64,000 nucleotides of DNA from Pisolithus tinctorius. Its lineage: Eukaryota; Basidiomycota; Agaricomycetes; Boletales; Pisolithaceae. Location: the NCBI GenBank assembly GCA_024663395.1, contig JANFAH010000002.1:558001-622000 (forward strand), in the 5' to 3' direction. Positions 1 through 64,000 of this stretch are shown here, in pieces; positions within the stretch are counted from its first letter, which is position 1; each line of letters begins with the position of its first letter. Below the pieces are notes generated by a model that was not told where the DNA came from, ran no database searches, and saw only the letters and a list, made by a program, of their open reading frames with translations. Both the position numbers and the translations under genes were made by a program.

Positions 1-640
1 CACATAAGACCTTTCTAACCGAGTGACAGACCTGAGGCGACCAAAGAACGTCCTTCTGGAAGTCATACTGACAAGGAGAACACGCTGACCAAGCTGCATG
101 GGACGAGACGGGGCTGACAATGATGGGATGAACCAGGGGGCTTCAGGACAGAAGCTGGTGGGAATGCCTGGCAGATATACGTAGCCACTGTCTCTGGCAA
201 ATGAGACAAGCGAGATGATCGACGAAGAGGTGGCCATGATTGATGGACTTAGTGAAATGAGCGTCTGATGGATGGAGTGCTGTAGAAACACGTAGGGTGC
301 AAGGATCCTCTCCAAATTTGGAAGGAAGAATCGTGGGGCTGAGCACTTTAAGCGAGTGTGGGAATGGAGTCGATATCTTTGGAAATGGTGGAGATACGAC
401 GAAAACCGGAATGCCGTACACGGGCGCTAAAAACCTTTAATGTGCGCTTAACTCGCTTCCTCTTTTCTCTTTAGCACTGACGACTCGATCTTGTGCGAAG
501 GATGACTGTTCACATCCAACAGTCTTTCTACGCATGAGGCCTTTAGTCTTCATCTGCATGCACGGGCATTGTGCGCAACTCGTCAACGAGTTAGGCAGAG
601 TCAGCTGTAACCATGTCCACAACACCTTTGGTGTGTGACA
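1..640 (-). repeat. LTR of Ty3/Gypsy family A, cut by window edge
   Basis: This stretch matches the end of the other LTR-A copies (for example 7211-7849) nearly base for base and ends at the shared terminus ..GTGTGACA, followed by GCGG, the type of 4-bp target seen at other A insertions. In sense orientation (minus strand) it holds the U3 start and the first part of the LTR-encoded ORF (start codon at 237-235, running off the window at base 1). Whether it is a solo LTR or belongs to an element outside the window cannot be told. Confidence 0.9.
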
Positions 641-1096
641 GCGGGACTGTTCGGTGGACATATTCGACGACAATGGGTTCACTGATAGCTCGATGATCAA
701 TCAAGATTTAAACTTGTAGGAACAATGGCAAGAATATCATTCACACCATGGGAAGCAAGGTTGGACAATGGCAGACGTGGCCATATTTGGTTCAGCAAGG
801 TTGGACAATGGCGGATGGAGCCAAATTTTGGGTAACAGCAATACATGGGAGATGAGCAGCAATATCTCCCTACATAGATAGCTACCAGTCGCTTCCACAT
901 GGCCAATACGTAGACCTGTCCCGCTCAGCTCTCCACTCAATTGTCCCGCTTAACTATCCCTCTCTCCGATATCAAAGACACCTCTCACAACCACCATGGT
1001 GTCATGAGCTACCATACATTCCATACAATTGTATTCTAATGTGTAAAACTAGGCTAAGCCCTCTATAGACCGTACATGAGTTCCAAAAAAGGTTTC
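641..1096. other. Intergenic, no gene recognised
   Basis: No supported coding region. A short tandem duplication, AGCAAGGTTGGACAATGGC, is seen at about 759 and 795. The stretch separates the LTR-A end from the 3' end of the minus-strand gene that follows. Confidence 0.5.
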
Positions 1097-3664
1097 CACT
1101 CTGAATGTTTGAGGGATTCGACAACTACTTCTGCTTCTGATTGCTGCCTGTTTGCTTGCATGATCTCTTTGCATCAGGAGATGGAACATCTGCATCTGGC
1201 CTTGCAGGGGCCTTTCTGACACGAGGTGACTTCCAGGTGCTCCCAGGGATGCCCTGTTTCACATTCGCAGATGCTGCATTGGAGGTCACAGATCCATTAT
1301 TGTTGGACTTGGACGAGTATTTGGCCCCAGGTTGACATCGATTCATGTCTGGCTCACTCGATTCTGACAGAGCCGACTTAACACACAACGCAAACTTGTT
1401 AGCCATGACAACTGATTCAACATGACCAAACTTGCCTTGTGCGTGCGCTTCAGGGTGGATTTCAGCTTTCTGCCTTTGTTTCTGCTTGTTGACCCCTCCT
1501 CAGTTGGGAGGTCAGTGAAAGGAATGCTCTCTAATCCATCTGCATCTGCGTATTCTGAGTGGTCCTGTAGTTCAGTTGTGTACTTGCTCCCTGAGTGCAG
1601 ATCAGAGTTTGCTGCGAATACAAGTTGCAGTGGGAAGCTCACTATTCAGGGATGTTGCCGATTTCTTTGAATTGGATAGGGTGGGCAAATAAGTGTCTTC
1701 ATCAGCTTCATCATCGGAATCATGGCCGTTGCTTTCCCTCCCATTATCATCAGTTAGCACTTTATTTCGTGGACAATGCACCGGGGTGTTTGCATGGGCT
1801 GGAGGTGCAGAGAGCCACTCACTATGGGAACCATCAGCTGCTGGGGGATTTGAGCGGGAACGAGAAGGGAATGGTGTCTTGGCATGGTTTTGCCTCCCAC
1901 CAGATACCTGAAGACCGGAATCGCATTAGTGCTGATCTGTCGTGCATGAAAATCACACATGGCGCACCTTTTTAGTGGAGGGATCATCTGTTCCAACATC
2001 GCTCCCCTCAGCCTCGCTGTGATCATCCAAACTGTCATCTGTGCTATCATCCACACTATCATCCGCACTATCATCCGCCACTCCCTCTTCCCGTGCTTTA
2101 CCCTTGCCCTTGACATTTTTCCTTCCAGGATTCTTTTTGTATTTGGGGGCAGGTGTCTTTTGGTATTTCCGCTGCCTCACAACCTGGAGGGGTACCAAAG
2201 TTCTATCCACTGGTGGCTGCAGCTCGCCAGATCGATCGATCCATTTCTGAAATCCAAACACATCATTTGGATGGGTTTCCTGTCGCTTGTGCCAAAAGGA
2301 CAGCAGCTGGGTAGCTGTTGTCATCCACATGTGACTTGGGTTGTGGTCGAAGGTAAATCCTTCAGGAAGATGGTGGGCTGCTATCATTTCTGCTTGATGA
2401 TGACCGAAGTTCTTGAATGGCACTGCTGACGAGGGATTTCCGCATGCTAATCCTGATAGCACTCGTCAGAGATTGAGGAGACTAAATACTCTGGCCACTC
2501 ACGGTAGTGAGCAGTCATAAATCTGCGAACCATTTTTTGTAGTTGGTCCCAGCTAAGGCCCACAATTTCTCCAATCCAAATCTCTCCATTGGCATCTTTC
2601 ACCAATTTCACGGAGTCAACCTTGCCCGTCCTCGTTGCTTTGGCTGCTGTCTTTTTCCGAGCACGTTCGGGACTTGACTCGCCATCATGCTCAGGTGGTG
2701 TTCCTGGTTCCTCAAATGTTTCCCCAAGGTACTCTCTCCAGCTTCCTTCCAGTGTGCGGACATCATTGAAGGGGATCCCATCCGCGATTTCGTTATTGAA
2801 GTCCATACTGTCATTGCATGAGTCTTACCTAGGCCTAGAGGAGAATATGGTGGACTCATGTGCATGCCTGTATAGTTCCCTCCTCATTTTTCCACCCAGC
2901 CATACACACTATGCGAATTCCACAATATCTCCACATCTCCATTGAAAAGTTTCAGACATACTTGTACCCATACTTGGCTGCATTCCTGGGAACCAGGATA
3001 AATTGAAGACTGGGAAGTTGACCTCATAAAATCGCACCTTGCTTTTGTCTCTGGCACAGGGCCTTCCCACCCATTCCACCTTTCCGCTATATCTTCAGCT
3101 GCAGCCAATTGTTCCTCCATCAGGTCGTCCTGAATAAAAGCCATCAATGCATTCTGATACTGTTGGATCTGCTTGCTTCCATGGGTATCGCCTTCTTCTA
3201 CTTTCATTTTTGCAAGCCTCTCCTGTATTTGCTCTTGGTACAATTTGCAGACCACTGCCCGCACAGAGTATTTGTAACTGGATCTAAGGGTAATGCAGGG
3301 CTTCTTTGAATGGAGGGGCTTTTTCAACCAATCTTGTATTAGCTACAAGGGTGCTTTGAATTGTGAGCATCCAAATCAGAACTTTTAGAGCATACCTTGC
3401 ACTTGGTCTGGACTTTGCTCCCTCTCAATTCTTTGTTCCTGTCCAATCCCTGCATCTCCTCCCATATAGATAGCAGAACTGCAGGCTTCTTCTTCTTCCC
3501 TGCTTGCCTCCATTCCTGGCATCGGCGCCCAAGGATCTCCAACTCTTCCACTTCAAATGTTTCTTCCTCCCTTTCCCCCACATCTGATGGTTCTATATCT
3601 CACTCACCATCAGCATCATCTCTTTCCGTCTGATCCCAGGTGTCTGATTCATACTGGGACTCCA
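1097..3664 (-). pseudogene. Transposon-linked multi-exon hypothetical protein, decayed
   Basis: The minus strand carries consecutive protein-like segments in several frames. They start with an acidic N-terminus from an ATG near 3664, then a helical segment (about 3300-2990), an AGWKNEEG block and a DFNNEIADG...WREYLGE block (about 2890-2700). A Lys-rich region and a strongly acidic run of DDS repeats follow (about 2200-1980), then a basic Ser/Lys-rich tail to 1125. Canonical introns such as GTATGC..GTAG near 3386-3338 join some segments. From memory this arrangement (helical N-terminus, WREY block, acidic tail) matches a hypothetical family expanded in Agaricomycetes and often found beside KDZ transposons; the function is unknown to me. 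An in-frame TGA near the N-terminus and frame changes near 2880 and 1960 suggest decay, though some breaks may be unrecognised introns. It is transcribed divergently from the KDZ transposase. Confidence 0.5.
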
Positions 3665-4265
3665 TGGAGTATGATGTGGTATGATGTATAATGGTGTATA
3701 ATAGATGGTTGGCTGCTAAGTTTTTTCGTGCCCTTGTTTGGTCTCAATGCATTTCATTACTAGTACGGTCATGCCAAGGAATTCGTTCGGACCTCCGTGA
3801 AGCAACCGAAATATCCAATCAGGCTGATATCTTTGATGGGAGCTCCATGAAGCGACCGAAATATCCAATCGGGCTGATCTCTTTGACAGGATCCCGCCCA
3901 AAGGCAGATTAGCTCCTGGTTTGCATCTGGGCTGTCAGTTGGCTGGCCCAATCATATCCATACTTATATTGATACTGAACATCTCGTTTCACCTACATCA
4001 GCTAATATAGCATCCAAATTCACCATCATAATCCAGGCAAAGCACCCAGGTAATGTTGCAGCAGGAAGGGAATGTGTGGGCAGGGATTGAGCGGTAATAA
4101 GAAGGCAGCGCCATGCATTGCGCAAGGCCAGTGTAGTTGCATTTGTATTTATGCCCTGACGTGTGTTAAGGTACCGACGTCAATAGAGCTAAATGATAAA
4201 GCGACTTGCACTAGCGGTAGTGTTTCTAACAACTGACCTCATACTGTCAAATCAGCAACCTCCAG
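3665..4265. promoter_or_regulatory. Divergent intergenic region with short tandem duplication
   Basis: This is the shared upstream region of the minus-strand hypothetical gene and the KDZ transposase. It contains an imperfect duplication of about 38 bp with the core CCGAAATATCCAATC (about 3799-3836 and 3849-3887). Such repeats are common near the ends of KDZ elements. No terminal inverted repeat could be assigned by eye. Confidence 0.4.
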
Positions 4266-5998
4266 ATGGCCAAGGGAAGTACTCAAAAGGGCATGAGAAT
4301 GATTGGTCCTACCCTGGGCCATCGGGTGAAGCAGCTGGAAGTCAAGACTTGGAGAACTGGAGGTAGATATAGATCGTGATTGGTAGAAGTCACAATCAAA
4401 CAGCCAGATCCAGCAACCCCTGTCCATTCTCCCTGATCCTTGCCATCCAAGCATTCAAGGTCTCGCTCCCACAAGTACTTTGATGCATGGGTGGATTCAG
4501 CCTTCGACGGACATGAAAGCATGAGCCCACCAGTCCAGCAGCTGATGTTACTGCAGAAAAAGGTATGCAGCAGTTTGCCAACCCGAAAGCAGACTTCACA
4601 TGGTGTGTCAGACACAGAACGATTACATCTGCGAATGGGTTCCACGGAAGGGGGAGTTCTTGAAGATACTCCTGGAGCTGGAAGCCTCCCCAGAGCCAAG
4701 GAACTGCACCTGGTGTGGCAATGACGGGGTGTACAGATGTCCGGATTGCTTGCATCAGCCCCTATTCTGCACAGAATGTTGCTGGAAGACTCATGAGAGT
4801 CTGCCTTTCCACAGGATCCAACAGTGGACAGGGGACTTCTACAAGGAATCCGCCCTCCATATGGTGAGAGATCAGCTGGTTGCCCAGAATTACATTCACA
4901 TCAAGACCCACAGACTGGCGTTCGGTTGCACCTGGGACATGGTGGAGCACCCTGTCCCCGTGCGATCGCACAAGCCCAGCAAGCAGCAGGTGAACCTCTG
5001 CCCATGGATGATCAAGAGTGGGAAGATGTGGAAGATATCGAAGAAAACCCAAAGCACCTCTGTCCTCCAGTGGGGTCAAGATATCTCACCGTCATGGATG
5101 TCACAGGTGTTCATTTCATTGTAGTGAATTGGTGTGAATGCGAGACTGCAGAAGCCCGATACATACAGTTACTCAGAGCCAAACTATTTCCCTCAATGTT
5201 CAAGAAGCCAAGCACTACATTCACATTTGCAGTTCTGGATGACTTCCTGAGGGACAACCTGGAATGTGGAATGTCTGGTATGAACTATTACAGCAAGTTG
5301 CATCGGATCACATCCAGCGTGTTTCCACACCTAGTTCCAGTAAGATTTGGTATTTTGGTTCCAAGTGTTGGAATATCTGAAGGGTCAATCAGGATAGATA
5401 CCGTGAGCTTCTACGGGTTGCACGGAAATGGCAATACCTCAAGCTACTTAAATGGAATGGATTCTGTGGGACAACCAGGTCAGCAGAGAAAGGCAGACTG
5501 GCATTATTTTGCGCAGCATGCCCCCAGCCTGGAATAAATGTTGATACCAATGAGGATTTGGACCAGTAAGCTGCTCCAATACTGCAATCCTCATATGCTG
5601 ACCTTCTCCAGCTGGCGGTTCACCCGCACAGTAGTAATGGACGGAAACTTTAAAGTGGAACACATGCATGAGCGGAAATCCGAAGAGCAAGTGCGGTTGA
5701 TGGATGGACTAGGTTATATGGTGTCCAATCCAAACTATGCGGACTATTTGAAGGCCACTCCACATATCGTGGAGGTATGAATTCATTCAACCTGTGCAAA
5801 ACATGATCTGAGCTCAGGCACAGAAATCCACCTGCAACAACCACAGAGCTATCAGTCAGGCAAATGTAGCCCAGGGAAAGCTTCATGCGACCGGAATTGG
5901 GGCGACTGCATGCACACGGCATGGATGCTTTTATCCGCATTGTGTTGTTGACTTCCAAAAAGGAGAAAGGTATGAGGTTGAATCGTCAATTTTGACAC

Positions 5999-6002
5999 CC
6001 GC
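5999..6002. repeat. Target-site duplication CCGC, left
   Basis: CCGC directly precedes the LTR at 6003 and is repeated at 7850-7853 directly after it. This marks a clean retroelement integration. Confidence 0.85.
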
Positions 6003-7849
6003 TGTGAGTCAAAGTGTGGAAAGGCAGTATAAACCAACCAAACCAACACAAAAGACAAATATGTGCGAGTGGTGGTTTACCTCCATGGAACCTGGAGGGC
6101 AGAGAAACCTAAAGTGGGGAAGACTTCAAGTGGAGGTGCTCCTGGCGCAAGTCGTTGACGAGTTACGCAGGAGAAGACGAATGGACAATGATTGGGAAGG
6201 GGATGCTGAACAGAGTGAAGGTGTTCAGCCGAAAGTACTTGGGGGTAATGGACTTTTGATAGAATATGCTCCTGGCGCAAGTCGATGACGAGTTACGCAG
6301 GAGTGAATGGATGACTAAGCAGGTGTGCTGACAGAGCACAGATGATACTTCAGATGAAGGTAGATAGACCCTTGATGGAGCCTCAACTACCAATGATATG
6401 AATGAAGACAGATAGACTCTTCCGAATGAGCCTCAACTGTCGACGACAAGATATGCTGAGCTGAGCTGACTTCTGAGTGACTTCTTGATTGATTGATTGT
6501 GGGTAGCTAAGTACATGGGGGTTTATATACTGAGGGGGGAGCACTGCTTGTGACAAACAAGGCACAAACACTTGGTAAGTAATGAGTAAGGACTGAGTAA
6601 TCATGATGAGTAAGCGAGAAATGATAAGTAAGCAAGCAAAGAAGATTGGTAAGTATTGGCAATGAACAAGTCAAGGATAGTCAAAATATCACAAAATGAG
6701 TCAAATAGAATCAGAAACTGAGTAAGCGCACTGATATCACATTAGGGGGTGGCGATGCAAGTCAGATCTCGGCGGAGACATCTCTAGATCCAAAGATGGC
6801 ATGACAGATGGACGGTGTTTCCAGATAGGGAAGTATTAATTCCAGAATTGAAGGGCATGAGTCAGGCGTCAAAGGGGGCTAGGGCGTTGGGGGTCTGTGG
6901 GGCAATGAGAGCATACGTGATCGCGTCTCCCACCCTTCCATCCTCTCAGCGAAGTTAACAAAAACTTCATGGATGGGGTTCTGATGGAGGAGGAGGAGAA
7001 GGAGGAACGTCTTCTGCTGGATCTTGCAGTAGGAAGGCAAGATGCATGTCATACTCGTCATGAATGCGATCAGGGAGGCTGGAGGACAGTAGATTATACT
7101 GCAGCTGTCGCAATGCAGGAAGAATGATGGACGAGACTGGAATAAAGACGGTGCAGGGAGCAGGGAGGAACGATCCATATGCTTCATCAACCGGGGAGAC
7201 TGAAACGACCACATAAGACCTTTCTAACCGAGTGACAGACCTGAGGCGACCAAAGAACGTCCTTCTGGAAGTCATACTGACAAGGAGAACACGCTGACCA
7301 AGCTGCATGGGACGAGACGGGGCTGACAATGACAGGATGAACCAGGGGGCTTCAGGACGGAAGCTGGTGGGAATGCCTGGCAGATATACGTAGCCACTGT
7401 CTCTGGCAAATGAGACAAGCGAGATGATCGACGAAGAGGTGGCCATGATTGATGGACTTAGCGAAATGAGCGTCTGATGGATGGAGTGCTGTAGAAACAC
7501 GTAGGGTGCGAGGATCCTCTCCAAATTTGGAAGGAAGAATCGTGGGGCTGAGCACTTTAAGCGAGTATGTGAACCGAGTTGATATCTTTGGAAACGGCGG
7601 AGATACGACGAAAACCGGAATGCCATACACAGGCGCTAAAAACCTTTAATGCGCGCTTAACTCGCTTGCTCTTTTCTCTTTAGCACTGACGACTCGTTCT
7701 TGTGTGAAGGATGACTGTTCACATCCAACAGTCTTTCTACGCATGAGGCCTTTAGTCTTCATCTGCATGCACGGGCATTGTGCGCAACTCGTCAACGAGT
7801 TAGGCAGAGTCAGCTGTAACCATGTCCACAACACCTTTGGTGTGTGACA
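6003..7849 (-). repeat. Solo LTR, Ty3/Gypsy family A (subtype A1)
   Basis: TG...CA-bounded 1847-bp LTR flanked by the 4-bp duplication CCGC, with no internal element sequence. Its sense strand is minus. It starts with the TGTCACACACC end at 7849, carries the LTR-encoded ORF at 7446-6967, a TATA box near 6520, and three palindromic modules (about 6139-6173, 6268-6302 and 7770-7806). It lies in an intron of the KDZ transposase. Compared with the copies at 20405 and 30053, the first 70 bases on the plus strand differ, defining a subtype shared with 14260-16102. Confidence 0.93.
6967..7446 (-). CDS. LTR-encoded ORF (U3), family A copy
   Basis: A 159-aa open frame inside the U3 part of the LTR, from the MATSSS start (context aatcATGGcc) to a TGA at 6967. 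No domain is recognised. The protein has a central Arg-rich stretch (SRRTFFGRLRSVTRLERSYVVVSVSP) and a Pro-rich acidic tail. The same frame is open in all young LTR-A copies here and keeps its length in the decayed copy at 54003-54482. Its position upstream of the TATA box means it would lie at the 3' end of a full genomic transcript. Function unknown. Confidence 0.55.
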   Translation of the reverse strand: MATSSSIISLVSFARDSGYVYLPGIPTSFRPEAPWFILSLSAPSRPMQLGQRVLLVSMTSRRTFFGRLRSVTRLERSYVVVSVSPVDEAYGSFLPAPCTVFIPVSSIILPALRQLQYNLLSSSLPDRIHDEYDMHLAFLLQDPAEDVPPSPPPPSEPHP

Positions 7850-9768
7850 CCGCTGATGGCACTGCAGACAGTTGAACATGGACTACTCTTTAGTAAATGC
7901 ATTGGGATACAATATGGAAGGGATCAAACAAGTGGTTTGCTTCTATGACATTAACTGCTCCTACATGACGAATCTGCGGAAGCGTGTGGGTCAAAGTGAG
8001 TTGATTGATATCCCGTCATCGCTTCGGATTATCCCTGGAATCAGCATATGGCATGTGCATGGGCACAAGAAGGAATGTTATGCACAGTATGCCCCACTGT
8101 TCATCAAGGGGGCCAGATGGGTAGACAGAGAAATCATTGAAATGTTGTGGTCCATCCTTAACGTGGCATCCACATCTGCACACAGGATGACCTCACCACA
8201 TTGCCAAGAACTGCTGGATTTCCAGATGAATGATTCCAACTTCATGAAGATGATTCGGATTGGTTAGTCTGAGCATCCACTTGCAGTGCACTCTCTGACA
8301 TCCAAGATTAAGCAGATAGCCTATTGCAGAAGCTCAAAGCGGCTCGAGCAGCAGTGCCATTGGTGAGGCAGGCATATATAAAGCTAGATGAAGCCTTGAC
8401 TGCAGAGCAGCGAGACAGCTGGTGAACGCAAGAGATTCATGCACTGCAAGATCGCATCACCAACCCATCTGCCATGGACATCTTCGAAGTTCAATTAAGG
8501 GCGGGTATGGCGTCCACCTTTTTGGATAAACACAAAATACTTACATATCACGAGAAGCACCAACAGTGCGTGCCATCGAACTAACGTTATTGGAGGAGCC
8601 AAGACCCAGCGGAAGCCTACATGGAGTGGCTAGTTGGCTAGCACACAGTTTACGCTTAGAAGAGGCCATAACCTCACTTCACATGGACAGAAAGGACATT
8701 GGGGAATGGGCATTGGAATTGAAAAAATTGGCTATGGCACGCTGTGCTGATCGCATTTCATCTGAACAATCAGGTTTTATCATGGATGCTGCGATTTACT
8801 TGAAGCTGCACCTTGAAGCGGGCTCCAACACTTCTGCCAGCGAATCCATACAGCCGACTGCATTTCTTGATGCAAATTCTGAGCAGGATTATGCTTCAGA
8901 TGATGGTTGGCTGGATGATGTGGGGGATGAGTTGCCCGCCTCAGATGGAACCCTGGCAGGACCGCAGGACAAATTGCCACTTCCATCCGCTCTTGGCATT
9001 GACGCATGTCGAGCTCGAGGGCTTCAAAATCTTGCAGAAATGGAGCTGAAGCTTCGCACAGGTCAAGCTAATGATGCACTACATGGCCTCTGTCTTACGT
9101 TGGCAGACAAGGTGGCTGTCTTTCGGGGGGTGGTGTGCACAGCTAAGAGCTATTCTACGAAAACTCAGGCCTGGGATATGATCCGTGCTATCAATGTCTC
9201 AGTAAAAAAACAGGCCACGATTTATAATTGATGCAGAGATGCCATGGTTGCACTTGGCACAGGTGCAGATATCTTAGGACATTATCAAGAGCTTCATAAA
9301 GAAGACCTGGCTGTGCAGACAGCGGCCTTCTCCCAAAATGCACAGGAGCACTGTGGAACCCATCTTCCATGGTTTTGGTCGATCAACGTCCTGCAGGACA
9401 CAGAATCAAAGAGTTGGATGTCTGAATGTATGTTGACCTTACTGTTCAACAGTGCTTTGAGGTTGATGAATTTGCTTCAATTAGTTTATCGCATTCATTG
9501 GCTGCGAGCAAAATCCGTCAAAGATCGTTGGGAAGAAGAGGAAGAGCTCGTAATATCAGAATTTCAATGGGCTATAAGTTTCTTCAGATTTCGAGCAAAA
9601 GAATGGCATAAGATACAGATGGGAAACAGCGCTATTGGAGCTCCTGGGGTGCGGTGTTATGCAGTGAGGCAGAGGATGATGTATTCGAGGTTGGCTGAGC
9701 ATGCCGAATGCAAATGGCAGGCCATGAATGCGACTGATATTCAGTTTGTCCTGGAGAAAGATTTGTAG

Positions 9769-11082
9769 TTAAATGTTAGCTCAATGTGAACCTGCAGTTT
9801 CCGTCCCCCACCCTTGCATTCCGCCCTGTAGCTGATGGGTGGGTCAGTGGGTACTTTGCAGGAGACACCCAGTGGCAAGCTAGCCCATTCATTTACCTTT
9901 CGCATGTTTTATTTCCATTGTGGATATGTCTGGTATGACATGCATATATATATCATCTGTCTTGAAAGGCTCATGCGTCCACGGGCTGAAATGAATGGCA
10001 ACAAACCATTGTTGGGAAACAGAATATTTATTGCTCAATGCAGAGGGTGAATTGGGCACTAGTTACTGGCTGAATGCCCTTGGTGGTATTTCCGTCTGCT
10101 GAGAAATATTTATCCGCTCATTTGCCAAGCTTCCACCTATCAAAATACATTGGCTCCTACAATAGCAGAATGCAACTTTCTCCCTGAATTGAACCTTGCG
10201 AATCTCATACTCTGCTCATTTGCACATGTCCAACCTGTGGGCATACCTTGGATCCTACATTAGTGCAATGAGAATATTGCTTTGCATTTGCATCTGATGA
10301 CCAATTGCTCTCAGCCTTGCATCTCATGCAGTCTGCTCACTTTGAAGGGTTCCATCTATCAAGATCCATCGAATTCCATGTTAGCAGGTCGAGACAGTCC
10401 ATATCAACCTTGCATATTGCACAGGCTGCTCATTTGGAAGGGTTCCGTCTATTGGGATCCGTGGAATGCTGTTTTCGCAGGCTGACATCTTCCTTTGCAT
10501 TGTTATCCTATTATTAGCTGTTATCTTGTTTTGTAACTCCCAAGTGAATGCTGTAAATAGCATAGCCACTCGTTCACCAGGTGTCCGTCTATTGGGATTC
10601 ATCAGCGGCCGTATTAGCAGACTCAGATGTGTCTATCGGGATCCATGGAATGCTGTTTTCGCAGGCTGACATTTTTCTTTGCATTGTTATCCTATTATTA
10701 GTCGTTATCATGTTTTGTAAATCCCAAGTGAATGCTGTAAATAGCATAGCCTGCGCATTCGGGTTCTGTCTATCAGGCTCCATCAGCTCTGGTTTTAGCA
10801 GAATGAGACCATCCCACTATCTCATTTTTTAAGCTTCATGTTAACTATGCTATATCGCAAAGCCATGCATTCGCTAAGCTTCCACCTATTGGGATACATC
10901 AGTGGTTGTTTTAGTAGAATGAGATTATCCTTCGCAATTCTGTTGGCTGTCTAGCCATTGTCTTTTTCTCACTCTAAGTAAATGTTGAGTATATGATGCG
11001 GCCACAGTGGTCAATTAAAATGCGAAATGTAAAAAAACATTGTATATACCACGGAGGAGTAAAATTATAGATGGCCTCATTC
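9769..11082. repeat. Degenerate tandem repeats downstream of KDZ transposase
   Basis: From about 10080 to 10960 a degenerate unit recurs with the shared words CTATTGGGATCC, GGAATGCTGTTTT and GCAGAATGAGA. A longer copy pair of about 130 bp (10437-10566 and 10618-10752) is nearly identical, including the word CTTTGCATTGTTATCC. This fits subterminal repeats of the KDZ element. No credible gene is seen. The bases 9769-10080 hold nothing I can name. Confidence 0.6.
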
Positions 11083-12819
11083 ACCCTGCTGTCCTATCCG
11101 CCATTGTCTCATCTGCCAGAGGCCCAAAGAGATCGATGAGGTCATCACCCAATGGTCGTCCATACACCTGAATATGCAGAGCCTCCAGCTCGCGCACCAT
11201 CCTGTCCAGCGTCTGCATGGTCTCGTCCTGTTGTATTTGGAAATTGTACATTCGATCCTCATAGTATTGGCGGTGGGCCTCAGCATTGCGGAGTCGACGT
11301 TCCAAATCTTCGATTCGCTGTTCGATTGTGTTGGATGTTTGCAAAACATCGGCAATTGGGGCACAGATGGGTGATGGTGCGCTGGGAGTTGCAGTGGTTG
11401 TGGGTTGGACGGGTGCCACCGTTGTCAATGGGTGGGTTTCTGCTTTGAATACAAGGGTTAACGACGATACTTAGTGTAGATGTGGAGTGGTTAAACGTAC
11501 CTGCTACCGTAGATTCCTGTACCTCCTGCGCAACGGATGGGCCAACCTTGACGATCGAATCTGCTCGTACAGTGGCTGGGATTGGGCAGGAATCCCCATG
11601 TTTGAATGCAGGAATACGAATCTCTGAATAAAATTTGAGTCAGCAGTAAATACATGAAATTGGAAACATACTGAGTGAAGATCCCTTGGGGATCGTCTTT
11701 CCCTGGTTGGAGGGCCCAACCCCAGTATCGATGGCTTTGGAAGCCATCGAAACATGTCACTTTTGGGGATGTTCTGCTGGGCTTTGGGGTTCTTGGGCCT
11801 CCATCGTCAGGGACAGACTTCAAGCTCACTTTTTCCCCCTGGCTCACGATGGATTCCATCGAGTTGGAGCGGTAGTGCCACCTTTGGCATGGTTGCATCG
11901 AATCTTGCGACCATCGCACAGGAAGCAGGACTTCCCGGGGTTCCTGTAGCATTGGACCTTGCGTCTGCGGCACGACTCGCAGGATTTGGGGTCAGGGGAA
12001 GGTGTCCTTCTGAAAGCTAAGGCAGCGCGACCGTATAGTCCGTCCGACGGTGGACAAGGCTTGCATTTCGATTGGCCTTGAGCAGAAACATCGTCTTCAT
12101 CGTCGGTTTCCACTGTTGCCTTTGTAGCACGGGATTGACATCTGGATCGATGGGTCATCATTTTTGCGGCAGCTTGGCACTTCTGCCTGCCTCATACTGG
12201 TTCTTCCTCCTCGTCCTCCTTCTCTGGCACCTCCTCTTCACCCTCATCATCCACCTCCATCCTGTGCGAGCCCTCCGCTATCATTTGCTCCACCTCCACC
12301 TTGGTCACTTTCCGTTTTCCTTTGTTGCTCGTAGGCATTTTGGTCTCTTGAGTGGGTGGTGTTGGTGTTGGCACCACACAGGGCATAGGGAGGCCCAACC
12401 GGTGGTAGTCATATTGACGCTCGACGATGTCGAGCCACTTGTGGTTGGCAATGTCGGTTTTGGAAGGGGCTAGGGCGGTCTTCCACTCAGGCCACAGGTG
12501 GTCGATCGAGCCAAGGTCTTCATGCCACTTCAAGAACATGTCGACACCGATGAGGGTCATCGGAATCTCATCCGTCCTAGCGATGAGGTCACGTACAGAG
12601 TCCTGAATACATCAGTTAGTGAAAAAGTGTGATGAGGCTATGATGCACTAGTTCATCATTTATCGCCTTGATGGCACCTCTCCACTTTGCAATCTTGTCC
12701 GCCTTTCCCAGCTTGCTGCTTTCCGCGATATCCTTGAAATAAATTTGAAGAATGTGGTTGGCCGCAGCATCGAGCTCAGGCGATTTCTTGAAGAGCTTGT
12801 GAGACGATGACAACGACAT
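11083..12819 (-). CDS. Zn2Cys6-like cysteine-cluster protein with coiled coil, spliced
   Basis: The first exon (12819-12649, MSLSSSHKLFKKS) joins through a 46-nt GT-AG intron to 12602-12198, which ends in a Glu-rich acidic stretch. The next exon holds a basic segment and the cluster KSCESCRRRKVQC...SCFLCDGRKIRC (about 11992-11905), with spacing C-x2-C-x6-C-x7-C-x2-C-x6-C. After one or two less certain junctions, a last exon (about 11438-11083) encodes a Pro/Thr linker and a coiled coil (IEQRIEDLERRLRNAEAHR..). The cluster spacing falls within that of fungal Zn2Cys6 DNA-binding domains, so DNA binding in the nucleus is an inference. The same order (helical N-terminus, acidic linker, cluster, coiled coil) is found in the antisense gene of Ty3 element B at 32709-35680. 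Splice sites between 11900 and 11440 are not resolved. I see no clear stop within the core exons. Confidence 0.6.
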
Positions 12820-13219
12820 GTTTCTGATGATGAGACAATGAGGTAATTCGATGGTGAGAGTGGTGATGGTGATTGGAGAGAGGAAGAGTCAGAAGTGAAA
12901 GACAGACAATGAGATACGCGGATGTCGCACTTTTTATCCCACCTATGAATGATTCCCACGGCATGACGGCAATACTGGTACAAGTCCATAATCCTGGATG
13001 CATATATGAAGCAGAGACTCAGATAAAAATATTATGCGTTGTTCTGAATAGCATTGCCATTTGTTTTGTGTGTTTCCCGTCTGCTCCAATGGCGGAGTCC
13101 TGGCTCGCAGCTACATAGACCAGTGCCTGAGATTCCAACTGAATAGACAAATCGTCCAACATGAAACACAATTTATAGTGGGAAATTCAGATACTTCATA
13201 GTGCGAGAGGTTCCCCTTT
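12820..13219. promoter_or_regulatory. Upstream region of the cysteine-cluster gene
   Basis: This 400-bp stretch lies 5' of the minus-strand gene and before the minisatellite. No TATA box or other site could be named with confidence, and no further gene is seen. Confidence 0.35.
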
Positions 13220-14259
13220 CTTCATTTCTTGTCTTCCTGGGCCCGTCTTATATTGTGACAGGGGGATAACCCAATATGGATAGGCCCGTCCATTTGTGGT
13301 GAGCTATCTATGATACAATGGATTTGCCCGCCTTATGCAGTGCCAAGGGTTTGTAATCCTGTGATGGACGGATCGGCCCGTCTTATGTTGTAACACCGGT
13401 TTTTGTTTTCCCTTATCTGCTGCCTGAGAATACCATGGATGAGCCCGTCCTTATGTAGATCCCTTTGATCTCCCTTTCTGCTGCCTGAGAATGCCTTACA
13501 TGGGCCGTCCTTATGTAGATAGCTTGGATCTCCCTTTCTGCTGCCTAAGAATACCATACACAGACCCATCCTTATGTTTTGACAGGGGTGCATCTGGCTA
13601 GATGGGCCCGTCCATTTGTTGTGACAATATACATGATACTACTGAAGGCCCATCTTTATGTTTCATCAGAGGTACAGCTTACTGTGGATGGGCCTGTCCA
13701 TATGCTGTGACAATGTAAATAATACAACTGAAGGGCCCATCTTTATGTTTTGACAGGGTACATCTTACTGGGGCCGGGCCCGTCCATTTGTTGTGACGAT
13801 ATACATGATACTACTGAAGGGCCCGTCCATATGTTGTGACAATATAAATAGTATTACTGAAGGGCCCGTCCATATGTTGTGACTCTATTAAATGATACTA
13901 GTGATGGGCCTGTCTTTATGTTTTGACAGGGTACATCTTACTGGGGCCGGGCCCGCCCATATGTTGTGACAATATAAATAATACTACTGAAGGGCCCGTC
14001 CATATGTTGAGATGCTATACATGAGATTACTGACAGGCCCATCTTTATGTTTCGTCTGAAGTACATCTTACTATGGATGGGCCCGTCCATATGCTGTGAC
14101 AATATAAATAATACTACTGAAGGGCCCGTCCACATGTTGTGATGATATAAATAATACTATTGAAGGGCCCGTCCATATGTTGTGACTCTATTAAATGATA
14201 TTAGTGATGGGCCCACCTTTATGTTTCGACAGGGTACATCTTACTGGGGCCGGGCCCGC

Positions 14260-16102
14260 TGTGAGTCAAAGTGTGGAAAGGCAGTATAAACCAACCAAAC
14301 CAACACAAAAGACAAATATGTGCGAGTGGTGGTTTACCTCCGCGGAACCTGGAGGGCAGAGAAACCTAAAGTGGGGAAGACTTCAAGTGGAGGTGCTCCT
14401 GGCGCAAGTCGTTGACGAGTTACGCAGGAGAAGACGAATGGACAATGATTGGGAAGGGGATGCTGAACAGAGTGAAGGTGTTCAGCCGAAAGTACTTGGG
14501 GGTAATGGACTTTTGATAGAATATGCTCCTGGCGCAAGTCGATGACGAGTTACGCAGGAGTGAATGGATGACTAAGCAGGTGTGCTGACAGAGCACAGAT
14601 GATACTTCAGATGAAGGTAGATAGACCCTTGATGGAGCCTCAACTACCAATGATATGAATGAAGACAGATAGACTCTTCCGAATGAGCCTCAACTGTCGA
14701 CGACAAGATATGCTGAGCTGAGCTGACTTCTGAGTGACTTCTTGATTGATTGTGGGTAGCTAAGTACACGGGGGTTTATATACTATGGGGGAAGCACAGC
14801 TTGTGACAAACAAGGCACAAACACTTGGTAAGTAATGAGTAAGGACTGAGTAATCATGATGAGTAAGTGAGAAATGATAAGTAAGCAAGCAAAGAAGATT
14901 GGTAAGTATTGGCAATGAACGAGTCAAGGATAGTCAAAATATCACAGAATGAGTCAAATAGAGTCAGAAACTGAGTAAGCGCACTGATATCACATTAGGG
15001 GGTGGCGATGCAAGTTAGATCTCGGCGGAGACATCTCTAGATCCAAAGACGGCATGACAGATGGATGGTGTTTCCAGATAGGGAAGTATTAATTCCAGAA
15101 TTGAAGGGCATGAGTCAGGCGTCAAAGGGGGCTGGGGCATTGGGGGTCTGTGGGGCAATGAGAGCATACGCGATCGTGTCTCCCACCCTTCCATCCTCTC
15201 AGCGAAGTTAACAAAAACTTCATGGACGGGGTTCTGATGGAGGAGGAGGAGAAGGAGGGACGTCTTCTGCTGGATCTTGCAGTAAGAAGGCAAGATGCAT
15301 GTCATACTCGTCATGAATGCGATCAGGGAGGCTGGAGGACAGTAGATTATACTGCAGCTGTCGCAATGCGGGAAGAATGATGGACGAGACTGGAATAAAG
15401 ATGGTGCAGGGAGCAGGGAGGAACGATCCATATGCTTCATCAACTGGGGAGACTGAAACGACCACATAAGACCTTTCTAACCGAGTGACAGACCTGAGGC
15501 GACCAAAGAACGTCCTTCTGGAAGTCATACCGACAAGGAGAACATGCTGACCAAGCTGCATGGGACGAGACGGGGCTGACAATGACGGGATGAACCAGGG
15601 GGCTTCAGGACGGAAGCTGGTGGGAATGCCTGGCAGATATACGTAGCCACTGTCTCTGGCAAATGAGACAAGCGAGATGATCGACGAAGAGGTGGCCATG
15701 ATTGATGGACTTAGCGAAATGAGCGTCTGATGGATGGAGTGCTGTAGAAACACGTAGGGTGCGAGGATCCTCTCCAAATTTGGAAGGAAGAATCGTGGGG
15801 CTGAGCACTTTAAGCGAGTATGTGAACCGAGTTGATATCTTTGGAAACGGCGGAGATACGACGAAAACCGGAATGCCGTACACGGGCGCTAAAAACCTTT
15901 AATGCGCGCTTAACTCGCTTCCTCTTTTCTCTTTAGCACTGACGACTCGTTCTTGTGTGAAGGATGACTGTTCACGTCCAACAGTCTTTCTACGCATGAG
16001 GCCTTTAGTCTTCATCTGCATGCTTGGGCATTGTGCGCAACTCGTCAACGAGTTAGGCAGAGTCAGCTGTAACCATGTCCACAACACCTTTGGTGTGTGA
16101 CA
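14260..16102 (-). repeat. Solo LTR, Ty3/Gypsy family A (subtype A1)
   Basis: 1843-bp LTR with TG...CA ends and target duplication CCGC at 14256-14259 and 16103-16106. It is almost identical to the copy at 6003-7849, and both share the A1-type first 70 bases. It contains the LTR-encoded ORF at 15699-15220. It is inserted in the minisatellite inside a GGGCCCGCCC unit. Confidence 0.93.
15220..15699 (-). CDS. LTR-encoded ORF (U3), family A copy
   Basis: The same 159-aa frame as in the other LTR-A copies, open from MATSSS to TGA, with a few substitutions (for example HVLLVGMTS for RVLLVSMTS). No recognised domain. Confidence 0.55.
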   Translation of the reverse strand: MATSSSIISLVSFARDSGYVYLPGIPTSFRPEAPWFIPSLSAPSRPMQLGQHVLLVGMTSRRTFFGRLRSVTRLERSYVVVSVSPVDEAYGSFLPAPCTIFIPVSSIILPALRQLQYNLLSSSLPDRIHDEYDMHLAFLLQDPAEDVPPSPPPPSEPRP

Positions 16103-17323
16103 CCGCCCATATGTTGTGACGATATAAATAATACTACTGAAGGGCCTGTCCATATGTTGTGATGCTATACATGAGATTACTGATGGGCCCATCTTTATGT
16201 TTCGTCCGAAGTACATCTTACTATGGATGGGCCCATCCATATGCTGTGACAATATAAATAATACTACTGAAGGGCCCATCCATATGTTGTGACGATATAA
16301 ATAATACTATTGAAGGGCCCATCCATATGTTGTGACTCTATTAAATGATATTAGTGACAGGCCTGCCTTTATGTTTCAACAGGGTACATCTTACTGGGGC
16401 CGGGCCCGCCCATATGTTGTGACGATATAAATAATACTACTGAAGGGCCCGTCCATATGCTGTGACTCTATTAAATGATATTAGTGATGGGCCCGCCTTT
16501 ATGTTTCGACAGGGTACATCTTACTGGGGCCAGGCCCGCCCATAGTTGTGATGATATAAATAATACTACTGATGGGCCCATCCATATGTTGTGATGCTAT
16601 ACATGAGATTACTGATGGGCCCATCTTTATGTTTTGTCAGAGGTACACCTTACTGTGGACGGGCCCATCCATATGTTGCATAATACTACTGACAGGCCCG
16701 ACCTTATGTTGTGACTCTATTAAAAGATACTTGTGATGGGCCCGTCTTTATGTTTCAACAGCAGTACATCTTACTGTCGACAGGCCTGTCCATATGTTGT
16801 GACATTATGAAACAACATTACTGACGGGCCCGTCTTTATGTTGCGACAGAGGTATGGCTTATTATGAATGGGCCTGTCTAGATGTTGTGACACCATAAAT
16901 GATATTACTCCTGGGCCTGTCCATATGTTGCCAACTTTGTATTCTAATCATAGACGGGCCCATCCTTATGCTGTGACCCTCTCCATGTTATGATAGGCAG
17001 GCCTGCCTTAATGTTGAGACAGGGGTGTAACCTACCAGGACGGGCCTGTCCATGTCTTACAGCAGCTCAGTATACTTAATTGGTCACGGGCCCATCTAAA
17101 TGTTTCAGCATCCTTACCCACCATGGGCCCTCCCATATGTTGTGGTAATGCACTTATGGGCCCATACATATGTTGCTCTCACTTTAGTCCCTCGGGCCTG
17201 TCCATGTGTAGCGGCTAATCTATTATAGGCGGGCCTGTCTTGGGGTCTATATAAGTGTTGGTGTTTTGGCGCACAGGCTGCCCATGTGTTGTGACTAAGT
17301 GTGAATACACTATGTGACCTAGA

Positions 17324-17336
17324 AGCATTAGGAATT
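17324..17336. repeat. LINE target-site duplication, 3' side
   Basis: AGCATTAGGAATT occurs here next to the T-run and again at 47336-47348, just beyond the 5' end of the LINE. The 13-bp duplication is typical of target-primed reverse transcription and delimits the element. Confidence 0.8.
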
Positions 17337-17943
17337 TTTTTTTTTTTTTTTAAATTCCGAATTAAAGTGCATGAGGGAGCGTTTACCCTATGTTGCACTA
17401 TTCTAACTAATTCTATGTACTAGCATGGGCCTCCTGTGGCCTACCAGTCCTTACCAGCGAGCAAATGCCCTAATGGCAGAGCCTAGGGCTCCCCATTAGT
17501 CTGCCATTCCCACCGGCCATTTTAGACACTCTGCCTTGAGGTAAGGTAGGTTTAAGACTTCAGCTAGCTGTTTGAATCTATCTACACATTTCTGGCAGCC
17601 GTGAGGCCAACCGATGGGGGCAGTAATGCATTCTTCTATGTCCATTTGTCTGGGGCTGTCATGATGTTTAACAGCACAAGTGGGGGGCTAGGGTTGCTGA
17701 TGGGGACATGTGAATGGTTATGGCTTGCAGCCAGAGAGAGATGGGGGGGGTGGTTTGGGTTGGCTGTGTGGGATGAGCATGGGGGTGTTAGGGTGTGTGA
17801 TCATCGGGCAGTTGGGGAAGAATGGAAGGTGAGTGTTGGATTGATACGGTGGTGGGGATTCTTGTCTACAGTCATGCTTTGTGGACATCTTTTGTGGACA
17901 CACACCTTTATCTGGCTGTTGAGGTGTTTCCCTGTGTTTTGCG
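17335..17943 (-). other. LINE poly(A) tail and 3' UTR
   Basis: On the minus strand the LINE ends in an A-run (about 17351-17335, a T-run on plus) just after about 600 bp of non-coding sequence following the ORF2 stop at 17944. No gene is seen in it. Confidence 0.65.
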
Positions 17944-20240
17944 TTATCCTTTGTTGCATTTTAGCTTACAGACCTCACCAAGTGTGTGTTGGAACCATGT
18001 AGTGGCATCTACATATTTGATGAGATGTGGTTGGGCTTTCGGATTGGACAGGAGGAATGATAGGGAGAGGGTGTCTCTCCCTAGTGTTCTTTGTGGGATG
18101 TGGTGTTCTCTGTTGTATCTTGGGCATTGGAATAGATAGTGGTGGACGTCCTCTGGTCTGTCTTCTCCACATTGAAGGCATGAGGGGGTGTCGCTACATT
18201 TGAAGCAATGCAGGTGTTTGTTGAGTGGTGAGTGTCCTGTACATAGGTACATGTATAGGCTCATTTGTTTTTTGGGCAATGATGCAGCTAGTTTTACGAA
18301 CGAGGGGCTAGGGAGAAGAGGGTCGATGTTGGACATTTTTTGGTAGTGGGGGGACTTCTTCCAGATGTTGGTCCAGAGGGCTTTTAATCTTGCGGTGTGG
18401 AGTTGCTTGAGGGCAGAAACACTGTGGGGAAGTTGTGTTTTTAGTACGTTGGGTAACAGATCTGGGTGGCTGGCACTGGCTACTCCACTTGCCACCAGTT
18501 TTGCTTCCTCATCTGCTAATTTGTTCCCCTCAATGTTCATGTGTCCTGCTATCCAGTGTAGTGAGATGCTTCTTCTTGTTAGGCATTCCTCTTTGGTGAT
18601 TTCATGGATCATTGACCTGAAGTGTGTCAGTAGGTAGTGCCCAGGTCTCGCTGATGGTCGCTCACTTGATCTGATTACTGCTTGATTGTCAGCCAATATG
18701 GATGCTGGGAATGTGACCTCGTCTCTGGTTGCCAGTAGATGTGCTGCTAGTAGTAATGCAACAGCTTCTGCTTCGAATACTGTGTGTTGCGACAAGCCAC
18801 CCAGGTGGTACTGCAGTGTTGTGACGAGTTGGTGGTTTATATACAGAGCTGCTGCTGTGCCTATGCCTTCCTCCATGCATGAGCTGTCTGTGAAGACTAG
18901 TGTGTGATCTTTGATCTTATCGAGTTCTTTGATTGCTTCCTTCTTGTTTGCAGCTATGGATGTAGTGTGTGATGGACTTGCATGAGGAGGAGTTGGACTA
19001 GGTCAAATGGTCTCAATCTGTCTTGGGTTGACGTTCAGGTTGTGTACTAGGCAGTGGATTGCTGTTCTGTGGCATTTTGCGTTGGTTTTGGTGATTCTGT
19101 TGATGTGTGCATGTAGGGGGTGTTCGCTGGGTAGTGTTGAGAGTCAGAGTGAGGCTTTATAGAGCATGTACTGTACGAGGAGGGGAGTGGGGGGAATGTG
19201 CATGTGGGCTAGTAGAGCGTCAGTGGGGGTGGTCCTCATGGCGCCTGTTATGGCCAGGGCTGCCGTTCTCTGGATTGAGAGGATGCAATTGATTATACCT
19301 TTTGAGCCTCTTGTTCTGGTTAGGTGGTTGCTGGAGAATGCTGGTTGCAGCCATACCAGTGCTGCATACATTACTTTTGGGACAACTACTGCTTGATATA
19401 GTTGTCGCATGAGTTTTGTTGGTATGCCCCATGATGCTGCTGAGACCCTCCTGAGTAGGAAGGCTTGTTTTGTTCCTTTTGCTATTGCCTGAGCTGCTTG
19501 TGTCTTCCATCTCAGTTCTTGGTCGAGGATAATACCTAAAAATTTGTGAGTCACTATGGGTGTGATTACTGTGTCTCTTATCATCAACAGTGGTCTGGGT
19601 TTGGCTTTACTGAGTGTGAAGTCCATCAGTGTGAACTTGCTTGTTTTGAAGCATGAGTTGTGCTTGTCGGACCATTCATAACCACCATCTTTGCATTCCA
19701 TCATGTTGAGTAGCATTGTGTGGGTGTCTGTGAAGGTCTTGCCGATGGCGATGAAGGCCATGTCATCTACAAATGCTAGGGTTAGTTCCTTTTTACCTTT
19801 AGTGGTGTCTACTAGGTCTGCGCTGTAGATGACATAGAGTATCATTGAGAGGGGGTCACCTTGTCTGTTGCTGTTACTGACTGGGAACCAGTTAGATTCA
19901 TAGTTGTTGAACTTTAGCTTAGTTCTTCTGTTTGTTAGTAGTCTTTCTGTGTATTTTACGATGTCTAGCGGGAGTCTCCTCTTCCTCATGTTGTGTAGGA
20001 GTCGATCTGTTACTGTGTTCAGGAACGCGCCCTCTATGTCAAGAAAAAGTGCTGATACTACTTGTTTTTGATGCCATGCATGACATATTGTTGTCTCGAC
20101 CAGAAGCAGTGAGTCCTCGGTTGAGCAACCTGGTCTGCTGCTGAAGTGAGTGGGTGGGAGCAGCTGGTATTTTTCAAGGGTGAATGATGTGCATTTGGCC
20201 ACTATTGCCGACAGCAGTTTTGCTGTTGTGTTGAGTAGCG
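17944..20240 (-). pseudogene. LINE ORF2, C-terminal half: RT, RNase H and zinc end (Tad/I-like)
   Basis: This half continues ORF2 from 43654 after the nested insertion. From high to low coordinates it encodes the RT palm (LDIEGAFLNTV near 20030; FVDDMAFI near 19760) and the thumb region to about 19150. Then comes an RNase H domain (TDSSCMEEGIGTAA near 18880; EAEAVALLLAA; ADNQAVI) and a terminal C-x2-C...H..C zinc motif (CLQCGEDRPEDVHHYLFQC near 18170), to the stop at 17944. In-frame stops near 19144 and 19010 break it. RT plus APE endonuclease plus RNase H fits Tad/I-like non-LTR elements of fungi. The ORF is otherwise well preserved, and the codon at the break (IAL|LNTT) is restored exactly if the nested insertion and one GCGC are removed. 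Confidence 0.85.
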
Positions 20241-20241
20241 C

Positions 20242-20404
20242 TGTAAGAAAAGTCCAAGTAGCTGTATAACACGAGCTAGATGGCTTAGATAACAACAATA
20301 AGAAATGAAGGGAACGAATTGTTCGTCCCAAGGGATTCTGGACTGTCAGGACCAGAAGGGGAGACCCAGCGCTTTGTAGCGGTAGTGTTTCGTGGCGTGC
20401 GCGG
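20242..20404 (-). repeat. Ty3/Gypsy B left LTR (3' LTR), first part
   Basis: It starts TGTAAGAAAAG, matching 42999 onward, and is interrupted after 163 bp by element A. The last four bases, GCGG (20401-20404), are the target duplication for A. The part after the insertion is 31907-32397. It is preceded by GCGC (20238-20241), repeated after the other LTR at 43653-43656. Confidence 0.92.
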
Positions 20405-22253
20405 TGTGAGTCAAAGTGTGGAATGCTGGTGAAAACCAAACAAATCCAACACCAAAAGACAAATAAAAGCGAGTGGTGGTTTGCCTCCGCGGAACCTGGA
20501 GTGCAGAGAAACCTAAAGTGGGGGGAGTTTCAATGGCAGGTGCTCCTAGCGCAAGTCGACGACGAGTTACGCAGGAGAAGACAAGCAAGTGATGATTGGA
20601 TGGGGGATGCTGAACAGAGCAAAGGTGTTCAGCTGAAAGGACTTGGGATGATGGACTTTAATAAGATGTGCTCCTGGCGCAAGTCGATGACGAGTTACGC
20701 AGGAGTGGAGGGATGACAAAGACTGCTGACTAAGAGGAAGCTTCAGATGAATAATGGAGGCAGGTAGACTCTTCCAAATGAGCCTCAACTACCAAGTATA
20801 CAAATGATGACAGATAGACCCCTTCGTGGAGCCTCAACTGTCGACGATGAGATAGGCACTGGACTGACTGCTGGACTGCTTCTGAATTGATTCTCGATTG
20901 ATTGTTTCTGGGTAGCTAAGTACATGGGGGTTTATATACTGAGGGGGGAGCACAGCTTGTGACAAACAAGGCACAAACACTTGGTAAGTAATGAGTAAGG
21001 ACTGAGTAATCATGATGAGTAAGCGAGAAATGAAAAGTAAGCAAGCAAAGAAGATTGGTAAGTATTGGCAATGAACGAGTCAAGGATAGTCAAAATATCA
21101 CAGAATGAGTCAAATAGAGTCAGAAACTGAGTAAGCGCACTGATATCACATTAGGGGGTGGCGATGCAAGTCAGATCTCGGCGGAGACATCTCTAGATCC
21201 AAAGATGGCATGACAGATGGACAGTGTTTCCAGATAGGGAAGTATTAATTCCAGAATTGAAGGGCATGAGTCAGGCGTCAAAGGGGGCTAGGGCATTGGG
21301 GGTCTGTGGGGCAATGAGAGCATACGCGATCGCGTCTCCCACCCTTCCATCCTCTCAGCGAAGTTAACAAACTTCATGAACAGGGCTCTGATGGAGGAGG
21401 AGAAGGGGGGACGTCTTCTGCTGGATCTTGCAGTAAGAAGGCAAGATGCATGTCATACTCGTCATGAATGCGATCAGGGAGGCTGGAGGACAGTAGATTA
21501 TACTGCAGCTGTCGCAATGCGGGAAGAATGATGGACAAGACTGGAATAAAGACAGTGCAGGGAGCAGGGAGGAACGATCCATATGCTTCATCAACTGGGG
21601 AGACTGAAACGACCACATAAGACCTTTCTAACCGAGTGACAGACCTGAGGTGACCAAAGAACGTCCTTCTGGAAGTCATACTGACAAGGAGAACACGCTG
21701 ACCAAGCTGCATGGGATGAGACGGGGCTGACAATGATGGGATGAACCAGGGGGCTTCAGGACGGAAGCTGGTGGGAACGCCTGGCAGATATACATAGCCA
21801 CTGTCTCTGGCAAATGAGACAAGCGAGATGACCGACGAAGAGGTGGCCATGATTGATGGACTTTGCGAAATGAGCATCTGATGGATGGAGTGCTGTAGAA
21901 ACACGCAGGGTGCGAGGATCCTCTCCAAATTTGGAAGGAAGAATCGTGGGGCTGAGCACTTTAAGCGAGCATGCGAACCGAGTTGATATCTTTGGAAATG
22001 GCGGAGATATGACGAAAACCGGAATGCCGTACACGGGCGCTAAAAACCTTTAATGCGCGCCCAACTCGCTTCCTCTTTTCTCTTTAGCACTGACGACTCG
22101 ATCTTGTGCGAAGGATGACTGTTCATGTCCAACAGTCTTTCTACGCATGAGGCCTTTAGTCTTCATCTGCATGCATGGGCATTGTGCGCAACTCGTCAAC
22201 GAGTTAGGCAGAGTCAGCTGTAACCATGTCCACAACACCTTTGGTGTGTGACA
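20405..22253 (-). repeat. Element A 3' LTR (subtype A2)
   Basis: 1849 bp, TG...CA. It contains the LTR-encoded ORF (21850-21374), a TATA box near 20935 and three palindromic modules (about 20544-20577, 20671-20704 and 22190-22210). Confidence 0.95.
21374..21850 (-). CDS. LTR-encoded ORF (U3) in element A 3' LTR
   Basis: Same frame as 31023-31499. This is the copy that would be transcribed as the 3'-most ORF of the full-length RNA, in the way nef or sag sit in U3 of some retroviruses. That parallel is positional only; the sequence shows no similarity I recognise. Confidence 0.55.
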   Translation of the reverse strand: MATSSSVISLVSFARDSGYVYLPGVPTSFRPEAPWFIPSLSAPSHPMQLGQRVLLVSMTSRRTFFGHLRSVTRLERSYVVVSVSPVDEAYGSFLPAPCTVFIPVLSIILPALRQLQYNLLSSSLPDRIHDEYDMHLAFLLQDPAEDVPPSPPPSEPCS

Positions 22254-22385
22254 TCCACTGGCAAGAAGAAATGCAATCGTCCCCGATTGCGACCAATGCA
22301 GGGAACCCAGGGAAGACAAAAAGAAAAATGAATGAAGGAATGACAGGCAATCAGTATCGTAACAAATGAAAAGGAAATGAAAAGA

Positions 22386-25300
22386 TCATGAATAGTCGTC
22401 TGAGTTGTAGTCGATATTGTTGTTGGTGTCTTTGTTTTCATCATTTGTTTCATTTTCATCATCATTGTCATCATCATCACTGTCGTCATCGTTACTGCTG
22501 TTATTATCTTCTTCTTCATCTCTTTCTTCTTCCATAACACTGGGTAAGGGAGTGTGGCGAGAATAATAAGGAATGACTCGAAACGCTGCGACGCCTCGAG
22601 CAGAAATGGTGCCATCGAGTTCTTTAAGGACATAGGAGCCTCCCTTGGTGTGACGAACAACCTCATAGGGACCAAGGTAGCGTGGCTTTGACTTGCGATC
22701 CAGTTCCTTCTCTATCTGTGTGTTGCGAACCAACACCAAACCTCCTGGCTCATAAGCTGACTTCATCAACCGTAAAGCATACCTCTTCTCAAACTGACCC
22801 TTGGAGCGTAAACGAGACTTCTGCAATGTAGCGAAAGCGGCATCGATATCTTCTTCTCCCCTTTCCAACTGACGAATGCGAAGTGCAAGAAGCTCGTGAG
22901 ATGACATTCCAGAGTAGAATCCTTCAACGAGATAGGTAGACTCGAAGAGATCAAAAGGCAGGACAGGATCAAGACCATGTAGCAGGAAGTAGGGGCTGAA
23001 TCCAGTGGAGCGACGAGTAGTGACCTTGTCTGCAAAGAATGCGTGATGGACCTTGGACGGCCAACGCGAAAGATCTCCTTCACAAGCCTTGATGATAGCT
23101 TCTCTGATAACAAAGTGACCACGTTCTACAACTCCATTTGCCTTGGAATTATATGGGGAGATGCGAATCTGAGGAATGGAGTAGTGCTTCATGAGTTTCT
23201 CAAAGGTGCCCTTGACCTCACTGCCATTATCAGTGACAACCTGGGCAATAACACCATAACGATAGAAGACTTCCTCCCAGAAGAATTTAGCAAGACTGTC
23301 TGCATTGGCATGACGAAGAGCACGACCTTCTGCAGCGAGGGAAAGATCATCTCGAGCTGCGACAAGATAGCGATAACCACGTGCTTTGGGCATGAGCATG
23401 ACGTCGACATAGACCTTCATAAAGATTCTGGGGGAAGCGGAAATGGTGATAGGAACCTCTGCTTTACGAGTGCTTCGGATCTGGCATTCATGGCAAGAGC
23501 GGACATGATGGGCAACGTCTTGATACATCTGAGGCCAGTAAAAGCGCTGTCTGACTGTATGAAAGACTCCAAAGACTCCACGATGACCGAGTTCTTCATG
23601 AGCATGACTGAGGATCTGGACACGGAGATGGGGATCAAAGATGACCTTGGCTGGAGGATGGGGACCTCGACGTTTAAAGAGCTGGTCTCCACGAAGGAAG
23701 AACTGAAGGGATCTGCGAATGAAGCACTTGCGAGCAGTATTGGAAGGGAACGGGGGAAGTTCTGTAGTACGAAGGAAGTGCAGGACTCGACGTAAGAGGA
23801 CATCTTGAGATGTATCACTGGAAAGGAATGAAGGGAGGGTAACGGCATATGTGGATTCGTGCACAAGTCGTCGACAAGTTGCGCTGACCGAAGACGGATG
23901 GGCATCTGTAAAAAGAACATTCTCCAACCACTCATCAGCTTCTTCTGCATCAGCCTCGCCTTCTTCATACTCCTCTTCTGTAGGTTGACGTCTGGAAAGG
24001 GCATCTGGGGCTCGGTGACGAACGGCAGGGACATGAATGAGCTTAAAGTCAAAGAGAAGTATACCCTCGATCCAGCAATTGACAGTAGCATTAGGTTGAA
24101 GATCTGGATCATTGAGCATACCTTTGATGTACTTCGCATCAACCTCTACCCATAGATGACGAACGCCATAGAGATATAGACGGTAGTGACGAAGCGCTCT
24201 GAAGAGACCATAGAGCTCGAGCTTAGGCTGACTGTAGCAGGATTCACGTTCATTGATGGGGAGTGAACCATAGCGAGCAGGACGTTTGCGACCTTCTTCA
24301 TCATACTGAGAGAGAACAAATCCAATGGCGATGTTACTAGTGTCAACAGAAAGAATGACTGGCAGGTCAGATGAGTAGTCAACGGGGCGAAGGGCAGGAG
24401 CAGATGAGACGGCAAGCTTCAAGGCATCAAACGCATCTTGCTGGGGCTGGTCCCAAATGAACGGAGCATTCTTGCGATAAAGGTCAACGAGTGGGCGAGC
24501 CAACTGCGAGTAGTTCGCAATCCAGATATGAACAGTACCACAGAGACCTAGGAATGAGCGAACATCTTTGGGCGTAGCGAGCGTTGGCCAGTTGACGACC
24601 CTCTTCACCCTGTGGTCGTCAGGAGAGCGACCATGAGGATGGCATGCTTGACCAAGAATGATAACACGAGGCTGGCAGATCTGAGATTTCAAGCCAGAAA
24701 ACGTTCCGCCGGCATGAGCAAACCGATGCATGACTCTATGCACGTCTACAGCATGTTCCCAAATGAAGCGACGTATGCCGGGATTCTCAGGTAACGTTTC
24801 GGCATTGCCATCAGCATCTTCATAACGGGTTGCAGGGCCTTTGACCGGCAGATCGTCGATGAAAACGTTGGCAACGTGAGGGATTTCGTCCTGTAGAATG
24901 AAAGCTGTACAATTCTGAAACTCCGACGGCGAGTTGGTGTAGCCTTGAGGCATGGCAGTATGGCGCAGTAAGCCAAGAGGCGTCATGAAGGATGTCAGAT
25001 CTCGGCTATCGGGATGGAGCTGGTGTGCATCAAATCCTGAAAATAGATCAAAGACCGTGTAGCATTGACGACCGGCAAACGGCTCCACAAAGTCATCCAG
25101 GATTGGTGGAACACCAGCGTCTCGAATGGTAACCTTATTCAGAGGCTGTAGATCATGAACGATACGGATCTTGCCATTCTTTTTCATAACGCAGAACCAT
25201 TTGGAGCGATAGGATGATTGGGCCGGCTCATAGAGACCAGCGGCGACCTTCTCCCGAAGAAGCTGTATGACACGTTCTCATATGCCAGGGGGAATTGGAA

Positions 25301-26372
25301 TGTTACAAAACTCCCATGGTTTGTGTGGCAGGACAGGAATGATGTAAGGCGAAAAGTAGTCTGAACGAAAGTTTCCTCTCTCCGATTCATCAAACGCCAA
25401 GGCACGCTCATTAAGCTTCATGACATGCGAAAAAAGTTTTTCCTCTTCTGGCCAGAGAAAGCCATCAGCGTTAATCTTCATGGAGGTAAGGCGCTCTTGA
25501 GTAAGCTTCCTTGTGGGAATGAACACAGGAGGGTGACATGTGAGAGGTGTGAGTGATGCGAGGGGGTCTTCTGGAAACTGGCGATGGACCTGAGCATCTT
25601 CTGGATAGACTCCAGGCACTGGCTTGACTTTACGATCAACGCGCTTGTACGCTCCATACACCGGCTGTCCTGTTTCATCGGCTGAGTCTTCCATATCTGT
25701 AGCAAGGCTTTTTCTAAAACGTAACAAATCAAGAAAGTCAGACAGAGAATAGTAAAAATGAAGCTGTTTTTCAGTTTTCTGAATAAGAAGGGGATCTGGT
25801 GCTTTTGAAGGACTAGATAACAAAGAAGAGAAGACATCAAGATAAAAAGAGCTCTGGAAATCTGAAACTGAAGGAGGCATAGTAAGTGATGTTACAGGAG
25901 TATCTGAGCAAAGAAATGATATATGTGGGTTTAGGAGTTTAACGACTTCTCGGTCAAAGTGAGCAGACGAAGAACAAGAAAAACTATAAGTACAAGAGGG
26001 GACATACGAATCAATCTTCAAAGAGCTGGAGAAATAAATGATGAGATATGGGAGAAAGTGGAGGAACACATCCGAAAAGATCACTGGACCTGTCTTGAGT
26101 TGAACCTGAGGAAGTGGAAGCAGGAAAGTGGTCTGGGTATGAAACTGCTTCGAAAGGGGGAGGATGAGCTGAGGCTGAAGCAAAACTGACCGCACTGGCA
26201 AGGATATGAAGACTGGAGTTTGGGAATGCACCTGTGTCCTCTTCATCCACATCACCTGAATGGTCCTCTGCAGCTTCCTGCAAATGAGCAATCCATCCAG
26301 TAGGGGTACGACACATGACAACATTGTTGTACGGCTCTGGCATGGCAACTGACTCTTCACCAACAGCAGCAT
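22386..26372 (-). pseudogene. pol: Element A pol: RT, RNase H and integrase, one nonsense codon
   Basis: One reading frame runs from about 26000 to 22386, broken by a single TGA at 25280-25278 (PIPPGI*ERVIQLL). Upstream of the stop is a pol linker (FLWPEEEKLFSHVM..FDESERGNF). Downstream come the RT (RSKWFCVMKKNGKIRIVHD; TVFDLFSGFDAHQL; catalytic FIDDLPVKG near 24870), RNase H (LSVDTSNIAIGFVLS near 24350; KLELYGLFRALRHY; VEVDAKYIKG), and integrase with an HHCC zinc end (HEELGHRG..SCHECQ). The integrase D-D-E residues lie in VDVMLMPK, VTDNGSEV and NGVVERGH. The C-terminus has a GPY-like block (YLGPYEVVRHTKGGSY) and a Glu/Asp/Asn-rich tail, with no chromodomain. The frame lies in a different register from gag and overlaps its 3' end. 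The first 120 codons of this overlap are not protein-like, so pol probably begins near the gag stop. Confidence 0.9.
23859..23885. repeat. Palindromic module inside A pol
   Basis: GCACAAGTCGTCGACAAGTT, then GCGC. The same module occurs in gag and in the LTR, but here it is read in a different frame (ATCRRLVHE instead of QLDDELC). Confidence 0.7.
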
Positions 26373-29300
26373 TAGACATGGCTAGGGGAGCTGAGGCTAG
26401 TAATGGCATAGGAAGAGTTGGACTAGAGGAATGCTGATGCCTGTGTAAGTCGTCGTCGAGTTGTGCAGACTGAGGCAAGGATGGGCTAGGCAGACAGAAG
26501 CGAGAGCCAACACTAGTGTTGAACATATCAGAGTTGAGTGGCGAAAGTGTGGTGGGTATATCTGGGGATAGACTGGACAAGTGGTGGGACACGCACAACT
26601 CGTCGACGAGTTGCGTGGACTGAGAGTCATGACCTATATCTGAGGATGAACCTAGCAGCTGCACATGGCTGCACAAGCCGTCGTCGAGTTGTGCAGATTG
26701 ATGATGGGTGGATGGACTGGGTGCATATGGATCCCTGCACAACTCATCGTCGAGTTGTGTGGACTGAGAGTCATGGCAAGCTTCATGGGAAGTAGGGGCA
26801 ACTGAACCGCAGTAGGAAGTATTGAAGATGGAGAATGTAGCTTCAGAGTCTGGAGTGACAGTGTCTCTACAGAACAGAAGTGAAGCCTGGTGAGAACCAT
26901 CAGCGGGCTCCTCTTGAATGATAACCAGATCTGGGGACGGGGGAGAGGGAGTCTGAGGTGGAGCAGTAATGCCATTAGAAAGTACGTGTGAAGCAGGTAG
27001 ACTTGAGTTAGATGGCAGGTCTGGAGGTGGAGATGCATTGCTCTGAGTGGGAGATGCCTGTGGGAGTAGATGAGGATAGAACCTGACATAGGCAGAACCT
27101 TCAAGCTCATGGTAATGCTCAAGTGGGGCAGGAACCTGTCGGACTAAGCGAACATCAAGCATAAGGAAGTCTTGGAAGTAGACTCCTGATTCATCAGTAC
27201 CTCTTTCTCCAGCAAGTGCATGGTTTGAGTCGAGATAAAGGGAGGACAGATGGGGAGTGCGATGAGCAAGGCTAGTAAGAAGTGAGACAAGTGACTGGCG
27301 CTCTTCTCTTCTGATCTGGCGACGAATCTGGGCAAGGGTAGGATTATCCTCCAATCCACTCGTATCAGTGGACTGTAACTCCTGAGTAAGCTGACCAACA
27401 AACTCCGAAGGAAAGGGACTGGTAGGAGGTGGGAATGCTTGGACAGGAATGGGATGGAACACAGGAAAGGCTGAGGCAACATCAAACCCATCTGGGGGCG
27501 ATTCAGGATATAGCAGAATAGAATCGAGTGACCGAGGGGGTGACTGCGAAGTTGATGGGGGTGGAGCAAAGACGATGGGCGAAACATGATGAGGGGTACC
27601 AACTGCTACATCTCTCATAGGTTCATTGGCTTCTTGCTGAGAATGGACAGGCTCTAGAGTTGCCATAAGAGTATCTGCAACAGATCCAAGCTGGCCTTCA
27701 GTAACACACATCTCCAGGGGGCGATCTGAATCAGCTCCAAAGACAACATAAGTTCCAGACTCTCTTTCAACAATGCCAACCGAGTTCCCAAGAGCCCAAG
27801 GACAACCAAGGAGGAGATCAAAGCCTGCATTAGTGTCTGGGGCGACGAATAGATTGGTCCAAGTCCTGGCAGCACCACAGAAGAGAGGGACATCTTGTAC
27901 CAGACCTTTCAGAGTAGAGATACCTCCTTTTGCATCTCGCATATTGATGGTCTGCGACATATCGATGGGCATGCGAATGACTGACTGGGCTATACCAGCA
28001 CGAACGACATTGAGGGTAGATCCAGAGTCAATGACACCTGTTACACGACGACCATTGCAAGTCAGATTGATAGTGATGAGGGGACTAGAAGTCAATGCCA
28101 AGTAGGAGGATGCAGGAGGAGTTCCTTCAACAGCAGTAACAGACTTGACTGGCTGAGCCAGGGGCTGTCTCTTGAATCGCATAAGCTCCTGAAGGTGCTG
28201 AGAAACATCCCTAGATGATCCAATGACCTCCCCAACAGATACAGTCAAGGGAGTAGAAAGAATGCGCTCTACAATGGCTTTAGAGTTGGCAGACTGTGAA
28301 AGTGATGAAGACAGGGAAGTGGTAGGAGGGGGCTTGGATTTCTTAGACCTGTCTGCAGAATCAGTGGCTTGACCAGATGGCTTTGGGACAGTGGCATCTT
28401 CCATGACAGCATCATCTCTAGTTCCATCAAAGACAGTGGGATGGATGTCAACTGGTACAAAGGCAGGGGCAAGTGGTACTTTCTGTGGAGCAGGGATGGA
28501 TGCAGAGGATGAGGGCTTTGGCTCCTGACTCTCTTTCTCCTTGCCATGCGAACGAGGCGGGACAAGGACACTGTCAAAGACAGCCTTTCTCTTCTCTTTG
28601 GTAACCTTGTTAGAGCGATCCACAGCAGCAACAAGGGGTTCTTCTTCCAACTCATAAATCTCGGCACTAGACTCTTCTTCGGCCTCTTCATGGATAACAA
28701 AGCGAACTGCATTGGCAGGCTGAGCAGCAGCTTTAGTGCGCTCATAAGCTTGCAGGATAGTCTCTTCTCCATTGCGATAGATGCGCTGTCCATTAGGGTA
28801 GATGACTCGATGGTTTTCATCACGTGCCAAAGAACCCTTCTGAATGAGATCATTAATGGCCTGGCAACTCTCAACACCATGGCCTTCAACACCACAGCCA
28901 TAACAAGTGATGGTCCTTCTAGCAGGACGGGTCTGGGATGAGGAAGTAGCAGCAGGGGCAGTGGATGCAGGAGTAGATGCAGGAGCAGGACGAAGGGAAG
29001 GGGCACGAAGCACCTTTGCAGCATCAGGATCCATCTTGATAGCACGATAGTAAAGGAGGGAGTAGTCTGGGTCACTGAGTGACATGCGAGAGAGGGACTT
29101 GATTAGGGTCTCAACCTCATCTTGTTTGCGAGCAGTAGGACCTTCTTTCTCCAAATTTTCAAGGTTTCTTCTGGCTTCATGGGAAGGGAGCAGAGGGCGA
29201 ACACTGTCATCTCTTCCATCTGAGCGATGAGAAGCATTAGGCTGGGCCTGAGGAGCAGGGGCAGCACGAGGGCCAAGGAAGTCAAGGTCATCTGCATCAA

Positions 29301-29952
29301 AGCGATCACGACGAAGGACCTCTTCAGCTGACTGGCATACATCATCATAGGGGAATGGCCTGCTGATGTCAAGGTTGGGATCCTTTGTCCTAAGACGAGT
29401 TTCAACCAAGCCACGAAAGACTGGGGACAAACCAGCCCAAAAGTAGTGATTATATTCATCAACTGATATCCTTCCTTTGTTCTTCAACCAACCTCCAATG
29501 CGAATGAAGCCACGGTTGTAAGCCCTAAAGTCTTGAAGAGTCATGATGGGCTGCATCCTAGACTCCAAAGCAAAGCTCTTGAGATGCCTTTCAAAGAACC
29601 TTTCATCTGATAGATCAGCATCAAAGTACTTGAGGAGATCAGCCTTCAAGTTAGCCCAATCAGGAGTGTAGTAGTGAGCCATTCCTTCAATAATCTCCCT
29701 AACACGAGCATTGCAGTACTGGAGGATGGATTCAACCATTTCCTGGTCAGAAGTGACATTGTGGTAGGCACAGAGACGTTCATAGTGGTCCAAGAAGGAG
29801 CGAACATGGGTATGGTCTCCTTGGAAGAGTTCTGGAGCAGACTTCATGCCAAGCAAGGGCATAGTGAGGACAGAGCGAGCAGGGGGAGCAGCCATAGCCA
29901 CTGGAACTGCTGATGATGTAGGAGGATAGATAGTGGGGATGGTGGATGACAT
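26011..29952 (-). CDS. gag: Element A Gag and protease polyprotein
   Basis: A 1313-aa open frame starting 101 bp inside the 5' LTR. Residues 35-230 are a capsid-like helical region (FQGDHTHVRSFLDHYERL.., YNHYFWAGLSPVFRGLV). A CCHC zinc knuckle, CYGCGVEGHGVESC, lies near residue 350. A retropepsin follows near residues 635-760 (VTGVIDSGSTLNVV; DLLLGCPWALG). The remaining 550 residues are low-complexity and rich in Ser, Pro and His. They contain four copies of a QLDDEL-type peptide encoded by palindromic DNA (26443-26768). It is unusually long for a Gag-PR. Translation of pol would need a frame change or an alternative message near 26011. Confidence 0.9.
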   Translation of the reverse strand: MSSTIPTIYPPTSSAVPVAMAAPPARSVLTMPLLGMKSAPELFQGDHTHVRSFLDHYERLCAYHNVTSDQEMVESILQYCNARVREIIEGMAHYYTPDWANLKADLLKYFDADLSDERFFERHLKSFALESRMQPIMTLQDFRAYNRGFIRIGGWLKNKGRISVDEYNHYFWAGLSPVFRGLVETRLRTKDPNLDISRPFPYDDVCQSAEEVLRRDRFDADDLDFLGPRAAPAPQAQPNASHRSDGRDDSVRPLLPSHEARRNLENLEKEGPTARKQDEVETLIKSLSRMSLSDPDYSLLYYRAIKMDPDAAKVLRAPSLRPAPASTPASTAPAATSSSQTRPARRTITCYGCGVEGHGVESCQAINDLIQKGSLARDENHRVIYPNGQRIYRNGEETILQAYERTKAAAQPANAVRFVIHEEAEEESSAEIYELEEEPLVAAVDRSNKVTKEKRKAVFDSVLVPPRSHGKEKESQEPKPSSSASIPAPQKVPLAPAFVPVDIHPTVFDGTRDDAVMEDATVPKPSGQATDSADRSKKSKPPPTTSLSSSLSQSANSKAIVERILSTPLTVSVGEVIGSSRDVSQHLQELMRFKRQPLAQPVKSVTAVEGTPPASSYLALTSSPLITINLTCNGRRVTGVIDSGSTLNVVRAGIAQSVIRMPIDMSQTINMRDAKGGISTLKGLVQDVPLFCGAARTWTNLFVAPDTNAGFDLLLGCPWALGNSVGIVERESGTYVVFGADSDRPLEMCVTEGQLGSVADTLMATLEPVHSQQEANEPMRDVAVGTPHHVSPIVFAPPPSTSQSPPRSLDSILLYPESPPDGFDVASAFPVFHPIPVQAFPPPTSPFPSEFVGQLTQELQSTDTSGLEDNPTLAQIRRQIRREERQSLVSLLTSLAHRTPHLSSLYLDSNHALAGERGTDESGVYFQDFLMLDVRLVRQVPAPLEHYHELEGSAYVRFYPHLLPQASPTQSNASPPPDLPSNSSLPASHVLSNGITAPPQTPSPPSPDLVIIQEEPADGSHQASLLFCRDTVTPDSEATFSIFNTSYCGSVAPTSHEACHDSQSTQLDDELCRDPYAPSPSTHHQSAQLDDGLCSHVQLLGSSSDIGHDSQSTQLVDELCVSHHLSSLSPDIPTTLSPLNSDMFNTSVGSRFCLPSPSLPQSAQLDDDLHRHQHSSSPTLPMPLLASAPLAMSNAAVGEESVAMPEPYNNVVMCRTPTGWIAHLQEAAEDHSGDVDEEDTGAFPNSSLHILASAVSFASASAHPPPFEAVSYPDHFPASTSSGSTQDRSSDLFGCVPPLSPISHHLFLQLFED
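26443..26768. repeat. Four palindromic modules in A gag
   Basis: Four near-palindromes with core CAACTCGTCGACGAGTTG lie at about 26443-26470, 26588-26620, 26669-26705 and 26734-26768. All are in the gag frame and encode QLDDEL-like peptides ending in Cys or His. The spacing between copies is irregular (about 66-145 bp), so they are not a simple tandem repeat. Confidence 0.8.
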
Positions 29953-30052
29953 AGTAATGAGATATCAAGTGGGTTTCAGAGACAAGTTTCAATAGGCTGA
30001 GTGAGCAGGGTTCTTGATCCAGGAATAACCACCCCTCGCGGTGGGCTCCAGA

Positions 30053-31902
30053 TGTGAGTCAAAGTGTGGAATGCTGGTGAAAACCAAACAAATCCAACAC
30101 CAAAAGACAAATAAAAGCGAGTGGTGGTTTGCCTCTGCGGAACCTGGAGTGCAGAGAAACCTAAAGTGGGGGGAGTTTCAATGGCAGGTGCTCCTAGCGC
30201 AAGTCGACGACGAGTTACGCAGGAGAAGACAAGCAAGTGATGATTGGATGGGGGATGCTGAACAGAGCAAAGGTGTTCAGCTGAAAGGACTTGGGATGAT
30301 GGACTTTAATAAGATGTGCTCCTGGCGCAAGTCGATGACGAGTTACGCAGGAGTGGAGGGATGACAAAGACTGCTGACTAAGAGGAAGCTTCAGATGAAT
30401 AATGGAGGCAGGTAGACTCTTCCAAATGAGCCTCAACTACCAAGTATACAAATGATGACAGATAGACCCCTTCGTGGAGCCTCAACTGTCGACGATGAGA
30501 TAGGCACTGGACTGACTGCTGGACTGCTTCTGAATTGATTCTCGATTGATTGTTTCTGGGTAGCTAAGTACATGGGGGTTTATATACTGAGGGGGGAGCA
30601 CAGCTTGTGACAAACAAGGCACAAACACTTGGTAAGTAATGAGTAAGGACTGAGTAATCATGATGAGTAAGCGAGAAATGAAAAGTAAGCAAGCAAAGAA
30701 GATTGGTAAGTATTGGCAATGAACGAGTCAAGGATAGTCAAAATATCACAGAATGAGTCAAATAGAGTCAGAAACTGAGTAAGCGCACTGATATCACATT
30801 AGGGGGTGGCGATGCAAGTCAGATCTCGGCGGAGACATCTCTAGATCCAAAGATGGCATGACAGATGGACAGTGTTTCCAGATAGGGAAGTATTAATTCC
30901 AGAATTGAAGGGCATGAGTCAGGCGTCAAAGGGGGCTAGGGCATTGGGGGTCTGTGGGGCAATGAGAGCATACGCGATCGCGTCTCCCACCCTTCCATCC
31001 TCTCAGCGAAGTTAACAAAACTTCATGAACAGGGCTCTGATGGAGGAGGAGAAGGGGGGACGTCTTCTGCTGGATCTTGCAGTAAGAAGGCAAGATGCAT
31101 GTCATACTCGTCATGAATGCGATCAGGGAGGCTGGAGGACAGTAGATTATACTGCAGCTGTCGCAATGCGGGAAGAATGATGGACGAGACTGGAATAAAG
31201 ACAGTGCAGGGAGCAGGGAGGAACGATCCATATGCTTCATCAACTGGGGAGACTGAAACGACCACATAAGACCTTTCTAACCGAGTGACAGACCTGAGGT
31301 GACCAAAGAACGTCCTTCTGGAAGTCATACTGACAAGGAGAACACGCTGACCAAGCTGCATGGGATGAGACGGGGCTGACAATGATGGGATGAACCAGGG
31401 GGCTTCAGGACGGAAGCTGGTGGGAACGCCTGGCAGATATACATAGCCACTGTCTCTGGCAAATGAGACAAGCGAGATGACCGACGAAGAGGTGGCCATG
31501 ATTGATGGACTTTGCGAAATGAGCATCTGATGGATGGAGTGCTGTAGAAACACGCAGGGTGCGAGGATCCTCTCCAAATTTGGAAGGAAGAATCATGGGG
31601 CTGAGCACTTTAAGCGAGCATGCGAACCAAGTTGATATCTTTGGAAATGGCGGAGATATGACGAAAACCGGAATGCCGTACATGGGCGCTAAAAACCTTT
31701 AATGCGCGCCCAACTCGCTTCCTCTTTTCTCTTTAGCACTGACGACTCGATCTTGTGCGAAGGATGACTGTTCATGTCCAACAGTCTTTCTACGCATGAG
31801 GCCTTTAGTCTTCATCTGCATGCATGGGCATCGTGCGCAACTCGTCAACGAGTTAGGCAGAGTCAGCTGTAACCATGTCCACAACACCTTTGGTGTGTGA
31901 CA
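30053..31902 (-). repeat. Element A 5' LTR (subtype A2)
   Basis: 1850 bp, nearly identical to 20405-22253. The ORF in U3 runs 31499-31023. The TATA box is at about 30580 on the sense strand. Differences to the other LTR include changes at former CpG sites, near 30136, 31594, 31629 and 31682. Confidence 0.95.
31023..31499 (-). CDS. LTR-encoded ORF (U3) in element A 5' LTR
   Basis: 158 codons from MATSSS to TGA, one Pro codon shorter than in the solo copies (PPPSEP for PPPPSEP). The identical frame in the 3' LTR is 21850-21374. No known domain. The 3' LTR copy would lie within a genomic transcript. Confidence 0.55.
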   Translation of the reverse strand: MATSSSVISLVSFARDSGYVYLPGVPTSFRPEAPWFIPSLSAPSHPMQLGQRVLLVSMTSRRTFFGHLRSVTRLERSYVVVSVSPVDEAYGSFLPAPCTVFIPVSSIILPALRQLQYNLLSSSLPDRIHDEYDMHLAFLLQDPAEDVPPSPPPSEPCS

Positions 31903-32397
31903 GCGGCGTGGTCCGCGGAGTAGTACTGGCGATGCGAGTGGTGCGAGCGGTATACGTAGTTCGTGCGCGGCGGAATGCGAGATGTGCAGTGTAGACGAAG
32001 TGGAAAGGAAACTCGTGGTGACCTTCCGAGTGCCAAAAGGTATCATTCTGTACCTAAGTACAGGGCTTTATAGTCCGGACAAACCCGGAACCTAAGTAAG
32101 ACGGGGTACAGTAAAGGAAAGCCGCGCGACAGCGCGTACACAGAAGACAGGCCAAACAGAGGCCGAGGGTATACTACAAGCACTAAAGGAATAGAGACCG
32201 TGATAAGAGAAGGAGTCCAAGGAAAAACAACAACCGGAGCACAGCGGCCGTGGGTATAGCATTGCGCGAGAGGGAGCGAGGGCGCGGGAAGGTAGCGTGC
32301 GAACAATGGTGAATGCGAGAGGGGAGCGGACGTAACAGTAGTCACGGAACGGTTAATGATAGGGGCTTACGCGTCCAGGGAATGCGGATTCCTCACA
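31903..32397 (-). repeat. Ty3/Gypsy B left LTR (3' LTR), second part
   Basis: It resumes the B LTR after element A and matches 43160-43652. Its first four bases, GCGG, are the second copy of the A target duplication. It ends ..GATTCCTCACA at 32397. Seven differences from the right LTR were found by eye over the whole LTR, all C/T or G/A at CpG. Confidence 0.93.
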
Positions 32398-32435
32398 CCT
32401 GCGGGGGACTTAGATGCTGACCGTCCCCGGTCAGC
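32398..32435. repeat. Hairpin repeat, copy 1, bordering the antisense gene module
   Basis: CCTGCGGGGGACT is followed by a perfect 8-bp stem with a 4-base loop (GCTGACCG TCCC CGGTCAGC, 32416-32435), directly next to the LTR. A second copy lies at 36382-36420. Its stem differs by a paired C/T and G/A change that keeps pairing. Confidence 0.8.
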
Positions 32436-32620
32436 CACGTGGCGCGGAGGACATAAATAGCTTGCCGTGTGGTGATGGCAACGGTGTGGTGCCGAGGGTT
32501 CAAGAACACCGGATGATTCCGCGTGGAAGCGAAGGAAGCGTAGAGCCGAGGGACGCGAGAAGGCCGTTGAATACCGCGTATAGGCGTCCGGACCGATGAC
32601 ATAAGCGCCTCATGGCCGCT

Positions 32621-32628
32621 AAGTATAT
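32621..32628 (+). promoter_or_regulatory. TATA box of the antisense gene in element B
   Basis: TATATAAT about 80 bp upstream of the ATG at 32709, in a short intergenic region (32436-32708) that otherwise holds no ORF of note. It supports an independent plus-strand transcript. Confidence 0.5.
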
Positions 32629-32708
32629 AATTGTTAGTGCGCGGCTCAAACCTTCGCATCGATTTGATTCTTTCCTCCCCTCCATCCATCGCATCTAATA
32701 CTCTCCCC

Positions 32709-35680
32709 ATGTCTGCCAACCGTGCCCCTCGTCTCTCCCAGCTCGTACGCGCAGCCACCCCCGACCCGATCGAAGCAGAGAAGACCTCGCTGAGGGAGAA
32801 GTTCGTTGCCGCCTCCGCGGCTCTGGTCGCTGAGGCCAAGTGCCTCCCAGATGACAAGGAGGAATTGTGGGAGGAGAAGGTGATGTGGATGCGCAGATGG
32901 GAGCAGAGGATGGTAAGTGTCCAACGCCTTTGAGGCTCACAGTAATGACTGTTTTCCAGGGAGAAGTGTTCCCCCTCGTCGAGCGCGGGCGAGCGTTGGG
33001 AATCGACACCAAAATAGACGCGGCGGATGGTCCCGCGGTAGCAGAGGCCGACAAGGCCTATGAGAGGTGGGTGTCCGAGGAGATCGCGCGGGGGAGAGCC
33101 GACGAGGACGTGCGGATGGAAGAGGCGGTCGCGCAGGCTGTCGTCGAGCAAGGTACCAGTGCTGAGGTGCCGGCGACGACAGAGAAAATGTCGCACGTCG
33201 AAGTGGTGTCCCGTCCGGTTCAGAAGGTAAGTGCGGAATCTGGACGGTGCGGTAGCGGCTAACACTGAAGTCCTAAGCGATCGCGGCAAATGGTGGTAGA
33301 GAGCGAAGACGAGGACGAGTCGAAGATCGACGTCCCACCTGGTTCGATTCTCCACAAGGTGCCCTGCGCGCTGTCACACACCAAAGGTGTTGTGGACATG
33401 GTTACAGCTGACTCTGCCTAACTCGTTGACGAGTTGCGCACAATGCCCATGCATGCAGATGAAGACTAAAGGCCTCATGCGTAGAAAGACTGTTGGACAT
33501 GAACAGTCATCCTTCGCACAAGATCGAGTCATCAGTGCTAAAGAGAAAAGAGGAAGCGAGTTAAGCGCGCATTAAAAGTTTTTAGCGCCCGTGTACAGCA
33601 TTCCGGTTTTCGTCGTATCTCCGCCGTTTCCAAAGATATCAACTCGGTTCACATACTCGCTTAAAGTGCTCAGCCCCACGATTCTTCCTTCCAAATTTGG
33701 AGAGGATCCTCGCACCCTACACGTTTCTACAGCACTCCATCCATCAGACGCTCATTTCGCTAAGTCCATCAATCATGGCCACCTCTTCGTCAGTCATCTC
33801 ACTTGTCTCATTTGCCAGAGACAGTGGCTACGTATATCTGCCAGGCATTCCCACCAGCTTCTGTCCTGAGGCCCCCTGGTTCATCCCGTCGTCGTCAGCC
33901 CCATCTCATCCCATGCAGCTTGGTCAGCGTGTTCTCCTTGTCAGTATGACTTCCAGAAGGACATTCTTTGGTCGCCTCAGGTCTGTCACTCGGTTAGAAA
34001 GGTCTTATGTGGTCGTTTCAGTCTCCCCGGTTGATGAAGCATATGGATCGTTCCTCCCTGCTCCATGCACCGTCTTTATTCCAGTCTCGTCCATCATTCT
34101 TCCTGCATTGCGACAGCTGCAGTATAATCTACTGTCCTCCAGCCTCCCTGATCGCATTCATGACGAGTATGACATGCATCTTGCCTTCCTACTGCAAGAT
34201 CCAGCAGAAGACATCCCCCCTTCTCCTCCTCCTCCATCAGAGCCCCATTCATGAAGTTTTTGTTAACTTCGCTGAGAGGATGGAAGGGTGGGAGACGCGA
34301 TCGCATATGCTCTCATTGCCCCACAGACCCCCAATGCCCTAGCCCCCTTTGACGCCTGACTCATGCCCTTCAATTCTGGAATTAATACTTCCCTATCTGG
34401 AAACACCGTCCATCTGTCATGCCATCTTTGGATCTAGAGATGTCTCCGCCGAGATCTGACTTGCATCGCCACCCCCTAATGTGATATCAGTGCGCTTACT
34501 CAGTTTCTGACTCTATTTGACTCATTCTGTGATATTTTGACTATCCTTGACTCGTTCATTGCCAATACTTACCAATCTTCTTTGCTTGCTTACTTTTCAT
34601 TTCTCGCTTACTCATCATGATTACTCAGTCCTTACTCATTACTTACCAAGTGTTTGTGCCTTGTTTGTCACAAGCTGTGCTCCCCCCTCAGTATATAAAC
34701 CCCCATGTACTTAGCTACCCAGAAACAATCAATCGAGAATCAATTCAGAAGCAGTCCAGCAGTCAGTCCAGTGCCTATCTCATCGTCGACAGTTGAGGCT
34801 CCACGAAGGGGTCTATCTGTCATCATTTGTATACTTGGTAGTTGAGGCTCATTTGGAAGAGTCTACCTGCCTCCATTATTCATCTGAAGCTTCCTCTTAG
34901 TCAGCAGTCTTTGTCATCCCTCCACTCCTGCGTAACTCGTCATCGACTTGCGCCAGGAGCACATCTTATTAAAGTCCATCATCCCAAGTCCTTTCAGCTG
35001 AACACCTTTGCTCTGTTCAGCATCCCCCATCCAATCATCACTTGCTTGTCTTCTCCTGCGTAACTCGTCGTCGACTTGCGCTAGGAGCACCTGCCATTGA
35101 AACTCCCCCCACTTTAGGTTTCTCTGCACTCCAGGTTCCGCAGAGGCAAACCACCACTCGCTTTTATTTGTCTTTTGGTGTTGGATTTGTTTGGTTTTCA
35201 CCAGCATTCCACACTTTGACTCACAGCGCGTTGTCTGGTCAGGAACGCCACGTGCACAGGTCCCGCCGGCCGCACATGCGATGGCTGTGCGCGGATGAAG
35301 CAAAGGTGCGAGAAGTCGACGAAGGCCGCGGGGAAGAGAGCGCAGGCGGGGACATCGGTCGGTAAGTAGTGTCTTCATCTCGGGAGGTGCGGAACTAACG
35401 GTCCGCAGCTCAAGCTTCGAAGACCGCGAAGGCCGGCCCTTCCAAGAGGACCGTTGACGACGACGACGACGACGACGAGGTGGAAGTGGTCGAGAGCCAC
35501 ACGCGCGCGAAGGGGAAGGCGCCTGTGCGCAGTCGGCTCGATGCCAAGGTCGCGGCAGACCTCTCGCAATCGCTGAGGCTGCTGCGAGCCGAAGCCGCGG
35601 AGTCGCAGGCAGCATACCTTCACCTGCAGGTGCGCGTCGATCAGCTCGCCGAAGCTCTGGAGAAGATTGGGGTGGAATAG
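32709..35680 (+). CDS. Antisense cysteine-cluster/coiled-coil gene in Ty3 element B, broken by solo LTR-A
   Basis: Four exons on the strand opposite to gag-pol: 32709-32912, 32960-33226, 33278-33371 plus 35230-35361, and 35409-35680. Introns of 47, 51 and 47 nt all have GTAAGT-type donors and AG acceptors. Without the LTR the frame is open for 322 codons with no stop. The protein begins MSANRAPRLSQLVRAATPDP and has a helical, charged first half. The cluster PCARCLVRNATCTG...CDGCARMKQRC has C-x2-C-x6-C-x7-C-x2-C-x6-C spacing. It is followed by a basic segment, a run of seven Asp, and a C-terminal coiled coil (LSQSLRLLRAEAAESQAAY, LAEALEKIGVE). A role in nuclear DNA or nucleic-acid binding is inferred from the cluster only. 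The solo LTR-A at 33372 splits the Arg codon between the first two cysteines. The locus at 11083-12819 has the same cluster spacing. Confidence 0.75.
33372..35225 (+). repeat. Solo LTR, family A (subtype A2), plus orientation
   Basis: 1854 bp from TGTCACACACC to ..TTGACTCACA, with target duplication GCGC at 33368-33371 and 35226-35229. It includes the LTR-encoded ORF (33775-34254), TATATAAA at 34692-34699, and palindromic modules near 33416-33442, 34925-34960 and 35052-35086. It is inserted in exon 3 of the antisense gene of element B. Confidence 0.95.
33775..34254 (+). CDS. LTR-encoded ORF (U3), plus-strand copy
   Basis: 159 codons, MATSSS to TGA, in context aatcATGGcc. It lies 404-883 bp into the LTR, upstream of the TATA box at LTR position 1321, hence in U3. 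It was used here as the reference for comparison with the old copy at 54003-54482: both are 480 nt including the stop, and many differences are synonymous. No recognised domain or signal peptide. Confidence 0.6.
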   Translation: MATSSSVISLVSFARDSGYVYLPGIPTSFCPEAPWFIPSSSAPSHPMQLGQRVLLVSMTSRRTFFGRLRSVTRLERSYVVVSVSPVDEAYGSFLPAPCTVFIPVSSIILPALRQLQYNLLSSSLPDRIHDEYDMHLAFLLQDPAEDIPPSPPPPSEPHS

Positions 35681-36560
35681 GAACGTTTGTAGTTAGTCCA
35701 GATTCGTTGTACTGTCTCATCCGCATGTCAGCGCATATCACGCTAAATACACCGCTTTTCTTGCTTCTGCGCAAAGTTGCGAACGACTCGAAATGCTTAA
35801 AGATGTTCCATGGGACAGTGCAGCTGCAGTAAGATATGATGCGCGGGGTACCGCCCGACTTGTCTTCTTCGTGCGGCTTTCGACTTCTCTCAACGGTAAG
35901 TCCTCGTGAAACGATCTTGATGGTAGGATGTGACAGAACGACGGAGAGAGAGCGAAGGGACTGTTTATCGGGTAACTGTGACAGTCTTTGGGTATTAATT
36001 GTAAGGAAGCGGAAGGAGAATTGAAAGAAAAACAGATCAAGGGGCGCACGCTGACTGCGCGATCGAAGAAGAAATGCTCGGAGTCTTTGCGAGTATCCGC
36101 GGTATAGAGCGGCCGAGGACGGCATCAGCGAGACTAGTAAGAGAGATAGGAGAGACGTTGTTTTGGCTATATACTTATTCGGTGTTTTGTTATTTTTCTG
36201 GACGGTTTTGGACTTTTTGTAAGCGGTTTTTATGTTTTTTGAGCGAGGACTAGCTATCAGTAGAATCACCGGACGAAACCCGGGGTGAAATAGAGGTCTC
36301 CGGACGAAACCCGGGGTAAAACAGATAAAGGGAAACGAACTATGTCTGACATCGGGCAGATCAAGTGGTATGCTGGTCACCCCTGCGGGGGACTTTGAAC
36401 GCTGACTGTCCCCAGTCAGCATGGGAGAAGGAACGAGCGTAGTAGGAGAAGCCGCGGGGAGGCGGGCGAGGCCGTGGAAAGAGGTATGGGTATCGTGGGA
36501 GAAGAGGGTACGGAGGAATAGCGCGATGGACAAACTGTGGATACTGGAAAGGATGGATAG
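35681..36560. other. Element B non-coding stretch between antisense gene and pol
   Basis: No convincing coding region. It holds a direct repeat of CCGGACGAAACCCGGGGT (36269-36286 and 36300-36317, 31 bp apart), a T-rich segment near 36160-36240 that could end the plus-strand transcript, and hairpin copy 2 at 36382-36420. Long minus-strand open frames here are shadows of the GC-rich antisense gene and LTR. Confidence 0.5.
36382..36420. repeat. Hairpin repeat, copy 2, pol side of the antisense module
   Basis: CCTGCGGGGGACT is followed by GCTGACTG TCCC CAGTCAGC (36401-36420). The 8-bp stem is perfect, as in copy 1, with a compensatory pair change. The two copies are direct repeats enclosing about 4 kb (about 2.1 kb without the solo LTR). 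Confidence 0.8.
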
Positions 36561-39500
36561 TCAGCTGTCTGCGGAAAAAGCCTCCACATCATCATCAGTG
36601 GGGTCATCCTCAGCCTCTTCAAGAAGGTGGTCTAGTTCTTCATCACCTAACCCAGTAATGCGAGTTACGGTTGCGCGGGTCTGAGACCGCGGGTGGTAGG
36701 GAAGTAAGCAGAATGCAGCGAAGCGGAGTTTGGAGATGGAGCCATCCAGCTCGGCCAGTAGGTACGAGCCGCCAGTGGTCCAACGAAGGACGACCATGGG
36801 ACCGGTGTACCGCGGCTTCGTCTTCCAGTTCAGCTCTTTCTCTACGCGGGAGTTGCGAACAAGCACGAGGGCGCCGGGAGCGAAGTTATGGTCTTTAATG
36901 CGATGCTGAAAGGCGGCTTCGAACTGCTGGATGGACTGGAACCGTGCGCGGAGGACGTTGCCGCGGACCTGGTCCAAGTCATCCTGACGCTTCTGCAACT
37001 GGCGCGCTCGCCAAGCTATCAGTTCTGTGGTAGTCAGCGGTGTCGCATCATCGCGGGATAGGGGTAAAAGGAAAGTAGCCTCCGCAAGGTCGAATGGGAA
37101 CAGCGGTTCGACACCATGTACCATGAAATAAGGGGATAGACCCGTGGATTTCAAAATGGTGACCCGCTCAGCCCAGAAGACAGAGTGCGCAACGGTGTGC
37201 CAGCGGCGATCATCGTTCTCGCAGCTCTTCATGATAGCCTCGCGAACATCATAGTGGCGGCGCTCTACAATGCCGTTAGCCTGAGAGTTGTAAGGAGAGA
37301 TATGGATGTGACGGATATGATATTGCGTGGCTAGGGCATCTAAAGCTTGGACAAACGCGGGACCGTTGTCGGTGACAATCTCGGTGAGCGGACCCCAGCG
37401 GCATAGGATATCCTCGAAGATGAAGGACGCGAGCGCGGTACTATTTTCCGCGTGCAACATGCACCATTCGGGATATGAGGTGAGCGCGCAACGAGCCTGT
37501 ACGATGTAGCGGTAGCCGCCGGCTTTGGGCATCAGCATCGTGTCAATGTGAGCTTTATGAAACAGGCCCCCTATCATGGGTACAGTGGGGGGGATGTGAA
37601 GCTTTTGCGTCTGGCGGATCTGGCATTCGTGACAAGTGCGAACATACCACTTCACATCCTCGACAAGAAGAGGCCACCAGAAGCGAAGGAGAAGGCGCGT
37701 GCGGACCGTGAAGACTCCCTTGTGTCCGAGGTCGTCATGCGCTTCTCTGATGAGACGATACCGCTTGGATTCGTCGACGACTAGCTGGTGCCGTCCGTGC
37801 GGCTCTCTACGCCATAAGTTACCATCTAGGAGGAAGAAGCGGCTGGCCGAATTAAAGAAGGATGAGTACTGCGCATCAGTAAGGTCAGGAGGTCGCTCGT
37901 GGGTCGCGAGGAATGCGCAGATCATTTCTATCTTTGCTTCGCGTGCCCGAGCTTTCGCGGACCGCGGAATAGCAGGGTCGTCTGAGGTATTGGAAGGGTT
38001 ATTAGCATCAGCAGTTGCAGAGAATGCGAGATAGAAGGATGCAGGCGGCGGGAGGCTCGCCCGATGGTAAGCGGGTGGCAGTAGGGAATGGCGATCTGGA
38101 CTGGAAAGTGACATAGGAGGCGGGCGGTCATTGACAACCTGTGTAGAGAAAGAGTAAAAACGGTCCAGCCAATCCTCATGGTCGTCATCCTCGGGCGGGT
38201 CGAGCTCCGACCGCAGACGGCGGGATAAGCCATCAGGGCCGGCATGCCTATCCGCGGGAACGTGGACGAGTTTGAACGAGAAAAGGAGGACGCCAGCGAT
38301 CCAGCAATTGATCGTCGCGTTAGGCTGCAGATCTGGGTTATTTATCATACCCTTAATATACTTCGCATCTACCTCCACAGTGAAGTTAGTGAGGCCAAAG
38401 ATGTATACACGTACCGCGCGCAACGCGTGGAAGAGACCGTACAACTCAAGCTTGGCCTGGGAGTAGCGGCTTTCCACTTCATTGAGGGTGATGGATCCGA
38501 AGCGACTTGGGTACCGTCTGCCATCGTCGCCAAGCTGGTAGAGGATGTAGCCAACTGCGATGACCGATGTGTCGACCGCTAGAACTACTTCGCGACCGCA
38601 CTCGTAGTTGATTCTTCGGAGTGCGGGGGACTTTACAATTTCATCTTTGAGGCGTTGCATGGCAGCGCGTTGCAGCTCGTCCCATGTGAATGGTACGTCT
38701 TTCCGCGTGAGTGCGACTAGCGGCCGCGCGATCTTGGCGAAGTCTTTGATGAAGATGCGTAGCACTCCGCAGACACCGAGGAAACCGCGAACCTGTGTCA
38801 GGTTGCGGCACTCGGGCCAGTCGCGGATCTTCTGCACTTTGCTTTCTTCAGGAATGCGACCTTCGAAGGTGCACTTGTGGCCAATGATCACAGCGGACGG
38901 AGCGGCTAGCACGAACTTCTTTGCCGAGACGGTGGCTCTGACGTTCTGCAAACGCTGAAGGATACGGTTAACAACTATACAGTGATTCCAGATAAATTTC
39001 CGAATCCCCGGATTCTCCGGGATAGTCTCATAGGAGCCGTCTGCACGCTGATAGCGGGTGGTTTCGGATTTCACGGGGACGTCATCTATGAAGGGTAGGG
39101 TATGATGCGGGATCTCATCCTGGAGAACAAATGCAGTATCTCCCTGGTATACCTGTACCGCATTCGCATGACCTTGCGGCAGAGTAGTAAGCCGATGTGG
39201 TCCGAGGGGGGTACCGAAGGTGGTGAGGTCGCGGGAATCGACGTGGAGTGCGCGCTGGTCATACCCGGAGTAGAGGTCCATCATCGCATACACTGCATAT
39301 CCAGCAAAGGATTCTGCGAGGTGTTCTACGAAGGGCAGAACGGACGCATCGCGGATGGTCACTGCATTCAGGGGCTGTAAGTCATGCACAAGGCGAAGAG
39401 ACTTTCCGTCTTTCTTTACTACGCAGAACCAGCGGGAGCGGTAAGCCGCTGTAGAAGGTTCATACATGCCGGACTTGATGCGATCTTTAATCATGTCTAT

Positions 39501-40172
39501 GACTTGGGCATGGATCGCGTTCGGGATAGGGATATTGCGTTGGACCCAAGGCGTGTGCGGAACCGTAGGAATCTTTACTGCCGGAAAATAGCGTTCGTCT
39601 AGGTGTCCGCGCTCTGTAATGTCCCAAGCGAATGCGAGCTCATGGACCGAAACGAGCCAAGTTACGAGTTTAAGTTCTTCTGGCCAAAGCCAATCTGCAG
39701 GGTCGAGGTCAAGTTCCGCGGCCTGTTCGGCAGTGAAGCGGACGCCCGGGGCGAAGTCTGGAGGATGGGTTGGAAGTGGTTGGAGACCAGCGAGCGGGTC
39801 GTCAGGCAGGCTGCGCACGATGCGGTACTCTTCTGCCATCGGGGCAGGTACCGTCCGAACCTTCTTGGCAACTGGCTTGTAAATGAGGGTGCGAACCGCG
39901 GGATCTAGTTGATAAACGCTGCCGAATGCGGCTATAGCAGAGGGGTTTAGTATTGTCTGAGTGGAAGAGAGGAAAGCGAAAACAGGCGAGGGTATTCTGG
40001 TGGGTATGTTCCGCGGTACGGGTGCCGCAGGTGAAGAGAAGTTCGTCGAAGTGAAGGCTAGGGATGAGACAGTAGGACTGAGGAACAGATAACAGCGGCT
40101 AAACAGGAAACAGGACGTTTTAGTAGGCTCTCCCCGACCGTTTGGTGGATCATCGATATTCAAAAACCCCAT
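36561..40172 (-). CDS. pol: Element B pol: RT, RNase H and integrase, intact
   Basis: A 1203-aa open frame with no interruptions. RT lies near residues 240-430 (RSRWFCVVKKDGKSLRLVHD; MMDLYSGYDQRAL; catalytic FIDDVPVKS). RNase H lies near 540-660 (LAVDTSVIAVGYILY; KLELYGLFHALRA; VEVDAKYIKG). The integrase zinc end is HDDLGHKG..TCHECQ, and its catalytic D, D and E lie in HIDTMLMPK, VTDNGPAF and NGIVERRH. The C-terminus has a GPY-like block (RYTGPMVVLRW) and an acidic tail, without a chromodomain. The initiator ATG at 40172 overlaps the end of the protease frame, which sits one base ahead, with a GGGTTTT heptamer at the overlap. Expression by -1 frameshifting is therefore plausible. Confidence 0.93.
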   Translation of the reverse strand: MGFLNIDDPPNGRGEPTKTSCFLFSRCYLFLSPTVSSLAFTSTNFSSPAAPVPRNIPTRIPSPVFAFLSSTQTILNPSAIAAFGSVYQLDPAVRTLIYKPVAKKVRTVPAPMAEEYRIVRSLPDDPLAGLQPLPTHPPDFAPGVRFTAEQAAELDLDPADWLWPEELKLVTWLVSVHELAFAWDITERGHLDERYFPAVKIPTVPHTPWVQRNIPIPNAIHAQVIDMIKDRIKSGMYEPSTAAYRSRWFCVVKKDGKSLRLVHDLQPLNAVTIRDASVLPFVEHLAESFAGYAVYAMMDLYSGYDQRALHVDSRDLTTFGTPLGPHRLTTLPQGHANAVQVYQGDTAFVLQDEIPHHTLPFIDDVPVKSETTRYQRADGSYETIPENPGIRKFIWNHCIVVNRILQRLQNVRATVSAKKFVLAAPSAVIIGHKCTFEGRIPEESKVQKIRDWPECRNLTQVRGFLGVCGVLRIFIKDFAKIARPLVALTRKDVPFTWDELQRAAMQRLKDEIVKSPALRRINYECGREVVLAVDTSVIAVGYILYQLGDDGRRYPSRFGSITLNEVESRYSQAKLELYGLFHALRAVRVYIFGLTNFTVEVDAKYIKGMINNPDLQPNATINCWIAGVLLFSFKLVHVPADRHAGPDGLSRRLRSELDPPEDDDHEDWLDRFYSFSTQVVNDRPPPMSLSSPDRHSLLPPAYHRASLPPPASFYLAFSATADANNPSNTSDDPAIPRSAKARAREAKIEMICAFLATHERPPDLTDAQYSSFFNSASRFFLLDGNLWRREPHGRHQLVVDESKRYRLIREAHDDLGHKGVFTVRTRLLLRFWWPLLVEDVKWYVRTCHECQIRQTQKLHIPPTVPMIGGLFHKAHIDTMLMPKAGGYRYIVQARCALTSYPEWCMLHAENSTALASFIFEDILCRWGPLTEIVTDNGPAFVQALDALATQYHIRHIHISPYNSQANGIVERRHYDVREAIMKSCENDDRRWHTVAHSVFWAERVTILKSTGLSPYFMVHGVEPLFPFDLAEATFLLPLSRDDATPLTTTELIAWRARQLQKRQDDLDQVRGNVLRARFQSIQQFEAAFQHRIKDHNFAPGALVLVRNSRVEKELNWKTKPRYTGPMVVLRWTTGGSYLLAELDGSISKLRFAAFCLLPYHPRSQTRATVTRITGLGDEELDHLLEEAEDDPTDDDVEAFSADS

Positions 40173-41398
40173 TCGACTATACTTTGGTGGCTATGGCAGT
40201 GCTTGCCGCACTTGCAGCGTGGACAGCCCTCGCGCCACGGGCGCGTGGGCAAAGTGTACTCGCGGCCGTCGTTCGGGTCTTGGAGAGTAATCCGCTGCCC
40301 GCCGTCGGGATAATCGTTTGTTACCGCACTCATAAGGCAAATGAACGGACGTCCGAGGAGCATGTCGAAGTTGGCATGCTCAATTACTTGAACCTGGAGC
40401 ATGACTGGCCCAGCGCCGAAGTCGAGTTTCAGGTTCTCTAGTACGCCTACAGTAGTGTCTTTAGACATGTTAGCAGACGTCATAGTCATGAGATGATCGC
40501 AGCGCAATGGAAGCCCGATCTTTTCCCAAACGCGCCTGGGCATGGCGACGATTTCCGAACCGGAATCTAGTATGCAGTTGATGGTGACGTCGGTCCCAGG
40601 GACCTTGGCTTCGAGGCAGTGGAGCGGCAGAGTGTGGTGAGCTACGATGGAGCCGTCGTCACCGCGGATAACGCGGTCTCCGTATTCGCGCGCGGTTCTT
40701 TGAGGATCGCGGCCAGTCAGTTCGTTCACTTGTACTCCTTCTTCATCGTCGCTACGAACTACCTCAATCTCGTTTGTGGTGACGCGTTTCACCATGGTGA
40801 TGTCTCTGAACTGTTTGCGAAACTCGGGGGCAACTGCAAATAATTCTTTGACTGGCATGGCAATGCTGGTTTTGAGTACGCGCTCCACGATATGCTTGGG
40901 CGCGGCTTCGTCTTCGAGAGGGAACGAGTAACGGTACTGGTTTTGATTGCGAGCTGATGGGTATGGTGTCTGTGTCGGAACAATTGCCGCGGGAACGGGG
41001 TCTTTGCGCGCGGGCGTTGGAGCCGGATTAGTCGGAGGAACATATGGTTTCGTAGCGGTTGACGTTGGTGCAGGTGTGGAGGGCTCGGATGCCTGGCGAG
41101 CGGCACGCGAACTTTGGACACCAGGGGAAATGATTTCCTCTTCAACAGTGGCTGCGCGCGGGTCGACTCATGGAGGGTTGGCAGGACGTGCCACGGGTCG
41201 AGCTGTGATTTCAACTCTGTCGAAGCGGGCTTTCTTTCCGCGGGAAATGACTGCTCCCTTGTTACCTTTATCCGCTTGGTAGGTAGCCCAAGCTTGAGCG
41301 ACATATGCTTGGAAGTCAGGGTCGGCTAAGTCTGCGACAGGTTCATCGGCGTCTTGGACGGTGTTTAAGAAGGCGGAAGGCTGGATTTCCAGCTGCAC
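40160..41398 (-). CDS. Element B protease region
   Basis: A frame running from about 41398 to 40160, broken by one TGA at 41170-41168 where CGA would fit. The distal part, from 40888, contains a retropepsin (INCILDSGSEIVAM near 40560; DMLLGRPF near 40340) and ends SIVEWGF just as pol begins in the -1 frame. The upstream part is a Pro/Thr/Ala-rich linker. It joins gag near 41400 through a frame change. Confidence 0.75.
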
Positions 41399-42673
41399 GT
41401 CAATTTCGGGATGAGCAACGCAGAAGAGGTTAGCGGTGCCTTGCGCGGAGCGGCAGGAGTCGTAGCACGCGCGCTGGCCTGGTCTCTGTCAGCCATGACG
41501 CGGTCAACAGCCTCTCTCAGTGAGTTACATTCAGGGAAACGTGGAATTCGGCTCCCGTCCGCCAGATAGAGACGGTTGTCTGTACCTCTCGTGATCTTAC
41601 CGGCACGGATATAAACTTCAACGAGCGCGCACATCCTTGTCCAGTGGTTGGGGTCTGCACAGAAACTGCAGCTGGGTCTGCGTTGCTGCGGCGGAGGCTG
41701 CGTCTGGAAGTTGTATTCCTGTTTAACAACAGTACCAGCAGGTGGCACTTGCGGCATGTAAGCCGACGAGGGAGGTGCAGCTGGCGAGGCTGCGGTACCC
41801 ATCGTCGGTACCGCGCTACGAAGAGCGGATCCTGTCAGAAGGAACTTGGCAGCTTTGACGACTTCTGCGAGTGGGTATGGATTGTCAGGGTGGAGGTCGG
41901 TGCGGACTATAGAGAGTCGATGACGAATACGATCTGCGATGGCCCTCGGGAAGCCATTCAGGAACATGGAGTCCCGTTCCGTCTCTGCAAGCTTTTTAGT
42001 TTTAATGAGCAGGGCAGAAATCTTAGCGAATTTCCGCTGGTATTCTCCGAGGTCATCCTGGTTCCGCATAGGCTTGGACTGATATTCTTCGATGAGGTAC
42101 TGCAAGTCTGCACGGCAGTAGCGGTCGTCACCCTCGCAGCCAGGGTACAAACCCTTAACAGCTACTACGAAGGCATCCCAGTCGTCGGCCGCGGGAGCAG
42201 CTTCCGGAAGCGTTTGCCAGACCTCGGCTTCTTCGAGGTCAGCGTAGCGGATTGCGGCTTTGATCTTGCCACGGTCATCAAGAGCAGCGAGAGTACCGAG
42301 GAAGTCGATGTCTTCGAGGTAGCGTGGGAGAATCTCCGCTAAATTTAGGTGAGTTTTGTGTACCGCGGAGCGGCATCTGAAACTGAGGATTAGCCATTGG
42401 TGGGTTAACCTGTGGTGGCAGTGCCGGATTGGCGACGGGTGGAACGGGTATTGGTTGGAGGTGCGAAGCGGTTGGTATAGTGCGCGAGCGAGCTGGCGGA
42501 AGCGTTGGCGGGGTACTAATTGGCTGATGGGTGGTCTGCGACCGAGTGAGTGGTCGCGGCAGTGTGGCGGATGGAGCTGGGAGTCTGGGTATAGATTTGG
42601 AGGCGTCAAAGAGACGGGAAAAAGAGGGCGTCGGTGATGATGAATCAGATGATGTGACGGGTGCTAAAGGCAA
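41365..42673 (-). pseudogene. gag: Element B gag, frameshifted
   Basis: The N-terminal Pro/Ser-rich part is read from ATG 42673; the frame is open further upstream to the primer binding site without an ATG. Near 42335 the frame changes to that of the capsid-like part (PRYLEDIDFLGTLAALDD..., QYLIEEYQSKPMRNQDDLGEYQRKF..). A CCHC-type knuckle, CSFCADPNHWTRMC, lies near 41650. The single frame change in the sequence APKFSGD/LPRYLED looks like a small deletion. The product would be the structural Gag protein. Confidence 0.75.
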
Positions 42674-42998
42674 TGGCGGGGTTTCAGGCCTTCGGGGAGT
42701 CGAGTGGATAAAGCCACTGGGAAAATCAGGGGCAGTGAGATCTAGGTGATCCGACGCGACGGATATCTGATCTGCCGAGATATCAGGAGGGGTGATCGCG
42801 GGTAGTACCCACGGAATGTCAGCGGGTAATTGCGCGTGATCCGGTGTTATGGGTGAAACAGGGTGGAAAATGTCGGAGTCTTCTGACAGGTTGAGATTGC
42901 GAAAGTGCAGGCGTAAATTTTCTAGTTCGGTGCGTTCGGCGGTGCGCCTGAGCGACCTTCTGGAAGCGACAGCAGAATCCCTCGCGGTGGGCTCCAGT

Positions 42999-43652
42999 TG
43001 TAAGAAAAGTCCAAGTAGCTGTATAACACGAGCTAGATGGCTTAGATAACAACAATAAGAAATGAAGGGAACGAATTGTTCGTCCCAAGGGATTCTGGAC
43101 TGTCAGGACCAGAAGGGGAGACCCAGCGCTTTGTAGCGGTAGTGTTTCGTGGTGTGCGCGGCGTGGTCCGCGGAGTAGTACTGGCGATGCGAGCGGTGCG
43201 AGCGGTATACGTAGTTCGTGCGCGGCGGAATGCGAGATGTGCGGTGTAGACGAAGTGGAAAGGAAACTCGTGGTGACCTTCCGAGTGCCAAAAGGTATCA
43301 TTCTGTACCTAAGTACAGGGCTTTATAGTCCAGACAAACCCGGAACCTAAGTAAGACGGGGTACAGTAAAGGAAAGCCGCGCGACAGCGCGTACACAGAA
43401 GACAGGCCAAACAGAGGCCGAGGGTATACTACAAGCACTAAAGGAATAGAGACCGTGATAAGAGAAGGAGTCCAAGGAAAAACAACAACCGGAGCACAGC
43501 GGCCGTGGGTATAGCATTGCGCGAGAGGGAGCGAGGGCGCGGGAAGGTAGCGTGCGAACAATGGTGAACGCGAGAGGGGAGCGGATGTAACAGTAGTCAC
43601 GGAACGGTTAATGATAGGGGCTTACACGTCCAGGGAATGCGGATTCCTCACA
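42999..43652 (-). repeat. Ty3/Gypsy B right LTR (5' LTR)
   Basis: 654 bp, TGTAAG...CTCACA, uninterrupted, and followed by GCGC at 43653-43656. It contains the intact site GTGCGCGGCGTGG (about 43156) into which element A jumped in the other LTR, so the pre-insertion sequence is known. Confidence 0.95.
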
Positions 43653-43653
43653 G

Positions 43654-45285
43654 CGCTATTGGGCGGTAGGCCTTTGGTGTCATATAGTCCAGTTTGTTCA
43701 GTTTGTGGAGTATGACAGTTATTGATTCCCTCCAGGGGTCATAGTATGTGCGTAGGGCGAATACTGCATTGAAGGAATGTAGTAAGTAGTCTAGAAGCAG
43801 CAGAGATTTTTGGAATATGATGTTAGCCACTCCATCTGGCCCTGGTGCTTTGTATGGGCTGAGGTTTCTGATGGTTCACGCAAGTTGGTCTCTCATGATG
43901 GGGGACCCTGATGTTGCTGGTTCCAGGTAGTCGTAGTCTTGCGGTACCGATGAGTAGGTTGGGGGCAGAGGGAACAATGTTCATGCAAAGAGCTGGCTTT
44001 TGTCTTTGTTGGAATTGACCATTGTGATGTTGCCTTCATCATCTACTCTTTTGAGAGATGGTATTCTGGCCTTACTGCCATCACTGTACGGTTTGGATAG
44101 GTAACTGTTGGCAGTCCAGAGGTCTTCATTGTTAGCCTCTTCTAACCAGTCTCTCCAGTGGTTTTTCTTGGCTTCGCAGATAGCCTTATTGTATTCTTTG
44201 GCTTTGCTTTTTCTTAGGCTGTGACTTGTGTGATTGCAGATTGCTTGGAACGTGTAGGAAGCTTTACTTAGCATTTTGAGCTCCTTCTGTAGAGTAGTCA
44301 ATTCTTTCATCCACCAGCATTTCTTGTGTGGGTGTGGCCTCGATCTTGGTACTGCTTTCTCCAGAGTAGCACACAGTGCTTCATCTATGCCTCACGTTTT
44401 TGCTTGGAACTCTTGCTCGTTTGCAATTATTGAGGGTGGTCCAATCTTGATCAGTTCAGCTTTCAGCATTTTGTTGAATTTTTCCCAGTTGACCTCTTGA
44501 TAGTTGTATCCTGGAGGAGACATGGATAGGGTGAGGTCCATGTTGATGCATGTCAGGATTGGGATGTGGTCTGTGTTGGGGCCTCTGTCTTCTGGGCTCG
44601 TGTTGCAACTGGTCAGCTCTTCCATTGTTGGCACTGTACAGAACACATTGTCTGGGCATGTTCAGTTGCCTGTGGATGACGATTGGAGAGTAGGTATCCC
44701 TTTGGGTAGTACTTGCACCATTCTGTAGTCTGCCACTAATTCTAGGAGTTTTTGCACGGAGCTTAGCACCCTTGCTGTGAACAGGTGATGGTTGTGGTCC
44801 TCGTCCCACAGCAGGTGGTGTCTGTTGAAGTCGCCCAGCCATATCATGTGGTCATTCACCGTCGGTCTGACTTTATCAACATTTACAGTAAGGAAGGTGT
44901 TCATTGTCTCTAGTGTTTGGTCATGTGTACAGTCATTGTAGATGTTGAATATCATGTAAGCACCTTTTGTGGTTCTTAGCTGCATTATAATGATGTCTGT
45001 GGAGGGGAAGGCTATCTGTTCCCAAATGTTAGTACTGATTTTTGAATTGATTAGGGTTACTGCTCGAGGTCTAGTATTTTGGGTGGTTTTCATTGTGGGG
45101 TATACTACTCTCCAGTGGGTGTTCGCTCAGATGTTGCCTAACTGGTCGATTGGGGGTTCCTGAATTGCGATTATGTCCCATTTGTCCGCTATTTGGCTGT
45201 TTAATAAAGAGTGTAGCGCTGTGTGAGAAGTGTTGAGGTTTTGTTGCCATATTCGTAGTTTAGTTAGTGCATTGGTTCAGGGTTG
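43654..45285 (-). pseudogene. LINE ORF2, N-terminal half: APE endonuclease and RT start
   Basis: From about 45285 downward, the segments read NTSHTALHSLLNSQIADKWD and AIQEPPIDQLGN (endonuclease start), then MIWLGDFNRHHLLWDE (about 44860) and NTDHIPIL (about 44570), giving the APE-type endonuclease. The RT start (LSPYKAPGPDGV near 43850; KAYRPIAL at 43656) follows. Several TGA/TAG codons (near 45130, 44660, 44395, 43980, 43875) interrupt it. The RT continues at 20240 beyond the nested elements. Confidence 0.85.
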
Positions 45286-45289
45286 GTGT

Positions 45290-47140
45290 TCAGGCATCAA
45301 TTAGGGACTGGGTGGGGTTTGGGATCTCTGTCTGTAGGTTGGCTGCAGGGGTGGGCTGAGTCTGGGTCATGTTGTCAGGAGGGGGGATGTTGCATGTCAT
45401 GTGGTGACGTGCGATTGGGCCACCTCTGCCTCCCCTTATTCTGTTGTTCATGCCTTGTCTTGGTGGGTTGGCTGAGTAGTTGATGGCTTTGCCCAAGGTC
45501 ATTTGCCTGAGTTGGCCTGGGCTGAGCAGGGTTGACGTTGGGGGTCTTGTAGGTATGATTGGGCCTGTTGGTCTTGGGGGTAGCTCGATGTGTGTCCACT
45601 CTTCTGCTGTTGGGAAGTATGGCATGCGGTTTTCTGGGGTTCGATCGTCCATTGCATTGTGTCTTCTTGTGAAGTCCAGGCAGTTTCTATCAGCGCTGGA
45701 GTGGGAGTCATTGTCTTGGCAGTTTATGCAGAAGTGGGTGGTGGCATTGCATTCCTGCATGCGATGGGCTTGGGCACATATACCACAGGTGTTGGATTCT
45801 TGTTTGCAGTCCCTGGCCAGATGTCTTATATGTTGGCACTTGAGGCACCTGACCAGTTCCTTTTTGTCCTTGTGGGGGCATAGTCTGTTGAAGCCCCAGT
45901 AAAGGCCATCTCTTAGCAGTTGGTTGGCCGCTTCTGGGGAGGTGAGGGAGATGAGTGCATGTGTGACTTGTTGGTTGGGTGTGTGTTTGGCTGGGTCCTT
46001 GATCCATTTGATTTGTGTGATCAATCTTGGCAGGATGTTATTTTCGTTTTCCATGTCGCAAAGGGTATCTGGATTGTCTATCAGCGTTGAAATGGGGAGG
46101 AAAGGAATTACTATGTTATAGTGTCAATCTTTGATCAGTACTTCACTGCCTAGTTTGGCTAAGAAGGTAGCCTTGTTGGCTGGTTCCTTGATCCATGCTG
46201 CTGCTTCTTGGCTGTTGAGTTCGATTAGGAGGCCATTGTTGCGTAGTTGTGTGACTGATTTGAGCTGCATGTTGGGGCCATCAATTCGGTCCACTGCTTC
46301 CAGTGCTTGTTTGATCAGGTCGATGATGGTTTCCCTCGGGGTGGTGTTGTTTAGCTGGTGGTGGTTGCTGTTCGGATCAATAAGTATTTGCCTTTCTCTG
46401 ATGGCTGTGTGGGCTTTGGCATATTCTGGTGAGAAGCGTTTGCCTAATGGTATTTGGTTCAGGTTAGATGGGTTTGAGGTGAGCACGTCTTTGTATGGCA
46501 TGGGGGGTTTGGTGGGTTCCTGGGTCGTGATATGGTTCTTTAGGTCCTCTAGCGACAATTTGATTGTGCCCATGTCCATGATCAGGTTTTGTACTTTGTT
46601 CTCCAGTTGATCAGTGTTTGTGCTGTTGGACATGCTGGTGAGAGACTCGACCTTCCTAGTGATGTTGTCACTTAGTGTTTCTGCAGTTTCATTGATTCTC
46701 GTCAGGTTTTCTGAGGCTGATAAAATCTTTGCTACTTGAGGGGAGATGGTGGCGATTACTGAGGTTTCTAGTTTGTCTGATATGGCTTTAGTGATTGTCT
46801 CAGCTAGTGTTGATGCTGCGAGGTCCTTGACCAAGTAGGCTGCCACACGGATGGCTGAGCATAGCATGTTGTTCACACCTTTGGTCTGTGATATGTAGAA
46901 GAGGGCATGTGAGATGTGCTCGGGCATGGCCAGTTCACCTTGTATTGTGTATAGCTGGTCTAAGAATAGTCTGGCTGATTCCATATCTTTTATATCAGCA
47001 TCTGGGTCATTAATGATTTCTTCTAAGGAGAAGCCATTGCTTCTGGTAGCCTTGCCTAGACCTGACATGCGAGGGGCTGGCGGGGGGCCTGACATGGCGT
47101 GGGAGCTTGACCTCGAGGACGTTTGTCCAGTTGAGGTCAT
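45290..47140 (-). pseudogene. LINE ORF1 (gag-like, CCHC), one nonsense codon
   Basis: One frame of about 617 codons from ATG 47140 to 45290, broken only by a TGA at 46126-46124 where CGA would fit. The first half is helical with a coiled-coil character (LASTLAETITKAISDKLETS..). The second half holds three zinc-knuckle-like motifs (CLKCQHIRHLARDC, CGICAQAHRMQEC, CINCQDNDSHSSADRNC) near 45870-45690. This is the usual RNA-binding ORF1 of I/Tad-type LINEs. Confidence 0.88.
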
Positions 47141-47566
47141 ATGTTAGGAACTTGGGTTTGGGTGGGGTGGGTGGTGCTGTGTGCTTAGGATAGATGCTTG
47201 TGGCTCAGTAAGACGCTACTATACGTCGCTTTTTGCTTGCGATGGGCCCTGCTTTCACTGGCTGCTATGAAGAGTCCTGAAAATTTTCAGGGTCTCAGTT
47301 GGGGTGCCAAGTGGAGCGGAGTCAAGAAGTGTCTCAGCATTAGGAATTGAGAAGGATCCAGCTAACTTTCGGGCCATGAAGCACTGCTGCGGAATCCTGT
47401 AAACCCACAACAGTGTCAAGTGTTTTGTTACCCTTGATGCTGATGCAGCACCTCAAGTGCGTCATTGAATGCTTTTTTCAGACTGAGTGGTGGCATCTCA
47501 GTCTGATGTAGACAGATGACTTCAGGAGAAGGGGAGTATGTTCCCTCATGTTTTGGATAGAAATAT

Positions 47567-48955
47567 AATGTTAGTTCCAGAGTCCATATTTGGGCACTAA
47601 CAAACTCTGCCTAAAGACTGCATATCTAAATCCTAAGTACAACATGTAAAATGCAACTTGAAGGCCCACACTCCACAGGCCTTCAAGGGGCCTGTTTGGC
47701 AACTTCGCGAAGTCCAAAGCATACAAGAATCTAGTGGAAAAAAGTCTGTATCTCAGTAATGCAATAGTACAAAAGTAAAAGGAGCAGTGGTGTTCTCGAG
47801 TCAAATTCGCAATTTGCAGTTGAAGTCCAAAGCCTATGTAAGCACAGTCATTGCTTTGCATCTTCCTGCCATCATGGAGCCACTGGCTGCCCTCCCTCTT
47901 AGCTAGCTTGCACATGTCACAATTTCCCCAGACAGCACTCTGCAACACAAGCTCGTTGCTTTTGGCATGCCATTCGCTAATGGAGTTGCCATTTCCCTCT
48001 CCCCACCATCACCCTCGGAGAGGTCTACTTCTATGATCGCGACCCATTGACCAACAACTTGAAGTTTAGTCACAGCGTTCCTGTTCCACTCCCTCCAGAC
48101 AATATCATGCATGCTGATGATGGTGCTCTCACCTCGACGGGTTACCCGCACTTCCCTTCTCTTGCAGCTGTCGCAGCCAACAAAAACCTGGGCGAAGGCA
48201 GCTAGTTGGTTCATTTCTCTCTGCCAAATCTCAAACACTATCCACACAAAATACAAGAGGGATTTTGTGAAGAGAACCTCTCCCTGATTTAGCATCATGA
48301 AGAAATGAGAGTAATCATTGTTGGGGGATGTAACCCTTCATAATCCCTTGTGAAGCTTCTTTGATTTAATCCTTGGAAATATTAATTTGCAGCCCCCCTG
48401 CCCCCTTGATACTCATGCTTCTTTTCTGCAGCAAGATGCAAGGAAAAATAGTTGAATATTGGTGATTGTATATCAGCTGCTAGTGTGGGGTTCTCGAGTT
48501 GCTCTGGTGACCAGGGGTGACATTCTTTTGGAATCAGCTTTCCCCTTCGCTCTTGTGCTGATCACTTCAGACAGGGGGGCTGAAAGATCTCACGTATCTA
48601 CTTCTTGTGCGCATAGTTTGACCACATGAAGCCAAGGCTTACCAGCACCTATTATGTGACTTTGAATCATAAAACTACTGGTAAGATTCTCTGAGTCAAT
48701 CATGCATAATTTGTATGTATATGCTTAGTGGATGTTAGTTCCAGAGCTCAGAGTGCCTAAAAGCCGCATGCCCAAATCCTAAGTACGATACCTAAAAAGC
48801 AAAGGTTCACATTTCACAATCCTTGGACTCATCTGGCAACTTCACCAAGTCCCAAGTACAAATGTAAGAAGAGTAATAATGTTCTGGAGTCAAGTTTCTG
48901 ATTTGAAGCTGAAGTTCAAATTCACATGAGCATAATCTTTGCTTTACATGCCTTC
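47567..48955. repeat. Degenerate direct repeats flanking a gene fragment
   Basis: Copies at about 47567-47875 and 48727-48955 share the start TGTTAGTTCCAGAG and, in order, AAATCCTAAGTAC, CTGGCAACTTC or TTGGCAACTTC, GTCAA, and TTTGCTTTRCAT. They are diverged and of unequal length. They may be LTR-like ends of a small element or an old dispersed repeat. Confidence 0.5.
47961..48290 (+). pseudogene. Paraoxonase/SMP-30-like beta-propeller gene fragment
   Basis: A plus-strand frame reads GEVYFYDRDPLTNNLKFSHS (from about 48012) followed by VPVPLPPDNIMHADDGAL and HFPSLAAVAAN. A preceding FANGVAIS block sits in another frame, so at least one indel separates them. From memory, the N-G-V-A-I-S and DNIMHADDGAL motifs are typical of fungal calcium-dependent phosphotriesterase/arylesterase proteins. 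Only a short piece of the propeller is visible, followed by stops. It sits between two copies of a direct repeat, which would fit capture of a host gene piece by a mobile element. Confidence 0.5.
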
Positions 48956-49035
48956 ACCTTATACAGTCATTCACACCTATCCAGCTATTTCCATCTTCAT
49001 GGGAGACTGATACTATGCATGATGGGATTCAGTTA
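48291..49035. other. No gene recognised
   Basis: Apart from the second direct repeat at 48727-48955, no coding or RNA feature is supported. Confidence 0.4.
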
Positions 49036-49440
49036 TTATGTGATCTGCATGGGAGATTGCGAGAGGGTGCACCTACTGATGCACTTCTGCCTGTGAGCTG
49101 TCAATGATTCTTTTCTCATATACCTCTTCCCACATTTCTCACACTGCACTTTCACTCCTAGATGCTTCTCTTTGACATGGCAGGCCACATTCCTCCAAAG
49201 CATTTCATCAACACATCCTGTCCATGGACAGTAAACCGATTCGAATTGTTTGTGGACATGATTATGTAAGTGAAGGTGGTACAAAATGGAGGTGGTTGTA
49301 CCCTCGAGGGGTAGGGTGCACCCAGGCCCCAAATGACACTGGCGTTCCATTGTGAAATAGGGCATGGCAGTTGGAGTCTGTTCCAGAGGTACTGGTAACA
49401 GCTGATCTAGCCCATGGATATGATTGCTGGCCACTTCCAT
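49036..49440 (-). CDS. C2H2 zinc-finger protein, small
   Basis: A 134-aa open frame. The C-terminal half has two fingers: CPWTGC...HVKEKH and CEKCGKRYMRKESLTAHRQKC. The second uses Cys as its last ligand (C-x2-C-x12-H-x4-C). Fingers of this C-P-W-x-G-C type occur in many Agaricomycete-specific small proteins; a DNA-binding role is inferred. An ORF just upstream (49624-49442, MMKYTALPFLVSDANNQVIL) may be a first exon, but the intervening sequence would be a very short intron. Unlike its neighbours it has no internal stop. Confidence 0.55.
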   Translation of the reverse strand: MEVASNHIHGLDQLLPVPLEQTPTAMPYFTMERQCHLGPGCTLPLEGTTTSILYHLHLHNHVHKQFESVYCPWTGCVDEMLWRNVACHVKEKHLGVKVQCEKCGKRYMRKESLTAHRQKCISRCTLSQSPMQIT

Positions 49441-49624
49441 GTCATTGATGATCTGAAATGTCAGCTGTCGCCTGCAGATTTACAAAATTCTCAGATGCAC
49501 ATTGACTGTACAAGAGTAGGGCTTCCATGAACTCTTCACCTGTTACATGAGGCACCAGTAGGAGCAGGATAACCTGGTTGTTGGCATCTGACACTAGAAA
49601 AGGTAGAGCAGTGTATTTCATCAT

Positions 49625-50040
49625 TGGTGATGTGTTACAGCGAAGATATGAGTATGGTAAGCACAGGTTATTCTTCTGTCAAATTATCCTTGCTGTTTAT
49701 GTGTAGAGAAAAAGCACAAAGATAGCAATGGTTCTTTGTGCCACCGGTACTGTATGGGATTCAAAAACCACCCAGTGAGGGAGACATGGTGCGATGGTTT
49801 CTGGCATTTTTCATTCCTGTTATCACTCATCAACTAGAAAGGTTGACTGGTTGAATTTTGGACATGGTGTTGATACTCTATAGACTGGCCCACCCACCAA
49901 AGTACAGATCAATACATAGAGAAGTGAATGTGTGGTGACATGACTAATGTTGTAGCACAGCCACAATATGGGGAAGCATGCACTCAGGGGCAGCTTAGTC
50001 ATGTGCGAGGTTTATAGTGTTGAAAATGAAGTGACTACAG
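49625..50040. other. No gene recognised
   Basis: AT-rich, no credible ORF. It leads into the palindrome-bearing minisatellite. Confidence 0.4.
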
Positions 50041-50482
50041 TCACATGATATCATGTGATCTGAGGTTTGTGTCACTGCATGACCATTGAGAGCATGTGAC
50101 AGACCTTTGTGGTGAGCCGAGGCACTGGATCACGTGATTGAGGTCACATGACAAACCTTTGTGGTGAGCCGAAGCTCCAGATCACATGATTGCAGTCATG
50201 TGACACATTTTTGCTGTGACCCAGAGTGCCAGATCATGTGACCCTTGTCACGTGAGGGACCTTTGCGCTGACCGAAGGCACCAGATCACGTGACTAATGT
50301 CACATGACCAAGACCCTGCTGACTCTGCGGCAGGTTCTCATGTGACCCCAGATTGTGGTGCCAATGTCACGTGACTGAGATGGCATCATGCTCAGGGCAC
50401 CTTTCAGTCATGTGACCATTACATCATCGGTCATGTGACCAAAAACACGTGACCCCCTACCATGTGATCTGCTGTCATGTGA
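50041..50482. repeat. 52-bp minisatellite with paired TCACGTGA-type palindromes
   Basis: Fifteen exact octamers of the forms TCACGTGA, TCACATGA or TCATGTGA lie here. First-position octamers start at 50130, 50182, 50234, 50286 and 50338, exactly 52 bp apart. Partners lie 14 bp later, at 50144, 50196, 50248 and 50300. Further copies (50041, 50051, 50367, 50408, 50431, 50475) are less regular. The unit also contains ACCTTTGTGGTGAGCC. The octamers include the E-box CACGTG bound by bHLH factors such as Cbf1. Confidence 0.85.
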
Positions 50483-51236
50483 GCTTACCACTACCTCTCA
50501 ACACTACACTTTTCATAGTCAGTGGTAGTCAAAAATGTGCACTACAAAAATGAAGCATAGTCTACACTACACAACACTAATGTCAACTGCTACTTGTAAT
50601 AATACTGCATTAACACCACAGGGAATGACAATGGAGTGATATGGTCATAATGAAAGTTGTAGTCCCTGATTGTGCAATCATGACAGTATGCTTATCTTAT
50701 CAGAAAGTGGAAAATTGCGTGAGAAAAACACAGAATACCAAGAGAAACACAAGTGTATACACAAAATGTCACTGGACCTGAATGTCAATTAGGATTGGAG
50801 AATCCCCAGTGGGCTGCATCAGGAAAACAAAACTTTTTCTAAGTGGTCTAATAGTCTACACTGCATCTAATGATGTCTTGATATTTGCAGCACTTTAGTG
50901 CTCATTGTCTAACATCATCTAATTCATGCTGTCTTACTGACACACTTGTTTTTCTGTGGTCCTAATGTGGTCTGTAAGTGACTTATTGATATCTTCATGC
51001 CACTATATTACTGTAACTCTTGATTCATAGTACTTGTCACAACCATGCATTTACTCTAAGTCCCTACTCACTCCACACCCTACTCCACTGCTCATTCACA
51101 CTCTCTGCACCAACTCTGCCTGCACTCTACCATTTATGAGTCTCCTCCACTCTGCCTTCTGTTGGACTTGTACCAGTCTCTCATCAGCCCATGCAGGCCA
51201 TCCTTGTGCACCACATGGTCCATCACCTGGACATGA
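50483..51236. other. No gene recognised
   Basis: AT-rich with very few CpG dinucleotides. No ORF, repeat array or RNA gene could be supported. Confidence 0.4.
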
Positions 51237-51239
51237 TTA

Positions 51240-52564
51240 AATTGCAAGGTCAATATGGAAGATCAATATGGGAATGTCTGAGTAAATCAATATGGAAGTA
51301 AGTGGAGGAATGTTTGTCAGGTGAAGAAAGTCAGTGTAAGTGTTGCACAGGCTGGGTTTTTCTAGGTGTGGTGGAAGATGACAAAGCTGTGGGGGGCATG
51401 AGACATTGCTATAGGATGGGGTGATGATGGCATATGAGCTTTGGTTGATGATGTGGAGGACAGGTGGGATGCATAGTGATGTAGATCCACAGACCTGCCC
51501 CCCCAGTGTCCAGATGGCATTGATGATTCCCAAGCAATAGAATGTAGCAATGGGTTGGGCATGACAGTGGGGAATGCTTGTGAAGTCAAGTGATAACCAT
51601 CCACAGTCATTTAGGGAGTGTACTTGGGATCTGCATGTGAAGGGGGGGTGGTGGGTCCCTTCACAGGAAATGAAATGAAAGCTGTGGGACTTGTATTTAA
51701 GGAGAGCACAGATGTGACTTGGAGAGAAGGCATGTTTGCAGAGGCTGGCAGTGTTGATCATGGCACAGTGGTGTAGGGTTAGCAAGGGGTAGGTGCAGAA
51801 TAGAGAGTTGGCAGTGAAGAAATTCATGACAGCAGTTGAATGGAATTGAAAAATGGGAGAGAGAGCTGATGTAGTTTTGGAGATGATGACATCAATGAGC
51901 TTTTCACCATTGCCAAAGGTGGGGACTGTAAAGATGGTGGAGGGGGAGTAGTTACTATCATCAGTGTTGCACTCACAAACAATGTCATAGTTATGTTTAT
52001 TGAGGAGGTTGTAGATTTGTGTGCGGTTGTTTCAAGGGACATACATGTCAAGGTCTGAAGTTGCCCAGTTGCATGCATTGGTGGGGAGTACCATGCGAAG
52101 CACAGCAGATCCAGATACAATGGCATTGCATGCTGAGAGTATGTTGGTGGCGATTTCAGGGTTGGGGAGGGCCTAATGCACTGATGGTCCCTGTGATCAT
52201 TGTCAAAGCATGAAGAGTGTTGTCAGAAGACAAATCATGTGAGGGGGCAGCAGTGTCCAGTAATTGGGAGGTGGCAGACTGGTGGGACAAGGGCCCATCA
52301 GTAGTAATAGAGGTGCTTGTGCTTGGGAGGGTGCCTGTGGACAGGGTAGAGGAAGGGTCAGGTTCATTGCTCAAGGGTGGCTTGCAGGGGACTGGATGCA
52401 AGATAATGGATGTTGTGGTACTTGTGGTAGATGGCGACTCAGTCTGGGGAGCAGCTGGCTCATTGGACATTGAGGCTGGAGTAGCCAGGGAGGTGGCTGC
52501 CGTTCGCATTCATTCAGGAGGGGATGCATCTTTATTTTGAGAGGCATTGTGCTTAGGACCCATG
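51240..52564 (-). pseudogene. Nucleotidyltransferase-like gene, decayed
   Basis: A minus-strand reading starts with MGPKHNASQNKDASPPE (about 52564) and a Ser/Thr/Pro-rich leader. It then runs, after one frame change near 52180, as NPEIATNILSACNAIVSGSA, VLRMVLP, WATSDLDMYVP, then through an in-frame TGA where CGA would fit, then YDIV...FGNGEKLIDVIIS and AVMNFFTANSLFCTYPLLTL to about 51240. The pattern G-S-x(n)-S-D-L-D-x-Y resembles the metal-binding G-S...D-x-D signature of the nucleotidyltransferase fold, and a third acidic residue could be the Asp of LIDVII. I recall similar proteins in many Agaricomycetes without a known function. The catalytic role is inferred from the motif alone. Confidence 0.45.
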
Positions 52565-52824
52565 GCAGTGGATGTTGGTGGGATTGGGTGACAGTGTAAG
52601 GTAGGAATGCTTACAAAGGACCATGCATTTTCCCCAGAAAAGAATTGTTGGGGAGGGTAGACATTGGGGAGACTCCATGTATCATCACAGCAAAAAGGAT
52701 CTCTAGATTCTATGCAAAGGGTAGTGATTTGAGAAAATGAGTTAAGAACTGTAGTGGTGTGTATCGGTTGTACAACAGATTTTCCGAATGAATATGTATA
52801 TCTACTGTAGTTTCTTCTTTGCAC

Positions 52825-53222
52825 TATTTATAATCATTACTGCAAAAATGAACTCTATGATTCTAAGTGGTCTGTAATGTTTACATCACAAAATGTAGTG
52901 TAATGTGGTGATTTCTTTAGGTTACAAGGGTGGAGTGGTTGCTTGGAATGTAGTGGAATGGAGGCTGATCAATTGGGAATTTGATGCAGGATTCAGCTCA
53001 TGTGTAGTTGGTTCAGATGGGTGGACAACCAGGACATCCTTAGTAGTTTGGTTGGTTCACATGTGTCTGATCTCTTTTGGGGTGGATGTCACTATTGGAG
53101 TTCTGGTTGGCTGTGTTGACACTGTTAATAATTCATTTTAAGAGGGAGGGATACAAGCCTGTGAAGGACAGGCAGACTGGAGGCACAGGATTTGTTTGCA
53201 CATCAAGAAGATGCGCAAGTGG
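52825..53222. other. No gene recognised
   Basis: A short plus-strand ORF (52905-53141, 78 aa) starting MVISLGYKGGVVAWN has no recognisable motif and may be chance. Confidence 0.3.
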
Positions 53223-53224
53223 GT

Positions 53225-53610
53225 TCAAACAATGACAAGATTGAATTCTGCATTGATCTTGACCAAATCACTGCAGGATAGCAGAACTTCATGAATTGCT
53301 GTTATGTTGCCATCTTCTTGCATTTCTAGAATTTTGAGTGGCCTGTTCATTCCCAAGGGGGCTCTGGAAGGCTTGGAACACAGGCATTTTGAACTGTGAC
53401 ATTCCAGGTAGCATGCTGCACCCAAGACTCTTCCAAATTTGACAGGTGCTTGGGCATAATTTCAGTGTTCCAAAAGGAAGTTGGAGCAAATGATGAAGCT
53501 GGGAATACCTTGGTAAAAACCTTTCTTTGCATGTGTAGGTGGTGTTGAAATTGAATGGATGGGAGTGGGATTTTGAGAACATGGCTGGCAAAGGTTGCTG
53601 CTAGATTCAA
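53225..53610 (-). pseudogene. Unidentified protein-like segment
   Basis: Two overlapping minus-strand frames read MNLAATFASHVLKIPLPSIQ... then MNRPLKILEMQEDGNITAIH... with one TGA between them. The composition is protein-like but no family is recognised. It ends just before the old LTR-A. Confidence 0.3.
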
Positions 53611-53628
53611 GCATTCAACTTGATTCCA

Positions 53629-55442
53629 TGGTCACACACCAAAGGTGTTTGGTGAGGTGGACATGGATACAGCTGATGAATGGAGATAAAAATCATAGCC
53701 CTCATGTGAAGAAGGACTGCCAGAAATGTCAGTAGTCATCCCTTGCACAAGAACAAGTTGTCAATGCCAAAGAAAAAGGAGGAAGTGAGTTAAGTGCTGG
53801 TTAAAATTCTTAAGCACCCATGTATGGCATTCTGGTTTTTGACATATCTCCACCATTTCTGCAGATACCAAAACCATTCCCCCACTCGCTTGTAGTGCTC
53901 AGCCATGTGATCCTACCTTCCAAAATTGGAGAGGGTCTGTGCACTCCACACATTTCTACAGCACTCCCTCCAAAAGATGCTCATTTTGCTAATTCTTCTG
54001 ATATGGCCACCTCCACATCAATCATTTCACTGGTCCCCTTTGCTAGGGACCATGGCTACATATATCTACCAGGCGTTCCTACCAGCTTCCATCCTGAAGT
54101 GTCCTGGTACATCCCATCCTCATCTGCCCCCTCCCAGCCCATCCAGCTTGGACAGCACATTCTTTTTGTCAGTATGACCTCTAGGAGGATGTTCTTTGGT
54201 CACCTCAGGTCTGTCATTCATTTAGAAAGGTCTTATGTGGTCGTTTCAGTCTCTCCAGTCCAAGAAGCATATGGATCCTTCTGCCCTGCTCCCTGCAACA
54301 TCTTCATACCAGTCTCATCCATCATTCTCCCAAAATTGTGACAGCTACAGTATAATCTACTGTTCTCCACTCTCCCTGATCACATCCATGATGAGTATGA
54401 TGCACATCTTGCCTCCTTATTGCAAGATACAACAGAAGATGTTCCCCCTTCATCCTCTCTTCCAACAGAGCCTCATTCATGAAGTATCTATTTGCTTCAC
54501 TGAGAGGATGGTTTGGGGGGGAAAGTTGTGATCCCCTATGCTCCTGTCACCCCACAGACCCCCAAAGCTTGACCCCTGTTGACATCTGACTCACCCTGTC
54601 TGCTTTTGGATGTACTGTATCAGCATCAGATCAGCACTGCCTCTCTGTCATCCCACTTTGGCCCAAAGGAGATCTCTTTGAGATGTGACATGCACAGCCT
54701 CCCCCTAATGCAGTTCCAGTGCACTTTCCCAGTTCCTGACATTACTTGACTCATACTTTGACATTCTGACTGTCTTTGACTCACCTATTGCCAATACTTA
54801 CCAATCTTTTGACCTTGCTTACTGATTCTTCACTTTTTGGCTTACTTATCCTTACCAATGCTTACCAATGCTTTCCAAGATGATTACCCATCGCTTACAT
54901 TCCTTACTCATCAGTTACCAATCACTTACCAAGTGTTTGCACCTTGTTTTCCATAGGCAACACCCCTGTACTGTATATAAATCACTGTACTTAGATAGCT
55001 GAATAAAAGAGAAGATGTCAGAGAGCCCCTCTTGCTTGCATTTTATCATCACTCAGTAAATCATTCAGCAGCTTCAATAGTTGAGACTTTATTAAGGGTC
55101 TAACTATCATCTACTTCACTTATTATCATATATCATCAATCTACTTCACTCCAAGCCCTTCCTGAGCTCAGTGCAGCTCAGGACATTGAATTAAGTCATC
55201 ATCCATCCTTCTGTAGGCTGACAGCAGTCTACCCCATCACAATCTACCGCATTCTTGCTCCCTCTTTGTCAGGAGCACCCCCAACCCTCAGCACTTGTCT
55301 TTGAGTGTTGTAGCTTGCAAAAACCCCTTCAAAGAACAGGTCCCACCATCCAGGTACCGCTTAGGAACACCACCACTTACTTTCATCATCTTCTGTGTTG
55401 GTCTTGGTTGGTTTCCACCACTGAACCTCACTTTGACTCACA
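53629..55442 (+). repeat. Old, decayed LTR of family A
   Basis: Colinear with 33372-35225 from CACACACCAAAGGTGTT to the end ..CTTTGACTCACA. It includes the TATATAAA box (about 54976) and the LTR-encoded ORF. Nearly all former CpG sites are TpG or CpA. It lacks about 38 bp near 53685 that in young copies contains a palindromic module. No matching target duplication remains. Confidence 0.88.
54003..54482 (+). pseudogene. LTR-encoded ORF, old copy with one nonsense codon
   Basis: Aligned codon by codon with 33775-34254, the frame has the same 480-nt length, the same start (ATGGCC) and the same stop (TCATGA). A single internal TGA (54339-54341) replaces CGA. Many differences are at third positions, while blocks such as RLERSYVVVSVSP remain recognisable. 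This points to past selection on the protein before decay. Confidence 0.7.
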
Positions 55443-56156
55443 CTGCCATGCAGCTGTGTTGCCCATACTGCTGATGGATAGGCTTTGGACAGCATATGCC
55501 ACCCTTGTGCAGTCACTGCAAGCATGGTCAACATTAGTGGTGACAGGAATGTCTCAAAAGCTGACCCATTCCAATTCCCAAAATCACTAATGCAAAACTT
55601 GTTGAGGAAACTGTAGATGCGAATGGACACCAGGAACAACATGTCACTTGGTTTGGGAACAGGCAAGGTTTTGTAGACAAGCATATGCAAGCATCTTCAG
55701 TCAGGAGTGCTTGGATGTTGGGCAATAGTTGCCCATTCAATCATCTGGCAAAGGGAGCTGGGAAAGTGTTCCCACTGCAGGAGCTCATGAATGGGCATGT
55801 GATTTTGGATGATGGTTTGCAAGTCATCTGACCACAGGTCAGCACCAAGTAAGTGATTTGGAGATGGTAAGAAAGACATGGGGGAATGGGGTTTGTAGAT
55901 TGTGCATGCACTTGATTTTAAATCAGCGGTCACCTTCGATGCTGAGTAAAGGAAATAGGAGATACCAGATGAGATGAGGTGTGTAAAGGAGAACATGATG
56001 TAGGCAATGACATCAGTGCAGGGTTGAGTCACCATCTGTGTAAGCAACAGCAGAAGAGTTCTCAACCTGTGATGAAGTAGATGTCAATGTCAGCATTGCA
56101 GAGAGATGGTGCTCAGTGAAGTGTGTGGCTGTGGTGGTGTTGAGGTTTGCTAGGCA
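55443..56156. other. Region between old LTR and Helitron; possible Helitron 3' end
   Basis: A minus-strand ORF of 122 aa (56065-55697, MRTLLLLLTQMVTQPCTDVI) has no recognised family. The Helitron 3' terminus (a hairpin followed by CTRR) should lie here but could not be fixed by eye. Confidence 0.35.
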
Positions 56157-57863
56157 TCATAACTCATTGTGAAGATTTTGCTGCAAATGGCCAAGGGTGC
56201 AGTGAGTGGAGAAGGGCTGTAAGATCACAAGGGTGGAAAGGGATTGTGCATGGGATAACATGATGTATGTGTGTTGGCCTCCTCTTGCACTAGCTAAATT
56301 GACAATCACTTTATTGAGTGTGGTGCCTTGCGCCCTGTAGTCTGTGAATGCCCACCCTGGCACTATGGGAACCTGGCAGCAAGTGATCTGGAATCTCCCT
56401 GCATGCTCAGAAAAGTAGGAGAAGGAACATGTTTGAGGGAAAATGGTGACAATATGTGCATCTTCATGTGGCAACTGTAATGTAGATCAGGGACAGAAAC
56501 ATAGACACACCTAAGGACACATTTCTGTCTATTGTAGAACATACAATGTCACATACAGTCCTGCATGCACCATTCACAACTTTTCCAGCTATGCAAAGAT
56601 TTTCTGTGATCATGACCAGCATTCCTGGCAGGAGGGGGAGATGACCAAGGAAATCCTTGGATTCCTTTGGTCATAGCATCGCCAGACATTCGTCCTCCTC
56701 TCCAGTGAGACACTCCCCATCACAGAAGTGCTCTGCATAGCAATATTCAAACAGTTGACTGGTATCATGAGCAAATGATTTTGCCATCTCCTTGTTCCAA
56801 CAATTGTGCAGTCAACATTTGCCAAAGATGATTGGGGCCTCAGAAAAATGCAGAAAATCTTCCTTCAAATTTGAACACAATTCAGAAAGCAGTCTTAGTT
56901 GCAAACACTGCCGATCAGAAGGGGGTGTGGCAGGTGATGTGGTTGCTGTTCCAAATCTTATCCAACCAAGCATTTCAATAAAGGTGGGGTCTGCTCTTGC
57001 TTGCTTGTTTTTGACAAGTTGAACTACATGAGTCAAGGATCTCCATAGAAAGGCTCTGAAAAGACAGTGTTGAGCTTTCACAGTTTCAAAAGTACACCTC
57101 ACTAAGTTATTCATGATGGCATGCAAATACAAGGCAGTACCACTCACAGGCCAAAGTTGGGCCATATCACCAGTGAAGATGACATTGACACCACTGAAAG
57201 GTTTATCCATACTGTCAGGATCTCCACCCTTCACAAGACTTATATGATTCACTATGTCAGAGAGCAGTTCAGCTGAAATCATCAAAACTTTGTCCAGAAC
57301 CAAATACAAGACATCTCGCCATATTTCCTGCAATTCCTCGATGTCAACATTGCCCTCATGTCTCATGTCTTTTCCCAGAGTATGTGAATTCATTAGGGTT
57401 AGTGCATGGATTGTAAAGCCATCAATGAGGCAAGTGGTTGGGAGCAACCATGTTGTGCAAATGCATCTACAATCACTTGTATAAGATGACTCTTCCTGGA
57501 TCCTCTGATTCCAGTGATAAACATCAACATCTGTTCCAGGTTGCTCCACAATGTGTGCTTAATTATTATTGTAGAGGCATGTTTTTGTTCTTCATTGTTG
57601 TATAAAGTCCACTTTGAAATCATTTGCAACAGAAAGCTTTCTTGCTCAAGTTTTTTACCCTCATCCTGGGTAACATAATGCCCACTCTCCACTGTACCTA
57701 TGTCGAGGGTAGGTGACCACCTGTTGAGAGAGGTATGAGGATGCTTTCTACTTGTCAATGCCTCATTAACATTGATGTCCTTGTTAAGTGCAGATCTTTC
57801 AGGTTGCTTGCATTTTTGCTGGGAATTCATGTATGTATTATGGCAAGAAACCTGATCTTCCAT
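56157..57863 (-). pseudogene. Helitron PIF1-like helicase region, decayed
   Basis: Minus-strand pieces in different frames follow the order of a PIF1 helicase. A degenerate Walker A, ITGIRGSRKSHLIQ, lies near 57510 (a Gly of the GxGKS motif replaced by Arg). A degenerate Walker B (YLVLDKVLMIS) follows, then NVIFTGDMAQLWPVSG (about 57190), a QHCLFRAFLWRSLTHVVQL block, and the C-terminal TDYRAQGTTLNKVIVNLASA...YIMLSHAQSL (about 56330). Frameshifts separate the parts. In Helitrons this helicase unwinds DNA during rolling-circle transposition. Confidence 0.8.
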
Positions 57864-57911
57864 ATCAAAATTTACTTCAAGGATTCAGCCATCGAAAGCA
57901 ACCAAATGCTC

Positions 57912-58829
57912 TCACTGCTTTGGATTTTCATAAAGCACCCATGACATGGCAATGATGTCCAACTCATCTTGTGGGAGGATGGCATTTCTCTGGTCATCCA
58001 TGTCACCAGAATGCAGGGACTCTGACTCACACTCATTCATTTGGTCCAGATCCAAATCAAGAATGAGTGCCTCCTTTAAGAGTTCCACATCAAATCCACT
58101 GGCATTCTGCACACAGAAGTCAGAAGAATCTTTTCCATGTGGTGTCTTCTTATTATACTCATCCTGTATGACATCCCTGGCATCTCTACACTCCAGTTCA
58201 ATGAGGAAGTTCAATATTATGCAGGAGGCTGAAGCTCCAAAGTGGTAAGCATTGAATGCCTCAGTCCAACATGAATAATCACAGAGCAGGTCCAAGGGTT
58301 TTCACCACTTGCAAAAGAGAAGCAACATTGTCTGGCAGAAGTCTTCCATGCACCAATCAACCTTGCAGGGCAAAGGAATTGATTCCCCTAGCAAAATGGG
58401 CACAACAAAGGTGTTGCACATACACAGTTTGTGAGTGTTGAATTGGGGATGCACTGGATCTGCAAATGGTGCTCGAAATCTGTGTGAATATGCTGGATGT
58501 TCAGCAGCCAAAGTTGTTGTGTCATTCTTTTGCACTGTGTGTTTTTCAAGTGCCATGTCTGTATTGTTCACAGTCCATTTGACTTTTTGCATTTGTTCCC
58601 AGAACTGCCACAGGCACATGTCTTCAAATGGTGCAACTGAGGGGTGCATTGAGTAATCCAAAGGTTCCAACACCACAGAGAGCATACCATTGGACACATG
58701 CACTGTACACATCGAACCACACACATTTCCTGGGCAATCCACATCGACATGTGCACCACAACCACAATCTCTATCAATGTGAAGCTCATGCAGCAACACT
58801 ATGTCAATAAACTCATGAAAATGGTGCAA
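57912..58829 (-). pseudogene. Helitron middle region (Rep to helicase), decayed
   Basis: Two minus-strand frames: 58829-58302 (FHEFIDIVLLHELHIDRDC, with Cys-rich GCGAHVDVDCPGNVCG) and 58295-57912 (CDYSCWTEAFNAYHFGASAS, then an acidic region). They are collinear with the segment linking Rep and PIF1 in fungal Helitrons. There are no catalytic motifs of their own. Confidence 0.65.
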
Positions 58830-59254
58830 AACTCATGGCCTGTGTAATAATCACTGCCTCTGACTAAATAGCTTATAACCTGTTGATGGGAGACCTTGCA
58901 CCTGCCCATCATAGCATTAATGGCCTTTGTCAGCAGGTTTTGTTCACACACTGCAGAGGAGGCCTCCACATTACCCAAAAAAGGCTTCTGATGACTATCC
59001 ATAGCTGCTCGAATGGCTTGAAGGCTAACATGGACCTGTAATTTGTTCTTGGTAATATAATCACTGACATAGTAAGTTGATGCCTTTGCTGCTGCACCAG
59101 ACCCAATGAACTTGATGTCCATGTTACACTGCAGGAGAAATAAAACAATTATTGATCCACAGATGATGTCACCAAAGAAGGATAGATTGTGTCTCAGGAT
59201 TGAGGTAAGACAGCACACAGACAGAACCATCAATTTGCATCTGACAATTTTCAT
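58799..59254 (-). pseudogene. Helitron Rep (HUH endonuclease) domain fragment
   Basis: A 151-aa open frame containing LQCNMDIKFIGSGAAAKA and YYVSDYITKNKLQ, which match the Rep block of fungal Helitrons. The YY..DY group corresponds to the catalytic tyrosine motif. The upstream HUH motif is not visible in this frame. Confidence 0.8.
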
Positions 59255-59658
59255 CCTTAGGTTCCTTTCCAGGGCAAAGATGCTTGAAACAAGTTAGGGT
59301 ATGTTTGTGCCAACTAACAGAGTTTATACCCATCACTGCCAGGCAATGAACAACAGATTACATTTAACTCCCAAAACAATTGAAGCATGCCCTTCTCACC
59401 AATGGTCTCAACCCTTGCCCTTGGGTCCCACTCCAGTTTTTCAGCCAAGGATGTTATGAAGGATTCAGCCTCACAAATATCACTCACAAGACTGTGGCAT
59501 CATGCAGATGGAATGGAGAATGCCACATTCTCACTTGCCACCCATTTCTGCAAGATATTCCAACATACAAAAGGGAAACTCAGGTCTTGTGTGAAGGGCA
59601 AGTCCACCTGTCACAGCAAATTCTTCAGTTGATGTTGGAAGGAAATGTGTTGCTTGGG

Positions 59659-60536
59659 TCATCGAGCTAGATGGTTAAACCCACCAATCCCCCAAGGATC
59701 AAGGTGGGGGAAGACTGCAGTCAGAAAAGCTGGTGAGTTGTCATTCATCATCTCGGAACCAGTGCAACTGACTAGAAACCTCTTGTGATCCAATGGATGC
59801 ACCAGTGCAGTCGCTTTCATAGCCCAGTGTGATCGCTTGGAGTGATCCCCATCGATGTATGCAACCATTTCCATGACAAGATCAGCTGTCATCGCAGACC
59901 AATTGCCACCATCACTGGCATTGACAGTCTCTTTGCCATCATGAAGATGAGTGATCTCAACTCCTTGCAGTATGCCTGTATCCTCTTCACCATTCACTAA
60001 TGCTGCCAAATTCTCCACACTGAATGTGATTCCATTCTTTGAATACCACTCATTGTTAGAAACCAGCCACTTGATTATGCACTTTACCCTCAATTTACTG
60101 ATGAGAACAGGCAGGAATCTCCACAAAGCCTCTGCACTGGGATGAAAGCTACCACCTGCAAACACCACACACACTGTCCCCCACAAATTGCCTGCTGTCA
60201 GTGGAAGAACATTGGACAGAGAAGTAGGATCCTGAGGCAAGGGAGCAACATTCCCTCTGTTAAACTGCTGACTGGCTTCTTCAGGAACACACCCCCTCAA
60301 ATGCTCCTAGTTTGATAATGATGAGTAATGATAGTAGTGTGACAGGTGGCAACAAACATCAGTTCCACTGCACTGCTAGTCTGTATACTTTGCAGAATGT
60401 CTTGGGGCAGCTCATTCAATGCATAATATTGAAAATTAGCTATTGTGTCCTTCAGTTGTTGTGGCAGTCTTGCCACAAGAGCCTTCCAACATGAAGAGCA
60501 CATCTGCAGCACCCTGATATCATCCAAGCAATGCAT
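59659..60536 (-). pseudogene. Helitron N-terminal DUF6570-like region
   Basis: Pieces MHCLDDIRVLQMCSSCWKAL..YALNELPQ (60536-60297) and 60300-59659 (CVVFAGGSFHP..FSVENLAALVNGEED, then WAMKATALVHPLDHKRFLVS). They are collinear with the N-terminal region that precedes Rep in Agaricomycete Helitrons, as I recall them. At least one frame change lies between them. Confidence 0.6.
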
Positions 60537-60947
60537 TGCTCAAGGACAAAGAATGGCACCTAGGTACTTTTCTACATCATACAACTGGGGTCAACATTGA
60601 GGGGGCAACCAATCATTCTTTAACATAGAAAGCATTTGTGTGCTGGGAACCATGTCAACAAGTTTGTGACACCAAACCAACTGTGCACACACCACACAAA
60701 CCCCCTCCTCAAGATGCTGTGGAGACATGGTGTTCTGCCAATCATGGATGATGTTGAATTTATCACTCAAGGATCACACCAGATGATAACTCAGAGGTTC
60801 TTCTCTGCCCCCCATAGTCAGCTTAACACAGCATGCCTGTACAACATTTCTATGCATATCTCTAAGTCTCCCTTTATTGCTCTCTAGTGAAATGGCCAGC
60901 TGCAATGCAGGTGTAAAGCATCTCCCCTGCTGCACTGATTTTAACTG

Positions 60948-61433
60948 TCAAAATATGTACAGTAGTGATGGACATGTAATGCCACATTCATGAATGTGAA
61001 GCACATCAATGCACATTGCACACTGTAGCTCACTGCTGAGAGCCATGCTGTGAAATTCTGCAATAACTCTTAGGTTGTTCACAGTAAGAAACAGGTATTG
61101 TTCCACAAGCTCACAAAGTGAGCCACTCAAACACACCAACAACGACCCTGTTGGATACAATGAACCCATACTCAAATTGTTATGCACAGCAATGCATTCA
61201 AATGTGAACTCCTGACATAAAATCTCATAGCTGATTGCTCCAACATCACTGACCCCAGCGACATCAACACACAAGCAGTGAATGCCACTGTCCATGTTAT
61301 TATGCACACTCTCAACTATGCACTCCCCAAAAAAATGTGCACAATGGTGCATCAAGAAAGAGGCATAAACCCCAACCGACTGAAATCCCATGCATGTGAC
61401 TGGATCTGGTGGCCTGGTATGATTTGTGGTCAC
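60948..61433 (-). pseudogene. Probable far N-terminus of the Helitron protein
   Basis: A 161-aa open frame with several Cys and His residues (CAMCIDVLHIHECGITC). Its position, directly upstream of the DUF6570-like region, suggests it belongs to the same ORF. There is no diagnostic motif. Confidence 0.4.
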
Positions 61434-61636
61434 AAAGAGTTTACAAACCTGGGCCTAATGGCATCCAGGAATATATCAATGATACTAGACACCTCAGGGT
61501 GATTTCAGTTATGTTCCACTACTGTTTGACCAACAGGACTGATACATACCTCTCCATAGAACCTATGCAGATGTGCAAATACCCAAACATCATTCAAACC
61601 AAACCTGCCTCCACTGTACAACTGCAACTTGGTTGT

Positions 61637-62625
61637 GGTGGGAAGGGAGCCCACACAGCCTGGAGGAAGCATTGAACCCAACTGTGTGCAACTCAAAGTG
61701 TCCACTCTCTCTAGTCCCAATTCTTTACTTCTGTCTGTGACACTTCTTGATTATTTTGTTGATACTGTTTCTGCATTGATCAATTCCAGCTCTTCTCATT
61801 GTTTTGTAGACCCATCCATAATTAAAAAATATGCTATTCCTGTTTCCTCCATTTCTCTGCCAATTCTGCTCTGCTTGTTTGATGGTAGTACAAATGCTGT
61901 CATTTCCCAAGAAGTAGATCTTTCCCTCCACTTTCCTTCTGGAAATGTCAACTCTGTTTCATTTTATGTTACTCCATTGGATTCTTCATGTTTGCTGGTG
62001 TTAGGACACAACTGGCTCACCCACTTTGATCCATCAATTGACTGAGTATTGGGCAGTATATTGTTCAAACCACTGTTACAAGGAATACCAACACCCAAGG
62101 CACCTTTGTCACCAACCTCCACTCCAGATCCAACACCCTCCACTCCATCTGCAGCTCCAACTGCACCTCTGACTGACTTGCTGCACTCCCCTCTGCTCAT
62201 CTCACTCATCAATGCTACCACATATGTATGTCAGAGCCTGTGCACTCCCTGGCTCTAGACAGTTCTGCTTACAACTCTCTGCTGATGATGTGAAGCTTCA
62301 TGCATCCTCTGCTTCTTCTCCACCTCCTGACCTCCCTTCAGTCCCTCCTGAGTATCATGAGTTTGCTGACATCTTTAGCAAAGACAAGGCTACCAAACTT
62401 CCACCACACCACTTGTCCAATCTCAAGATCAACCTCAAGGAAGGAGCTTCTCTGCCCATCAGCATGATCTACTCTCTGTCTCTGCCAGAGCTTGAAGCTC
62501 TCCACACCTTCATTGACAAGCATCTTGGCTATGATTACATCAAGCAGGCCACCTCCACTCACAGTGCCCCTGTCCTCTTTGCAAAGAAGAAAGACAGTTC
62601 ACTCTGTGTCAAGTCTGGGCCTACT
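61637..62625 (+). pseudogene. Third Ty3/Gypsy family: protease and RT start, truncated
   Basis: The plus-strand frame 61629-62045 holds a retropepsin-like segment (VSALINSSSSHCFVD; SCLLVLGHNWLTHFDP) in which the catalytic Asp-Ser/Thr-Gly triad reads Asn-Ser-Ser. A second frame (62212-62620) has PPEYHEFADIFSKDKA, LPPHHLSNLKINLKEGASLP and HSAPVLFAKKKDSSL, the pol linker and RT start typical of Tf2-type Gypsy elements. The rest of RT and integrase is missing. There is no CpG in 62041-62700. Confidence 0.82.
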
Positions 62626-62639
62626 CCAACCAACTCCAA

Positions 62640-63427
62640 TGCTAGACAAGGTCTGGGGAGAGGTTCAGAAGCAAGTCTGACAGGAAGAACTGAACTCTGA
62701 CTGGTGGAGTGTTCACAGGAATGAAGTCCACCAAGACAAAGGCAGAGCAGAGTGAGGTCATTGGGTTTAGCTTGTGCACTACCCCCTTGCATGATCTCAG
62801 CCCTTGTATTTCAGAGGGAGAGCACAGACAGATAGGATAGTTGGAGGTAACTCCAACAGACAGAAGATGGAGACAGAGGGAGTAGGAACTAAGTTGATAT
62901 TTGTACTGAAGAATAGTGGAGTACAACACATGCTTTTATACTACTACAGAGGTACAGTAACTGGAATCAGAACTGACATATGGAGACTTGTAAAATTTCA
63001 AGTAAAACTTCCTAGATGACAAATGAAGGGTAGATGGAGGACACATGAATGGGTAACATGGAACATCCCAAAAAGGGAACAGTCCAGGCACTGGACCATG
63101 TGGTGTGCATGCTGCAGAGTACCTGACTGCATGCTGTCAGGGAGAAGTCCAAAGGGTAGTCACATGACTCCACAGAGAATGGTCTGTGTGGTCCAGTAGG
63201 AGAGCAGTACAAGTCCAACAGCAGTCGGAGCAGAGATGGCTTGTAAATGACAGAAGGTGGGCAGAGTTGGTGTGGAGTGAGCAAATGACTGGCAGAAATG
63301 GGTGCAGAGTGAGTGAGGACTTAGAATGAATGCACAGTCATGACAGTGCCCCCCCCCTTAGGGCCTGAACCCCTGAAGGCCATTTGTTCAGAATGAGATC
63401 AACACAAGTCAATCATTTGAAATTGTT
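62640..63427. other. No gene recognised; possible remnant LTR
   Basis: This follows the truncated pol and holds no credible ORF. A C-run near 63350 (CCCCCCC) and the TGACAG words could be LTR remains, but no paired copy is present. Confidence 0.3.
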
Positions 63428-63539
63428 TTGATGCCTCAAGGACAATGGTTTAGCCATGGTGGAGCTCTGTTGGAGTTCACAGTACTGCTTAAAAACATGT
63501 CTCAGGGTTCTGAACCTTTGTATCCTCCCCCCACCACCA

Positions 63540-63926
63540 TGTCCACCCATCATCAGAGTAAGACCCCCCAACCAACCCCTGGCCATGTCCATGACTTGCA
63601 GATGATGAACTGGTTGTCCTTACTGATGACTCCACCAACACCAAGTGGGAGAAGACCATGGAGAAGGCTCACCAATGAGAGGAGACTGAGTGGAGAGAGA
63701 GGGAGTGTGAGGCAGAGCACAAGGCCAAGCATGAGGAGGCCAAGAGGTGAAAGGTGGAGGAGGAGCAGTTGGAGGCAGAGTGGAGGCAAAGGGTGGAGGA
63801 AGGTAGCTGAAGAGGAGGAAGCATGAAAGAAGAAGGCAGTGGAGGAGGAGGCAGAGAGGCAGAGGCAGAGGCAAAGGGCCTCAGAGGAGAGGGCCCAGGC
63901 CAGGTGGGACAAGGCCACACAAAGGT
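63540..63926 (+). pseudogene. Lys/Glu-rich coiled-coil gene, decayed, first exon
   Basis: From ATG 63540 (MSTHHQSKTPQPTPGHVHDL) a one-base frame change near 63600 leads to DDELVVLTDDSTNTKWEKTM and then a long charged helix (EREECEAEHKAKHEEAKR.. KVEEEQLEAEW..). In-frame TGA codons sit where CGA would fit. It ends at AAAG|GTAAGTGG (about 63926), a good donor. The Thr-Pro leader plus an acidic/charged helix resembles the first part of accessory genes that carry a cysteine cluster further on. If so, the cluster would lie beyond 64000. This link is an inference. Confidence 0.45.
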
Positions 63927-64000
63927 AAGTGGTGGAGTACTGTGAGTCAGGCAGAGCTGACTTGCAGTTTTATTTCCTTAGACTATGCAGCACAGTGTAT

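Follow-up and report, generated by a model that had tools for sequence, protein, structure and literature searches.

An intron-bearing antisense gene of a Pisolithus Ty3/Gypsy retrotransposon is under purifying selection and occurs as divergent classes nearly uncoupled from the element backbone

A Ty3/Gypsy LTR retrotransposon of the ectomycorrhizal fungus Pisolithus tinctorius (genome of 92.5 Mb), which we call element B, holds on its plus strand what is, judged from its sequence, a real gene of four exons, situated between pol and the 3′ LTR. The evidence assembled here shows that this antisense gene belongs to the element and is under purifying selection, with a constraint similar to that of pol. 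Its copies fall into old classes whose history departs from that of the backbone, a point missed by the initial annotation of the window, that is, of the whole stretch of 64,000 nucleotides analysed. Element and gene are laid out in the window as follows:

20242..43652, minus strand: whole element B, from repeats, ends and domains; it holds a nested LTR element (A) and a solo A LTR
42999..43652, minus strand: B 5′ LTR, from repeat comparison
41365..42663, minus strand: ORF in the gag position, 432 aa, without Pfam match
36561..41167, minus strand: protease and pol ORFs, from Pfam domain matches
40160-41167, minus strand: aspartyl protease ORF, from a domain match
36561-40190, minus strand: ORF of reverse transcriptase, RNase H and integrase, from domain matches
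31903..32397, minus strand: one part of the B 3′ LTR, separated by the A element from the remainder (20242-20404)
20405-31902: A element, nested in the B 3′ LTR
32624..32631, plus strand: TATATAAT, TATA string, 85 bp before the ATG
32709..32912, plus strand: exon 1, with the ATG at 32709
32913..32959, plus strand: intron 1, 47 nt, GTAAGT..CCAG
32960..33226, plus strand: exon 2, from the alignment of copies and a base-by-base check
33227..33277, plus strand: intron 2, 51 nt, GTAAGT..TAAG
33278..33371, plus strand: exon 3, first part, from a base-by-base check
33372..35225, plus strand: solo LTR of the A family, 1,854 bp, in exon 3
35226..35361, plus strand: exon 3, second part, beginning with the GCGC duplicate and holding the rest of the six-cysteine cluster
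35362..35408, plus strand: intron 3, 47 nt, GTAAGT..GCAG
35409..35680, plus strand: exon 4, with the Asp run, the predicted C-terminal coiled coil and the stop TAG (35678-35680)

The order protease, reverse transcriptase, RNase H, integrase and the direct LTRs on both sides identify element B as a Ty3/Gypsy LTR retrotransposon, and the domain matches put gag-pol on the minus strand, so that the gene does lie, as initially annotated, antisense to gag-pol in the interval from pol to the 3′ LTR. The 5′ LTR is followed on the minus strand, from 42996 down, by the primer-binding-like string TGGAGCCCACCGCGAGGGA, which we take to be the tRNA primer site. With 7 differences in 647 aligned bases (gaps excluded) between the B LTR pieces, the insertion looks fairly young. 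The four exons and the GT-AG introns proposed for the gene were verified base by base, and the TATA box placed upstream of its ATG was found at the distance given above; 37 of the 51 spliceable copies have exactly this string in the 120 bp ahead of the ATG, and 50 have either it or any of three closely similar variants. The conserved TATA string and intron signals thus agree with the earlier description of a TATA-driven, spliced gene, at the level of sequence signals. The copy in the window is now broken by the solo A LTR in exon 3, which differs from an A LTR at 40 of 1,850 aligned bases.

The three nested LTR insertions of the window carry the 4-bp duplications GCGC (20238-20241/43653-43656, the target duplication of element B), GCGG (20401-20404/31903-31906) and GCGC (33368-33371/35226-35229, on either side of the solo A LTR), as if their integrases preferred GCGC- or GCGG-like sites. 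DUF4100 (PF13352) is found in ORFs of both LTR families (40160-41167 in B, 26014-29964 in A). Each of the three A LTRs in the window (1.85 kb) has an open frame of 189-222 aa in the sense direction, taken from the ORF list:

33586-34254, plus strand: A-LTR open frame
21374-22039, minus strand: A-LTR open frame
31023-31592, minus strand: A-LTR open frame

A Pfam search with one of these three frames gave no match. Element B is also flanked by pieces of a non-LTR-like element (19144-20241 and 44662-45126), one side having a reverse transcriptase match and the other an endonuclease-reverse transcriptase match.

The initial annotation had suggested seeking the same gene in other Ty3 copies of the genome, and these carry it rather than lack it. 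Among 20 copies fetched by pol alone, all four exons were matched in 16, part of them in two (exon 4 in L064, exons 2-4 in L066) and none in two (L053 and L067), in which homology stops inside pol, before the gene. Exons are therefore present in 18 of the 20, that is, in most copies, as in antisense ORFs of the aORF-3R type. In counts drawn by hand from the places listed, at least 76 loci of the gene stand on the opposite strand 0.3-7 kb beyond the end of a pol, against two same-strand pairs, among the matches listed for 127 pol places. For 51 of these 127 no gene is among the listed places, although L054, L055, L057 and L064 are known from the pol-fetched set to have one, and for 60 of the 136 gene loci no pol is listed. 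Another 39 copies were fetched by gene DNA and, having been selected by the gene itself, are not informative on its frequency; their donors are GT in 117 of 117 cases and their acceptors AG in 116 of 117, counted in alignment columns fixed from the splice sites of one copy. Intron signals are present in all gene classes, and five of 130 public proteins are identical at every residue to the joined exons of a copy. Introns survive transposition: L010 and L011, which lie on two contigs and are near-identical in LTR, gene and pol, have each retained the three introns. This is the outcome predicted for a genomic RNA antisense to the introns, as the initial annotation had argued.

Constraint was estimated among the 51 spliceable copies, of which 34 have an open frame and 30 of these (29 distinct) also show the usual junctions and C-terminus; the four open copies excluded are L025 and L042, open only with unusual junctions, and L027 and L047, with an altered C-terminus. 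The median dN/dS (Nei-Gojobori) is 0.18 for the gene (404 pairs of the 29 distinct copies) and 0.16 for pol (251 pairs), the pairs sharing history and not being independent. The neutral substitution pattern named at the outset as evidence against the gene was not found. The gene value is the same within and between groups when all 34 open copies are used, and among classes A, C, D and E codon positions 1, 2 and 3 differ by 0.13-0.27, 0.12-0.22 and 0.32-0.53, respectively. Between-group dN is highest in exon 2 and in the coiled-coil part of exon 4 (0.28 each). We need not invoke positive selection as the source of the divergence, given the dN/dS of 0.18 and introns that have diverged at least as much as exons between deep lineages. 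The constraint, the codon-position pattern and the presence in copies likewise do not favour a chance ORF or a host gene.

In the gene tree, built from 37 copies, we distinguished three deep lineages, each fully supported: D (9 copies), E (4) and A-C (24), the last splitting into the shallower classes A (7), B (6) and C (11), with weak support (64/62) for L009 in class A. The synonymous divergence of the gene within A, C and D (dS 0.22-0.24) is like that of pol (0.19-0.23), so there is no mutation hot spot, and region-wide fast mutation was rejected. Between A, B and C, gene dS rises to 0.66-0.75 (pol 0.20-0.27), and between D or E and the others to 1.2-1.7, pol dS being 0.18-0.29 in the same elements. 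D and E are 94% identical in the LTR, 95% in the 5′ flank, 93% in pol and 89% in the stretch after the gene, their introns 41-56% and their proteins 63%; across the deep lineages the introns are no longer alignable, whereas LTR, 5′ flank and pol are. In the pair L033 and L049, dS is 0.032 for pol and 1.34 for the gene; their flanks are about 98% identical, and identity lies at 38-82% between a point 50 bp ahead of the ATG and one a few hundred bp beyond the stop. The gag sequences give a similar picture: among the best 40 places listed, the 39 other than the window are 93-97% identical to it, and they include copies of all five classes at 94-97%, with coordinates matched by eye.

Class labels need 18 changes on the pol tree and four on the gene tree, against a mean of 22.0 for shuffled labels (37 copies; 1 of 300 shuffles as low), and 17 changes on the LTR tree of 34 copies, against 19.6 (22 of 300 as low). 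On the pol tree, D as one clade is rejected (p 4.5e-106), as is C (p 1e-4), and E is not (p 0.067). Class and backbone are thus nearly, not wholly, uncoupled: exchange is not total, because the E clade is not rejected and the labels cluster on the pol tree a little more than shuffled ones do. The simplest reading is that the coding block has been exchanged between elements, probably by recombination in the matching flanks. The classes share the 5′ flank, TATA string included, until about 50 bp ahead of the start codon, so they differ in product more than in promoter. Within the LTR, 5′ flank and pol stretch of 25 open copies, no site is fully linked to class A, C or D, the best class-frequency differences for A, C and D being 0.61, 0.47 and 0.62, and no class-matched target emerged there. 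Linkage to class is stronger in the stretch after the stop, with a frequency difference of 0.83.

Proteins from P. orientalis bear on the age of the classes. A tree with ten of them, nine of the 19 in a larger tree being left out mainly as partial or long-branch rows, rejects a single P. orientalis clade (p 5.6e-7): P0077 groups within E, and P0105, P0121, P0122 and P0127 within D, several P. orientalis rows being long branches and all of them protein sequences. P0071 groups with C in this tree and elsewhere in the larger one. The sharing of D and E by two species suggests that these classes are old; transfer between species would give the same picture. A P. tinctorius protein, P0100, falls among P. 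orientalis proteins in the trees, through either older polymorphism or transfer between species.

The encoded protein is marked by six cysteines. Their spacing C-x2-C-x6-C-x7-C-x2-C-x6-C is kept in all 30 open copies with the usual junctions, and a slightly wider pattern in 48 of the 51 spliceable copies and in 42 of 49 public proteins of 295-330 aa. It falls within the Zn2Cys6 pattern (PF00172), C-x2-C-x6-C-x5-12-C-x2-C-x6-8-C. The six residues are invariant between classes (27 copies compared); the cluster is otherwise 57% identical in its first half and 78% in its second, which includes the basic loop. The Zn2Cys6-like cluster of the initial annotation therefore stands as to spacing, which is exact, but the Pfam Zn_clus model stays below its cut-off, with a weak match in eight of 67 proteins (best E 0.09), and a lysine-rich loop sits between cysteines 5 and 6. 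The order of helices, six cysteines, Asp run and coiled coil also holds in the sequence. Structure prediction, proposed at the time as a check, was informative in part: the C-terminal helix (residues 274-314) is modelled with confidence (pLDDT about 90), but the model is poor overall (pLDDT 60, pTM 0.24). With it, Foldseek found nothing in the PDB at E ≤ 0.001, and a sequence search of the PDB gave one match, with E 1.8. All listed relatives of the protein are from P. tinctorius or P. orientalis; none from outside Pisolithus is among the 120 matches listed of 121 and of 139 (E ≤ 0.01) in searches that need shared five-residue words and that weak relatives could escape. In Pisolithus many of these proteins are annotated as hypothetical proteins of the host or under the label 'Zn(2)-C6 fungal-type', a warning for annotation, as these are genes of the element.

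Two further features concern the surroundings of the gene. The module is bordered at both ends by a palindromic repeat of 38-39 bp, detected by a lenient match in 48 and 49 of the 51 copies:

32398..32435, no strand assigned: palindromic repeat, copy 1, adjoining the 3′ LTR at the place of the second-strand primer
36382..36420, no strand assigned: palindromic repeat, copy 2, at the pol end

In the window its 8-bp stem is kept, one pair differing as C-G at one site and T-A at the other, and the folding z-scores are -2.1 and -2.9. Copy 1 contains CCG-N4-CGG, the form of zinc-cluster site known for Leu3. The repeat might serve for priming or for protein binding, or it might be left over from the arrival of the module. 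In addition, 14,200 of the 25,990 pairwise transitions in the pol stretches of open copies are at CpG, which makes up 14% of the bases; decay this strong, such as silenced and methylated DNA would show, points to cytosine methylation of these elements.

We propose, and hold the chances to be about even, that this is a selected gene of the element, transcribed from its own promoter and spliced, whose product is likely a DNA-binding, dimerising regulator and whose deep alleles have likely been exchanged between copies. The gene would be transcribed from its predicted antisense promoter and the transcript spliced; the protein would then act in trans on element DNA through its six-cysteine cluster, the predicted coiled coil pairing the monomers. 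Recombination of co-packaged RNAs during replication, or conversion between copies, could place each class on each backbone, since the flanks are similar enough for it and the deep lineages are too different to recombine within the block. As to the sign of regulation, a matter of argument, we favour a positive role, as an activator or anti-silencer keeping copies transcribed, because such a role explains most readily why the element itself would be selected for the protein and because the CpG decay fits silenced, methylated DNA; with a separate promoter the protein could act even from copies whose LTR is silent. Old classes might be kept since host silencing, or the elements themselves, treat them differently.

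This last point is where a self-limiting repressor has its appeal: if the protein repressed elements of its own class, rare classes would escape and all would be kept for long, which explains old classes better than a positive role does. The classes common to two species and spread over backbones would fit, as would the concentration of between-group dN in exons 2 and 4 next to a better conserved second cysteine half, and HTLV-1 HBZ, also antisense-coded, counteracts Tax, the activator of that virus (PMC5797633). Such specificity would, however, have to rest on protein pairing, given LTR, 5′ flank and pol without a fully class-linked site for A, C and D and gag so similar across the five classes, and it is difficult to see how an element would stay selected to repress itself; we regard the repressor as unlikely. 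Rather doubtful too is the wider scheme of immunity groups, in which each old class would recognise itself and chiefly affect elements that carry it, rarity would be an advantage to a class and recombination would deal the classes over a shared backbone. If true, it would amount to a balanced, trans-species allelic system in a retrotransposon family, like mating types or phage immunity.

Other readings give the product a different task. Cysteines and helices would also fit an accessory protein for integration targeting or RNA handling, whose partner, integrase or genomic RNA, need not be class-specific, in keeping with the lack of any class-specific partner seen; the predicted separate antisense promoter and the binuclear-cluster spacing point instead to a nuclear DNA-binding protein, which makes this improbable. 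That the gene was captured from the host and rides along, serving the host or nothing, is suggested by its cellular features (its own TATA string and introns), by the palindromic repeat around the module, as an insertion might leave, and by the gene loci listed without pol. We find such a passenger quite improbable for a gene with pol-like constraint that is carried by nearly all pol-fetched copies and has no relative outside Pisolithus among the 120 matches listed of 139. An antisense RNA against the 3′ end could lower gag-pol RNA, as PMC7264820 also discusses, but an RNA as the functional product is very improbable, with dN/dS at 0.18, an excess of third-position differences, and introns that diverge freely where the cysteines do not. 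For the regulator that we prefer, pol-like constraint, introns that survive transposition and deep alleles over similar elements make a standing question testable: whether an element-coded regulator recognises its own kind and thereby sets genome copy number. An exchangeable antisense gene could show how such elements regulate themselves or evade control.

Several known systems resemble parts of this one. Fungal Zn2Cys6 transcription factors of the Gal4 type have a coiled coil after the cluster and share this arrangement and the cysteine spacing with the Pisolithus protein, which differs from them in staying below the Pfam cut-off, in its lysine-rich loop in the second half and in a long N-terminal part predicted, with low confidence, to be helical. 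HTLV-1 HBZ, which is spliced and pairs through a zipper, is likewise an antisense-coded regulator of a retroelement with coiled-coil pairing, the corresponding role in Pisolithus being predicted; HBZ is a bZIP protein, whereas ours has a cysteine cluster, and we know of no exchanged old classes in HBZ. In titles and abstract openings of the literature, we found no fungal antisense or spliced gene of an LTR element, nor exchanged classes. Closest in place are the antisense ORFs of plant LTR elements between pol and the 3′ LTR, for which PMC7264820 and PMC11963269 give the role as unknown; as described there, they share with the Pisolithus gene the place, the orientation, the presence in all or most copies and a predicted nuclear localisation or DNA binding. 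An own promoter is reported there for the plant element Grande, and the conserved TATA string suggests one in Pisolithus. The Pisolithus gene differs in being fungal, in its three conserved introns (the word 'intron' is absent from the main texts of both papers) and in classes that do not follow the backbone. Retand antisense proteins carry TRP28, in place of which the Pisolithus protein has its six-cysteine cluster; TRP28 (PF04195) is absent from the Pfam matches of two proteins and from the 25 of 34 families listed for 67 proteins. VANC of the VANDAL transposons, elements of another kind from Arabidopsis to which we claim no sequence relation, is an anti-silencing protein whose DNA binding was demonstrated and whose targets change with the protein, according to PMC5735166 and PMC10398659. 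Like the Pisolithus protein it is element-coded and diversified among related elements, DNA binding being predicted in our case; VANC targets co-vary with the protein, whereas no fully class-linked site was found for classes A, C and D in LTR, 5′ flank or pol. An antisense ORF at such a place was already known in plants, and what appears to be new here is the fungal host, the introns and the likely exchange of classes.
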